Assembly (NCBI GenBank): GCA_021799255.1
Contig: JAJZAV010000002.1
Coordinates: 1 to 45,680 of the forward strand
Length of the DNA stretch: 45,680 nt
Reading direction: 5' to 3'
Source of the DNA: Bacillota bacterium
GTDB taxonomy: Bacteria > Bacillota > Bacilli > Alicyclobacillales > Alicyclobacillaceae
Shown here: piece after piece, positions 1 to 45,680 of the stretch
Layout: each line of letters opens with the position of its first letter
How positions within the stretch are numbered: the stretch's first letter is position 1
Program-made: the position numbers and the translations under genes
Notes under the pieces: model-generated
The model's input: the letters and a program-made list of their open reading frames with translations, nothing else
The model's database searches: none
What the model was told of the DNA's origin: nothing

Positions 1-49
1 CCGCTTGTTGGTTCTGCGGCGGCGCCCCGAGTCCTTCGAATTCATTCAC
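1..49 (-). CDS. 5' end of an unidentified leftward gene (cut by window edge)
   Basis: Only the first 16 or so codons are in the window. On the minus strand an AGGAG box (56-60) lies 6 bases before a GTG (47-49) that opens a frame without stops to the edge, beginning MNEFEGLGAPPQNQQA. An ATG at 43-45 in another frame is 10 bases from the same box and is the alternative start. The gene lies downstream of the TauE-family exporter, with about 85 bases between them and the same direction, so it may share its transcript. Too little is visible to name a family. Confidence 0.4.
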   Translation of the reverse strand, partial: MNEFEGLGAPPQNQQA

Positions 50-134
50 GGTTCACTCCTATGAGTAGCTGCGAATCTGCGAAGATAGTGTCGTATCACC
101 GCGTGAATAGTCTATCAAAAAGTGGTTCACGTGA

Positions 135-920
135 CTACGAGAGAATTGATCCCCATATCTTAACACAAGTAGCAAGAATCAGCGAGGCCAAGAGGATTCT
201 CAGCCACTTGGTGTTCATTCGTTTTCCCACCTTTGCTCCGAGGGGAGCTCCCACGATGCTGGCCCAAATGAGGATGAGGGCTGGACCCATCAGGACGTCC
301 CCTGCCCACAGTTTTCCGACGGATGCTCCGATGGACGAGATGAACGTAATGGCGAGCGACGACGCGATGGTCACGCGGGTAGGGATGCGAAGGACTACCA
401 GCATCACGGGAACCAGCAAAAACGCACCCGCGGCGCCCACCACGCCAGAAAACACACCAATGATGGCCGCCAACGAGAATGCGAGGACGGAGTTGAAATC
501 CGCGTACCCAGAACGCTGAATATCGGGATCTCGCATCGGGATGAACATCATGACGGCGGCGACGGTCGCGAGAGCGGCATACACGAGATTAATGAGGGAC
601 TCGGACAAGAACTGCGCCGCGTACGCGCCTGCGAAGCTGCCGACGATGATGGCCGCCCCCATGGTAGCGATGAGTCGGTAGTGTAGGTAGTTTCCTCGTC
701 GATACGCGAGCATGCCGGACCCGGCTGCAAAAAGGACCTGGATTGCGCTGATCCCCGCCACCTGATGGGCGGTAAATTCGGCCACGCCGAGCAGGGGAGG
801 AACGTAGAGAAGCAATGGGTACTTTACGATGGATCCGCCGATGCCCACCATTCCGGACACGAAAGATCCTGCGAGTCCCACCGCGAGCAGAGTGACGAAG
901 GCGGCTAAAGTCATGTCCAC
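135..920 (-). CDS. TauE/SafE-family sulfur-anion exporter (membrane permease)
   Basis: A 261-residue, very hydrophobic protein with roughly eight membrane segments and glycine-rich loops (GSFVSGMVGIGGSIVKYPLL near the N terminus and GVFSGVVGAAGAFLLVPVML in the middle). This internal repeat is the hallmark of the TauE/SafE (DUF81) family, which exports sulfite, sulfoacetate or related sulfur anions across the cytoplasmic membrane. The length is typical. A GGGAGG box precedes a GTG at 918-920 (5 bases) and an ATG at 912-914 (11 bases); I take the GTG. The gene is divergent from a PAS histidine kinase, and an 8-bp palindrome resembling CsoR/CstR operators lies 120-140 bases upstream. Substrate is not readable from sequence; a sulfite or persulfide-linked role is inference from that operator. 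Confidence 0.85.
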   Translation of the reverse strand: MDMTLAAFVTLLAVGLAGSFVSGMVGIGGSIVKYPLLLYVPPLLGVAEFTAHQVAGISAIQVLFAAGSGMLAYRRGNYLHYRLIATMGAAIIVGSFAGAYAAQFLSESLINLVYAALATVAAVMMFIPMRDPDIQRSGYADFNSVLAFSLAAIIGVFSGVVGAAGAFLLVPVMLVVLRIPTRVTIASSLAITFISSIGASVGKLWAGDVLMGPALILIWASIVGAPLGAKVGKRMNTKWLRILLASLILATCVKIWGSILS

Positions 921-1246
921 ACCAACCTCCCGTGATTTCCGATAGCCGAACCATCCCGTGAATATAAGAAATCGAGAACTTCCTAGGAATCGCCATGGTT
1001 CATGGCTCGTACATTCGTCATGCTATGCTTGGGCGCACGAATACATACCCACATGGGTATGTAGAAGCCTTGTAGCTATGAGCTACGGAACTCATGGATC
1101 TTGCTTCTTCAGATTGCTAGAAGTGCAGTGGGACACTAGTACAAAATAGTCTAAAAATAGCCAAGATGGACTATTCTACGGACGGGGGTAATCGTGGTTA
1201 TAGTAAAACTTGGAGTTTATCACCCACCGGGAAGGGTAGCGGTTTC
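921..1246. other. Divergent intergenic region between exporter and PAS kinase
   Basis: About 325 bases separate the exporter start from the preferred kinase start. The region holds the palindrome at 1043-1062. I see no convincing -35/-10 pair for either gene. A rightward frame from 1166 leads into the kinase but lacks a good ribosome binding site, so I treat 1166-1246 as leader. Confidence 0.5.
1043..1062. promoter_or_regulatory. CsoR/CstR-like operator palindrome
   Basis: The sequence is ACATACCC-ACAT-GGGTATGT, a perfect 8-bp inverted repeat with a 4-bp spacer. The core ATACCC-N4-GGGTAT resembles the G/C-tract pseudopalindromes bound by CsoR-family repressors. Within that family CstR controls sulfur-detoxification genes that include TauE-type exporters. 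The TauE-family gene next door makes CstR-type (per)sulfide control a reasonable inference. No CsoR-family gene is in the window, and a different regulator could use this site. Confidence 0.5.
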
Positions 1247-3157
1247 ATGTTTAGAAAAGCTGAAACGGAACTACGACGGGCGACTCAAATGCTGTCGGAT
1301 ATCCAGTTGGCCCTGAACGAGTCGTGCATCGTGGCCGTGTTGAATCCAGAAGGGGTTATCACTTACGTCAATCAGATGGCTGTGCGCGTGCTGGCCGAAC
1401 CACCGGATCGCATTGAGGGACAGCCATACACGGGGTTTGTCGCCGACGGTCAGGAAGACGTTCTTAAGAGCGCCTTCGACAGCTTGTACCGCGGTGAGGT
1501 TTGGCACGGCGAATTGCAAATCAAGCCTCCCGGAGGCACTCCGCTGTGGTTTCAAGCAACGGGAGTGCCTTTTTTGTCCGACCGTGGAGTCCTAGAGCAG
1601 GTGATCACCGTGCATACCGATATCACGTTTCGTAAACAGGCAGAAATTGCTCGCAAGGTGCGGGAACGGCAACTCCGTACACTGATTGATTCCCTTCCCG
1701 AAGGCATCGTCTTTAAAGATAAAGATGGCAGATGGCTGGAAGCGAATGAGAAGATACGGGACCTCTACGGGATTTGCACGCCGGATTGGCGTGGAAAAAC
1801 ACTCGCTGAGATGCGGCCCAAAACGCTCGATGCGGCCCAAATCGCAGAGCGCCAGGAGAGGGAATCACATGCTCGCTCGCAGGGCCAATCCCTTCGCTAC
1901 GAGACTTGGTTGTATCATGGCAACGACGACATCTGCATCGACGGGACCGTGATCCCTCTGTTTAACGACGACGGTACCGAGAACGGTGCGGTTGTAATTG
2001 ATAGGGATGTCACAGAGCTCAAGGCGAGTCAGCAGTCCCTTCTGCAAACCAAGCAGGAGCTGGAGTCCATCATCGAAAATTCTGCTGATTGTTTCGGTGT
2101 GGTGGCTTTGGACGGACAGATCCTCCAGGTTAATTCCTCGTACGAGCGCCTTTTCGGCTGGACTGCGGAAGAGGTGGTGGGGAAGCCAACTCCTTATCAC
2201 CACGAAGAGGTCATGCGGTGGTTGGCGATTATCAGGGACGGAGGGCAGGTTACCGGAGAAGTGACCACGAGGCACCGGAAAGACGGATCCGAAATCCATA
2301 TTAGCGCGACGGTATCGCCCGTTCGGGACGCTAGGGGACAGATTGTAGCGGCGTCTATTATCTCGCGCGACATAACGGATCGTCTGAAGGAGGAGGAGTT
2401 TCTGCGCAGGTCCGACAGGCTGAGCCTCGTCGGGCAGATGGCCGCTGGAATCGCGCACGAGATTAGAAATCCACTTGCCTCGTTGAAAGGGTTCACGCAG
2501 CTAATCCGCGAGGGGAGCGATAGGCGTATCGATCACTGCGACGTAATGCTTCGCGAACTGGATAGGATGAACCGCATCGTAGACGAACTCCTTTTGTTGG
2601 CCAGGCCCCAAAAGGAATCGTACGATTCGAAGAGCGTGTGGATGATTCTCGCCGACGTCGTCACACTGCTGCGCACGCAGGCCAATGAAAAGAACGTGGC
2701 GATTCAATGCCACTTTGGCAACCCGGATGTTCATGTGAACTGCGTGGAGAACCGCCTCAAGCAAGTCTTCATCAACGTGCTGAAGAATGCCATCGAGGCG
2801 ACCCCCGCGGGCCGAGGGATTCGGCTGGACGTGACGGCATCACCATCGCGCGACAGCGTAACCATCCGTTGCACCGACGAAGGATGCGGCATTCCAAAGG
2901 AGCAACTGGCGAAACTGGGCGATCCGTTCTTCACAACCAAACCTCACGGAACCGGGCTAGGTCTCATGGTGACGCTCCAGATAGTTCAGTCGCATGGCGG
3001 CCACGTGAATGTGCATAGCGAAGAACACGTGGGCACCACGGTAGACATTATCCTGCCAGCGATTCCGATTGCAAAGGAGATTCCGGGGGACGTTGAGGTT
3101 GCCGTGGACGACCTATTCGACAGAATGCGGGGCGCCCGCAGCGCGGAGCCATGGTAG
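1247..3157 (+). CDS. Soluble multi-PAS sensor histidine kinase
   Basis: A 636-residue kinase without membrane segments. Three PAS-type regions come first: about residues 18-130 (ALNESCIVAVLNPEGVITYVN), 140-260 (LIDSLPEGIVFKDKDGRW) and 270-375 (IIENSADCFGVVALDGQILQ). The HisKA dimerisation region follows with the phospho-acceptor in AAGIAHEIRNPLASLKGFTQ (His404 with this start). The HATPase_c domain has an N box (VFINVLKNAIEATP) and G boxes (DEGCGIP, GTGLGLMV). The H-box resembles cytosolic Bacillus sporulation/phosphorelay kinases. I chose ATG 1247 because GGGAAGGG lies 10 bases upstream; an in-frame ATG at 1166 would add 27 low-complexity residues. No response regulator is adjacent, so it may be an orphan kinase. 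The stop codon lies inside a 14-bp tandem repeat. Confidence 0.85.
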   Translation: MFRKAETELRRATQMLSDIQLALNESCIVAVLNPEGVITYVNQMAVRVLAEPPDRIEGQPYTGFVADGQEDVLKSAFDSLYRGEVWHGELQIKPPGGTPLWFQATGVPFLSDRGVLEQVITVHTDITFRKQAEIARKVRERQLRTLIDSLPEGIVFKDKDGRWLEANEKIRDLYGICTPDWRGKTLAEMRPKTLDAAQIAERQERESHARSQGQSLRYETWLYHGNDDICIDGTVIPLFNDDGTENGAVVIDRDVTELKASQQSLLQTKQELESIIENSADCFGVVALDGQILQVNSSYERLFGWTAEEVVGKPTPYHHEEVMRWLAIIRDGGQVTGEVTTRHRKDGSEIHISATVSPVRDARGQIVAASIISRDITDRLKEEEFLRRSDRLSLVGQMAAGIAHEIRNPLASLKGFTQLIREGSDRRIDHCDVMLRELDRMNRIVDELLLLARPQKESYDSKSVWMILADVVTLLRTQANEKNVAIQCHFGNPDVHVNCVENRLKQVFINVLKNAIEATPAGRGIRLDVTASPSRDSVTIRCTDEGCGIPKEQLAKLGDPFFTTKPHGTGLGLMVTLQIVQSHGGHVNVHSEEHVGTTVDIILPAIPIAKEIPGDVEVAVDDLFDRMRGARSAEPW

Positions 3158-3188
3158 AGGTGCCATGGTAAAGGTGCCATGGTAACCC
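3148..3188. repeat. Three-copy 14-bp tandem repeat spanning a stop codon
   Basis: Copies at 3148-3161 (GCCATGGTAGAGGT), 3162-3175 (GCCATGGTAAAGGT) and a partial copy at 3176-3188 (GCCATGGTAACCC). The kinase stop TAG (3155-3157) is in copy one. Each copy contains an NcoI-type palindrome CCATGG. The repeat lies in the 3'-3' gap between the kinase and yggT. Confidence 0.8.
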
Positions 3189-3351
3189 AAACCCGAGGTG
3201 GGACGCGGGAGAACATGGCTTCGGCGCAGCAAGGCAGGATTCGACACAACACACCCAATCCAATCATTTATTCGAGCCCATCGAAGCAAATGGATCAGAT
3301 CACTTAACACCCCATGTCTGATTTTGTCTCCCAGCGTCGTCAGGCCACGTC

Positions 3352-3639
3352 CTATATCCCAAGCACCAGCGGCAAGATCTGGCCAAACACAATCCCCTCA
3401 ATAATGCGGTATACGAAGAACGCGATGATGGGCGAGAAATCAATGCCGCCCATTGACGGAATGATGCGGCGGAAAAGTGACAAATAGGGATCCACCAACC
3501 TTCCGAGGACCACCACAATGGGAGCTGTGCGAAGATTGGGAATCCAGGACAGGATGATCCACGCAATCATCATGTACGAATAAAGCTGAAACAGATCCCG
3601 AAGGATCAGGTATATGGCTACGGTCATTGCCATCGACAC
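3352..3639 (-). CDS. YggT family membrane protein
   Basis: A 95-residue protein with two hydrophobic stretches: residues 5-30 (ending in the family's MIAWIILSWIP segment) and about 68-94 (FSPIIAFFVYRIIEGIVFGQ). They are separated by the conserved loop VDPYLSLFRRIIPSMGGIDFSP. This is the YggT/YlmG architecture, whose members sit near cell-division or envelope genes and have been linked to osmotic tolerance and division. The length is typical. In many Bacillota ylmG lies in the sepF-divIVA cluster; here it stands alone, convergent with the PAS kinase, but a DivIVA-like protein begins 350 bases away on the other strand. Confidence 0.85.
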   Translation of the reverse strand: MSMAMTVAIYLILRDLFQLYSYMMIAWIILSWIPNLRTAPIVVVLGRLVDPYLSLFRRIIPSMGGIDFSPIIAFFVYRIIEGIVFGQILPLVLGI

Positions 3640-3992
3640 TCCTCAAGTTCCATTTCCTTGTCCATACAAGATAACACATCGCAGCGGACTAGGATATGCG
3701 CGGACGAACCTCTCTGGACACGGTCGGGCGACCGGAGTGCGGGAAAGCAAACGATTTCCTTCTCATCCTATTAAAGCGGCCTTTTATCAATTAAAGAATT
3801 CTAAAGTTTCGCTTCTGAAGCGCCCTTGTCGATAGTCAAGCGGGCCATTGCCGGGGTATACTTTTGTCGCAGAACTCTTCACAAACTTGGCGGGAACCAT
3901 CCAACATTGACATCTAACGATACTTTGCCCATGGGAGTCTAGGGTGAAACCAATACGGACGATGCTCTAGATGATTTAGAGGAGGACTTTCA
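3640..3992. other. Intergenic region upstream of the glycan synthase operon
   Basis: About 350 bases between divergent genes. A small perfect hairpin (CGGTC-GGGC-GACCG, 3721-3734) and a TTGACA at 3907-3912 are visible, but no good -10 lies 16-18 bases after the latter. The stretch near 3775-3805 is AT-rich. I could not place a promoter with confidence. Confidence 0.4.
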
Positions 3993-4466
3993 ATGCGCAA
4001 GTACAGATTCGCCAAGCAACTGTTCGGGTTTGAGAAGAGCGCGGTATACCGTGTGCTGGATGAACTGGAGACCGAGATCGCCGAACTTGCCGAAAAGGTA
4101 GAATCCCTTGGGGATCAACTGAAAGAATCAACCGCGCAGCGCGAGGAACTATCGTTGACTATCGCAGCTATGCGTCGACAACATATCCAAATGTTCGCTC
4201 AGAAAGACGGAAACGTGGAGCCCGTCACTGTGATGATTGGCCCGACTCGGACTCTTGGAGACATCACCGGTCTCATCGATTCCATGGAAGGATGTCCGCA
4301 TTTAATCCCAAAATTTAGAGTATTCCGTGATGGTTTTTATCGAGTCGACGGAAGTGCCGTGGACAAGGATAGACTCATCACGTGGCTACACTCGTTATCG
4401 GATGTTCGTGACACCATCGTGGAAGGTGAGACTCTGCACGTTTTGCCAAGAGGTGAATCCGCGTGA
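3993..4466 (+). CDS. DivIVA-like coiled-coil protein, partner of the glycosyltransferase
   Basis: A 157-residue soluble protein of unknown function. The N terminus (RKYRFAKQLFGFEKSAVYRV) resembles the lipid-binding DivIVA-type opening, where an FxGY-like motif is followed by a helix. Residues 25-70 form a heptad-rich coiled coil. Residues 78-157 form a small mixed alpha/beta domain (VTVMIGPTRTLGDITGLIDS and after) that I do not recognise. AGGAGGAC (start at about 3980) sets the ATG. Its stop overlaps the next start as GTGA at 4463-4466, so it is translationally coupled to the synthase and probably acts with it. A polar or scaffold role is inference from the N terminus only. Confidence 0.7.
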   Translation: MRKYRFAKQLFGFEKSAVYRVLDELETEIAELAEKVESLGDQLKESTAQREELSLTIAAMRRQHIQMFAQKDGNVEPVTVMIGPTRTLGDITGLIDSMEGCPHLIPKFRVFRDGFYRVDGSAVDKDRLITWLHSLSDVRDTIVEGETLHVLPRGESA

Positions 4467-6706
4467 ACGTGAGATTAGGAGTTAGTCACATCACCGAACT
4501 TGAGGGCCAAGTATTTGTTTCCTTGCAACCCTATCAATTGGCTGAAACCGGGGAACTGGTCGATCCGGTCGACCCCAACATCGCCCTCCTGATTTCCCCG
4601 CAAGAGGCTCGCAACCATCAAGTGCTACCGTTCTCGAAGTATGGGGAGTACTTGTTCGTGGCGGCCGCACGCCCGCACAATCTTTCGGACCTCAGTTTCA
4701 TCGAGTACATCGACCAACGGTGCATCGTGTGTCGAGCTGAACCCGAGGATATCCAAATCGCTCAGGACAGAGTCTACGGACTTACGTTGGACGAGGAGCA
4801 TGAACGACTCGGCTCCTACCTGCTTCGCACGGGGGCCATCACTAGTCAGCAACTGATTGCAGCCGTCGAACAACAGAAGACGGACAAGGCTGGGCAAAAG
4901 CTCGGTGCGATTCTTCTGCAACAGGGTTCGGCGACCCATTGGGACATCGCCGAAGCGGTTGCCGTGCAACGCGGGTACCCTCTCATCGATCTGCTCAACG
5001 ACTCACAGCGTGATGCCGAGAACGATGAAACATTAGAGTCCGTTTGGAATCTTGTTGAGCGAAGGTTTTGGTATCGGCACCTCGTTGTTCCTCTCGCTTC
5101 TGACGAGAACACCCTGACGATTGCGATAGTCGACGTTGAGGACAAAGAGGCTCTGTCTCAGTTGGAGAAGCAATCCGGTAGAAGACTCCGGGTTTTCGTG
5201 ACCGGATATAGGGACATCATGAGCGTGCTCAACGACCGATATGGAGACGAGGATGAGGAAGAGAGCAGGACCTCTTTACTCAAACTCAGCCCGGAAGACA
5301 GCGCAGCAACCCGTACGACCAAGGGGCAGATTATCACTCTGGCTGCCATTGGCGTTGCGCTTGTGGCTGGGTTCTTATTCAAATCCGTCCTGACAGGTAC
5401 CATCGTTGCCGGATTTATTGAGCTTCTCTATGCGGCAGCGAGTATCTTCCGTTTATGGGCGATGGTGGGTGCCGTGAAGACGGACTCTGAACTGGTGGTA
5501 ACCGAGGCGGATATGCAAACGGTGCCTCCGACCTCTCTCCCTGAATACACGGTTCTTGTACCCTTATATAAAGAAGCCGAGGTCCTGCCGACCTTGGCGA
5601 GCGCGCTTCAAGCGCTCCGTTATCCTAAGGATAGGTTGGATGTTAAGCTGCTTTTGGAGGAAGACGATAAGGAAACCATCGATGCTGCCATACGAGCGAA
5701 GTTGCCGAGCTACATGGAGATTGTCGTCGTCCCTTCGTCCGAACCGAAGACCAAGCCCAAGGCGTGCAACTACGGTTTAGCCAAGGCGCGAGGAGAGTAC
5801 GTGGTTATCTTCGATGCGGAAGACATTCCTGAGCCGGACCAACTGCTGAAGGCGGTCACCGTCTTCCGACAATCCCATGATGATCAGCTCGCGTGTATTC
5901 AAGCGAAACTCTCGTACTTCAACGACAAGCAAAACATTCTCACGAGATGGTTCACTGCGGAGTATGCGAATTGGTTCGAACTTTTGCTTCCGTCGCTTTT
6001 TCGTCTGGATATGCCGATTCCCCTTGGGGGTACTTCAAACCACTTCAGGACCGACGTCCTTCGGTCGTTGGGTGCATGGGATCCATACAACGTTACGGAA
6101 GACGCCGATCTCGGCGTGCGCCTGCACAAGGCCGGCTATCGCACGGGGGTAATGAACTCAACGACGTTTGAAGAGGCGAATTCGGACTTCGTCAACTGGA
6201 TTCGGCAGCGATCGCGCTGGGTCAAGGGATACATGCAAACTTGGCTGGTTCACATGCGTCATCCAATTCGACTGTGGAAAGAGATTGGTACCGTTGGGTT
6301 TTGGGGATTTCAGTTCACGGTTGGGGGCACGGCGCTCCAGTTCTTAATCAACCCAATCCTGTGGGCTATGACCGCCGCTTGGTTCATATTTGGTTCCGCC
6401 TACATGCAGCAGATATTTAGCGGATGGGTCTATTATTTGGGGAACCTTTCGTTGTTTCTGGGTAACGTAGCATTTACGTACGCTAACATGGTCGGGGTGG
6501 CGCGTGCCAAACAGTGGGACCTTGTGATATGGTCAGTCCTGTCGCCAGTTTATTGGTTGTTCATGTCTCTCGCGGCGTACAAGGCATTGTATCAGTTGAT
6601 AACAAAGCCATCCTATTGGGAGAAAACTGTGCATGGATTAGTCAGCGAAGATTATCGAAATAACTCAGACAGGTTCCGAGCATACGGTGCTACTGAGTCG
6701 GTTTAG
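4463..6706 (+). CDS. MshEN/GspE-N-domain family 2 glycosyltransferase (putative c-di-GMP-responsive polysaccharide synthase)
   Basis: A 747-residue membrane synthase. Residues 1-110 resemble the N-terminal domain of type II secretion ATPases. Residues about 114-175 carry the MshEN-like pattern (RLGSYLLRTGAITSQQL, then LGAILLQQG), a module known to bind c-di-GMP, and residues 190-260 look like a second GspE-N half. Two membrane helices follow (about 290-340), then a cytosolic GT-A domain with D451 in VIFDAEDIPEPDQ, TED at 545-547 and QRSRW at 582-586. This is the motif set of processive beta-glycosyltransferases such as BcsA and NfrB. Several C-terminal helices end the protein. NfrB carries a similar sensor at its C terminus; here the order is reversed. 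It is translationally coupled to the coiled-coil gene upstream and followed by a c-di-GMP riboswitch. It probably makes and extrudes an exopolysaccharide; the sugar is unknown. Confidence 0.85.
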   Translation: MNVRLGVSHITELEGQVFVSLQPYQLAETGELVDPVDPNIALLISPQEARNHQVLPFSKYGEYLFVAAARPHNLSDLSFIEYIDQRCIVCRAEPEDIQIAQDRVYGLTLDEEHERLGSYLLRTGAITSQQLIAAVEQQKTDKAGQKLGAILLQQGSATHWDIAEAVAVQRGYPLIDLLNDSQRDAENDETLESVWNLVERRFWYRHLVVPLASDENTLTIAIVDVEDKEALSQLEKQSGRRLRVFVTGYRDIMSVLNDRYGDEDEEESRTSLLKLSPEDSAATRTTKGQIITLAAIGVALVAGFLFKSVLTGTIVAGFIELLYAAASIFRLWAMVGAVKTDSELVVTEADMQTVPPTSLPEYTVLVPLYKEAEVLPTLASALQALRYPKDRLDVKLLLEEDDKETIDAAIRAKLPSYMEIVVVPSSEPKTKPKACNYGLAKARGEYVVIFDAEDIPEPDQLLKAVTVFRQSHDDQLACIQAKLSYFNDKQNILTRWFTAEYANWFELLLPSLFRLDMPIPLGGTSNHFRTDVLRSLGAWDPYNVTEDADLGVRLHKAGYRTGVMNSTTFEEANSDFVNWIRQRSRWVKGYMQTWLVHMRHPIRLWKEIGTVGFWGFQFTVGGTALQFLINPILWAMTAAWFIFGSAYMQQIFSGWVYYLGNLSLFLGNVAFTYANMVGVARAKQWDLVIWSVLSPVYWLFMSLAAYKALYQLITKPSYWEKTVHGLVSEDYRNNSDRFRAYGATESV

Positions 6707-6839
6707 TCACAGTGTCCTTGGAACTTGGGTTGTTGTTTCTTCAGTTACCCATCCGTATGGAGCCCCTATCACCGTTTTTCCAGTTGTGGGCCATTCGTGA
6801 ACGGGTACCGGCGAGAGTGAAGAATTGTAAAAGTTAGGG

Positions 6840-6868
6840 TTGACGTGCAGACTGTAAGGTTTTATGCT
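6840..6868 (+). promoter_or_regulatory. Sigma-A-type promoter upstream of the riboswitch
   Basis: TTGACG (6840-6845) and TATGCT (6863-6868) are separated by exactly 17 bases. This predicts a start near 6875, about 25 bases before the riboswitch aptamer, which fits a dedicated promoter for the riboswitch-hydrolase transcript. Confidence 0.65.
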
Positions 6869-6898
6869 ATAGGACAAGTACATATATTCCGTGGACCA

Positions 6899-6976
6899 AG
6901 GCAAACCTGATGAAAATCAGGGACGCAAAACTACAGGGGCTAACTGCACCGTGCGTGCATATGCCAGCCAGTTGCC
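6899..6976 (+). promoter_or_regulatory. Class I cyclic-di-GMP riboswitch (GEMM-I)
   Basis: The aptamer core is easily recognised. GGCAAACC begins at 6899, followed by a short hairpin (TGA-TGAAAA-TCA, whose GAAA lies in the tetraloop position), then the diagnostic GGGACGCAAAACTACAGGGG with CTAA after it, a second hairpin region with TGCAC/GTGCA, and the 3' element ATGCCAGCCAGTTGCC ending at 6976. GGCAA at the 5' end can pair with TTGCC at the 3' end to close P1. These are the conserved GEMM-I blocks of Firmicutes. It lies in the leader of the secreted glycoside hydrolase, just downstream of a synthase with an MshEN sensor, so c-di-GMP should control the hydrolase. Whether it is an ON or OFF switch cannot be decided by eye. 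Confidence 0.9.
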
Positions 6977-7050
6977 CAAAAGGAAATTCCAACTCACACG
7001 TGGATTCCTGTTTGGGATTCACGTTTTTGGTCCCCGAATTTTTTGGGGGA
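6975..7050 (+). promoter_or_regulatory. Riboswitch expression platform with SD-sequestering hairpin
   Basis: A long hairpin at 6975-7016 pairs CCCAAA with TTTGGG, AGGAA with TTCCT and CCA with TGG; its first two bases overlap the 3' strand of aptamer helix P1. Soon after come a GTTTTT tract (about 7023-7028) and a second hairpin in which TCCCC (7031-7035) can pair with GGGGA (7046-7050), part of the Shine-Dalgarno block GGGGGA (7045-7050) 8 bases before the ATG. Competition between P1 and the first hairpin, plus masking of the ribosome site, gives a plausible translational switch, possibly with some transcription termination. Confidence 0.6.
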
Positions 7051-7058
7051 ATTGAAAA

Positions 7059-9125
7059 ATGAATTTTGTTGGAATTTCCAGCAGGACCATGGCAGTTGCC
7101 CTCATAGCTTTTGGGGGCCAATTCGCGTACCATCCTACTGTACAGGCAACTCCTCAAAACTCCCCATCTTCAAATTTCGTTAATGTTCAAGACATACCTG
7201 TCACTCGTACGCAGTTTGGAGTGAATGTGGCGACATGGGACTACCAAATGCTAGATCCGTCAACGATTTCGTCAATTCAAACGTTAGGAACAGGAATCCA
7301 ACAGTTTCCTAACGATGGTGATTTATGGAATTGGAAGACAGATGTATCGAGGAGTTCCAACTCTCCAAACTCTCAATGGGACAACTTCAAAGAACCAGTG
7401 TCCCTTGACAAGTGGGGTGAGATTCTTCGCGAAACGGGTAATCAGGGACTGTACATAGTAGATTACGGGACGAACTCCACATGGACTGGTGGGGCGACGC
7501 CAGCTGATGCCAAGGCGGTCACGCAGTACATCGTCCAAAACAACCTACCAATTACGTCGATGGTCATTGGTAGTGAAGCATATGGAAACTGGAGGGCCAA
7601 TCTCCACAAGAACAAAACTCCTCAGGAATATGCTTTGGTAGCAAAGGAAATGGCGATTGCAATTCACTCGGTTGATCCTAGCATGAAGGTTGGCATAGAT
7701 CTGGTATGCCCTTCGCCTCAAGGCAACAGTCCTCAGGACCTGTATTGGAACCAAACCGTCTTGCAGGAAGATGCACCTTACATCCAGTTCGTAAGTCTCC
7801 ATAGCTATCTTTCGAACCAACTTTTAAGTGATTCAGGTTTACTTCAGTATTTGTCGGTCATTCCGACAATCATGAGTGAAGTTCACGCCGAAATGACTCA
7901 AGTTGCGCCGAAATATGCCGATCACATTCAAACGTGGATAACTGAGTTAAACCCATACGCTATGGGAACCCCGGCACAAAGCATTACTCCGGTTTATGGT
8001 GCGGCGTTGGCGGAGAGTGTTCTCCTGTTCCGCGCATGCGGGGCTACGCAGGTTGATTGGTGGAGTCTTCACGGCGGTGCTCATCCTGTCCTGCCAAACG
8101 GACAGTTGTCCAGCGAGGTGGACAACACACCTGGAACACCATATGGGACGAATGGCCTTTTGGCTGATGGCATGGGTCCTGAGCCTGCAACGAACACGCC
8201 CTATCCGGCTGCCCTGGCTTATGCACAAATAATGCAGGCAGTCCAAAACGGTGCTGAGTTAGACGTACACCTGGGTTCAACGTGGTTTGTTGCAAGGATT
8301 GCAAATCAACAAAGTAGCTCAACGTGGTTTATCATCAACAATTCGAATCTCACGCAAACTTACACGTTGGATGGAACCGAGTTTGTAGTCCCGTCAGCCT
8401 CCATGAAGTCTATAAGCTTGAGTCAGGCGGCGTGGCCTTATTCGGGAACAGGAACAGCGGCAGCGGCGACGGTAACGTCGCAGGTTTATAGCGGAGTTCC
8501 TCAAATATCGAGTGTGAACCCGTGCGTTTCACCAGGAGAAACAGTTACCGTCATAGGGAGTGGCTTTGGTGAGCAGCAGGGAAGCGGCTATCTTCAACTG
8601 CAGGACGGAACTACGAGTTGGGGTGCGCCTGGAAATGATGCGACTTTTAACGTGCTGTCTTGGTCTCCAAATAAGATAACCTTTGTTGCGCCATTCGCTC
8701 AGGGTGCTTGGAGTCTGATCCCAGGTACAGAGGCCAGCATCCAGATAGTCAGTGACAATCTAGGAGTATCCAATATAATGAACACAGAAGTTAGTGGGCC
8801 TGAAAAGCCAGTAGTCACCTCCACTTCGGTGAACAACATCTCCCCTGGTGAGATGGTTACCGTGAATGGTTCCGGATTTGGCGATATTCAGTCAGGCGGC
8901 TACGTTCATTTAGAAGACGATGGAGTTAACTGGGGTATGGTGGGAAATCAGGCTGTCTTCCATATCGTAAGTTGGAGTGATACTCAGATTCAATTTGTCG
9001 CGCCTGTACCGAGTGGACCTGGAGAGGCGTACAAGCTAGTGCCTGGCACGGAAGCTCAAATTACCGTCACCAACGGTGCCGGTCAGACATCTAACTCGCT
9101 AATTACCCTCGTGTCCGACAATTGA
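7059..9125 (+). CDS. Secreted glycoside hydrolase (clan GH-A-like) with two IPT/TIG domains, riboswitch-controlled
   Basis: A 688-residue exported protein. The N terminus has a signal-peptide-like segment (residues 1-31, ending near VQATPQ). Residues about 45-400 look like a TIM-barrel glycosidase: FGVNVATWDYQMLD opens the barrel, SMVIGSEAYGNW places a candidate acid/base Glu173 at strand 4, and WITELNPYAMG gives a candidate nucleophile Glu296 at strand 7. These are the positions used by clan GH-A families such as GH39 and GH51. Residues about 400-460 form a small beta domain. Two tandem IPT/TIG beta-sandwiches follow (about 481-580 and 585-688), each with SPGE-TV-GSGFG and a TSWG/NWG motif. 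The start is set by GGGGGA 8 bases upstream. In biofilm systems a dedicated hydrolase often accompanies the synthase (PslG in Psl, BcsZ in cellulose); its place after the synthase and a c-di-GMP riboswitch suggests the same role. The family assignment is by motif only. Confidence 0.75.
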   Translation: MNFVGISSRTMAVALIAFGGQFAYHPTVQATPQNSPSSNFVNVQDIPVTRTQFGVNVATWDYQMLDPSTISSIQTLGTGIQQFPNDGDLWNWKTDVSRSSNSPNSQWDNFKEPVSLDKWGEILRETGNQGLYIVDYGTNSTWTGGATPADAKAVTQYIVQNNLPITSMVIGSEAYGNWRANLHKNKTPQEYALVAKEMAIAIHSVDPSMKVGIDLVCPSPQGNSPQDLYWNQTVLQEDAPYIQFVSLHSYLSNQLLSDSGLLQYLSVIPTIMSEVHAEMTQVAPKYADHIQTWITELNPYAMGTPAQSITPVYGAALAESVLLFRACGATQVDWWSLHGGAHPVLPNGQLSSEVDNTPGTPYGTNGLLADGMGPEPATNTPYPAALAYAQIMQAVQNGAELDVHLGSTWFVARIANQQSSSTWFIINNSNLTQTYTLDGTEFVVPSASMKSISLSQAAWPYSGTGTAAAATVTSQVYSGVPQISSVNPCVSPGETVTVIGSGFGEQQGSGYLQLQDGTTSWGAPGNDATFNVLSWSPNKITFVAPFAQGAWSLIPGTEASIQIVSDNLGVSNIMNTEVSGPEKPVVTSTSVNNISPGEMVTVNGSGFGDIQSGGYVHLEDDGVNWGMVGNQAVFHIVSWSDTQIQFVAPVPSGPGEAYKLVPGTEAQITVTNGAGQTSNSLITLVSDN

Positions 9126-9726
9126 GTCTTCCGGTGGGCGTAACCGACAAATAGAATGAGCGTAATGCTTGAATAGCGTGAGTGAACAAAACGAAAAATA
9201 ACTGTCACTAGCCTGGGGGTCCGTTCACACGATTTTGTAGAACTCGAAAATTGCTTGTTAACCTCGAATGCGCACAGCCCGCTAACGATACGAGTTAATG
9301 CAATCTGTTGGACTCGGTTTACTGTGCGCGCTACTCACGCAGAAATGGAACTAAGGTACTATAAGGTACTAAGGTACTAAGGTACTGAGGTACTGATGTA
9401 CTGAGGTACTGATGTACTGAGGTACTGAGGTACTGAGGTACTGAGGTACTGAGGTACTGAGGTACGCGTGACTCGTGACCTTCAGGACTCAGACATGAAC
9501 GTCATTTGCCGTCAGGTTTTCTTTGAGTCTGGAATTGCAACGTTCAACGGATGTCCACTTGTCGTACATTTGCTTCCATTCTCGTTTGTTTCGATACGGG
9601 CTTGCCTAGAATAAGAGTCGACGCGGCTGTAATTTCAAAGCACAGCGTCCCGTGGTACAATAAATTAGGCTGTCTAGGTTGTTGAACGTTCGTTCGCATG
9701 CGATAAAAGTCCCGGCAGGCATTATT
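9126..9726. other. 600-base intergenic region with a tandem repeat
   Basis: Non-coding spacer between the hydrolase and the GT-C-like gene. It contains the 8-bp tandem repeat (9353-9465) and a TACAAT at 9656-9661 that could serve as a -10 for the next gene, although the -35 (TTTCAA at 9633) is poor. I see no hydrolase terminator with a U-tract. Confidence 0.5.
9353..9465. repeat. 8-bp tandem repeat array (GAGGTACT, about 14 units)
   Basis: One AAGGTACT unit (9353-9360), a 2-base interruption, three AAGGTACT units (9363-9386), then GAGGTACT and GATGTACT alternating (9387-9418), then five GAGGTACT units (9419-9458) and a final partial unit. Each unit contains the palindrome GTAC. The homogeneous right half suggests recent copy-number change by slippage. 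It lies about 200 bases before the GT-C-like gene and is not in a reading frame. Confidence 0.95.
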
Positions 9727-11406
9727 ATGCAAGTGTTCAGAAATGGGGGGAAGCTTCGCTTGAGCCTTGACGCAAGTTATGTTCATGCCAACGTCGAGCC
9801 AGAGTCTGAGCGGACGAGTTCTTTAGAGTTGGGGGTGCCTCGTTTCCGGCGAGAGTCGGTTATTTTGGCGTTTTTCTCCGGTGTATTATCCGCAATTTTA
9901 GCAGTGCTGTTAGTTTTCAAATATAATCTAGTTTATGGAGATGCGCTCACTCGCGTACTCAACGCGTATTATGTGATAAGGGGTAACTTTCACCTTGCTG
10001 GTATAGGCTTTGTTTGGAATCCATTTCCTAGTTTAATGGAACTTCCATTCGTCTTACTGCACAGCTTGTGGCGGCCTATTTTGGCAGATGGGTTGCCGGG
10101 CGCCCTGATAAGTTGTCTGTTTTCGGGAGTCACCGTGTACTATGCCCATCGAATTTTCGTAATTTTTGGGGCGCAGCGTAAACTTCGGATCGTTTGGAGT
10201 TTGCTTCTCATGGTTAATCCCCTCTTGCTCTTGTATGGTGCGAACGGAATGAGCGATATCATGATGGTTGGTGCATTCTTGGGTGCCACTGAAGGAGTTA
10301 TTCGCTACGTCGAAACGAACCGACTCGCCGCACTGATATCGTCTGCCGTATGGCTTGCAATGGCACTTGGAATTCGCTATGAAGCTGTGCCGTTTGGTTT
10401 TTTTCTTGCGGTAGCCCTGGCCTTGGTGCTTCGGCGTCAGCGAAAAGGCATCTCAGAGATAGTGGCCTCATCTTCCATTGTCCTGTTCCCTGTGGTCTGT
10501 GCCGGGATTATATGGATTATACTTAATGGAATGATTATGCATGACCCATTCTATTTCATAAATTCAGAATACGGAAATGCTGCCCAGACCTCCGCTGGTA
10601 ACTACACGACTAAGCTTACCCTGTTTGCATATCACGACCTTCCACATGCTATTGAAGCGGTTGGAAGGTTTGACTATTTATATTTGCCAGCACTGTTGAT
10701 TCTTCCGTTCCTACTCTTGATTCCCATGTTTAAGCACCAACATGGTGTGGGCTGGATAATAAGCATGTGCATGATCGCCGTCCCCCTGTTTCAAGTAGAC
10801 TTGCTGTTCAAGGGGAACTCAGCCGCTTGGGCGAGGTTTTTTATCGAGTACATTCCGTTTGGTGCCCTCGGGTGTGCCTATCTGATTCGGTTTGGCCGAA
10901 GATGGATTTGGGGAATGGTTGCTACTGGTCTGATGGTCATAGGAGATATCTCAACTACATTTGCCCTTAACAATCCAACTTACGGACATGGAGATTACGA
11001 GATAGTACGATTGGTTGAACAGAATAAGCCTGATCCGGCCCATGCTTCCTATGTGGGTCAGGCGATCTTAGTGTCGGAAAGAAAACAGGCCTCTGACGTA
11101 GCTAAGTTTATTAACTCACATCCAAAGATGATCGTTCTTTTGGATAACTTTACCGACTACCTAGTCGTTCCTCTCATTAAGAATCCAAACCAAATTATCG
11201 TGACGAATGATAGAGACTTCCAGAGTTTACTACTTAATCCCAGAGGAAGAGTTAGTGCGTTTTTGGTACCTCGAAATCAGGGCGTTTCACACTTGAATGC
11301 AATCAACGTCCAATACCCGAATTTGTGGGCGCGCGGGGCATCTTGGGCTCGTCTGCTAAAGACTTTTCCAGGTCCGTACGAGTACCGAATGTACGCAATT
11401 CGGTAG
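9727..11406 (+). CDS. GT-C-like polytopic membrane glycosyltransferase
   Basis: About 559 residues with roughly ten hydrophobic segments starting after residue 45 (VILAFFSGVLSAILAVLLVF). Just after the first helix comes an acidic loop, NLVYGDALTRVLNAYY. GT-C enzymes (PMT, ArnT, GT39 and GT83-like) place a catalytic Asp in this first external loop. The C-terminal 150 residues are a soluble, probably external domain. Such enzymes transfer a sugar from a polyprenyl-phosphate donor to protein or glycan outside the membrane. A TTG at 9679 in the same frame would add 16 residues; neither start has a strong ribosome site, and ATG 9727 has GGCAGG about 8 bases away. A donor-making GT2-GtrA protein is encoded at 23.1 kb, so the two could work together (inference). 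The exact family is uncertain. Confidence 0.65.
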   Translation: MQVFRNGGKLRLSLDASYVHANVEPESERTSSLELGVPRFRRESVILAFFSGVLSAILAVLLVFKYNLVYGDALTRVLNAYYVIRGNFHLAGIGFVWNPFPSLMELPFVLLHSLWRPILADGLPGALISCLFSGVTVYYAHRIFVIFGAQRKLRIVWSLLLMVNPLLLLYGANGMSDIMMVGAFLGATEGVIRYVETNRLAALISSAVWLAMALGIRYEAVPFGFFLAVALALVLRRQRKGISEIVASSSIVLFPVVCAGIIWIILNGMIMHDPFYFINSEYGNAAQTSAGNYTTKLTLFAYHDLPHAIEAVGRFDYLYLPALLILPFLLLIPMFKHQHGVGWIISMCMIAVPLFQVDLLFKGNSAAWARFFIEYIPFGALGCAYLIRFGRRWIWGMVATGLMVIGDISTTFALNNPTYGHGDYEIVRLVEQNKPDPAHASYVGQAILVSERKQASDVAKFINSHPKMIVLLDNFTDYLVVPLIKNPNQIIVTNDRDFQSLLLNPRGRVSAFLVPRNQGVSHLNAINVQYPNLWARGASWARLLKTFPGPYEYRMYAIR

Positions 11407-11511
11407 CCGTCGGTTGGGTGTAGATTAGGACAGCAATTCCCTCAAGCAGCGCAGTATCAAGATAATGAACGGCTGTTCGTCAATATTATTCCTACCTAGG
11501 AGCGCAGGAAA

Positions 11512-14500
11512 TCAAATACTCCATTCTGATACAATCGGTAACTCAATCACAAACTCCGTGCCTACGTCGAGCTGGCTCGTTGCCGTTATGGTGCCGCCGT
11601 GGCGCTCAATGATTTCCTTCGTGATGGCGAGGCCGAGGCCGCTTCCGCCGGACTTGTTGCGCGACTTGTCGACCTTGAAGAATCGGTCGAATATCCGAGG
11701 GAGATCCTCCTCGGATATTCCTTGCCCGGTATCCCTGACGGCGAATATCACGTGGTCTTCGAAGCGTTCGAAGCGAAGCGATATGGTGCCTCCTTTAGGG
11801 GTGTACTTCATTGCGTTATAAAGAAGATTTCCGAAAGCCCGCATTACACGGCGTTCGTCCACGCAGATCCAGGTCTCGTCGATGAGGTCCTCGACTCCCG
11901 CTGCGCCCGTCGTTTCAAAATGAATGCCAAGGCGTTCTACATCCGGCTCGAATTCCATGGAGATCCGGAGGAACAACTCTTCCGCCGTTATCAACGAAAA
12001 GTCGAGTTGGGACTGGTCCGAGGAAAGTTGGGCCAACTGGAAGAGGTCGTCGATAAGCGAATTTAAGGTTTGCGACTTAAGGTTAATCTTCTCTAGAAAG
12101 CCTCGTACTTGCTCAGGATCCTCCACCACGTTTTGAAGAATCGATTCGGCGTATCCAACAATGAGCGTGATGGGCGTGCGTAAGTCATGCGAAATGTTCG
12201 CGATGAGTTCCCGACGAAGGGCCTCGGATCTCCGTAGGTCTTCGTTGGCGGTCTCGAGTGCCACGTTTGACGACTCGAGTGCCGTGTTGGTCTCGCTGAG
12301 CTTTACGTTCGCCAAAGCTAACTCGTCGCGCGACGCCTGCAATTCCTGGGTGCGCAAATCAACAAGGCTCTCGAGCCGCTCATACAGAATGGCATTCTGA
12401 ATCGAGATGGCCGCCTGGGAGGCAAGCAACTTGAGCAGTTGAACGTGACCTTCGGAGAAAGCTCGCGAGGTTTGGGTGTTTTCCAGGTATAGAACGCCGA
12501 CCGTGATCTGCCGATTCTGAATGGGAGTACAGGCCAACGAGCGGACCTTGCGTTTCGTCAAATACTCGTCTCCGGAAAAGGCGCTGTCCGACATTGCGTC
12601 GTCGAGGACGACATCCGCTCCGGAGTAATACACGTAATCGACGACATTCATCGAAAGCTTGTCCTTTACTTGGTAGGCTGGCAACCCTTCAAATGTCAGA
12701 TCCGAGTCCGCTTCCCTAACAGACATGGATAGCTCGGCGTAGAGAGTGCCCTCGCGCTGGAGAAAGATGATGGCACGCTCAGCTCCGCCCGACTCGATGA
12801 GGAGAGTCATCAGACGATTCAACAGGCTCTTCAGCACTACTTCGCTGGAGAGCGTCTGGGCCGCCTGAACCGCTGCTACGGTATCCATCGTCCTTGACAG
12901 GTGTAACGGGTCCCGTTGGGCTCTCGGAGCTTTATCTGCCCGCCGCCGTTCACCTCGACCGCGCCGGAGCATGGGAGCAAATTCACCTTCAAGGGCGCGG
13001 GCCTTCTTGATGGCACCCCAAGACTGGTAGTCGTCGATGGCGGAAGTGATGTAAGCCCTTGCTATGTTGGTTTTTCCGAGCGAGCGATATAGCCTTCCCG
13101 CCAATTCATTGGCGAATGCCGCGTACTGCGTGAAGCCACCTTCCACCGCGAGACGAGCCGCCGATTCGTAGCCATCCTGGGCCTCGCGATACTTCTCAAG
13201 CAACTCAGCTCGCACTGCCCTGATCAGAGCGTACTTGTGTGCAAAATTGTTCGGAGAGAACTTGGCCCAACGTTTTAGACGTTTTTCATGGCGCTGAATG
13301 GTTCTCATGAGCGCACGCTGAGCTTCAACATCACTCTGATGGTAGGACTCGGCAATCAGCAGAACGTGGATGGTGAGGGCGTCGGGCAACACGGCGAAAT
13401 CAAAGGGCTGACCCCGGAGTCCACTGGCTATCTGGTCCGCAATCCGGAGACCGTCATCCACCAATTTGTCCACGTAGCAATTAAATAACAAGGTAGTCCC
13501 ATAAACCAAAATGTAAATTGCGCTGTCGGCATCACTTGGGACATCCAATGAAGGAGTCCAATCCGTGTTTTCGGTTCCTTCAATTCTCCAACAGACCTGG
13601 CGAAGGAACGTAAGGTAGTGACGGGTGAGGGTGTAATCGTACTCATGAGCCACTTGCAATCCTTCGTCGATACGATGAACGAGTTCAGGAAGCGAAGTTC
13701 CGCATAAAAAGCTCAGGATGTCGGCCAGGAGTTCTGAGTTAGAGGCAATCATAACATTCCCGCAAGCTAGGGCTCTGTTGCGAGCCGTCACAAAGGCCGA
13801 GTGCACCTTCGTGAACGGGTCAATCCAGGGGCTGCAGAACGCGGCGTGAATGAACTCGGTAGACGCCACAATGCTTGCATCGTGCGACTTCCTCGCAAGC
13901 TCCAGCCCTATCTCGGCAACTTCCTTCCCTCGCTTGTAACGCTTTAACGAAGACGATAGGAGCATTCCAAAGTTTGCATACGCAACGGCAGAGAGTTCGC
14001 TGTTTCCCCTTCGCAAGGAAATGTTCATCATGTCCAGGAACATCATGGTCATGAGATTTTGATCCACGTAGTAGGCCGATGAGGACGTATAATACAAGAT
14101 TTTCATCCGCCATGCATCGTCGTGGTCCAGCCTTTGTGGGATTGTTTGCAATTGAGTGGCGTTCTTGCCAGCCATGCGCACCCACGTGCGCATGATGTGA
14201 AGGCCTAGTCGCGAGTGTGAGACCGCTTGCGGCAGACGATATCCCACCTTCGCCAATGCGGCACGGGCAACGTCAACGGCCTGCTCGTGCCGCATGGTCT
14301 GATCGAAGAGACGGATGAGTCCCAGATAGGCCTCTAAGAGGCTAGCTGAGTCGGGGGCGCAGTCAACGAGCTGGCGGAAACGACTCTCTGCCTGTGTGGT
14401 TTCCCCTAGGGCAAAAAGGCATCGGGCTTGGCCCACGCTGAGATCGAAAGCAAGCTGTGGTTCGTTCGTGCCAATACTCGCGTTCTGCGACGCCTGATGG

Positions 14501-16590
14501 AAGAGGTCGTATCCGTAAGTGTAATACTCGAGGGCGTTCCGATACGTGGCGGCTCTCTCCGAGAGTTGCGCCGCCCATAGATTCAGATGAACCAAGCGAT
14601 AGATGTCGGGCATCAAGTCTTTCGCCCAGTTAAGGTGAAACGTGGTTTCGTAAAGTAGCCCTCGAGGAAAGGGGGGGGACTCCTCTTTGATGTCGGCAAA
14701 GACCTGCTGCCCCAAACGGGCGTCCAGCATGAGCCCAATGGCCAGATGCCGTCTCTCCAATTCTTCCCGTGTCAGGGAACCGAGACACGCCTGCCTGAAC
14801 GGTTCGTGCACAAAATCGAAGTAGCTGACGTCGGCGCTGCGAACTTGCTCCATCAGTTGGTGCAAAGTAAGATGCTCAAGCACTTCTAGCAGCGTGGACG
14901 GGGATGTCTGCATGGCCAGAGCGAGATCCGTCGCAATAAACTTCCCACCCCAACAACTCGCCCACTGCAATACGTGTCTCTCCGTGTCGTTCAGCCGATT
15001 CAGCACCTCGTCGACGTCCCAGTAACGATTACCCTCCAGAGACTCTTCCTGCAGGAAGGTGCAGTTCCATCTCCAACGCCCAGCGTCGATGTCGAACCAT
15101 AGGTGGTCTACTTCGTGCATCGCCTGGAGTGTCTGAAGCACGACGAACGGGTTCCCGCCGGACCTATCCGCCAACGCTGAAGCAAGCGGCAATGTTTCTT
15201 GCGGGTCCGCGGACAACGCCTCGGCCAGGGAGTGGTTGAGTTCCATCACGGAGAGTCCAGAAACCTCTATGGAATGGACCGTCGTCCCGTTCCAATGCTT
15301 GAAACATTCCTCACGAAACGATTCGAAATCCAGAGAAGCTGCGCCGTGGATGAGTATCCACAGCACGTGGGAAGGCGTCTCGTCGAGCAACAGTTGGAGA
15401 AATTCCAGGGTTGCCGCGTCCGCCGAATCCAGGTCGTCTAGTACAATCGCCAACGGCCTTTCCGACGTCGCAAGAGCCCCCATGATTTGAATGAGGCTTG
15501 AAGCAATTTGGGCGAGGAGCAACCCGGGCGACTGGCTAACCTCCGGGACCACACCTGGCAGGATCCCGCACAACTCCGGAAGAACTCCGGCCGTGAGGCT
15601 CAGCTTCGACTGTGCAGCCCTGTAGATCCGATTCACCCAAATCTCGCGTTCCGAAGAGGGCAATACGGCGATCCGATGAATCAGGTTGCGCAGAGCGTCC
15701 ACCACAACCTCAAAAGGGGACGGCTGGTACATCGTGTGGGGATGCGCACCCATCGCTATCCATAGCTCTGAATCGAAGCGCTGGTTGAGGAAATCTTGAA
15801 CGAGGGACGACTTCCCCACGCCGGGGTCCCCTGAAACGAAGACCACTTGAGGGCTTCCATTGCGCGTGTTGTCCAAAGCCCTTGAGAGAACACCATGGTA
15901 CTCACCACGACCCACATGAGGGATCCTGGATAGGGAGAACCCCGGCATGTCGTGCTGGCCCAATGCGAAATCCAGATTCGCTCGATGGCTCGGCGAATCG
16001 GTGAGGCATAGTTTTAGATCGCGAACAAGCCCGTATGCGCTCTGGTATCTATCCGGCGGTGTCTTGTGCAGGCACTTGAGAACAATCTCTTGGACGATTG
16101 GGGGGCATGGATCTCTTCGAACCGAGATTGAGAGAAAGTCCCTCGGTCTTTGCGCCAAGTGGGCATGAATCCATCCAGGCGTGTCTTTCGCCTCAAAAGG
16201 AAGCCTCTCGTTCAATATTTCGTACAAAACGATGCCCAGAGAGTAGATGTCGGTCCTGTAGTCGACGGCAAACCCGGTAGCTGCAAGTTGTTCGGGCGCC
16301 ATGTAAGCCACATTGTCGGGCACGCCCGTTTCCGAGGTGAGCACATGCGCAAGATTACCCGCAGGAACTTCGGCGTACGTGGTCAACACGACGAGTAACG
16401 AGGGATCTAGAAAAACCCTATCCGATTGGATCCCGCGGTGAAGAAACCGATGGGCATGTAGCTCAAGGACTGATTGGCATAGATTTAGGGCAATCGTTAG
16501 GCGTGTTTCGAGGGAAGGATTGTAGATTTCCAAATACCGACGTAGGGGAATCAACTCACGCATATCGGAGTCTTGTGTGATTGCAGACAA
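11512..16590 (-). CDS. HstK-type trifunctional kinase: pseudo Ser/Thr kinase, STAND-like ATPase, GAF, histidine kinase
   Basis: A 1692-residue cytosolic protein. Residues 1-200 are a Ser/Thr-kinase fold missing the N-lobe: no glycine loop or VAIK lysine is present, the catalytic HRD is HRG (51-53) and DFG is replaced around TTYAEV, while MAPEQ (97-101) and DIYSLG remain. Residues about 245-550 are an AAA/STAND ATPase with Walker A GDPGVGKSS (254-262) and Walker B-like LAIVLDDLDSAD. A long helical TPR-like region follows to about 1230, then a GAF domain (about 1265-1400), a coiled coil, HisKA with His1468 (ANISHDLRTPITL) and HATPase_c (NLLYNAMKYT, GQGISEEDL, GSGLGLAITK). This matches the HstK family of cyanobacteria and other bacteria. 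The TTG start at 16590 has GGAGGGA 5 bases upstream, next to the response-regulator stop, so the pair is one operon. The signal is unknown. Confidence 0.85.
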   Translation of the reverse strand: MSAITQDSDMRELIPLRRYLEIYNPSLETRLTIALNLCQSVLELHAHRFLHRGIQSDRVFLDPSLLVVLTTYAEVPAGNLAHVLTSETGVPDNVAYMAPEQLAATGFAVDYRTDIYSLGIVLYEILNERLPFEAKDTPGWIHAHLAQRPRDFLSISVRRDPCPPIVQEIVLKCLHKTPPDRYQSAYGLVRDLKLCLTDSPSHRANLDFALGQHDMPGFSLSRIPHVGRGEYHGVLSRALDNTRNGSPQVVFVSGDPGVGKSSLVQDFLNQRFDSELWIAMGAHPHTMYQPSPFEVVVDALRNLIHRIAVLPSSEREIWVNRIYRAAQSKLSLTAGVLPELCGILPGVVPEVSQSPGLLLAQIASSLIQIMGALATSERPLAIVLDDLDSADAATLEFLQLLLDETPSHVLWILIHGAASLDFESFREECFKHWNGTTVHSIEVSGLSVMELNHSLAEALSADPQETLPLASALADRSGGNPFVVLQTLQAMHEVDHLWFDIDAGRWRWNCTFLQEESLEGNRYWDVDEVLNRLNDTERHVLQWASCWGGKFIATDLALAMQTSPSTLLEVLEHLTLHQLMEQVRSADVSYFDFVHEPFRQACLGSLTREELERRHLAIGLMLDARLGQQVFADIKEESPPFPRGLLYETTFHLNWAKDLMPDIYRLVHLNLWAAQLSERAATYRNALEYYTYGYDLFHQASQNASIGTNEPQLAFDLSVGQARCLFALGETTQAESRFRQLVDCAPDSASLLEAYLGLIRLFDQTMRHEQAVDVARAALAKVGYRLPQAVSHSRLGLHIMRTWVRMAGKNATQLQTIPQRLDHDDAWRMKILYYTSSSAYYVDQNLMTMMFLDMMNISLRRGNSELSAVAYANFGMLLSSSLKRYKRGKEVAEIGLELARKSHDASIVASTEFIHAAFCSPWIDPFTKVHSAFVTARNRALACGNVMIASNSELLADILSFLCGTSLPELVHRIDEGLQVAHEYDYTLTRHYLTFLRQVCWRIEGTENTDWTPSLDVPSDADSAIYILVYGTTLLFNCYVDKLVDDGLRIADQIASGLRGQPFDFAVLPDALTIHVLLIAESYHQSDVEAQRALMRTIQRHEKRLKRWAKFSPNNFAHKYALIRAVRAELLEKYREAQDGYESAARLAVEGGFTQYAAFANELAGRLYRSLGKTNIARAYITSAIDDYQSWGAIKKARALEGEFAPMLRRGRGERRRADKAPRAQRDPLHLSRTMDTVAAVQAAQTLSSEVVLKSLLNRLMTLLIESGGAERAIIFLQREGTLYAELSMSVREADSDLTFEGLPAYQVKDKLSMNVVDYVYYSGADVVLDDAMSDSAFSGDEYLTKRKVRSLACTPIQNRQITVGVLYLENTQTSRAFSEGHVQLLKLLASQAAISIQNAILYERLESLVDLRTQELQASRDELALANVKLSETNTALESSNVALETANEDLRRSEALRRELIANISHDLRTPITLIVGYAESILQNVVEDPEQVRGFLEKINLKSQTLNSLIDDLFQLAQLSSDQSQLDFSLITAEELFLRISMEFEPDVERLGIHFETTGAAGVEDLIDETWICVDERRVMRAFGNLLYNAMKYTPKGGTISLRFERFEDHVIFAVRDTGQGISEEDLPRIFDRFFKVDKSRNKSGGSGLGLAITKEIIERHGGTITATSQLDVGTEFVIELPIVSEWSI

Positions 16591-16603
16591 GTCTGTCCCT
16601 CCG

Positions 16604-17320
16604 TCAAATCACGCCAGAACTCGAAGTGGGTGAAGTCAAAAACTGATAACCACCGCCCCGAATGGTGATGATGTACTTCGGATGAGCGGGATCCCGTTCG
16701 ATTTTCTTGCGTAGATTGCTGATGTGCACCATAACCGTGCGCACGTCGCCGGCGGCATCGGACCTCCAGACCAGCTCATACAGTTCCTCCGGGCGATACA
16801 TACGCCCTGGATTCTCCGCCATTACTTTAAGTATCTGGAATTCCTTTGCGGATAAGTACACCGTGTCGTAATCCGATCTTACGGCGAAACCTTCCTCGTC
16901 GATTTCGAGCCCAGCTATGCGTAAAACTCGATTTTGAGTTGGGGTTGACTTGAGCCCTCGGTATCGTCGCAAATGAGCCCCTACGCGAGCCACGACTTCA
17001 CTGGGATTAAACGGTTTCGCAATATAATCGTCAGCGCCAAGACCGAGTCCAACGATTTTGTCGGAGCCATCTGCTTTGGCGCTCATAAACATAATCGGGA
17101 GGTCCGACATCGTGCGGATTTCTTTACAAATCTCAAATCCGTTTGCGTTCGCCAACATGACGTCGAGCAGTACGAGGTCGACTTCCTGGCGATGTAGAAC
17201 CGTGAGTGCGTCCCACCCATCACGCACGATGGTTTTATAGTCGTTGCGCGTCAAATAAAGCGACACGAGTTCAGCGATGTCATTGTCGTCTTCTACGATG
17301 AGAATGGTACCGACACTCAT
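16604..17320 (-). CDS. OmpR/PhoB-family response regulator
   Basis: About 238 residues. The receiver domain (residues 1-120) has the acidic pair in ILIVEDDND, the phospho-acceptor Asp in DLVLLDVML, the Thr/Ser position in PIMFMSAKA and the Lys in DDYIAKPFNP. The C-terminal winged helix (about 135-232) contains the typical LSAKEFQILKVMAENPGRMY and VRTVMVHISNLRKKIE segments. I chose ATG 17320 because GGGAGGT lies 8 bases upstream; a longer frame to 17353 lacks support. It is immediately upstream of the HstK-like kinase on the same strand and is its likely phosphorylation partner. Target genes are not evident; the exosortase locus and glycan genes nearby are candidates. Confidence 0.9.
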   Translation of the reverse strand: MSVGTILIVEDDNDIAELVSLYLTRNDYKTIVRDGWDALTVLHRQEVDLVLLDVMLANANGFEICKEIRTMSDLPIMFMSAKADGSDKIVGLGLGADDYIAKPFNPSEVVARVGAHLRRYRGLKSTPTQNRVLRIAGLEIDEEGFAVRSDYDTVYLSAKEFQILKVMAENPGRMYRPEELYELVWRSDAAGDVRTVMVHISNLRKKIERDPAHPKYIITIRGGGYQFLTSPTSSSGVI

Positions 17321-17723
17321 CCGGTTAGACCTCCCGTGCAGTTGGCAAGTCATAGATGTCCGTTCGTCTGAGGGTGAACGAGATGGAACAACGAATTCTA
17401 TGTAGTCGGTTAAATTATCAGGTATATCTAAAATATACTTTAACTACATTAAAAAAACAATAGTATCGTTTAAACTCTGACACAAATCGACAAACATCTA
17501 GCAATCACCGTCAGGGAGCGCTACTGGTAGGCAACTCGAGGCGAAGACTGGGAGCGGCGAATATGCAGGAGAGTGTAGGTACGACATGTGACCGACAGTC
17601 TGTGATAGGGCGACAAACGGGTTATCGAGAACCGCTACTCTATAGATAGAACAGCGGTTCTCATTTTACGCCTGGTGGCACCATTGTCAACGGAACGTTG
17701 TTCCAGCGTGCGCCGACAGGGGT
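17321..17723. other. Intergenic region with inverted repeat
   Basis: About 400 bases between two leftward genes. The half near the response regulator (17400-17470) is AT-rich and probably holds its promoter, though no single -35/-10 pair stands out. The other half carries the hairpin at 17627-17662. No supported gene is present. Confidence 0.5.
17627..17662. repeat. 10-bp inverted repeat, possible terminator
   Basis: GAGAACCGCT (17627-17636) and AGCGGTTCTC (17653-17662) are perfect complements with a 16-base spacer. It lies about 60 bases past the end of the leftward exosortase gene. On that strand the hairpin is followed by GATAACCC rather than a U-tract, so intrinsic termination is uncertain. 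Confidence 0.45.
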
Positions 17724-19403
17724 TTAGGAGGATGAGACGTTTGTGGATGGGTGCAACACGACCGAAGAGAACTTAGATACGAACTGATGGAAACCGACCA
17801 GAGACTTGGCGTTCATGGCAGAACTCAGGTTCAAATCCGCCGCGTGCACGGAGCCTGCCTTTGCGTTTGCCCAAAGGGTCGGAAGGGATGCCGCCACTTG
17901 GTGGACCAACGGGGAATTCTGGCTCACGCCGTATTGAACTGGCGCCGCAAACTCCGCTCGGATGTAAGCATTACGACCGTTGTATTTGACCGCGTAGATG
18001 TAGGATACGTCTTCGTACAGGCTGGTGGATCCGCCCACCGTGCTTGGCGCAAGCAACACGGCGAACGAGTCACCGCTGATGCCCGACGACACCTTGAACG
18101 GATGCTGACCGACGATGGAATTTCCGTGAAACAAGAGGCAGTTGTGGACTCCGTACGCGACGAGGGAATTAAGATTGTACGTCCACCACATTTCCGCCAT
18201 CGCGTATTGACCCTTCGGATTGGAGTACGCGTACGCTTCACCGTACGACCCGGGGCCGAGGACGGACGCTTCGTTGTACACTCCGAGAAGGCTTCGAGTG
18301 TACCCCGGCATCTGGGGCATCAGCGACGACAACTTATCCGTGTTCACAGGGATTGGTGTTCCGAACGATCCGGACACCCATGTGTACAGCGGGAAGATCC
18401 CAACGGTTAAGAGGGCCGCCGTCGAAATGCTCAAGAGGGATCGGCCCCATCCCGGTGTGATGAGAAAACGTCCGGCATCAGACGGGGTTTGCGTCAGAGA
18501 GTCCGCGTTCATGCCAATTCGCTTGCCGATGGAGGCAAGGATCACGAGGATGACGGCGAAGAGAACCATTCCCAAGATCTCGTGCAGAAATCCGAACGTG
18601 AAGGTCGCGGAGAATAAGTGCCCGGAAATCAGAAGAATCCCCAACCTTGCAAGATTCAAGATGACAGCTAACGCGCCGCCAATCACGATGAGCCAGATCT
18701 TGCGAATCCAGTTGCCGCCGAAGGCCACGAGAATCACAGGAAGAAGAATCACCATGGCGAGGAAACTGTCCGCTCCGCTGCACGCACTCGAGACGTCAAC
18801 GAGCAACCAGTTTCCGTGATTTTGAACGAGATACTCGCCATATGTCGTGGTGGTTTTGAGCCACGGAACGGAGGGTGTCACTGCCATGATGCTGTGGTTG
18901 GCAAGCCAATAGAGCGTAGGATTCGTGGCGTTCACGATTCTTGTGTACAACGGTGGCCATGCTAGGAGAAGGTATACGAGCGGTTTCCAAAGCCTTGGCG
19001 TCGCACCGACGCCGAAGAGGAGCCAGCCCATGGACAGTGCCCAGAACGGCCAGACCAGGAGTCCGACGTTGTCGGCCACGAGGACGCTAGACCACTTGTG
19101 CAATCCAGCGAACAATACGCCTCCGCTAAGAGCGGCGGCAAATAGACCAAGGATGCCGTTTAGCTCGCCATCGTCTTCGTACTTGGGAGTTTTCCAAAGT
19201 TCTATGGCTCCCCAGGCGAACGCGAGTATCGGTATCCAAATCAGGTACGCATAGGGAGTGTCCGCTAAGGCGTGATCGAGCAATGGCAAACCGTATGGCG
19301 CTACAGGGACGACGCTGACCAAAACCCAAATTAGGATCCAGAGTCGGTTCCTCGCAACTGTCTTGTTATTCACGGTTCTCGTCTGAAGGACGTTGGTGCT
19401 CAT
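17724..19403 (-). CDS. Exosortase fused to an EpsI-like domain (copy 1)
   Basis: A 559-residue membrane protein. Residues about 20-300 contain eight or so helices with the exosortase/archaeosortase triad: Cys208 in VSSACSGADSF, Arg253 in ILNLARLGILL and His274 in FGFLHEILGMVLF. Exosortases are membrane transpeptidase-like enzymes that recognise short C-terminal tags (PEP-CTERM and relatives) at the outer face of the membrane. Residues about 320-559 are an EpsI-like extracellular domain (LSSLMPQMPGYTRSLLGVYN and VHNCLLFHGNSIVG), the usual exosortase companion, here in the same chain. A weak AGAAGG box precedes the ATG. It is divergent from the N-anchored small protein at 19741 and clearly paralogous to the fusion at 21176; the predicted substrate at 20480 is between them. 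Confidence 0.85.
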   Translation of the reverse strand: MSTNVLQTRTVNNKTVARNRLWILIWVLVSVVPVAPYGLPLLDHALADTPYAYLIWIPILAFAWGAIELWKTPKYEDDGELNGILGLFAAALSGGVLFAGLHKWSSVLVADNVGLLVWPFWALSMGWLLFGVGATPRLWKPLVYLLLAWPPLYTRIVNATNPTLYWLANHSIMAVTPSVPWLKTTTTYGEYLVQNHGNWLLVDVSSACSGADSFLAMVILLPVILVAFGGNWIRKIWLIVIGGALAVILNLARLGILLISGHLFSATFTFGFLHEILGMVLFAVILVILASIGKRIGMNADSLTQTPSDAGRFLITPGWGRSLLSISTAALLTVGIFPLYTWVSGSFGTPIPVNTDKLSSLMPQMPGYTRSLLGVYNEASVLGPGSYGEAYAYSNPKGQYAMAEMWWTYNLNSLVAYGVHNCLLFHGNSIVGQHPFKVSSGISGDSFAVLLAPSTVGGSTSLYEDVSYIYAVKYNGRNAYIRAEFAAPVQYGVSQNSPLVHQVAASLPTLWANAKAGSVHAADLNLSSAMNAKSLVGFHQFVSKFSSVVLHPSTNVSSS

Positions 19404-19740
19404 CCCTGCGAACCTTCTCTCTCGAATATTCTTGTGTAATTCGGAAATCTCTGCTTCAAAGAATATGGGAGGTGGAATCAGGTGTCAACCGCCCATGGAC
19501 GCCACGGAAGAGCGCAAATCCCGCACAAACGCTACGGTCTTTAACAAGCAAAATGGAACTTAATCAAACGATGGCATCACGGGATATGGTCGAGAGCGAA
19601 TTGTTACTCTATTATGAACACAAGGGAAACTCTTTTGTAAGGTTAGTGCCCGACTCGAGAGCAATGCTAACCTAGATTATGATGGAAAATGTGCCCGATG
19701 AGACCGTGGGAATCTCTATCGAAGGAGATAAGATAAAACC
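19404..19740. other. Divergent regulatory region of the exosortase locus
   Basis: About 340 bases between the leftward exosortase and the rightward small protein. An imperfect hairpin with a perfect 7-bp stem (AGGTTAG 19640-19646, CTAACCT 19667-19673) lies in the leader of the rightward gene, with the palindrome CTCGAG in its loop. No clear promoter or known riboswitch was recognised. Confidence 0.4.
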
Positions 19741-20247
19741 ATGAACCCATACCGCCGAACTGCGGCGATTGGACTCTCTGCAATCGTTCTTATTATCTTG
19801 GCGCTGTTTGCCATTGTCATGGGAATGCGCCCTCACAGTGTCCCAAGGGCGCCGAGTACTGGTTTTGCGACACAGCCCAAGGGACAGCAAGCGGTCATTC
19901 GATTTTCGAGTAGCGTGACGATAGACCTAGCAAGCAATTCATCGGATCTAAAACCGGGACGGAAGGTAACATTTTACCTTTCGGTTCACCCGATTGGATT
20001 TCGAGCACACCAGTCTAATGATGGACAGGTTGCGTTCAAGGGCAAGGAACTGATTCCCGTAGTGGGCAAAGTCGAGTCGCAATTGCCATCCGGGAATGCG
20101 TATCGGTACAAAGTGGTGATTCCGTCGATCATCTTACGGCAACATCCGAAACGGCTCTTTGTGGCGGCAAGTTATGCGCTTTTTCAGGTAAAGAACGAGG
20201 CGCCTGCAGGTATATATTCTACGTCGCTCGAAACCATTGCCCCTTGA
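19741..20247 (+). CDS. N-terminally anchored surface protein related to the exosortase substrate
   Basis: 168 residues. One hydrophobic segment (about residues 9-29, IGLSAIVLIILALFAIVMGM) should act as an uncleaved anchor or signal peptide. The remainder is a polar, beta-rich external domain without known motifs. By eye it aligns with the neighbouring tagged protein: VTFYLSVHPIGF against LNFYFYNHAPSF, and PSIILRQHPKRLFVAASY against PSQYLSTPPSHLWVFSNY. The two look like paralogues with different anchoring. It lacks a C-terminal tail. AAGGAGATA about 11 bases before the ATG supports the start. No function is known. Confidence 0.75.
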   Translation: MNPYRRTAAIGLSAIVLIILALFAIVMGMRPHSVPRAPSTGFATQPKGQQAVIRFSSSVTIDLASNSSDLKPGRKVTFYLSVHPIGFRAHQSNDGQVAFKGKELIPVVGKVESQLPSGNAYRYKVVIPSIILRQHPKRLFVAASYALFQVKNEAPAGIYSTSLETIAP

Positions 20248-20365
20248 TTGCGAAGACCCCAAGTTATTCTATTTAAAAACCTAAAGATTTTTTTAACAAC
20301 GTATATTGGGGAATTTAGGTCCCATCGCGCCACCGCGTGCTACACTTTTATCCATAGGAGAGCAT

Positions 20366-20464
20366 GTGAAGGCAGCAATGGAACCGCAATCAAGAGATAG
20401 AGACAAACTGAAACGGAGCATGGGATCCGCAATATGGACTGAATCATCTGAACACGTTGTTTAA
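20366..20464 (+). CDS. Possible 32-residue small protein upstream of the tagged protein
   Basis: A GTG at 20366 follows AGGAG (20356-20360) by 5 bases and opens a 32-codon frame ending TAA at 20462-20464, only 15 bases before the preferred start of the tagged protein. The peptide is charged (MEPQSRDRDKLKRSMGSAIW in the middle) and has no membrane segment. It could be a real small protein, a translated leader, or chance. Ribosome-site quality and tight spacing are the only evidence. Confidence 0.35.
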   Translation: MKAAMEPQSRDRDKLKRSMGSAIWTESSEHVV

Positions 20465-20479
20465 ACGGGGGTAATGGTC

Positions 20480-21052
20480 ATGAAACGTTGGTTACAGGGA
20501 GGTCTTGCGGCGGGCGTCACTGCTGCCGCCCTCTGTGGGGGAGCCACGGTGGCAATGGCCGCTGGTTATCCATCACAGATTCAGGTCACGATCACGCAGG
20601 CCACGGGTGGCGATTCCAGTTTGCAGCCCGTTCCGCCGGGGTCCATCACACCACCAGGGTTGAACTTCTATTTTTACAATCATGCTCCCAGCTTCACGCC
20701 AACGGGCAATTACGGTCAGGGTACGTTCTCATACAACGGCCCGAGCGGCACGGTGACAACCTTTCCGCAGGCCACCAGTGTAACCTCTGCAGGGATGAGC
20801 AAGGGTGGCTACGTGTTTAATGTTGGCGTACCTTCCCAGTATTTGTCCACGCCTCCATCTCACCTTTGGGTATTCTCAAACTACCAATGGGAGAATTCTG
20901 CAGGAGAACCTCAAAACAATTACAGCACGCTAGAGAACTTGGTACAGCAACTGCCGGAGGTTCCTCTTGCGGCGGCGCTTCCAGCGGCGATTGGCGCCGT
21001 GTTGGTGATTCGCCGTCGCAAGAACCGCCTCAAGGCGATGGCGGCCGAATAG
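20480..21052 (+). CDS. Exosortase substrate candidate with PEP-CTERM-like tail
   Basis: 190 residues. It has a cleavable signal peptide (residues 1-28, ending VAMAAG), a beta-rich, Gly/Ser/Pro-rich body, and a C-terminal sorting-type tail. The tail consists of LPEVP (residues 158-162), a short hydrophobic stretch LAAALPAAIGAVLVI and a basic cluster RRRKNR, followed by about seven residues. Tripartite motif-TM-Arg tails of this kind are the substrates of exosortases (classic VPEP). Two exosortase-EpsI fusions flank the gene on either side. ATG 20480 is preferred over ATG 20474 because GGGGG at 20467-20471 is 8 bases away. The body resembles the N-anchored neighbour. Classical LPXTG sorting is less likely because the motif is LPEVP and exosortases, not sortases, are adjacent. 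Confidence 0.75.
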   Translation: MKRWLQGGLAAGVTAAALCGGATVAMAAGYPSQIQVTITQATGGDSSLQPVPPGSITPPGLNFYFYNHAPSFTPTGNYGQGTFSYNGPSGTVTTFPQATSVTSAGMSKGGYVFNVGVPSQYLSTPPSHLWVFSNYQWENSAGEPQNNYSTLENLVQQLPEVPLAAALPAAIGAVLVIRRRKNRLKAMAAE

Positions 21053-21104
21053 GGCCCGGTTCCGAGACGACTTTGAGAGTGGTGTGGAGAGAATGAGTCG
21101 GTCT

Positions 21105-21132
21105 GAGGATGGGGTCTAATTGCCCCATCCTC
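21105..21132 (+). terminator. Strong hairpin between tagged protein and exosortase 2
   Basis: GAGGATGGGG (21105-21114), loop TCTAATTG, CCCCATCCTC (21123-21132): a perfect 10-bp stem followed by TTCGTATC. The U-tract is short, so it may be a partial terminator or mRNA-stabilising hairpin that lets the abundant substrate be expressed above the enzyme downstream. Confidence 0.6.
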
Positions 21133-21175
21133 TTCGTATCGAAGATACCCATGATGATTTGTGGAGGCGTTTCTG

Positions 21176-22951
21176 GTGTTGTCCATCGACAACGTGAAAT
21201 TACGAGGAATCGGCCTCTTCACCGCGAAACGCGACAAGCTTGGCCTTCATATCGCCATCTGGATTGCAGGAGCTGTTCTGCCATTCACCCCATTTGCTGG
21301 GATCTTGCTTCAATACTCGTTGGCCGATACGCCTTACGCGTACTTGATTTGGGTGCCGATTTTCTCGTTTGTTTGGGCGGCGTGGATTCTTAGGCGGCCG
21401 GGAGTTTATAACGACGATAGTGAACTGAACGGGATTGTCGCGATTCCCGTTATGGTTTTCTGCGCGGTTTTTCTGTTGCACGGGTTTTCTCAGAATTGGC
21501 GCTACGAGTTTCTAGGGAGACAATTGGGACTCCTTTTCTGGCCGATTTGGGCGCTTTCCGTGGCGTGGCTGATGTTTGGGGTAGGAGTCACGCGCTGGCT
21601 TTGGAAGCCGCTCTCGTATTTGTGGCTGTCCTGGCCTCCTCTGTACTCAGGCATTGTCAATATTACGAATCCTCCTTTGGACAATATTGCGAACGGTTCG
21701 TTGCGGGGCCTCGCCCACGTGGCGTCTTGGATAGTTCCAACATCGACCATTGGGACGTATAACGTAGTTCACGCGGGCGTAGGCACGCCGATTTACGTAA
21801 GCTCCGTGTGCAGCGGGGCGGACAGCTTTATCGCAATGGTCACGTTGGCGCCCATCATCTTGGTGACGTTCCACGGTAGAGCAATGAAGAAGGTCCTTGT
21901 TCTCCTGTTCGGAATCGCCCTGGCGATACTCGGGAATCTCCTGAGACTGGGACTGATTGTTTTCGCGCTTCACGTTTTCGGCCCTGTCTTCGCGCTCGAT
22001 ATCCTTCATCCCGTCTTGGGCATCCTTCTGTTTTTGGGTATACTCTGGTTGTTACTCGTGGCTGCTAAGCTGATTGGACTCGAGTCCGACATTCCGAAAA
22101 GGACCGCGAATCTCCACCATCCGGGGTACGGGCGGATGGGAGTGACGGCGCTGTCGGCCGTCGCTCTGACGACGTCGCTTTGGGTCTTCCAACCCGTAGG
22201 GAAAGGAACTCCGGCGACGCCCATACCGCTGAAGACTTCCAATCTCTCCGTGGTGATGGGGGAGATGCCTGGATGGAGCCGGAGAATCATCGGATCGTAC
22301 AACGAATCGTCCATCCTGGGAACGGGGTCCAAAACCACGGCAATGACGTACACCACCCTTCAGGGGGACTACGCATTGTGCGAGTTGTGGTGGACGTACC
22401 AACCGTTGGCTCTTCAGTCCTACGGCGTTCAGGACTGTCTGCTCTTTCATGGGTATACTATCTTGGGGCACGAGCAGATGAATCTGACCAAGGATATCAA
22501 AGCGAATGTGTATCTGGCGGAATTGCCCGCCAATCAACCGGGAGGACCGCGGCAGGCATTCCTCGACACGGAGTACTCCTTCCTGAGCAAGTATGACGGA
22601 AGGGACGCGTACCTGCGCGTTGAGACTGCAACCCCCGTTGCCAACGTGCCGGCAAAGGGAGCGGCAACGGTGGCGAAGCTGCACCAGTTCATGAGCCAGG
22701 TGCCGTACCTGACGCGGCCGCCGTATCCTGCCGCCGTTCATTTTCACGGAGTTACCACCCTCAGGGCGGTTCACCTATATAATTACTTCATCTTTGTTCG
22801 TCAGTTTGCCGGTAACCTGTTTGGCCCGTCGAACGTTCTTCATTATCCTCCCTTTGCAAACGGTGGCGCGGCCCAGGCCCCGTCGACGAGGGTATTTGAG
22901 GTAAAACCAACGACCACTTCGGTCCATTCGAGGACAAATGCGCGACATTAA
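21176..22951 (+). CDS. Exosortase fused to an EpsI-like domain (copy 2)
   Basis: About 591 residues, same architecture as the leftward copy. The exosortase core has Cys212 in VSSVCSGADSF, Arg257 in LGNLLRLGLIV and His278 in LDILHPVLGILLF. The EpsI-like C-terminal half has VVMGEMPGWSRRIIGSYNES and VQDCLLFHGYTILG, and this copy has a longer tail after residue 500. The N-terminal LLQYSLADTPYAYLIWVPIF matches copy 1 closely (LLDHALADTPYAYLIWIPIL), so the two are paralogues. GGAGG at 21163-21167 is 8 bases before GTG 21176; a GTG at 21161 is possible but has the box inside the frame. It is downstream of the tagged protein on the same strand and is the most likely enzyme for that substrate. Confidence 0.85.
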   Translation: MLSIDNVKLRGIGLFTAKRDKLGLHIAIWIAGAVLPFTPFAGILLQYSLADTPYAYLIWVPIFSFVWAAWILRRPGVYNDDSELNGIVAIPVMVFCAVFLLHGFSQNWRYEFLGRQLGLLFWPIWALSVAWLMFGVGVTRWLWKPLSYLWLSWPPLYSGIVNITNPPLDNIANGSLRGLAHVASWIVPTSTIGTYNVVHAGVGTPIYVSSVCSGADSFIAMVTLAPIILVTFHGRAMKKVLVLLFGIALAILGNLLRLGLIVFALHVFGPVFALDILHPVLGILLFLGILWLLLVAAKLIGLESDIPKRTANLHHPGYGRMGVTALSAVALTTSLWVFQPVGKGTPATPIPLKTSNLSVVMGEMPGWSRRIIGSYNESSILGTGSKTTAMTYTTLQGDYALCELWWTYQPLALQSYGVQDCLLFHGYTILGHEQMNLTKDIKANVYLAELPANQPGGPRQAFLDTEYSFLSKYDGRDAYLRVETATPVANVPAKGAATVAKLHQFMSQVPYLTRPPYPAAVHFHGVTTLRAVHLYNYFIFVRQFAGNLFGPSNVLHYPPFANGGAAQAPSTRVFEVKPTTTSVHSRTNARH

Positions 22952-23081
22952 CCCTTTTTTAACTAGATTTTCTCAATTCTTAAGCTGTGACAAACAAAAA
23001 CTGTGGTAGTCTCATTGCATGGGTGTGAATATTTGTGTGACTTTTGAGATGCGCTGTGGATGTCGCAGCGGGGGTGGATTC

Positions 23082-24203
23082 GTGAATTTGACAGTAGTGG
23101 TTCCTACTTATAATGAAAAAACCAACGTGATTTCGGTCGCGAATGCCATTCATAACTGCCTTGCTGGAGAGTCGTTTGAGGTACTGTTTGTGGATGACAG
23201 TACGGACGCCGAGTCCTTGGACATCCTCAATTCGTTAGCCGCTAAGCATTCCTTCGTCAGGGTGTTGCACCGACATGGCGAGAAGGGATTAGGAACGGCC
23301 GTCGTACGCGGGTTCGAAGAGGCCAAGGGCCAATTCGTTGCCGTCATGGACGCGGACATGCAGCATCCTCCCGAGGTACTTGCACAAATGCTGGAGCGCA
23401 TTCGTGAGGGATACGACATCGTGATCCCGAGTCGATTCATTCCTGGCGGAGACGACGGAGGGCTTTCTCCCATCCGCAAGTTCATCTCGTGGGGAGCCCG
23501 AGTGATGGGGCAAGCGCTTTTGAAGCGGGTTCGCCGAGTGACGGATCCAACCAGCGGATTCTTCATGATGCGCAAAAACGTGATACAGGGGGTCGTCCTT
23601 CAGCCCATCGGATGGAAGATTCTCATGGAAGTTCTCGTGCGTGGGCATTATCAGACGGTGCTTGAGATTCCGTACTGCTTTCACGAGCGCGAGGCGGGGG
23701 CTTCCCACATGTCGTTTGGCGAGCAGGTGAATTATCTTCGGCATCTCGCCAGCCTGTTCCGGAGTAGCCCGGAGGACAGGCGGTTTTACGTGTTCTGCAT
23801 GGTGGGTGGGAGCGGGGTCATTCTGAATCAGTTGATTTACGTAGCCCTGGTCCATATGCATGTGATGCTAATCATGGCGAGCGTCATCTCTGCAGGGATT
23901 GTTCTCGTGTCCAACTTCCTGCTGAACGATAGGTTCACGTGGAAGGACGCAGCAAAGGCGCAGAAAGGTGCCCGATTCCTTCGGTTTGCCACGGTTTCCG
24001 TGGTGGGCATTGGCATCAACGAACTGGTGTTGGCGTTGCTCGCATATTCGCTTTCCGTGCACTACTTGTTGGCAAACCTCGGTGGGATTGCGGTTGCCAC
24101 CATCTGGAACTACTTCGCGAATCACTACCTGACGTGGAATATGAAGAGGGAACCCCTTTCGCACGCTCGACCCACTCCCGAAATTGTGTATAAGCGAGCT
24201 TAG
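23082..24203 (+). CDS. Polyprenyl-phosphate glycosyltransferase (GT2) fused to GtrA
   Basis: 373 residues. Residues 1-225 are a GT-A domain of the DPM1/ArnC type (LTVVVPTYNEKTNV, VLFVDDSTDAE, AVMDADMQHPPEVL and the TDPTSGFFMMRK segment). The C-terminal 130 residues are a GtrA-like domain with four helices (FCMVGGSGVILNQLIYVALV to ANHYLTWN). GT2 enzymes of this type load a sugar on polyprenyl phosphate, and GtrA proteins are thought to help move or hand on the lipid-linked sugar. GTG 23082 has GGGGGTGGA just upstream; an ATG at 23019 would add 21 residues not seen in the family. It follows exosortase 2 on the same strand after a 130-base gap. It could supply the GT-C-like enzyme at 9.7 kb for surface glycosylation. 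Confidence 0.85.
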   Translation: MNLTVVVPTYNEKTNVISVANAIHNCLAGESFEVLFVDDSTDAESLDILNSLAAKHSFVRVLHRHGEKGLGTAVVRGFEEAKGQFVAVMDADMQHPPEVLAQMLERIREGYDIVIPSRFIPGGDDGGLSPIRKFISWGARVMGQALLKRVRRVTDPTSGFFMMRKNVIQGVVLQPIGWKILMEVLVRGHYQTVLEIPYCFHEREAGASHMSFGEQVNYLRHLASLFRSSPEDRRFYVFCMVGGSGVILNQLIYVALVHMHVMLIMASVISAGIVLVSNFLLNDRFTWKDAAKAQKGARFLRFATVSVVGIGINELVLALLAYSLSVHYLLANLGGIAVATIWNYFANHYLTWNMKREPLSHARPTPEIVYKRA

Positions 24204-24439
24204 GCGACTGATCCCGAATTGCAGGAACCGCTGCCTTTTCCAGCCTCGCCATTTCGCGGTTTTACCATCCTTGTTCGCCGATTACCCAGAGATCCAAGTG
24301 CTTTGCCAATCCCACAGCGGAACAACAGGCTCTTGTGGCTCGGCGACATCCGACCATGGCCTGACCGTACTAGAGGCATGTGTGCCCTCTGTTTAGTTCT
24401 CCCCACACCCAGCCGAGTGACCTAAACTCCTCCTTATCC

Positions 24440-24501
24440 TTGACAGCGTAATTGTGTCAAAGTGATGGCGGTAATTGTGGTTTTAACGACAAAATTGTGT
24501 C
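24440..24501. repeat. Phased AATTGTG repeats and TTGACA/TGTCAA inverted repeat
   Basis: AATTGTGTC occurs at 24450-24458 and 24493-24501, with AATTGTGG at 24473-24480; spacings are 23 and 20 bases, about two helical turns each. The first copy is inside the inverted repeat TTGACA (24440-24445) and TGTCAA (24455-24460). This looks like a binding-site cluster upstream of the promoter for the SGNH hydrolase. Confidence 0.45.
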
Positions 24502-24517
24502 CATGCACCATTACTTC

Positions 24518-24546
24518 TTCATAAGTTCATAACATCAAGGTACAAT
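24518..24546 (+). promoter_or_regulatory. Candidate promoter of the SGNH hydrolase gene
   Basis: TTCATA (24518-24523) and TACAAT (24541-24546) with a 17-base spacer. The -10 matches five of six consensus bases, the -35 four of six. It predicts an 80-base leader. Confidence 0.45.
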
Positions 24547-24632
24547 ATCTCACAGATGTTGCATCTCATTGTGGCGTGTTTGACCACGTGTATATCACAA
24601 CCATCGAGTCTTAAACGATTTGTTGGAGAGGA

Positions 24633-25484
24633 GTGGCAACGTTGCGGGATGATCATCGGAAGAAATTGGCGCGTACGGGGGTCTCGTTGTTGGGGAGTTC
24701 GCTTGTTCTTCTCGCAACGTGGGGAGGTTCTTCCGTTGCGCTGGCAAACACCAACCCCATCCAGAACACCATTCAGAATAAGGTGGCTATAGAACCGACG
24801 GAGACCGTCATGGTGGTAGGGGGATCGGTGGCTCACGGTTGGGCGGATCCTACACGCGACTCGTACATCCGTCGCAGCTTTGCGATGTTGTCTGAATCCA
24901 CGCACGTCAACTACCAATATGACGATCAGAGCATACCGGGCTGTCCCGCAGTGCGGATCAGTTCGACGACCTTTCAAAATTGGCTGAATCAAGACCAGCC
25001 GAACGTCGTGATCATCTCGTGGGGCATTCTTGACGATATTCATAATCATACGCCACTCGCAGACTTCCAAACGACCATCCACGACGAAATTGCCGCGTCC
25101 TTGCAACATCAGGCCGTCGTGTTTGTCGTAACGCCGCCGGTTGTTCCCGCGAACGCAGACAAGTGGCACTCGTTGTTCGAGCAGTATGTCTCGGCAGAGA
25201 GGGCCGCGGCGAATTCGTTTTCCAGTCCGAACGTTCATTTCGTGCCCTTGAATCGCGATATGGCTTCCTATATGCAGATGAAAAACCTGTCGCTTTCCAA
25301 CTACTCGGTTGGAGGATGGCATCCGAACGCTGCAGGGCATGAATTAGCCGGCATACTTCTGGATAAGGCTATGGTTCAGATGCTCGGCAGTCGACCAATC
25401 GAGTTTGTACGGAAGGGGAGTGAATGGAAGCACGGGTTCACTAGCGCAATCCGAGGTGCGGGTCGCGCTTCCCTCACGTTCTAA
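24633..25484 (+). CDS. Secreted SGNH/GDSL-like hydrolase
   Basis: 283 residues with a signal-peptide-like N terminus (hydrophobic residues 16-38, ending VALANT). SGNH blocks are visible: MVVGGSVAHGW places the nucleophile Ser65 in a GGS rather than GDS context, the block around VVIISWGILDDIHNH resembles block III, and GGWHPNAAGHELAG carries the catalytic His230. Members hydrolyse or transfer acyl groups on glycans, lipids or peptidoglycan outside the cell. The GTG start at 24633 has GGAGAGGA immediately upstream; a TTG at 24642 is an alternative. It follows the exosortase/glycosyltransferase genes on the same strand and may tailor acetyl groups on the surface glycan (inference). Confidence 0.8.
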   Translation: MATLRDDHRKKLARTGVSLLGSSLVLLATWGGSSVALANTNPIQNTIQNKVAIEPTETVMVVGGSVAHGWADPTRDSYIRRSFAMLSESTHVNYQYDDQSIPGCPAVRISSTTFQNWLNQDQPNVVIISWGILDDIHNHTPLADFQTTIHDEIAASLQHQAVVFVVTPPVVPANADKWHSLFEQYVSAERAAANSFSSPNVHFVPLNRDMASYMQMKNLSLSNYSVGGWHPNAAGHELAGILLDKAMVQMLGSRPIEFVRKGSEWKHGFTSAIRGAGRASLTF

Positions 25485-25491
25485 CACAACT

Positions 25492-25515
25492 TGCGGCAAT
25501 CCTGGGATTGCCGCA
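25492..25515 (+). terminator. Terminator-like hairpin after the SGNH gene
   Basis: TGCGGCAATCC (25492-25502) and GGATTGCCGCA (25505-25515) form an 11-bp perfect inverted repeat 8 bases after the stop codon. No U-tract follows; instead comes a second GC palindrome (CCCCCGGGG). It lies between convergent genes and may end transcription from either side. Confidence 0.6.
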
Positions 25516-25615
25516 GCCCCCGGGGCCTTGTGCACGAAGCGTTCAAGCATCAGAGCGTGCGACGAGTGAAGACTGTGTCGCTCTGAACACAGAGACGCCA
25601 ATTATATGCCATGGA

Positions 25616-26032
25616 CTAGAAGTTTTGATTGTCGTTGCCGTCATGCGGTCCCCCCGTATTTTCGACGTAATCGTTTCGGGTAGGGCTCATGATGACAAAG
25701 GTGAGTAGTTCGCCGAGTCCCACTGCCAGGGGGATCAGCCCTCCGAGCAGCCACGGTCCGGTTCCCAGCGTCCACAGCCCCAACAAGATGGCCAGCCCAA
25801 CGAAAGATGTGATGATTCCACCCCGAAGACGTCGATACGGGCTGTAGTATGCGGGTCGGCTCACGCCCTGCGGGCTCACCGGCCGACCCCGTGGTGGAAC
25901 GGGCGGCGTCATGCCACGCTCTATAAACATCATGTTTTCACGATACCGAAGGTATCTTAAAAGGATGATAAAGCCGAAGATGACTGCAAGCAGGAAGACG
26001 GGGAAAAGGACGCCCACGGCGGCCACGTTCAT
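25616..26032 (-). CDS. Small membrane protein (DUF6249-like)
   Basis: 138 residues. An N-terminal helix (residues 5-27, VGVLFPVFLLAVIFGFIILL) is followed by a basic RYLRYRENMMFIERGM segment, a proline-rich linker and two further helices (about 72-112). The RxRENMxxIERG pattern followed by two helices resembles small Bacillota and Bacteroidota proteins annotated as DUF6249. It is just downstream of the DUF4097-like gene, and AAGGAGAG at that gene's stop provides its ribosome site, so the two form an operon. The function is unknown. Confidence 0.65.
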   Translation of the reverse strand: MNVAAVGVLFPVFLLAVIFGFIILLRYLRYRENMMFIERGMTPPVPPRGRPVSPQGVSRPAYYSPYRRLRGGIITSFVGLAILLGLWTLGTGPWLLGGLIPLAVGLGELLTFVIMSPTRNDYVENTGGPHDGNDNQNF

Positions 26033-26037
26033 TCATT

Positions 26038-26925
26038 TCACTCTCCTTGCAGGGTAATGGACCCCATGTTATTCGTGCATGTAAGCACGGATTGTGGCTT
26101 CGGCCCATTCACGGAACCCTCGATGTTGTTTCCACGCTGTGCGATGCTCTCGGATGGAAACGACACCGTCGATGTGCCGATGTCCGTTGTGAGGTTGTAC
26201 TGGACGGCTTGCCTTTGCAGAACGTTCACTTGAATGCTGCCGAGGTCATCAATCATCGTCGATCCGCTGGCCAGCGTCCCCCGATACGCAATGCTGCCGA
26301 GATTGTCGTGTAGGCTCAGGGTCTGCGTCACGTCCGCGTCCACCGCGATGGCGCCCAGGTTAGACTTCACGTCCAAGCTCGAGTACTTGCCGCCTTGGAT
26401 CCGAATATCGCCTAAGCTGTCGTCGATGGAGAGGTTGAGGTTCGTCGGAACGACGAGTGTCACGTCGGCACTCTTCAGTTGGCGCATGCCTCCATTCGAA
26501 TCCCAATTCACTTGCACGTCGTCCGGTGTGGTGGTGGTGGAAAGATGGATCTGCGACGCTGCCTTATTGTGAACTGGCGCTATGATGGAGAAGGTGGCTT
26601 GCATATGAACGGTTTTCGCGCTTGTGCTTTGCATAACCGTAACCTTGCCTAGTGGGATGCTAAGCGAAAAATGGCCTCCTCGCAAAACCGGATAATCCTG
26701 ATTCACAACTCTTGTGAAGTCGTTGGTCATTCCGACGTTGGCAAAGGGACCGAACGTGTTGAATGAGCCTGATCCTCCGTTGCCATCCAAGCGCAGGCTG
26801 TAGGCGAACTCTCCTACGGCCCTTACGGATTTCGCGACTACTAGGCCACACATCGCGAGGACCGCTGCGAGTGCCGCAGACAACAGCACCACCCACGTGA
26901 TCTTGGTTCCAAACCTCATCTGCAT
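26038..26925 (-). CDS. Membrane-anchored DUF4097/LiaF-C-like beta-helix protein
   Basis: About 295 residues. An N-terminal membrane segment (residues 8-30) is followed by a region rich in short beta strands with repeating D-LG-I motifs (SIDDSLGDIRIQGG, SNLGAIAVDADV, DNLGSIAYRGT, DDLGSIQVNVL, NMGSITLQGE). This is the right-handed beta-helix pattern of putative adhesin DUF4097 and of LiaF/VraT C-terminal domains, which are common in envelope-stress modules. GAAGGGG is 8 bases before ATG 26925; an upstream ATG at 26994 lacks a site. It is divergent from the ECF sigma factor gene, which suggests co-regulation. Confidence 0.7.
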   Translation of the reverse strand: MQMRFGTKITWVVLLSAALAAVLAMCGLVVAKSVRAVGEFAYSLRLDGNGGSGSFNTFGPFANVGMTNDFTRVVNQDYPVLRGGHFSLSIPLGKVTVMQSTSAKTVHMQATFSIIAPVHNKAASQIHLSTTTTPDDVQVNWDSNGGMRQLKSADVTLVVPTNLNLSIDDSLGDIRIQGGKYSSLDVKSNLGAIAVDADVTQTLSLHDNLGSIAYRGTLASGSTMIDDLGSIQVNVLQRQAVQYNLTTDIGTSTVSFPSESIAQRGNNIEGSVNGPKPQSVLTCTNNMGSITLQGE

Positions 26926-26996
26926 GCGCGCTACCCCTTCTTTCCCAACCTTTCTCAAAAAGATGAGAGTACCGAAAGTGTTGTTTTGTTTCACCC

Positions 26997-27025
26997 TTGT
27001 CGAAAATCCAGCGCTCTAGCATACT
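26997..27025 (+). promoter_or_regulatory. Candidate promoter of the ECF sigma gene
   Basis: TTGTCG (26997-27002) and CATACT (27020-27025) separated by 17 bases, 80 bases before the sigma-factor ATG, in the divergent gap. Matches are four of six for each hexamer; an ECF-type autoregulatory promoter could not be identified. Confidence 0.35.
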
Positions 27026-27105
27026 CTAGGATAGAACCAGTCTTGGCAATCATTGTTTTACAAGAGTCGAGGCGTACTATTCCACAGAGAAAACTAGGTG
27101 CTGCG

Positions 27106-27612
27106 ATGGGGTTTGGGGACCTGTCGGAGGTATATCGTCGGTGGGTGGAAGACTATTATCAAGATGTGTACCGCTGGTGTTTTCGTTATGTAGGCAACTC
27201 TTTGGACGCACAGGATCTCACGCAGGAGACCTTCACCAACGCGTTCCGGTACATCGAGACCTTCCGTGGAGACGCATCCGCTCGTACTTGGCTGCTCTCC
27301 ATCGCTACGCGGGCATTCTTGCAATCGACGAGGAGGGCTGGACGGGATTTGTCGTTTCCGAAAGCGGATGTGCCCGTAACCGAGGCGGCTCGTAGCGCGG
27401 AGGCGATTGCGGTGGACAGGCTAGAGAAGGTGGAGATTTGGTCGCTTGTTCGGACGCTCCCGGACAACGAGCGGATTGCGATTGCCCTGTTCTATGGCGA
27501 GGACCTGTCGTACAATGAGATCGCAGAGGTCATGAACGTGAACCTGCAACAGGTACGAAATTATATTCATCGTGGTCGCAAACGGTTGCAGAATCTGGTC
27601 GGGAGGGAGTGA
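27106..27612 (+). CDS. ECF-family RNA polymerase sigma factor
   Basis: 168 residues. Region 2 (about residues 10-75) includes NSLDAQDLTQETFTNAFRYI and GDASARTWLLSIATRAFLQ; region 4 (about 112-165) includes LPDNERIAIALFYGEDLSYN and the recognition helix around NLQQVRNYIHRGRKRLQ. This is the compact sigma2-sigma4 layout of extracytoplasmic-function sigma factors. I take ATG 27106; a longer frame from 26986 would add 40 non-conserved residues. The stop codon nearly touches the following membrane-protein gene, the usual position of an anti-sigma factor. The divergent DUF4097 protein and the BNR protein are possible regulon members. Confidence 0.85.
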   Translation: MGFGDLSEVYRRWVEDYYQDVYRWCFRYVGNSLDAQDLTQETFTNAFRYIETFRGDASARTWLLSIATRAFLQSTRRAGRDLSFPKADVPVTEAARSAEAIAVDRLEKVEIWSLVRTLPDNERIAIALFYGEDLSYNEIAEVMNVNLQQVRNYIHRGRKRLQNLVGRE

Positions 27613-27617
27613 GGCGC

Positions 27618-28052
27618 ATGGAAGATGGTTTTCGCGACATCGACGAATGGCTCATGAAGACCCGAGAACATCCGGAACCTCCGGCGGACCTCGAGTCGAA
27701 ACTGCTTGCCATCGCCACCCGGGAACCTCGTTTGCACTCGTTATCCCAAGCACGCAGACCAGCCTCGTTATGGGTGGGTCTGTCCATAGGGCTGGTCGGA
27801 GCGCTGGGACTACTCTATTTGTTCATACTCTCACTGATTCACCTAGCCGCCATCGTGTCGGAAACGACTTGGTGGACCGCCATTGTGACGGTTGGAGTTG
27901 GACCGTTGGTCAAGGCCTTATTGAGCGGGCTTGCAGGAACTCGAGACGAATGGGTCCTGAAGTCGGTGAGCGTGCTGCTTTGGTGCGTACTCGGGGCCTT
28001 AGCCGCCGTAGCCTTTCCGATGTGCAACCGCCGGGTTCGTTCTATCCGGTAG
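27618..28052 (+). CDS. Putative membrane anti-sigma factor
   Basis: 144 residues: a polar N terminus of about 48 residues (RDIDEWLMKTREHPEPPADL then LESKLLAIATRE), three hydrophobic helices (about 50-75, 78-100 and 115-135) and a basic tail. No ZAS motif (HxxxCxxC) is present. The position directly after the ECF sigma gene, with GGGAGGGAG overlapping the sigma stop and about 9 bases before ATG 27618, is the main evidence for an anti-sigma role. A GTG at 27609 in the same frame is the alternative start. Its stop directly abuts the stop of the convergent gene. Confidence 0.6.
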   Translation: MEDGFRDIDEWLMKTREHPEPPADLESKLLAIATREPRLHSLSQARRPASLWVGLSIGLVGALGLLYLFILSLIHLAAIVSETTWWTAIVTVGVGPLVKALLSGLAGTRDEWVLKSVSVLLWCVLGALAAVAFPMCNRRVRSIR

Positions 28053-29993
28053 TTATCCGTTCGTGACTTGGGTCCACGTCTTTCCGCCGTCCGTGGTCGT
28101 GAAGAGTCGACCGCCGAGGGTCCACATGTACCCGTCGGATTGGCTAGTAAACCCAAGGTTGCCAAGCATCAGAATGATGTTCGTGGGCAACTGGAACTTC
28201 GTAAAATTCCGTCCGCCGTCCACCGACACCAGGTAGTCATACCCATTGTTTCCCGACAGCCACTCCACAGGGCCTTTCCTGCCAGCAAATGAGATTCCCG
28301 GATTCGGGCCCAGCTCTGCGAGTCCATTTTTCAGAGCGTCGCCTTCGATTTGATTGACGGCTTGGGCAAAGGAGCCGCCCATCGAACTAGAGCCCGTGGA
28401 TTTCACCGGAGTCCACGTTTTTCCCGACGTGATGGATTTGTAGATGCCGTTTTGAGTATCGATAACCATGCGGGCTGCCCCGTCTGTCGCAACCACGCCA
28501 AAGACCCTTCCCGCTTTACTGGGCGTTGTGCTCTCGCGCCACGACTTGGCTCCGTCCTTAGTAAGGTAAAGATTTCCGTTCCCTCCGACAGCGACACCAA
28601 CCTTCGCGTTTACAAAATCGATGGGGGCACTTACCGGACCTACATATGGGGCGTCATGTCTAACTGGAAGGTCGCCAACGGCCGACCAGGTCTTTCCACC
28701 GTCTGTCGATCTCACTATTTTGTTCACGTCGCCGACAATGCCTAGACCGTATGCCAACTTGGGGTTGATATAACTCACGCCCATCACGGGCCACATGGGG
28801 GACTCTGGATATTCCTCCCGCCACGACTTCCCGCCGTTCGTCGTCTGCAAAAGATCCTGACTGGATCCCCGAGTCTCGAGCAGCCAGCCGTCGTTGCCGT
28901 TCACGAAGGAAAGCATGGACGACGCGAAAGGGTACCCGTTGGCTCCAGGAATAGTGGGGTACGATTGCCAATGCTGCCCGCCGTCGTTTGACGCCGCCAT
29001 CTGGACGACCCCAATGCCCGTCGCCTCTGTGCCACCGATGATGCGAAGTTGATTTTTCCCTACGACGGACATGGGACCAGCGTCAATTCCGGGGCCTACT
29101 GGCACGTGTTGATTACTATTCACTCCCGGCGCGGGGCCTCCCCCGGCCGTCGAGACTCCGATGACGGGCGTCCACGACAGCCCGTTGGTGGTCCGAAACA
29201 CAGAGTAAGAGGATTGTGTCATCCCGGCCTGACCGATGATTTGTGCGTATGCGCTGTTGCCGCCCGTCGGATAGATGTTAGCGCCGTTGATGTACCACGC
29301 CTCTTGCGCTTCGCCTTGCGTCCGTGTCCAGGTGTGCCCGCCGTCCGTCGTGTGGTAGAATCCGCCACCTAGTTTGTTGGAACTCGTCGTGATGAGCCAT
29401 CCGTTCTTCGCGCTCGTCATGGCGACGGACACCGCGTTTGGTGGAAACGCGAGCTTGGTCCAATGGGATCCCCCGTCCGTTGTCAGGTAGAGCCCTGACG
29501 GCTGATCCATCTGACCGATAAGCACCGTGCCAATCGTAGAAGACGCAAAGTAGGCATTGAGAATTTGGGCGTGCCCGCTCGGAGAAAGGCCCGGAATGGG
29601 AACTTCTGTCCACTTCAAACCCGCGTTTGTGGTGCCGACTAGATGATGATACCCCCACGCAAACGCGTGATTGGAGTCAATCGCTTCTATGTGTTGGAGA
29701 TTTGCGGTTCCGCGGTACTGTTGCGAAAAACCCTTTCCTCCATTGGTGGTGTGGAGGATGACGTGGTTCCCTATCAACCATCCGTCCCTGGAGGTGGTGA
29801 AAGCCACTCCAGTGAGCGTGTCCGACTTACCCGCGTGAACGGATACCGACACGACGGTTTTTGATTCATTTGGACCTGCCCATGCCGAAATGGTGCCAAG
29901 GGTTCCTACGGCAACGAGGCTTGCTATCGTCATCGCGATGCGCGTGTGACTGTGTTTGACGATTGCTTCGGTTTTGCGAATGGGCGACTTCAC
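28053..29993 (-). CDS. Secreted BNR/Asp-box beta-propeller protein (Ycf48/VPS10-like)
   Basis: 646 residues. A signal peptide (basic to about residue 18, hydrophobic 19-38, ending ISAWAG) precedes a propeller containing about twelve Asp-box-like repeats of the form TTDGGxxW. Examples are LTTDGGSHWTKL, HTTDGGHTWTRT, QTTNGGKSWREE, RSTDGGKTWSAV and TTTDGGKTWTQV. This repeat pattern is shared by sialidases, VPS10-like and Ycf48-like proteins; no catalytic sialidase residues are evident, so a structural or binding role is more likely. GTG 29993 has AAGGAGG 9 bases upstream. It is convergent with the sigma/anti-sigma operon with no intervening base. Confidence 0.8.
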   Translation of the reverse strand: MKSPIRKTEAIVKHSHTRIAMTIASLVAVGTLGTISAWAGPNESKTVVSVSVHAGKSDTLTGVAFTTSRDGWLIGNHVILHTTNGGKGFSQQYRGTANLQHIEAIDSNHAFAWGYHHLVGTTNAGLKWTEVPIPGLSPSGHAQILNAYFASSTIGTVLIGQMDQPSGLYLTTDGGSHWTKLAFPPNAVSVAMTSAKNGWLITTSSNKLGGGFYHTTDGGHTWTRTQGEAQEAWYINGANIYPTGGNSAYAQIIGQAGMTQSSYSVFRTTNGLSWTPVIGVSTAGGGPAPGVNSNQHVPVGPGIDAGPMSVVGKNQLRIIGGTEATGIGVVQMAASNDGGQHWQSYPTIPGANGYPFASSMLSFVNGNDGWLLETRGSSQDLLQTTNGGKSWREEYPESPMWPVMGVSYINPKLAYGLGIVGDVNKIVRSTDGGKTWSAVGDLPVRHDAPYVGPVSAPIDFVNAKVGVAVGGNGNLYLTKDGAKSWRESTTPSKAGRVFGVVATDGAARMVIDTQNGIYKSITSGKTWTPVKSTGSSSMGGSFAQAVNQIEGDALKNGLAELGPNPGISFAGRKGPVEWLSGNNGYDYLVSVDGGRNFTKFQLPTNIILMLGNLGFTSQSDGYMWTLGGRLFTTTDGGKTWTQVTNG

Positions 29994-30428
29994 GTTTAGG
30001 TTCCTCCTTGTTCATGGTGATGGGCGGTTCGGCGACTTTAAGCTGCGTGATGGCAAAAGTCAACGATTTTGCAGTCGCGTAAACACGCCGGGTGAAACGC
30101 CGCGTTCGACCAGTTTCAACAAAGCGTTGTTTTGAAGTAGTTCGTAAATTGTGCTCACCCTTACGACCATATGGACGACGCAACCCCAAAAAAGGTTACA
30201 TTGGGTCCCTCTCGGGTTTCCTCATCATCTGGAATTCGTCGGTTTTGTGCTTACAATATGACTCTGAGTGAAGGCTCTGTGGACGGAGGACGAATCTCAG
30301 CGAAGGGTGGGCGACGTCGGATGGGACAATGCATGGGACTGGCTGTCCTGAGGCACGGAATGCTCACCGATTTGTGATACTATTTGGAGGACAAATGGGG
30401 AGCACAAACGGTAGAGGAAGGGTTGCCC
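29994..30428. other. 435-base divergent intergenic region
   Basis: The region lies between the BNR gene and the MetE-like gene. No SAM-I or other methionine riboswitch signature was found. A TACAAT at 30252-30257 has no good -35. A short open frame with a strong ribosome site overlaps the MetE-like start (30395-30445). Confidence 0.5.
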
Positions 30429-30445
30429 ATGGCAGGTCAAACTAA
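30395..30445 (+). CDS. Possible 16-residue upstream ORF overlapping the MetE-like start
   Basis: GGAGG (30386-30390) lies 4 bases before an ATG at 30395 that opens MGSTNGRGRVAHGRSN and stops with TAA at 30443-30445, 17 bases inside the downstream gene in another frame. Translation of it could couple to or compete with the start at 30429. No methionine- or cysteine-rich attenuation signal is visible, so the role is speculative. Confidence 0.3.
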   Translation: MGSTNGRGRVAHGRSN

Positions 30446-31550
30446 CGAGGCGTTACGGCGTACGGTACCGCCGTTTCGGGCGGATCAAGTGGGAAGTTTG
30501 CTGCGACCGCAGAGGGTGAAGGAGGCTCGTCAGCAGAGAGCCGAAGGCAAGATAAGCGTTGAGGAACTTCGCAGCATCGAGAACCTGGAGATTGCACGCG
30601 TCGTTCGCAAGCAACAGGAGATTGGACTTACAGCGGTGACCGATGGTGAGATGCGCCGCTCGTGGTGGCACTTCGATTTTCTTCAGGATCTTGATGGCGT
30701 CGAGGAATACGAGGGCGACTCCGGCATCCAATTTCATCAGATGACGACGAAGTCCAAGGCCATCAAGGTGGCGGGCAAACTCGGATTCGGACAGCACCCG
30801 ATGCTGGAACACTTCAGGTATTTGCAAAGCGTTGCGGGTGCACACACGGCAAAGATGACGATTCCGAGCCCCAGCATGCTTCACTTTCGTGCCACGATTG
30901 AAGAGGGTGTATATCCCGACAGAGATGAGTTTTTCCATGATCTAGCCAGCAGTTACAAGAAGGCAATCGCCGCCTTCTACGAAGTCGGGTGCCGGTATTT
31001 GCAGTTGGACGACACCTCGTGGGCGTATCTCTGTTCGGAGGAACAACGCGCGAAACTGCGCGAAAAAGGGTTAGACCCCGAAGAGTTGAAGGACCTGTAC
31101 GCCCGGACCATCAACGAGGCGGTCGCGGGCCGGCCAGACGATATGAAGATTACCATGCACATTTGTCGGGGTAATTTTAGATCCACTTGGATTGCATCCG
31201 GTGGCTATGAACCGGTTGCTGAGACCCTGTTTGGGGGTCTGAACATCGATGGCTTCTTCCTGGAATACGACAGCGACAGAGCTGGTGATTTCAGGCCGCT
31301 CCGGTTTGTTCAAAATCCCAACTTGCAGATTGTTCTTGGCCTCATCACTTCGAAGTTCCCGGATCTCGAGAATAAGGATGAGATCAAACGCCGAATCGAT
31401 GAGGCTTCTCGCATGGTTCCCTTGAATCAATTGTGCCTCAGCCCACAGTGCGGATTCGCGTCGACCGAGGAAGGGAATCTCCTCACCGAGGACGAGCAGT
31501 GGGCCAAATTGCGCCATGTTGTGGAGATTGCCGAAGAGGTCTGGAAGTAA
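30429..31550 (+). CDS. MetE-like cobalamin-independent methyltransferase (YxjG/YxjH type)
   Basis: 373 residues, equal to the C-terminal catalytic half of MetE. The TIM-barrel signature PPFRADQVGSLLRP opens the protein. The zinc ligands expected for MetE are present: HxC in KITMHICRGNFRS, Glu in FFLEYDSDRAGDF and Cys in LCLSPQCGFAS. Short MetE-like proteins in Bacillota (YxjG/YxjH) transfer methyl groups to homocysteine or related thiols from uncertain donors. GGAAGGG is about 7 bases before ATG 30429; a TTG at 30384 in frame is less likely. A good terminator follows. The N-terminal MetE domain is absent, so folate use is uncertain. Confidence 0.85.
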   Translation: MAGQTNEALRRTVPPFRADQVGSLLRPQRVKEARQQRAEGKISVEELRSIENLEIARVVRKQQEIGLTAVTDGEMRRSWWHFDFLQDLDGVEEYEGDSGIQFHQMTTKSKAIKVAGKLGFGQHPMLEHFRYLQSVAGAHTAKMTIPSPSMLHFRATIEEGVYPDRDEFFHDLASSYKKAIAAFYEVGCRYLQLDDTSWAYLCSEEQRAKLREKGLDPEELKDLYARTINEAVAGRPDDMKITMHICRGNFRSTWIASGGYEPVAETLFGGLNIDGFFLEYDSDRAGDFRPLRFVQNPNLQIVLGLITSKFPDLENKDEIKRRIDEASRMVPLNQLCLSPQCGFASTEEGNLLTEDEQWAKLRHVVEIAEEVWK

Positions 31551-31570
31551 CCCAATATAGGGAACGGTCG

Positions 31571-31594
31571 GCCGTCCGATTGGGCGGCTCTTTT
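31571..31594 (+). terminator. Intrinsic terminator of the MetE-like gene
   Basis: GCCGTCC (31571-31577), loop GATT, GGGCGGC (31582-31588) with one G-U pair, then TCTTTT. It lies 20 bases after the stop codon and ends before the Nudix gene's ribosome site. Confidence 0.75.
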
Positions 31595-31618
31595 ACTTGA
31601 TGGCTAAGGAGAGAGCCT

Positions 31619-32161
31619 ATGCAAAAGTGGATGACCCTTGCCAGCGAATATGTGATTCTCAATGAACCGTATCACAAGACGCGCAAGGACAGATGTTTGC
31701 TTCCGAACGGAATGGAGATTGACTACTATGTCCAGGAGTATCCGAACTGGGTGAACGCGGTGGTGTTGACCCCTGACAGGGAGATTGTTGTTGTCAGACA
31801 ATACCGCCACGGAAACGGCGTTGTGATGATGGAGACGCCGGGCGGAATGGTGGAGAAGGACGAGGATCCAGCGAAGGCCGTAGTGCGGGAGGTGGCGGAG
31901 GAAACGGGGTACTCCACCTCGCAGTCACCAATCTACCTTGGATCGTTTTACCCCAACCCCGCGACGTCCAATAACATGGCCGCGACGTACCTTCTACTCG
32001 ACGCGCACCGCCAGCAAGATCAAAACCTGGATGCCACCGAAGACATTGTTGTCACAACCGTGCCGTTTGTGGAATTTGGCCGTATGATCCGTGAGGGACA
32101 GGTTTCACACCTCTTTTCCGCACTCGGGTATTTTCTCGCAAAGGATTACTTGGGCCTATAG
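31619..32161 (+). CDS. Nudix hydrolase (ADP-ribose pyrophosphatase-like)
   Basis: 180 residues. The Nudix box is intact: it begins with GGMVEKDEDPAKAVVREVAE and continues ETGY, giving the G-x5-E-x7-REVxEExGY pattern with its metal-binding glutamates. The preceding strand IVVVRQYRHGNGVVMMETPG is typical of ADP-ribose pyrophosphatases and related sugar-nucleotide hydrolases. AAGGAGAG precedes the ATG. Exact substrate cannot be read from the sequence. It sits between two unrelated metabolic or secreted genes with its own gap on each side, so probably an independent housekeeping gene. Confidence 0.88.
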   Translation: MQKWMTLASEYVILNEPYHKTRKDRCLLPNGMEIDYYVQEYPNWVNAVVLTPDREIVVVRQYRHGNGVVMMETPGGMVEKDEDPAKAVVREVAEETGYSTSQSPIYLGSFYPNPATSNNMAATYLLLDAHRQQDQNLDATEDIVVTTVPFVEFGRMIREGQVSHLFSALGYFLAKDYLGL

Positions 32162-32304
32162 TGGTTTGCTCGTCGCACTAACAAAGCAGTAACTTCAATC
32201 TGTCACATCTAGTAAACATGCACCGTCTAACCGTTTGGATGGATGCAAACGTATCGGACAAGGATCCCGTTACGTCACTGACTCCAATCCGCCATAGGGG
32301 ATGT

Positions 32305-34455
32305 ATGAGCATGCTTCGACGAGCGATGTCAATCTTGGCTGGCCTCTCTCTTTTCGGTTGCTTGGGCATGACTGCCTCCGCGATCCCGGTTTTGGCGAAC
32401 GCAAAATCAGCGAAATCTCAGCCAAGTAAGCCTACGAAATCTGCCCATAGTGCCGAGATTGTGGTGAACGGTCAGGTATTTGCCGACAATGTGCCCATCC
32501 TCGTTAAGGATGAAACGACGTGGATGCCGCTGTCCGTTGTCATGGAGGCGACTCAGGCCATGGGTGCCTGCGTGTCCTTTGACGGGCAAAAACTGCTCAT
32601 CAATAATTTGGCTTTGCAGAGCACATCACTGCAACCGCAGAAACTGAACACCATTGAGATTGTAAACGGATCGTACGTCGCTGGAAACGTTCCGGTGTTG
32701 ACCGTGAATCCATCCACCCAAACGGTCACGAGTGGGGAACAAGCTGGAACTCCCGGCGGATCGTCAAGTTCGTATGCGCAGACTCCGGGCGCTACGTCCA
32801 GCCTTTATGTCCCGATTTGGTACGTGAATCAGGCTCTGACTCAAGGGGTTTCTGGGTACTTCGCAACGTGGAAGAACGGGACATTGATGTTGCAAAACGA
32901 TGCGACAGGAACGCCCTCTTCACAGGAGATTGCCAAGGTCATGAGCCAGGTGACGGAGAATCATAACCCGTCGGAGCACTTCGTGCAGGCTGGCCAACCC
33001 GTGAGCATCACGCTCGCCAACGGGGATACTTACACGGCCGTGCTTGGAACGCGCAGTCCCTCCGCCGATGCCTACGGACAGATAGTGTTTTTCTTTCATA
33101 ACTATCAATTCGTTGGACTCGATTCACCTTGGGAGAAAAATCAGATCACGAACATCCAGGCGAGTGCGAGTGGACTCGCCTTTCAAATCACATATGCGAA
33201 CTATGCACCAGGCGATGCGCTCGGCCAGCCTTCCTTGAAGCCTGTTACCGTGACCTTCAGTTGGAACAAAGGCACGTTTCTTCCCCCCTCCAAATCATCG
33301 ATTCCAAATGGAGCAGAGACGACGGTCAAGGTTGGGACAAGCGCGGTAGGCACAGCTTCAAACCCATCGCAAGATCTCATTGCCCAAATCCCCAGCGGGG
33401 CAAACAATGCCATTTTAGCTGCGATTCCTAGCGGGGCGCATCTTGTAACGCCGCCATTCGCAGCATCCCCATTCGTGTCCGTCGACCTTTATGGGAACGG
33501 ACAGATGGCGTACTCTGCCGCGTATCAGTCCGGGCATTCCCCCTTGGGACTCGTGGTAGTCGGCCAAAACTCGGGCACGTGGAAGGTTCTGTGGAATCAA
33601 ATGTCCGGGGGAAACAAAATCGCCGAACTTCGATCCGGCGATATGACCGGAGACGGCACACAGGAGATTACATTTCAAACCAATATGGGTGATGGCGCGA
33701 ACGATGTGTGGATCCTGAAGTGCATCAATGGCAAGCTGAAATCCATCCTGCACACACAGGGTACCGCCGATATCGGGGATTTCAACCAGGGCGGGCAGAT
33801 GGAAGTGGCCGTGTGGCAACACGATACGGGAGTGCTGGAAAACATTCAGATGTACGCGTGGGATCCCCGAAAGGACCTCTACGAACCAGCGCATAATCGC
33901 TACTATCCTCAGTATTTTGCGGGGGCTCCTTTTGTGTACTACACGTCGGCCGTTCTCAGCGCGGGGAGCGGTCAGTTGCCTCCGAAAATGCTCGCGTACG
34001 CCCTTGCATCCACGTTTAACGACATGGGGATCTACGGGAAGGCGGTGGAGGAGGCTGAGCTTGGGCTGAAACAGCCAGCGAATGATTATCCGTCGAACTC
34101 CGCTTTCAAGTCCATATTGTCCACAGCTCAAGAGGGGCAGAACGAGTTGACCGCGTACATGAACTTGCCCTCTAAGATCAAGCAAATTGTGGATGACGTC
34201 GTTCTTAAGTATACCCGATTTTACAATCCCATCGCCGAATCCACCCCACTCGTGGTGGCGCACAAGGACGGGACCTACGAGGTAAAAGTCATTGGCACGT
34301 TCAACGACGTTCTAGGCGGTAAGTATGTCACGGCACCCGAGTTGAATTTTCGGATTGGAAAGAATCTGGCGATTGGCCCGCTCGACGCTAGAGACGCGGT
34401 GGGAAACGTCTTGTGGATCCAGAGTAAGGTGACGAAACTGCCAGGGGGAGCGTAA
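32305..34455 (+). CDS. Secreted protein with copper-amine-oxidase-N-like domains
   Basis: 716 residues. The signal peptide covers residues 1-33 (SILAGLSLFGCLGMTASAIP). Residues about 50-100 resemble the copper amine oxidase N-terminal fold (VVNGQVFADNVPILVKDETT, then MPLSVVMEATQAMG), and a second copy is interrupted by a Gly/Ser/Thr-rich insert (IVNGSYVAGNVPVLTV to PIWYVNQALTQG). A long middle region contains an FG-GAP/VCBS-like stretch (RSGDMTGDGTQEITFQTNMG, GDFNQGGQMEVAVW), which suggests a propeller. The last 150 residues are helical and then beta. In Bacillota such proteins are cell-wall associated. AGGGG is 5 bases before ATG 32305; a longer frame from 32218 has no site. No enzymatic copper domain is present. 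Confidence 0.7.
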   Translation: MSMLRRAMSILAGLSLFGCLGMTASAIPVLANAKSAKSQPSKPTKSAHSAEIVVNGQVFADNVPILVKDETTWMPLSVVMEATQAMGACVSFDGQKLLINNLALQSTSLQPQKLNTIEIVNGSYVAGNVPVLTVNPSTQTVTSGEQAGTPGGSSSSYAQTPGATSSLYVPIWYVNQALTQGVSGYFATWKNGTLMLQNDATGTPSSQEIAKVMSQVTENHNPSEHFVQAGQPVSITLANGDTYTAVLGTRSPSADAYGQIVFFFHNYQFVGLDSPWEKNQITNIQASASGLAFQITYANYAPGDALGQPSLKPVTVTFSWNKGTFLPPSKSSIPNGAETTVKVGTSAVGTASNPSQDLIAQIPSGANNAILAAIPSGAHLVTPPFAASPFVSVDLYGNGQMAYSAAYQSGHSPLGLVVVGQNSGTWKVLWNQMSGGNKIAELRSGDMTGDGTQEITFQTNMGDGANDVWILKCINGKLKSILHTQGTADIGDFNQGGQMEVAVWQHDTGVLENIQMYAWDPRKDLYEPAHNRYYPQYFAGAPFVYYTSAVLSAGSGQLPPKMLAYALASTFNDMGIYGKAVEEAELGLKQPANDYPSNSAFKSILSTAQEGQNELTAYMNLPSKIKQIVDDVVLKYTRFYNPIAESTPLVVAHKDGTYEVKVIGTFNDVLGGKYVTAPELNFRIGKNLAIGPLDARDAVGNVLWIQSKVTKLPGGA

Positions 34456-34519
34456 TGGGGTCCGGTCATCCCGATTTAACGTGCTGAGTATCATGATTTT
34501 GCACGGACCTGGGTTCGCT

Positions 34520-36952
34520 TCACCGCAAGCTCCCAAGAAAGACGGCCAACTGGCCGACTGCCAATCCGCCGTCGCCGACGGGAAACCGCGTTGGAAACAG
34601 TACCCTTAGCTCTCCGTCATGGAGTGGGCCCTCAGAGGAATCCCTCGCATCGCCCGGAGCACGCACATGAACCTCCTGTGCGAGCGCCTCCAGGTAGAAT
34701 CGCAGCAGCCACTCGTTTTGCCAGACTCCACCTCCCAGAGCCAGCGTTCGCACTCCGAATTGCGCGGCGAGCGTCAGGCTCAACCTCGCCAATCCGCTCG
34801 CGAATCCCCGGTGAAATTGTGTCGCAATCACGGGAGCCGTCGTGCCGCGAAAAAGGTCGCGAACGACGCTTCGCAGTGCATCGTGCAAAGAAACCACCCT
34901 GCGCCCGTCTTGTGTTTCGTTGGGGAACGGATACGCTCCTTTGATCTGCGGATTGACCGATGCTTCCAGCCGCATCGGGAGTTCGCTTTCGTAACTCGCG
35001 GTGCCCATGGCACACACCATGGCTCCGACGACGTCAAACAACCGCCCGGTACTGGTGCAGGCGAGGCCGGGATACGTGCTCTGCAGAATCCGCTCGTGCA
35101 TCTCCCGTTTATCACGAGGGATGCCTAGCCGCAAAGCGATCCAATCCGTGGCGTCGGACAGGCCAGCCTCATGCAAGTAGTTCAACACCGCCCGCCAGGG
35201 TTCTTTGACGGCCATATCGCCGCCAATCCACCGCACGGGCTGAATGTGACCGACGCGTTGGTATGTCACCGCGTCGCCGAGAAGGAATTCTCCTCCCCAA
35301 AGTCCTCCGTCATCGCCATACCCAAGGCCGTCCAGTATGACACCGAGTGCTGGCTGATCCACCGCATATTCCAGCAGGCACGCGGCCATGTGAGCGTGGT
35401 GGTGCTGGACGGCAAATCTGTGCCCAATCCGGGTTGCGGCGTACCGTGTACTGTAATAGTTGGGATGCTTGTCATGAACCACGACATCCGGCGACACCTC
35501 TAGTAATTCTTCGTACCACTCGATTTCGTGTTTGAACAGCTCGAATGTGCGGGCGTTCTCGAGATCCCCGACGTGTGGACCGAGCCACAAGTGGTCGCCG
35601 TGGAGAATGGCAAAGGCGTTTTTCAGGTCCGAACCAACGGCCAGCGCACTCACGGATGCACAAGGGCGGGGAACGTGGAAACTGATGGGCACGTATCCTC
35701 GAGCACGACGCAGCAGAATCGCTTCGGACCCATGGACGCGAATGACCGAGTCGTCGACCGGGCGCAGGATCTCTCGGTTGTGTACGAGGAATCCGTCGGC
35801 AACACCGGATAGACGGAAAGCGGCTTCTCGGACCGTGTAAACGAGCGGATCGCCGCTTTGGTTGGCGCTGGTCATGACGAGGTAAGGGAGCCGCGGGTCT
35901 TGGAGGAGCAGCACTTGGACGCCCGTGTACGGGAGAAATACGCCCAGGCGCGCAAGCCCGGGAGCAACCTCCTCGGGCAACACCGAATCCGGGCGACGAC
36001 GAAGCAGCACAATTGGACGTTCCCTCGATTTCAATTGTCGCCATTCTTCATCGTCGACGAAGCAATACTTCTCCACTTCTCCTTCGTTCATCATCAGGGC
36101 AAAGGGTTTCCCCGGGCGTCTTTTTCGATCACGCAGGCGCACGAGCGGGTCCGGATCCACTCGTGCCGCTAGATGCAGGCCACCCACTCCCATGACTGCG
36201 ACGATGAGACCCGCTGCCAGGGCGTCTCGCGCGCGAAGGATGGCGTCCTGACCCGCTGCAGATTCTGAGCGTGCGAAATACCGCAGGGTGGGACCGCAGG
36301 TCGGGCATGCTGTCGCCTGGGCGTGAAAGCGTCGACTCTCTGGAGCTTCGTAGTCCTGCTCGCAGGTGGGGCAAAGCGGGAAGGCTTCCATCGAGGTCGT
36401 CTGCCTATCAAAGGGCAACGTCCTTACGAGCGTATAGCGCGGCCCGCACTGAGTACAAGACGTGAATGGGTATTGGTAGTACCGGCTCTCGGGATTGGCC
36501 ATGTCCGCCAGGCAATCGTCGCAGATGGCGAGGTCCGGTGGGATGCTGACCGCACGGTTGGACAATCCCCTGCTCGACGAGAGGATTTGAAACGCTTGGT
36601 CTCCCGAAGGTGCTTCGAGGCGTTCCCGCGAAATGGGATCCTCGGCGCACGAAACGGACTCGTACACGATGGAGTCGATAACGGCAGCAACCGGGGGTTC
36701 GCTTTGGAGTCGATGGCAGAACGCGGACACGCGTCGTGTGTCCCCGGATACGAAAATGGAAACGCAGGTACCCTCGTTTCGCACCCAGCCAGACAGGTTA
36801 AGCTCTGTCGCCAGTCGATAGACGTATGGACGAAACCCGACGCCCTGCACGGTACCGAAAACGCGCAGACGAAGCGAATCACGTCCGCTCGTTTGCCCTG
36901 CCGGAGGCGCGGCACCTCGCCGCACCGCGGGTGGCATTTTGTCGCTGTTCAT
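34520..36952 (-). CDS. hypF: Carbamoyltransferase HypF
   Basis: 810 residues. In order: an acylphosphatase domain after a 26-residue extension (RLRVFGTVQGVGFRPYVYRL), two zinc-finger modules (CDDC...CTQCGP and CPTC...CPTCGP), a YrdC-like domain (PGKPFALMMNEGEVEKYCFV onward) and a Kae1/HypF-C domain with the metal-site motif QHHHAHMAACLLEY and LGGGVWQNEWLL. HypF converts carbamoyl phosphate and ATP to carbamoyl-AMP and passes the carbamoyl to the HypE C-terminal Cys, giving the cyanide ligands of the NiFe centre. Slightly longer than usual (about 750-770). ATG 36952 overlaps the hypB stop as ATGA, so it is translationally coupled; the frame could open as far back as 37006 inside hypB. Last gene of the hyp operon. 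Confidence 0.95.
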   Translation of the reverse strand: MNSDKMPPAVRRGAAPPAGQTSGRDSLRLRVFGTVQGVGFRPYVYRLATELNLSGWVRNEGTCVSIFVSGDTRRVSAFCHRLQSEPPVAAVIDSIVYESVSCAEDPISRERLEAPSGDQAFQILSSSRGLSNRAVSIPPDLAICDDCLADMANPESRYYQYPFTSCTQCGPRYTLVRTLPFDRQTTSMEAFPLCPTCEQDYEAPESRRFHAQATACPTCGPTLRYFARSESAAGQDAILRARDALAAGLIVAVMGVGGLHLAARVDPDPLVRLRDRKRRPGKPFALMMNEGEVEKYCFVDDEEWRQLKSRERPIVLLRRRPDSVLPEEVAPGLARLGVFLPYTGVQVLLLQDPRLPYLVMTSANQSGDPLVYTVREAAFRLSGVADGFLVHNREILRPVDDSVIRVHGSEAILLRRARGYVPISFHVPRPCASVSALAVGSDLKNAFAILHGDHLWLGPHVGDLENARTFELFKHEIEWYEELLEVSPDVVVHDKHPNYYSTRYAATRIGHRFAVQHHHAHMAACLLEYAVDQPALGVILDGLGYGDDGGLWGGEFLLGDAVTYQRVGHIQPVRWIGGDMAVKEPWRAVLNYLHEAGLSDATDWIALRLGIPRDKREMHERILQSTYPGLACTSTGRLFDVVGAMVCAMGTASYESELPMRLEASVNPQIKGAYPFPNETQDGRRVVSLHDALRSVVRDLFRGTTAPVIATQFHRGFASGLARLSLTLAAQFGVRTLALGGGVWQNEWLLRFYLEALAQEVHVRAPGDARDSSEGPLHDGELRVLFPTRFPVGDGGLAVGQLAVFLGSLR

Positions 36953-37629
36953 TCTTGACCAACGGGGCTGGACGCTTTTTTCTGCTCTACGCGCTGGCGA
37001 ATCCATTCGTACCAGGCGTCAAGGCCTTCACCGGTTTTGGACGAAACTTGAAGGAGCGGAATGCCCGAATGAATTTGGCTTAAATTGTCGCGGATCAGAG
37101 TAACGTCAGAGTCCACGTACGGCAACAAGTCCGACTTTGTGAGCAAGGCGGCGTCCGCACGACGGAACATAGCTGGGTACTTCAGGGGTTTGTCCTCGCC
37201 TTCCGTGACGCTCAACAGGACGACTTTCGAGTCTTCTCCTAGGTCGTACGATGCGGGACAGACCAAATTCCCGACATTTTCTATAATCAGCAGGTCGAGT
37301 GATTCATCGCCTAGAGCGCGGCTGTGTTTCGCAACCATGGCGGCATCGAGGTGACAGGTACCATTGGTGACAATCTGAAGGACGGCGCATCCGTACCCTA
37401 AGAGGCGGCGTGCGTCGTTGTCGGTCTGGACGTCTCCGACAAGCACTCCGATGGAAAACTCGTTCTTAAGCGCACCGAGCGTTCTCTCTAGCAGAGTGGT
37501 CTTTCCCGATCCCGGTGAACTGACGAGGTTCAACACCGTCGTGCGATTTGATTGCCAGCGTTCGCGCAGACTCGCCGCGAGTTCGTCGTTGGCTTGCATC
37601 ACCGATTTTTGGACAACCACTTCGGTCAT
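36949..37629 (-). CDS. hypB: Hydrogenase nickel-insertion GTPase HypB
   Basis: 226 residues. A SIMIBI GTPase with Walker A LVSSPGSGKTTLLERT, the metal-site region GTCHLDAAMVAKH, Walker B-like LDLLIIENVGNLVCP and the guanine motif LLTKSDLLPYVDSD. HypB drives nickel delivery to the large subunit with HypA. The N-terminal CxxCGC high-affinity nickel motif and the His-rich stretch seen in some species are absent, so nickel storage is not expected. It starts 2 bases after the hypA stop with GGAGGTG inside the hypA end, and its stop overlaps the hypF start. Confidence 0.95.
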   Translation of the reverse strand: MTEVVVQKSVMQANDELAASLRERWQSNRTTVLNLVSSPGSGKTTLLERTLGALKNEFSIGVLVGDVQTDNDARRLLGYGCAVLQIVTNGTCHLDAAMVAKHSRALGDESLDLLIIENVGNLVCPASYDLGEDSKVVLLSVTEGEDKPLKYPAMFRRADAALLTKSDLLPYVDSDVTLIRDNLSQIHSGIPLLQVSSKTGEGLDAWYEWIRQRVEQKKASSPVGQE

Positions 37630-37631
37630 CG

Positions 37632-37976
37632 CTACTGCACCTCCATGTCGGTTACTTCAAGAACATTCCCGGAAGTGACCACCACGTCGCGACATCCGCA
37701 GTCCCTGCACATGAACACCCAGTCATCGAGGAGCGAAACGTGTTCACAGGAGCGGCACAAAACGGCCACCGGGACTTCGTCAATCTGAAATTCTGCGTTG
37801 CCCGTCGCCGGGTTTTCTTTCTTCAACGCGTCGAGCGCAAACCGCAGGATGTCCGTCTCCACGGCCATCAAGCGGCCTACTTTCACCCGAACCCGCAGGG
37901 CCCTCTCGGAGGGGATCCGTTCAAGTTCCTCCTTTACGATTTTGAGGATGTCCATTGCGATTCCCGTCTCGTGCAT
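37632..37976 (-). CDS. hypA: Hydrogenase nickel chaperone HypA
   Basis: 114 residues, standard length. It starts MHETGIAMDILK, in which Met1-His2-Glu3 forms the nickel site. Two CxxC pairs (CRSCEH and CRDCGC) make the structural zinc site. It delivers nickel with HypB. It begins 2 bases after the hypE stop and ends 2 bases before hypB, so it is in the middle of a tightly packed operon. Confidence 0.95.
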   Translation of the reverse strand: MHETGIAMDILKIVKEELERIPSERALRVRVKVGRLMAVETDILRFALDALKKENPATGNAEFQIDEVPVAVLCRSCEHVSLLDDWVFMCRDCGCRDVVVTSGNVLEVTDMEVQ

Positions 37977-37978
37977 GG

Positions 37979-39007
37979 TCAGCAGATCCTCGGTAACTGT
38001 TCCATCGACAACAACTCCAGGACTCGCTTGGCCCCGATGGCGGTCTCCAGCAGAGCGTAACCGGGCGCGCTTTTGGTGACCGTCCCGATGATGGCGGCGT
38101 CTCGCGCGACCTCCGTAGCCTGCAACCGCGAGAGGACGGTGGACGCGACATCAGGGGCCACAACCGCGATGAGTTTACCTTCGTTGGCCACGTAGAGCGG
38201 ATCCAGCCCTAGGACCTCACACAAGCCCCGTACGTCATCCCGGATGGGAATGCAGAGTTCCTTCGCCTCCAAGGTCAAACCGCTGGTTTGCGAGAGTTCG
38301 GCGAGCGTGGTGGCCAGTCCACCACGCGTCGGATCCCGCATGCAACGGATGCCACAGAGGTCGCGGACCGCCATGACGGCGGGCAGAAGGCTGGCCGTAT
38401 CGCTGCGAATGACCGTGTCGAAGGCGAGATTGTAGCGTTTCGTCAACACGCTCGCACCGTGATCTGCGACGGTGCCGGAGAGAATGATCTTGTCGCCTGG
38501 CTGAATGAACTCGGGGCCCCAATTCACCCCGCCGGGCAGGAATCCGACGCCTGTGGTCGTGATGAAGAGTCCGTCCTCCGCTTTGCCACAGACCACCTTC
38601 GTGTCACCCGCGATGATGCTGACTGCGGACGCCGCCGCGGCGTTCGCTATGGACTGGACAATCTCCACGAGATGGTCCACCCTTAGGCCCTCCATCAATA
38701 CGAAGGCGACGGTTAGATAGGCAGGCGTAGCGCCGCCCATCAGCAGGTCATTGACCGTTCCGTTCACGGCTAAATCCCCGATGTTTCCACCCGGGAAGCG
38801 ATAGGGCGTGACGACGAACGAATCCGTGGAGATGGCCATGCGGCCGGTCCCGGACTCGGGAACCACCGCTTGGTCTGCCAGTGATTGCAAGGGTTGGCTG
38901 CGAAAGTATGGCAGGAAGACGGACTCGATTAGCTCGTGGGTCCACCTTCCCCCGGTTCCGTGTGCGCTTTCGATGATCTTGGGAAGCCCATCGAGCAACT
39001 TTTGCAC
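37979..39007 (-). CDS. hypE: Hydrogenase maturation protein HypE
   Basis: 342 residues. A PurM-like ATP-binding protein with GRMAISTDSFVVTPYRFPGG, IAGDTKVVCGKAEDGLFITT and RDPTRGGLATTLAELSQTSG. The C terminus is PRIC, whose last Cys receives the carbamoyl from HypF and is dehydrated to thiocyanate, later passed to the HypC-HypD iron. The GTG start at 39007 lacks a strong ribosome site. The gap to hypD is 28 bases. Confidence 0.95.
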   Translation of the reverse strand: MQKLLDGLPKIIESAHGTGGRWTHELIESVFLPYFRSQPLQSLADQAVVPESGTGRMAISTDSFVVTPYRFPGGNIGDLAVNGTVNDLLMGGATPAYLTVAFVLMEGLRVDHLVEIVQSIANAAAASAVSIIAGDTKVVCGKAEDGLFITTTGVGFLPGGVNWGPEFIQPGDKIILSGTVADHGASVLTKRYNLAFDTVIRSDTASLLPAVMAVRDLCGIRCMRDPTRGGLATTLAELSQTSGLTLEAKELCIPIRDDVRGLCEVLGLDPLYVANEGKLIAVVAPDVASTVLSRLQATEVARDAAIIGTVTKSAPGYALLETAIGAKRVLELLSMEQLPRIC

Positions 39008-39035
39008 GTCAACGTCGGGTGGCTTAATTCTCGGA

Positions 39036-40160
39036 TCATTCGTCGTACGTCCCTCCCTGAATCAGTGGCTGTTGTCTGTACGAGTAATAGGCCGCGCAAG
39101 CTCCTTCTGAGGAAACCATGCAGGCGCCAAGAGGGCGCTCGGGGGTACAGGAGGATGCGAAGGATGGGCAATCGAAGGGGCGCTTCTGGCCTTTCAAGAT
39201 GGCAGCACATATGCATCCTTTTGGCGGCGGGGGCGGGGATATGTCCCGCAGGAAGTCAGCGAAGCGAATTTCTGCGTCGTATTCGGACAGTTCGTGTTTG
39301 ATGCGAAGCCCACTGTCAGCAATGATTCCGAGACCGCGCCATTCCTGGTCCTGGCGTTCAAATACGTCCGCAATTACCGCCTTCGCCTTCGCGTTGCCCG
39401 CGTCCCGCACGGCGCGCGCGTACTCTACTTCCACGTCGCAGCGACCTTCGTCCCGCTGGGTCAGAATCATGAGAATGGATTGTAGGATGTCGTTCAACTC
39501 GAACCCCGAGACAACGACGGGTCGCCCGTATTCACGTGCAATGAACTCGTACTCCTGACTGCCGACCACCGCACTGACGTGTCCGGGACCGAGGAAAGCG
39601 TCGATTTTGAGCCGCGAATCCTCCAAGAGGGCACGTATGACCGGAGGCACAAGAACGTGATTTGCGAGCATGGTGAAGTTCTCGAGATGTCGTTCCTTCG
39701 CCGCGAGGATGCTAAAAGCGTTGGCCGGAGCGGTGGTTTCAAAGCCAACCGCAAAAAACACCACGTTTTTATGGGGGTTCTGTAGGGCTATGCTCACCGC
39801 ATCCATGCTGGAATAGACGACGCGGACGTCCCCACCCTCTGCGCGTTCTCGAAGCAAGGTGGACTCTCGGCCGGGAACGCGGAGCAAGTCTCCATACGCG
39901 GCGACGATGGTGTTGGGCCGATGCGCCAAGGCGATGGCCTTATCAAACTTGACGACGGGCGTCACGCACACGGGACAACCGGGACCATGCAACCACTCGA
40001 TTTGCGGCGGCAGGACTTGCTGCAATCCGAAACGAAAAATGGCGTGCGTGTGCCCGCCGCAAATCTCCATGACGCGCAGTGGCTCTCGGGCGAGTTCTCC
40101 AATGCGTGCTAAAAGGTGCGAAGCCACATCAGGATTGCGGAAATCGTTTAGGTGAGGCAC
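39036..40160 (-). CDS. hypD: Hydrogenase maturation protein HypD
   Basis: 374 residues, normal length. Conserved motifs: GGHTHAIFRFGL, HGPGCPVCVTP, FFAVGFETTAPANAF and a Cys-rich C terminus (GCICAAILKG, CPSF, CTPERPLGACMVSSEGAC) that holds a [4Fe-4S] cluster. HypD with HypC carries the iron on which CN and CO ligands are assembled. The GTG start codon is in the loop of a small perfect hairpin whose stem contains the nearest GAGG element (40152-40167). It follows hypC by 30 bases. Confidence 0.95.
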   Translation of the reverse strand: MPHLNDFRNPDVASHLLARIGELAREPLRVMEICGGHTHAIFRFGLQQVLPPQIEWLHGPGCPVCVTPVVKFDKAIALAHRPNTIVAAYGDLLRVPGRESTLLRERAEGGDVRVVYSSMDAVSIALQNPHKNVVFFAVGFETTAPANAFSILAAKERHLENFTMLANHVLVPPVIRALLEDSRLKIDAFLGPGHVSAVVGSQEYEFIAREYGRPVVVSGFELNDILQSILMILTQRDEGRCDVEVEYARAVRDAGNAKAKAVIADVFERQDQEWRGLGIIADSGLRIKHELSEYDAEIRFADFLRDISPPPPPKGCICAAILKGQKRPFDCPSFASSCTPERPLGACMVSSEGACAAYYSYRQQPLIQGGTYDE

Positions 40161-40167
40161 ACCTCAC
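40152..40167 (-). promoter_or_regulatory. Hairpin over the hypD ribosome site and start codon
   Basis: On the minus strand GTGAGG-TGTG-CCTCAC is a perfect 6-bp stem with a 4-base loop. The GTG start is within the loop and the only purine-rich element (GAGG) is in the 5' stem. This could tune hypD translation relative to hypC. Confidence 0.45.
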
Positions 40168-40190
40168 GCCACCCTTTCCGTGCTCTACGT

Positions 40191-40421
40191 TTAGCGCCCG
40201 TCGTCTGGCCCGCCGAAACAAGCCCGGATCTGCGCGAGCGTCGCTTCGGCCTCGGATTCGTCAATCTTTTGCAGCGCAAAACCGACGTGAACCAAGACGT
40301 AATCGCCGGGACGTGGATCTTCAATGAAGTCGATGCGCGTCTCTCGCCTCACACCGTCAATATCCACGACGGCGCAGTTGTCCGAAATAGTGAGAATCTT
40401 CGCCGGCACCGCCAAGCACAT
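40191..40421 (-). CDS. hypC: Hydrogenase assembly chaperone HypC
   Basis: 76 residues, typical. The protein begins MCLAVPAKILTI, where Cys2 binds the iron of the HypC-HypD complex and later contacts the large-subunit precursor. The core DPRPGDYVLVHVGFALQKID is conserved. GGAGG lies about 11 bases before the ATG. It is the first gene of the leftward hypCDEABF operon and is divergent from the structural genes. Confidence 0.95.
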   Translation of the reverse strand: MCLAVPAKILTISDNCAVVDIDGVRRETRIDFIEDPRPGDYVLVHVGFALQKIDESEAEATLAQIRACFGGPDDGR

Positions 40422-40784
40422 GGTAGGGGTCGCCTCCAGCCCACGGTCGACCGCTTCGTTGCCAGCGTCGACGTTTTACAAGGGCGAATTGGTGAACGAA
40501 CCTGCAGAATTCAGAGGAGAGGGATAAGAGCGCTTTCATACGATCCTAAGTATACAACTCTCCGTTCTAGCTTCTATAGTGCGCATGGACCAATCAAAAG
40601 TTAGTCTTACGGGCACTAATCTGGTAGTTCATCGAGGGCTATGATAAACCCAGAATAGGATCCATTCACCCCGTGCAGGACGCAATCGTCACCCGTTGAT
40701 AACAGAACCCACAATTCCAGCAAAGAGGACTGCCACGTCGTTCTAATTCGAACATTTTCGAAGAATGAGGTGAGTATTTCCCAC
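40422..40784. other. Divergent promoter region of hyp operon and hydrogenase genes
   Basis: About 360 bases. TTCGAA-CATT-TTCGAA (40747-40762) lies directly upstream of the beta-gamma subunit's ribosome site and could be an operator. No consensus FNR or CRP site was seen. No clear sigma-A hexamers could be assigned for either direction. Confidence 0.45.
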
Positions 40785-42755
40785 ATGAGCACCGTGAAAA
40801 TGGAGGAAAGCCAACTATTAGAATGGGTCGACAAGCTCATCGCATTGCAACGTGTGATTGGCGTGCAGGAGAAACAGGACCACTTTGTGTACGACACGCT
40901 CAGAAGCGCTTCGGATCTTCGACTGGATCATGACGTGACCTATTTGCCGCCCGTCAAGTTTTTATTCCCTCAGCGAGAACAATTGATTGATTTCAAGCTG
41001 GATGAAGGCTATGAATCGCGCATCGAGTCGGAGCCGTTCGTCCTTTTGGGGGTTCACCCCTACGATGTAGTCGCTATTTCACAAATGGATGCCATTTACT
41101 CGACCGGACACGAAGATCAGCATTACATGAGTCGACGGCGCAACGCGACGATTATCGCGTGCGACGTGGAGACCCCATCTAAGAACACATTCGCTGGATA
41201 CATGGGAACGGCGACGGTAAAGGAAGGGTTTGATGTTTTGTTGACTCGAATTGAAAGCGAATACATTGCGGAGGCGGGATCTGAGAAAGGTGAAGCGCTG
41301 CTCACGCTTGTAAGCGAAGGGGTGACCTCGGCAACGGCCGACCATCTCGCTCGTCGCGAGGAAGTTTGGCGCAACAACGTAGATAAGATGAAACAGCAAG
41401 AGCTGAAAGTGGATCCCCGAGACTGGCCGGCGTTGCTTCAGGCGAGCTATTCCGATCCGATTTGGGAGGCACAGGCAAATCTGTGTTTTTCCTGCGGAGG
41501 ATGCAATCTGGTGTGTGGGACATGCGCCTGTTTCGATGTTCAGGACCAACTCAATTGGGATCTGCGAGAGGGCACGCGTTCGCGGGTTTGCGACGCCTGC
41601 ATGGTGAGAGGCTTCATGCAGGTCGCGGGTGGACACGACTTTCAGAGCCAACGGGGCATGAGATATCGACACCGCTTTTTCCGGAAGGGCTCGTACATTC
41701 CGGAGCGATTTGGGTTCGTTGCCTGCACGGGTTGTGGGAGGTGCACCTCTGCATGTGTCTCCGACATCGCCAATCCCGTCAAGCTTTACAACACTCTTTT
41801 GGAAAGGCATCCAGAAGTGTTTGCCCATCGAGCAGAGGAACCGGCGCCGACACAAGCCCAAGAAACCAAGGCGCCAACGAGCGTGTTTACGCTCTACCCG
41901 ACAAAGGGATGGGTGTCCAAGAAGGAAGGGGAACGACGCGACATTTATCTTCCCGAACTAGCGACGCTCGTTCGGAGCAATCCCATCACACCGACAGAGA
42001 CCTTCTATCAGTTCTCCCTGGATTCCGGCCGAGCGCTCGGCCACGAGCCTGGTCAGTTTGTCATGATCTCGGTCATGGGCTACGGGGAGGCCCCGTTTTC
42101 CATCACGTCCCCACCGCGCGATGACGACACCTTCGACATGGTCATCCGCAAGGTCGGCACGGTGACGACAGCGCTGGCAAACTTGCAGCGTGGTGACAAG
42201 GTGGGAGTGCGAGGGCCTTTTGGAACCGCATTTCCCGTGTACGACGAACTGCTTCACAAGGATCTAGTCATCGTTGCAGGAGGACTCGGCATCGTCCCGG
42301 TGCGCTCGGTCATCTTGTACGTTCTGTCCCACCGCGAGGATTTTGGACGATTGACTATCGCCTACGGAATGCGCACGCCGTCCGAACGTCTGTTTGTTGA
42401 CGATCTCCGCCGCTTTAGGAGAGAGCCAGGCGTGACGTTGCTGGAGACCGTGGACAGAACCGAAGGGCGATGGACGGGCTCGGTAGGGCCGGTAACAACC
42501 GTTTTGCCGGAGATTGGCCCTGTGACGTCAAATACGCGCGCCATTGTCTGTGGTCCGCCCGTGATGTATCGATTTGTTCTTTCCGACTTGCTGGCCATGG
42601 GAATGCCAGAGGACCACATTTTTCTCTCCCTGGAGCGTCGGATGAAGTGTGGGCTTGGCAAATGCGGTCACTGTCAGATTCATGGGCTTTACGCCTGCCA
42701 GGATGGCCCGGTGCTGAAGTACTCCCAGTTGGTCGGCCTACAGGAGGCGTTGTGA
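40785..42755 (+). CDS. Fused beta-gamma subunit of a group 3b-like NAD(P)-linked [NiFe]-hydrogenase
   Basis: 656 residues. The N-terminal part (1-340) matches the sulfhydrogenase beta subunit: Cys-rich CFSCGGCNLVCGTCACFD (from C234) and CTGCGRCTSAC (from C314) bind [4Fe-4S] clusters. A Pro/Ala-rich linker (about 357-372) leads to a ferredoxin-NADP reductase-like gamma part (380-656). This has FAD motif GEAPFSITSPP, the pyridine-nucleotide binding region VIVAGGLGIVPVRSVI and a C-terminal [2Fe-2S] motif CGLGKCGHCQIHGLYAC. The two are usually separate genes (hydB, hydG) in group 3b enzymes; here they are fused while the beta-gamma-delta-alpha order is kept. ATG 40785 follows GAGGTGAG; GTG 40770 is the alternative. 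The enzyme should exchange electrons between H2 and NAD(P). Confidence 0.88.
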   Translation: MSTVKMEESQLLEWVDKLIALQRVIGVQEKQDHFVYDTLRSASDLRLDHDVTYLPPVKFLFPQREQLIDFKLDEGYESRIESEPFVLLGVHPYDVVAISQMDAIYSTGHEDQHYMSRRRNATIIACDVETPSKNTFAGYMGTATVKEGFDVLLTRIESEYIAEAGSEKGEALLTLVSEGVTSATADHLARREEVWRNNVDKMKQQELKVDPRDWPALLQASYSDPIWEAQANLCFSCGGCNLVCGTCACFDVQDQLNWDLREGTRSRVCDACMVRGFMQVAGGHDFQSQRGMRYRHRFFRKGSYIPERFGFVACTGCGRCTSACVSDIANPVKLYNTLLERHPEVFAHRAEEPAPTQAQETKAPTSVFTLYPTKGWVSKKEGERRDIYLPELATLVRSNPITPTETFYQFSLDSGRALGHEPGQFVMISVMGYGEAPFSITSPPRDDDTFDMVIRKVGTVTTALANLQRGDKVGVRGPFGTAFPVYDELLHKDLVIVAGGLGIVPVRSVILYVLSHREDFGRLTIAYGMRTPSERLFVDDLRRFRREPGVTLLETVDRTEGRWTGSVGPVTTVLPEIGPVTSNTRAIVCGPPVMYRFVLSDLLAMGMPEDHIFLSLERRMKCGLGKCGHCQIHGLYACQDGPVLKYSQLVGLQEAL

Positions 42756-43486
42756 TGGAAAAGCCGCGCGTTGCCATCTTTGATTTTGCGGGTTGCGAAG
42801 GCTGTCAGTTGCAAATTATCAACTTGGAAGAGGAGATCCTTGTCCTTCTCCAGCTCGTTGATGTGGTGGAGTGGCGGGAGGGGATGAGCCACCAGTCGTC
42901 GTCGTACGACATCGCCATCGTCGAGGGTTCCATCACGAGACCCGAAGATGCAGAACGGCTAAGAAGCATCCGTCGACAGGCAAAGTGGTTAATTGCGCTT
43001 GGTTCCTGCGCAACACACGGCGGTGTAAACAAGCTGAGACATCTGCTGGACTTTGACATCGCCGCGGAACAGGTCTACGGAGAAGCCGCGTCACAGACTC
43101 ACCTGCAGAGTGAACACGTACGGGCCATCAACGAGGTGGTGGATGTCGACTCGTATGTCTTTGGCTGCCCGATTGATGCTCGAGAGTTTGCGAAGGTGGT
43201 CAAAGCGATAGTGTTCGGCAAGAGACCGGAGATTCCGGAGTATCCGGTGTGCGTGGAGTGCAAATTGCAGGGGATTATCTGTCGCTACGAATATGGCGAA
43301 GTCTGCGTGGGTCCGCTAACGCGAGCGGGTTGCGACGCACGTTGTCCAAGCGCTGGTTTTCGGTGTTTTGGTTGTCGAGGTCTGTTGGAGGACGCGAACG
43401 TGGAAGCGGCGCGCGAGGTAATGGATCGCTATGGGAAAACCACCGATGAACTGGAGGCCCGCATGGCCCTCTTCAATACGCTGTAG
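42755..43486 (+). CDS. [NiFe]-hydrogenase small (delta) subunit
   Basis: 243 residues. FDFAGCEGCQ supplies the proximal cluster Cys pair, LGSCATHGG and FGCPIDAREF the next ligands, and CVECKLQGIICRYEYGEVCV and CDARCPSAGFRCFGCRG the medial and distal clusters. It lacks a Tat signal, so the enzyme is cytosolic, as in group 3. It relays electrons from the NiFe site to the beta-gamma subunit. AGGAGG is 7 bases before ATG 42755, which overlaps the preceding stop (TGA 42753-42755). A longer frame from 42470 reads through the upstream gene and is not real. Confidence 0.92.
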   Translation: MEKPRVAIFDFAGCEGCQLQIINLEEEILVLLQLVDVVEWREGMSHQSSSYDIAIVEGSITRPEDAERLRSIRRQAKWLIALGSCATHGGVNKLRHLLDFDIAAEQVYGEAASQTHLQSEHVRAINEVVDVDSYVFGCPIDAREFAKVVKAIVFGKRPEIPEYPVCVECKLQGIICRYEYGEVCVGPLTRAGCDARCPSAGFRCFGCRGLLEDANVEAAREVMDRYGKTTDELEARMALFNTL

Positions 43487-43556
43487 ACGGCCGCCTTCGC
43501 ACACTGGACAGGATGTGTGTGAAACCGGGGGACATTGGAACAGGGGAGTCGAAAAC

Positions 43557-44849
43557 ATGGCCAAAACTATCGAAGTTCATCACGTGACGCGCGTCGAGGG
43601 ACATGGGAACATTGTGGTGGACCTCCACGACGGCGAAATTTCACAAGTCGAGTGGCAGGTACCAGAAGCTCCGCGCTTTTTTGAGGCCATGGTGCGGGGG
43701 CAACGCTTTGACGATATGCAGTCCATTGTCAGCCGTATTTGCGGAATATGCTCCATTAGCCACTCGCTCTCCGCCGTCAAGGCAATTGAGGCAGCCATGG
43801 GAATCGAGGTGTCCGAGCAAACCGACAAGCTCAGGCATCTTGCGCACTATTCCGAGCAGGTGCAAAGCCACATTCTGCACGTTGGCTATTTGGTCGCGCC
43901 GGATCTTCTCGGAGCAGGTTCTGTGGTGCCCCTCGCGCAAAGTCATCTGGAGGTAGTACAAAAGATCATTGGACTTCACCGACTAGCCAACCGTTGGTCA
44001 GATCTGGTGACCGGTCGTACGACTCATCCCATTACGTTACAACCCGGTCGTTTGACGAAGCTCCCGAGCGAGTCGGACCTGGGGCAACTGCGCGTCCAGT
44101 TGCAGGGAGCCATTTCGCAACTTACGGACCTCGCGCAAGTGCTGGGAACTTTGCTGGAGAAGTTCCCCTCTTTCGAACGAGATGCGGAGTACGTGGGGCT
44201 TACGGACGGACAGTCGTACACGTTCTACGACGGCGAGATTGGCAGTTCCGATGTGGACACCACCGTCCCCGTCGACCGGTTTGAGTCGGTGGTGAATGAG
44301 TACGTCTCGTCGCAATCGACCGCGAAATGGACGCGCTGGCACCGCGATTCGTATGCGGTTGGCGCTCTGGCGCGCTATCATCTCAATGGACATTTTCTCT
44401 TTCCTCTGGCTGCGTCCATCGCCCACTCGTTGAAATTGGAGCTGCACCAGAACAACCCATACTACAACACGGTGGCCCAGTTCGTGGAATGCGCTCACTT
44501 GATTGAGGCTTCACTTCGTCTCATCGATGATTTACTGACTAGGGGTTTGAAGGAGGAACGAGTCGCGATCTCGCCGCGTGCTGGCGAGGGCGCCGCCGCC
44601 GTCGAGGCCCCACGTGGGATCCTCTTTCACCGGTACGCTTTCGGGGCGGACGGACGATGCGAGGCCGCAAACATGACCATCCCGACGAATCAGAACCACG
44701 CGCGGATACAACGGGATATGGAACTCTTGGTACCGCAGGTGATGGATAAGAGCCCCGACGAGATTCGGCTCTGGCTAGAAATGTTAGTCCGCGCTTACGA
44801 TCCGTGCATCTCCTGCTCGACCCATTTTCTGAACGTAGAGTTCAAGTGA
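43557..44849 (+). CDS. [NiFe]-hydrogenase large (alpha) subunit
   Basis: 430 residues. The N-terminal nickel motif is RICGICSISHS (Cys62 and Cys65) and the C-terminal motif is DPCISCSTH (Cys417, Cys420, His423). The residues FLNVEFK after His423 form the 7-residue peptide that a maturation protease should remove once the metal centre is built. Together with the soluble delta and beta-gamma subunits this fits group 3b (bidirectional, NAD(P)-coupled). AGGGGAG is about 7 bases before ATG 43557; the frame extends upstream without a site. Spacing of 70 bases follows the small subunit. It converges on the protease gene. Confidence 0.93.
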   Translation: MAKTIEVHHVTRVEGHGNIVVDLHDGEISQVEWQVPEAPRFFEAMVRGQRFDDMQSIVSRICGICSISHSLSAVKAIEAAMGIEVSEQTDKLRHLAHYSEQVQSHILHVGYLVAPDLLGAGSVVPLAQSHLEVVQKIIGLHRLANRWSDLVTGRTTHPITLQPGRLTKLPSESDLGQLRVQLQGAISQLTDLAQVLGTLLEKFPSFERDAEYVGLTDGQSYTFYDGEIGSSDVDTTVPVDRFESVVNEYVSSQSTAKWTRWHRDSYAVGALARYHLNGHFLFPLAASIAHSLKLELHQNNPYYNTVAQFVECAHLIEASLRLIDDLLTRGLKEERVAISPRAGEGAAAVEAPRGILFHRYAFGADGRCEAANMTIPTNQNHARIQRDMELLVPQVMDKSPDEIRLWLEMLVRAYDPCISCSTHFLNVEFK

Positions 44850-44863
44850 CACGATGTGGTGAA

Positions 44864-45388
44864 TCATGGTATCCAGCGGCGGATTTCCTCGTTCACGATG
44901 GCGGCGTACTCAGGTACCCGCGCCTCGAGTTTGGGTGACAGGCGGGTCGAGTAGTCCAACGTCAGGGGTTCGATGCCAAACACCACGACGGGATTGGGGC
45001 AGACACCCAACTGACGTGCCAAGTCGACGAGTTGCAACACATCCATGTCGTGATAGGAGCCTCGATTAAGTTGTTTGCGCGTGCTGGCCTGACCAGGTAA
45101 GAAACGCCGAATGGTACCCGGTGTCTCTCCCATTTTCGCGCAATCTAGCAAGATGGCGACGCGCGTCATCGCAAATTCGTCAAACAGCCGCATTCCGGAG
45201 GTGCCGAGGTCCACGAAGCGAACCATCGGTGCGGTGGACGAATTCAAACGCGGTTGAGTTGGCGATCCCGATTTCTGGCTGTCCTTTTCCGCCTGCTGCA
45301 TCAACAGGCTGAGGATACGCGGTCCAATTCCTTCATCGCTTCGTAGCGGATTCCCAAAAGCAATCACGGAGATAGGGTACTGAATCAC
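44864..45388 (-). CDS. Hydrogenase maturation protease (HyaD/HycI family)
   Basis: 174 residues. IAFGNPLRSDEGIGPRIL contains the first metal ligand (Glu in DEG), FVDLGTSGMRLFDEF the second-region motif and SYHDMDVLQLVDL the His. The family removes the C-terminal peptide of the large subunit after nickel insertion; the target here is likely the 7-residue tail of the neighbouring alpha subunit. An insert of about 20 residues (SQKSGSPTQPRLNSSTAP) near residue 38 is unusual. GTG 45388 has AAAGGTGA about 6 bases upstream. The gene is convergent with the alpha subunit gene, 14 bases apart, so it is not in its operon. Confidence 0.88.
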   Translation of the reverse strand: MIQYPISVIAFGNPLRSDEGIGPRILSLLMQQAEKDSQKSGSPTQPRLNSSTAPMVRFVDLGTSGMRLFDEFAMTRVAILLDCAKMGETPGTIRRFLPGQASTRKQLNRGSYHDMDVLQLVDLARQLGVCPNPVVVFGIEPLTLDYSTRLSPKLEARVPEYAAIVNEEIRRWIP

Positions 45389-45680
45389 CGAACATCACCT
45401 TTGCTTGTCACTCAATTTGCGCCCCATCGGCCGTTGCTAGCGTGTCTCTTCACGATGATGGTAGCACGTTCGCTCTCGAACCGTTTGCGCATAAATTATA
45501 CACCGACGGCGCGGACAGCACCTCCTCGTGGGTTCAACTTTGTATGGCGTTGATGGTCCTAGAGTTTCATGATGTCCGGGAGATTCTCGTATTCGACAAA
45601 CGGATCCGTTATCGTAAGCCTTTGAGCCTCCACATCGCTAGTTCCGGCGAATAGATCTGCGAGACCATCATCTCGTCGGA
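45389..45680. other. Window end without a supported gene
   Basis: About 290 bases upstream of the protease gene. A 70-codon rightward frame (45442-45654) has no ribosome site and no recognisable product. The region may hold the protease promoter or the end of a gene beyond the window. Confidence 0.4.

Follow-up and report, generated by a model that had tools for sequence, protein, structure and literature searches.

According to Haft et al. (2006, PMC1569441), PEP-CTERM is confined to bacteria with an outer membrane and absent from Firmicutes, and its definition as an outer-membrane trait (PMC1569441) has shaped the idea of cargo going to or through that membrane. Can an exosortase-type system work in a bacterium with a single membrane, and on how many proteins? 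The question is raised by a 45,680-nucleotide stretch of an Alicyclobacillaceae genome (contig JAJZAV010000002.1; hereafter the window), in which two exosortase genes flank the gene of a small exported protein. We consider it likely that this locus represents a C-terminal sorting system of the exosortase type, which is coupled to the synthesis of exopolysaccharide and belongs to Bacillota that are monoderm and for the most part acidophilic. Its features are collected in Table 1.

Table 1. Features of the window, with coordinates, strand and basis of assignment
Feature	Coordinates	Strand	Basis and remarks
DivIVA-like coiled-coil protein, conserved synthase partner	3993..4466	+	PF05103 E=9e-4, short of the cut-off; 13 exosortase loci have a homologue
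Polysaccharide synthase in the membrane, a family-2 glycosyltransferase with a fused MshEN domain (c-di-GMP receptor type)	4463..6706	+	PF05157 81 bits, PF13632 97 bits
TIG-domain protein, probably exported, adjoins synthase	7059..9125	+	PF01833; 4 exosortase loci have a homologue
Membrane protein, weak GT39/PMT likeness, conserved synthase partner of ~550 aa	9679..11406	+	PF13231 22.4 bits, below cut-off
Exosortase, clade A, with C-terminal domain	17724..19403	-	559 aa; PF09721 68.7 bits; triad conserved
Small protein, N-terminal TM segment, tail-less substrate paralogue	19741..20247	+	Alignment with substrate; no family matches
Putative dedicated substrate, exported: signal peptide, body of ~130 aa, C-terminal sorting signal	20474..21052	+	192 aa; body aligns with relatives' exosortase-adjacent tailed proteins
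Tail-coding segment around LPEVPLAAALPAAIGAVLVIRRRKN	20945..21034	+	Tail profile E=2.6e-11 and 4.1e-9
Exosortase, B-like, with C-terminal beta-rich domain	21161..22951	+	596 aa; PF09721 66.6 bits
Sugar transferase (GT2-GtrA type) located downstream of 21161	23019..24203	+	PF00535 106 bits, PF04138 86 bits
SGNH/GDSL hydrolase that may be an esterase of glycans or lipids	24633..25484	+	PF13472 45 bits; membership in the system uncertain

Both enzymes, named here by their first coordinate, are members of the exosortase/archaeosortase superfamily. They exceed the cut-off of PF09721 (Exosortase_EpsH, 25.7 bits; Table 1) and that of TIGR04178 (cut-off 23), which gives 45.3 bits for 17724 and 38.3 bits for 21161. 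The two are 39% identical across ~560 aa, and all 27 aligned exosortases have, without exception, the triad C217/R262/H283 (numbered as in 21161), in agreement with an earlier note on this DNA that had described two paralogues with intact Cys/Arg/His. In the model of 21161 the transmembrane core is predicted to be helical (pLDDT 74.7). The real start of 21161 is probably the GTG at 21176, since the first GTG overlaps GGAGG. In the tree, 17724 groups with G015_7379, G050_2502, G042_3699, G048_7875 and the enzyme of G052 (clade A); for 21161, grouping with clade B is not rejected (p-AU 0.44) and its placement is ambiguous. Sequence and fold searches of solved structures (PDB), and searches of viral folds, returned no significant match to the exosortase model, and tblastn of plasmids returned none for related exosortases. 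The description of the enzymes as EpsI fusions was not borne out: the EpsI model PF11984 did not match the C-terminal β-domain at E ≤ 10 in four genomes, nor in 19 proteins. This domain has a weak likeness to LpqN/MTC28 and helix-grip folds.

The secreted tailed protein lies between the two exosortase genes, as the earlier note had said. It begins with a signal peptide of the AxA type (ATVAMAA) and its tail, LPEVPLAAALPAAIGAVLVIRRRKNRLKAMAAE, runs from LPEVPLAAALP through a hydrophobic stretch to RRRK; its predicted structure (pLDDT 41.8) was too poor for use. A second small ORF between the exosortases (19741-20247), absent from the earlier note, encodes a product whose C-terminus stops, in the alignment, where the tail of its paralogue would start.

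Judged by sequence, the tail is a genuine sorting signal of the form [LMVT]PE-x-P-[YFWLI]-A…RRR. In a survey of 59 genomes of the order, 16 had the exosortase and all 16 had tails, whereas 41 of the 43 exosortase-negative genomes lacked tails and two had them (Fisher p=1.4e-12). Genome G064, left out of building both the exosortase and the tail models, has the two genes ~20 bp apart. Among 398 Bacillota genomes, motif-bearing tails were found in four, exactly those that also encode a full exosortase of this type (p=1e-7 without the window's own genome), and the remaining six matches to the tail model lacked the motif; because the same four genomes hold both, the association of tail and enzyme goes beyond chance. 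The proposal that the tail differs from VPEP and accompanies the enzyme thus stands. It also holds across homologous loci, a check that the earlier note had proposed: a tailed gene lies inside 21 of 22 exosortase loci, and the exception, G052, has two tails elsewhere in its genome. A Pel locus that seemed tail-less (L048) does have a tailed product, encoded in a frame outside the ORF list, and in the seemingly exosortase-free G005 the exosortase is truncated by a contig end. Two assemblies speak against the coupling: G044 and G051 (91% and 88% complete) carry 8 and 10 tails and no exosortase, and no divergent exosortase was found when sought in them.

The neighbourhood of these genes points to polysaccharide synthesis. 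Outside the window, 19 of 22 loci adjoin synthase genes, either MshEN-GT2 (13) or a PelF-type operon (6); the window also has an MshEN-GT2 synthase, and both synthase types are tied to c-di-GMP. Homologues of synthase 4463 (46-65% identical) occur in 13 exosortase loci and those of membrane protein 9679 (33-41%) in 12.

The host is an acid-mine relative of Alicyclobacillus and shares its family with Alicyclobacillus mengziensis. It is a monoderm, since the outer-membrane assembly protein Omp85/BamA was found in none of the 61 genomes surveyed among its relatives (controls were positive in 7 of 14; own genome 92% complete). The host had been called a probable Gram-positive of the Bacillota, and both the genome's placement and the Omp85 result bear this out.

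We infer the cleavage, its site and the acceptor as follows. Secreted proteins would use Sec for export (Tat in at least one relative) and would be retained in the membrane by their hydrophobic C-terminal segment, with its basic end on the cytoplasmic side. The Cys/Arg/His centre of the exosortase would then cut at or near [LMV]PE-x-P, and the cut protein would be released to, or joined with, an acceptor on the cell surface, probably one linked to polysaccharide or lipid.

Which enzyme serves which protein is suggested by the distribution of tails. The earlier note had proposed one enzyme pair for one substrate, a reading favored by gene order in the window and by several relatives in which A and B enzymes share one locus. 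However, the genome encodes at least seven credible tailed proteins with unrelated bodies; across genomes, tails are carried by CBM6/CBM11, GH16, GH30, Hcp-like and Tat ferritin-like bodies. G052 lacks a B enzyme but combines a clade A enzyme with two tails encoded elsewhere, and in G042, G048 and G050 the paralogues each adjoin their own tail type. Exosortases like 21161 adjoin one dedicated protein with a LAAALP tail, and genomes with clade A enzymes have scattered proteins with PEVP[YF]AG tails, 2-8 tails per genome, whereas other genomes of the order have exactly one, adjacent (p=2e-4). Tail type tracks the exosortase tree (3 changes vs 4-8 in 200 shuffles), a match that partly reflects joint inheritance of neighbouring genes. 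No AG-tail gene lies beside 17724. Given the number of tailed proteins and the clade-matched tail types, we infer a division of labour and propose one dedicated and one general enzyme as the better reading: 21161 would act on its neighbour, the LPEVPLAAALP protein, and 17724 on several proteins that are encoded at unlinked sites and have [LM]PEVP[YF]AG tails. It is unlikely that the two enzymes act jointly on the one substrate encoded between them.

Could the tail be a mere membrane anchor or assembly tag, with the exosortase homologue acting otherwise in polysaccharide export and cutting nothing? The strong linkage to exopolysaccharide genes would fit, and processing is so far a prediction; but a plain anchor needs neither a near-invariant PE-x-P nor strict co-occurrence with an enzyme, the triad is fully conserved, and in Haloferax tail processing requires ArtA, which is a known relative (PMC11980579). 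We therefore rate this reading as very unlikely. It is harder still to credit that a sortase cuts the tails as LPXTG-like signals and that the exosortase is nearby by coincidence. The tripartite plan is the same, some tails read LPETP, and one relative's tail barely passes the LPXTG_anchor cut-off (16.3 vs 15.9 bits). Against this, the window protein matches no LPXTG model, tails track exosortase and not sortase, with many sortase-positive genomes lacking tails, and tails are present without a PF04203 sortase in G042, G045, G046, G048, G050 and the window's own genome. We rejected the sortase reading.

Within the sorting system that we favor, the exosortase might even be a transpeptidase that attaches cargo to the nascent polysaccharide made by the linked synthase (MshEN-GT2 or Pel, under c-di-GMP control), or else to the lipid carrier, so that a protein-decorated matrix would replace the wall anchoring that sortases provide. 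Structurally, the synthase would then include the dedicated enzyme with its small exported protein, and cargo that binds or cuts glycans (CBM6, GH16, GH30) would be loaded by the general enzyme. We offer this tentatively, as possible rather than probable.

An outer membrane appears dispensable for multi-cargo exosortase sorting, because such a system is found in bacteria without Omp85, some of them also without sortase; the shared element is polysaccharide synthesis. Alicyclobacillus mengziensis, Alicyclobacillus sp. SP_1 and Sulfobacillus harzensis are single-membrane relatives suited to testing exosortase action on its substrate, and the new tail model annotates dozens of uncharacterized surface proteins of acid-mine bacteria.

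Profile comparison with known systems assigns the locus to none of the named exosortase and CTERM families. Both window enzymes fall below the cut-offs of the NCBIfam subfamilies (XrtA, D, G, H, M, R, S, T, V, W, X, Y, cyanoexosortases and archaeosortases), consistent with the suggestion of a distinct type, and the relatives' exosortases bring up the same NCBIfam families and likewise reach no subfamily. Exosortases are best known from Gram-negative bacteria, but XrtG/Firmicu-CTERM provides a Gram-positive precedent in Lactiplantibacillus and other Firmicutes (PMC12854382). That system (TIGR03110) likewise combines an exosortase-family enzyme, a CTERM protein and glycosyltransferases, whereas its model of 187 positions gives the window enzymes, of ~560 aa, 25.1 and 19.3 bits (cut-off 102.75), Firmicu-CTERM is absent among the tail matches listed, and the present system also has a multi-cargo branch. 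XrtJ/PExPT-CTERM (TIGR04200) comes nearest in its tail motif (PE-x-P; the strongest match has E=0.0057), yet only 1 of 19 present tails matches it, weakly, and XrtJ is not among the exosortase models listed as matching. The longer XrtD, XrtT and XrtW, with an extra C-terminal part, are similar in total length, and the XrtW match covers 30-373 in 21161; their scores stay far from the cut-offs (36/400, 22/250 and 28/425 bits), and the present C-terminal part is unmatched by EpsI. Sortase/LPXTG systems share a C-terminal signal, a cysteine enzyme and cell-surface display, but the enzyme is unrelated. PEP-CTERM/EpsH differs in that the present host lacks an outer membrane, the enzymes stay below every XrtA-type cut-off and the tail, PE-x-P-[YFL]-A, is missed by the PEP-CTERM models (TIGR02595/PF07589: window protein unmatched up to E=10, and none for relatives among the matches listed). 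Both systems use enzymes of the exosortase superfamily and a tripartite C-terminal tail that many unrelated proteins of one genome carry; both are linked to genes for exopolysaccharide and occur in environmental hosts (PMC1569441).

Two outward-diverging exosortase ORFs in the window (17724 and 21161, named by start coordinate) enclose two small genes, 19741 and 20474; the 3.67-Mb genome is assembled in 337 contigs, one of which is the entire window. Both exosortases scored above the Pfam exosortase model and the NCBI superfamily signature, and neither reached any named exosortase subfamily. The Cys/Arg/His triad, read as intact in the earlier note, was borne out: Cys217, Arg262, and His283, together with Asn259 and His271 (21161 numbering), are invariant in 27 of 27 aligned exosortases. 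The flanking of a substrate by two exosortases was also correct, although 19741, which lies between them as well, had gone unmentioned. The 20474 protein has a signal peptide and ends in the tail LPEVPLAAALPAAIGAVLVIRRRKNRLKAMAAE; 19741 can be aligned to it and stops where the tail would begin. The 19741 product has an N-terminal membrane segment and no sorting signal, and may represent a form of the tailed substrate that stays anchored permanently or serves as a decoy. In a related locus (L029, ~12570–13140; G042:C126:43473–44038), a broken third exosortase copy adjoins two intact ones, which suggests duplication followed by loss.

Features of the window and examples of tailed proteins from related loci
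Feature	Location	Strand	Remarks
Exosortase ORF	17724–19403	−	Pfam exosortase model and NCBI superfamily signature
Exosortase ORF	21161–22951	+	Pfam exosortase model and NCBI superfamily signature
Small gene, tail-less paralogue of 20474	19741–20247	+	Aligns with 20474
Small gene, tailed substrate	20474–21052	+	Signal peptide and tail
Polysaccharide synthase	4463–6706		MshEN domain fused to GT2
DivIVA-like protein	Window, 6–15 kb from exosortases		Gene overlaps synthase start
TIG-domain protein	Window, 6–15 kb from exosortases
~550-aa membrane protein	Window, 6–15 kb from exosortases
Tailed body			CBM6/CBM11/Big_2
Tailed body			GH16 with CBM6 and CBM56
Tailed body			GH30 with F5/8C
Tailed body	L085 4124–4717		Hcp-like domain (PF05638)
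Tailed body	L102 2834–3712		Twin-arginine ferritin-like protein

The C-terminal ~200 residues form, in the structure model, a beta-rich domain following the last transmembrane helix; the domain is missing from some enzymes of a Pel-linked clade (L037, L048–L050). The earlier note had called these proteins exosortase–EpsI fusions. This identity is unsupported, as the Pfam EpsI model matched none of 19 proteins and no ORF in four genomes at E ≤ 10; the domain could still be a distant relative of EpsI. Foldseek returned no solved structure with significant likeness to the model.

In an alignment of exosortase-adjacent tails from relatives, one P is invariant and E, P, A, and P are nearly so, giving the consensus [LMVAG]PE[VATI]P[YFLWI]A..(L/F)P followed by a hydrophobic segment and then R/K; the tail is a sorting signal. 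A tail-profile search of 61 relatives recovered further copies distant from exosortases, on bodies that family assignment showed to be mutually unrelated. The Hcp-like example is an exported protein of a Gram-positive. The ferritin-like example combines a twin-arginine signal with the same C-terminal tail, and folded Tat cargo may therefore enter this sorting pathway.

We then asked whether tail and enzyme occur together. Among 59 genomes of the order, all 16 with an exosortase had at least one tail, and 41 of the 43 without the enzyme had none (Fisher P = 1.4e-12); these genomes contributed to building the tail model, so that held-out cases weigh most. In one such case, G064, both are present ~20 bases apart. 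Of 398 genomes sampled from the phylum, only four (G000, G221, G388, and G430) had full-length exosortases of the present type, and motif-bearing tails were confined to the same four; six other matches began at profile position ≥ 8 and took in just the hydrophobic and basic part. The two exceptions in the order, G044 (L092–L096) and G051 (L101–L107), have 8 and 10 tails of the PEVP[YF]AG type, respectively, and both are incomplete bins. No exosortase, distant homologues included, was found in either assembly, for which an assembly gap is the likeliest explanation. The earlier note had proposed looking for LPEVP-type tails at homologous loci, and of 22 exosortase loci of sufficient length for this, 21 did include a tailed gene; at the one exception, in G052, the two tailed genes of the genome lie on other contigs. 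Another Bacillota genome (G079) encodes a distant exosortase-like protein (L149, 6014–7216) near a DivIVA-like gene and a GT2–GtrA gene 50% identical to window 23019; no tail was found in that genome.

A single enzyme pair serving a single substrate, as first proposed, does not fit the tails. The window's genome carries at least seven credible ones with unrelated bodies (on C26, C140, C190, C201, which is the window, C203, C288, and C289) and a weak eighth candidate on C105, and tail type is matched to enzyme clade. A tree of the catalytic region resolved clade A, which includes 17724, clade B, the Pel-linked clade and some single lines; the placement of 21161 is not firm, and its joining clade B was not rejected (p-AU 0.44). 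Every clade B enzyme lies next to a protein of a single family whose tail is [LI]AA[AL][LI]P, the type adjoining 21161. Where a clade A enzyme lies next to a clade B enzyme (G042, G048, and G050), it has a P[YF]-tail protein of its own alongside. The identity of the residue following PE-x-P, aliphatic versus aromatic, changes 3 times on the tree versus 4–8 times in 200 shuffles, a signal that comes partly from joint inheritance of linked genes. Within the order, tails number 2–8 in genomes that encode a clade A enzyme, versus exactly one, adjacent, in those with only other types (P = 2e-4). Because tail type follows clade and tail number tracks clade A, the best reading is that 21161 would be a dedicated enzyme for 20474 and 17724 a general enzyme for scattered tailed proteins.

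MshEN domains are known from secretion and pilus ATPases. Here, in the window and in close homologues at 13 other exosortase loci, the domain is fused to a family-2 polysaccharide synthase, and a DivIVA-like partner gene overlaps the start of the synthase gene; homologues of the ~550-aa protein occur in 12. Six exosortase loci adjoin a PelF-type operon (PF11997 and GT1), whose other pel gene names follow from gene order and size. PelD of such clusters binds c-di-GMP. MshEN domains also bind c-di-GMP (PMC5013675), and a characterised pel cluster exists in a Gram-positive (PMC7112168). Given the 13 loci with the MshEN–GT2 synthase and the six of PelF type, two different EPS machines with a c-di-GMP link recur next to the same enzyme family. 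Adjoining the window's exosortase locus, a gene on the minus strand (11512–16590) encodes a 1692-aa protein in which Ser/Thr-kinase-like, ATPase-like, GAF-like, and C-terminal histidine kinase parts were recognised by eye; a response regulator gene lies next to it (16604–17353). The kinase-like protein may control the exosortase locus.

The window's genome belongs to the Alicyclobacillaceae, the family it shares with Alicyclobacillus mengziensis. Named organisms with the exosortase are A. mengziensis, Alicyclobacillus sp. SP_1, and Sulfobacillus harzensis; most other carriers are metagenome bins. Omp85 was detected in none of the 61 genomes searched but in 7 of 14 controls, and the cell is therefore taken as monoderm. 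No sortase was found in a search of the window's genome.

A comparison of bioleaching bacteria reported an exosortase, within its set, in Leptospirillum only (PMC5418355), and a Gram-positive exosortase system of XrtG, Firmicu-CTERM and two glycosyltransferases has been annotated in Lactiplantibacillus (PMC12854382). In the open-access literature on exosortases and PEP-CTERM in Gram-positives, we found no description of the present system. The suggestion of a distinct exosortase type with its own tail in a Bacillota host held up, as no named subfamily was reached and the tail co-occurs with the enzyme. We regard as real and well supported an exosortase–CTERM system in monoderm Bacillota that has a tail of its own, partners in EPS synthesis, and both a dedicated and a general branch; tail processing and the acceptor we infer. 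PEP-CTERM was described as confined to outer-membrane bacteria and not found in Firmicutes or Actinomycetes (Haft et al, 2006; PMC1569441), whereas here an exosortase–CTERM system is found in Bacillota taken as monoderm.
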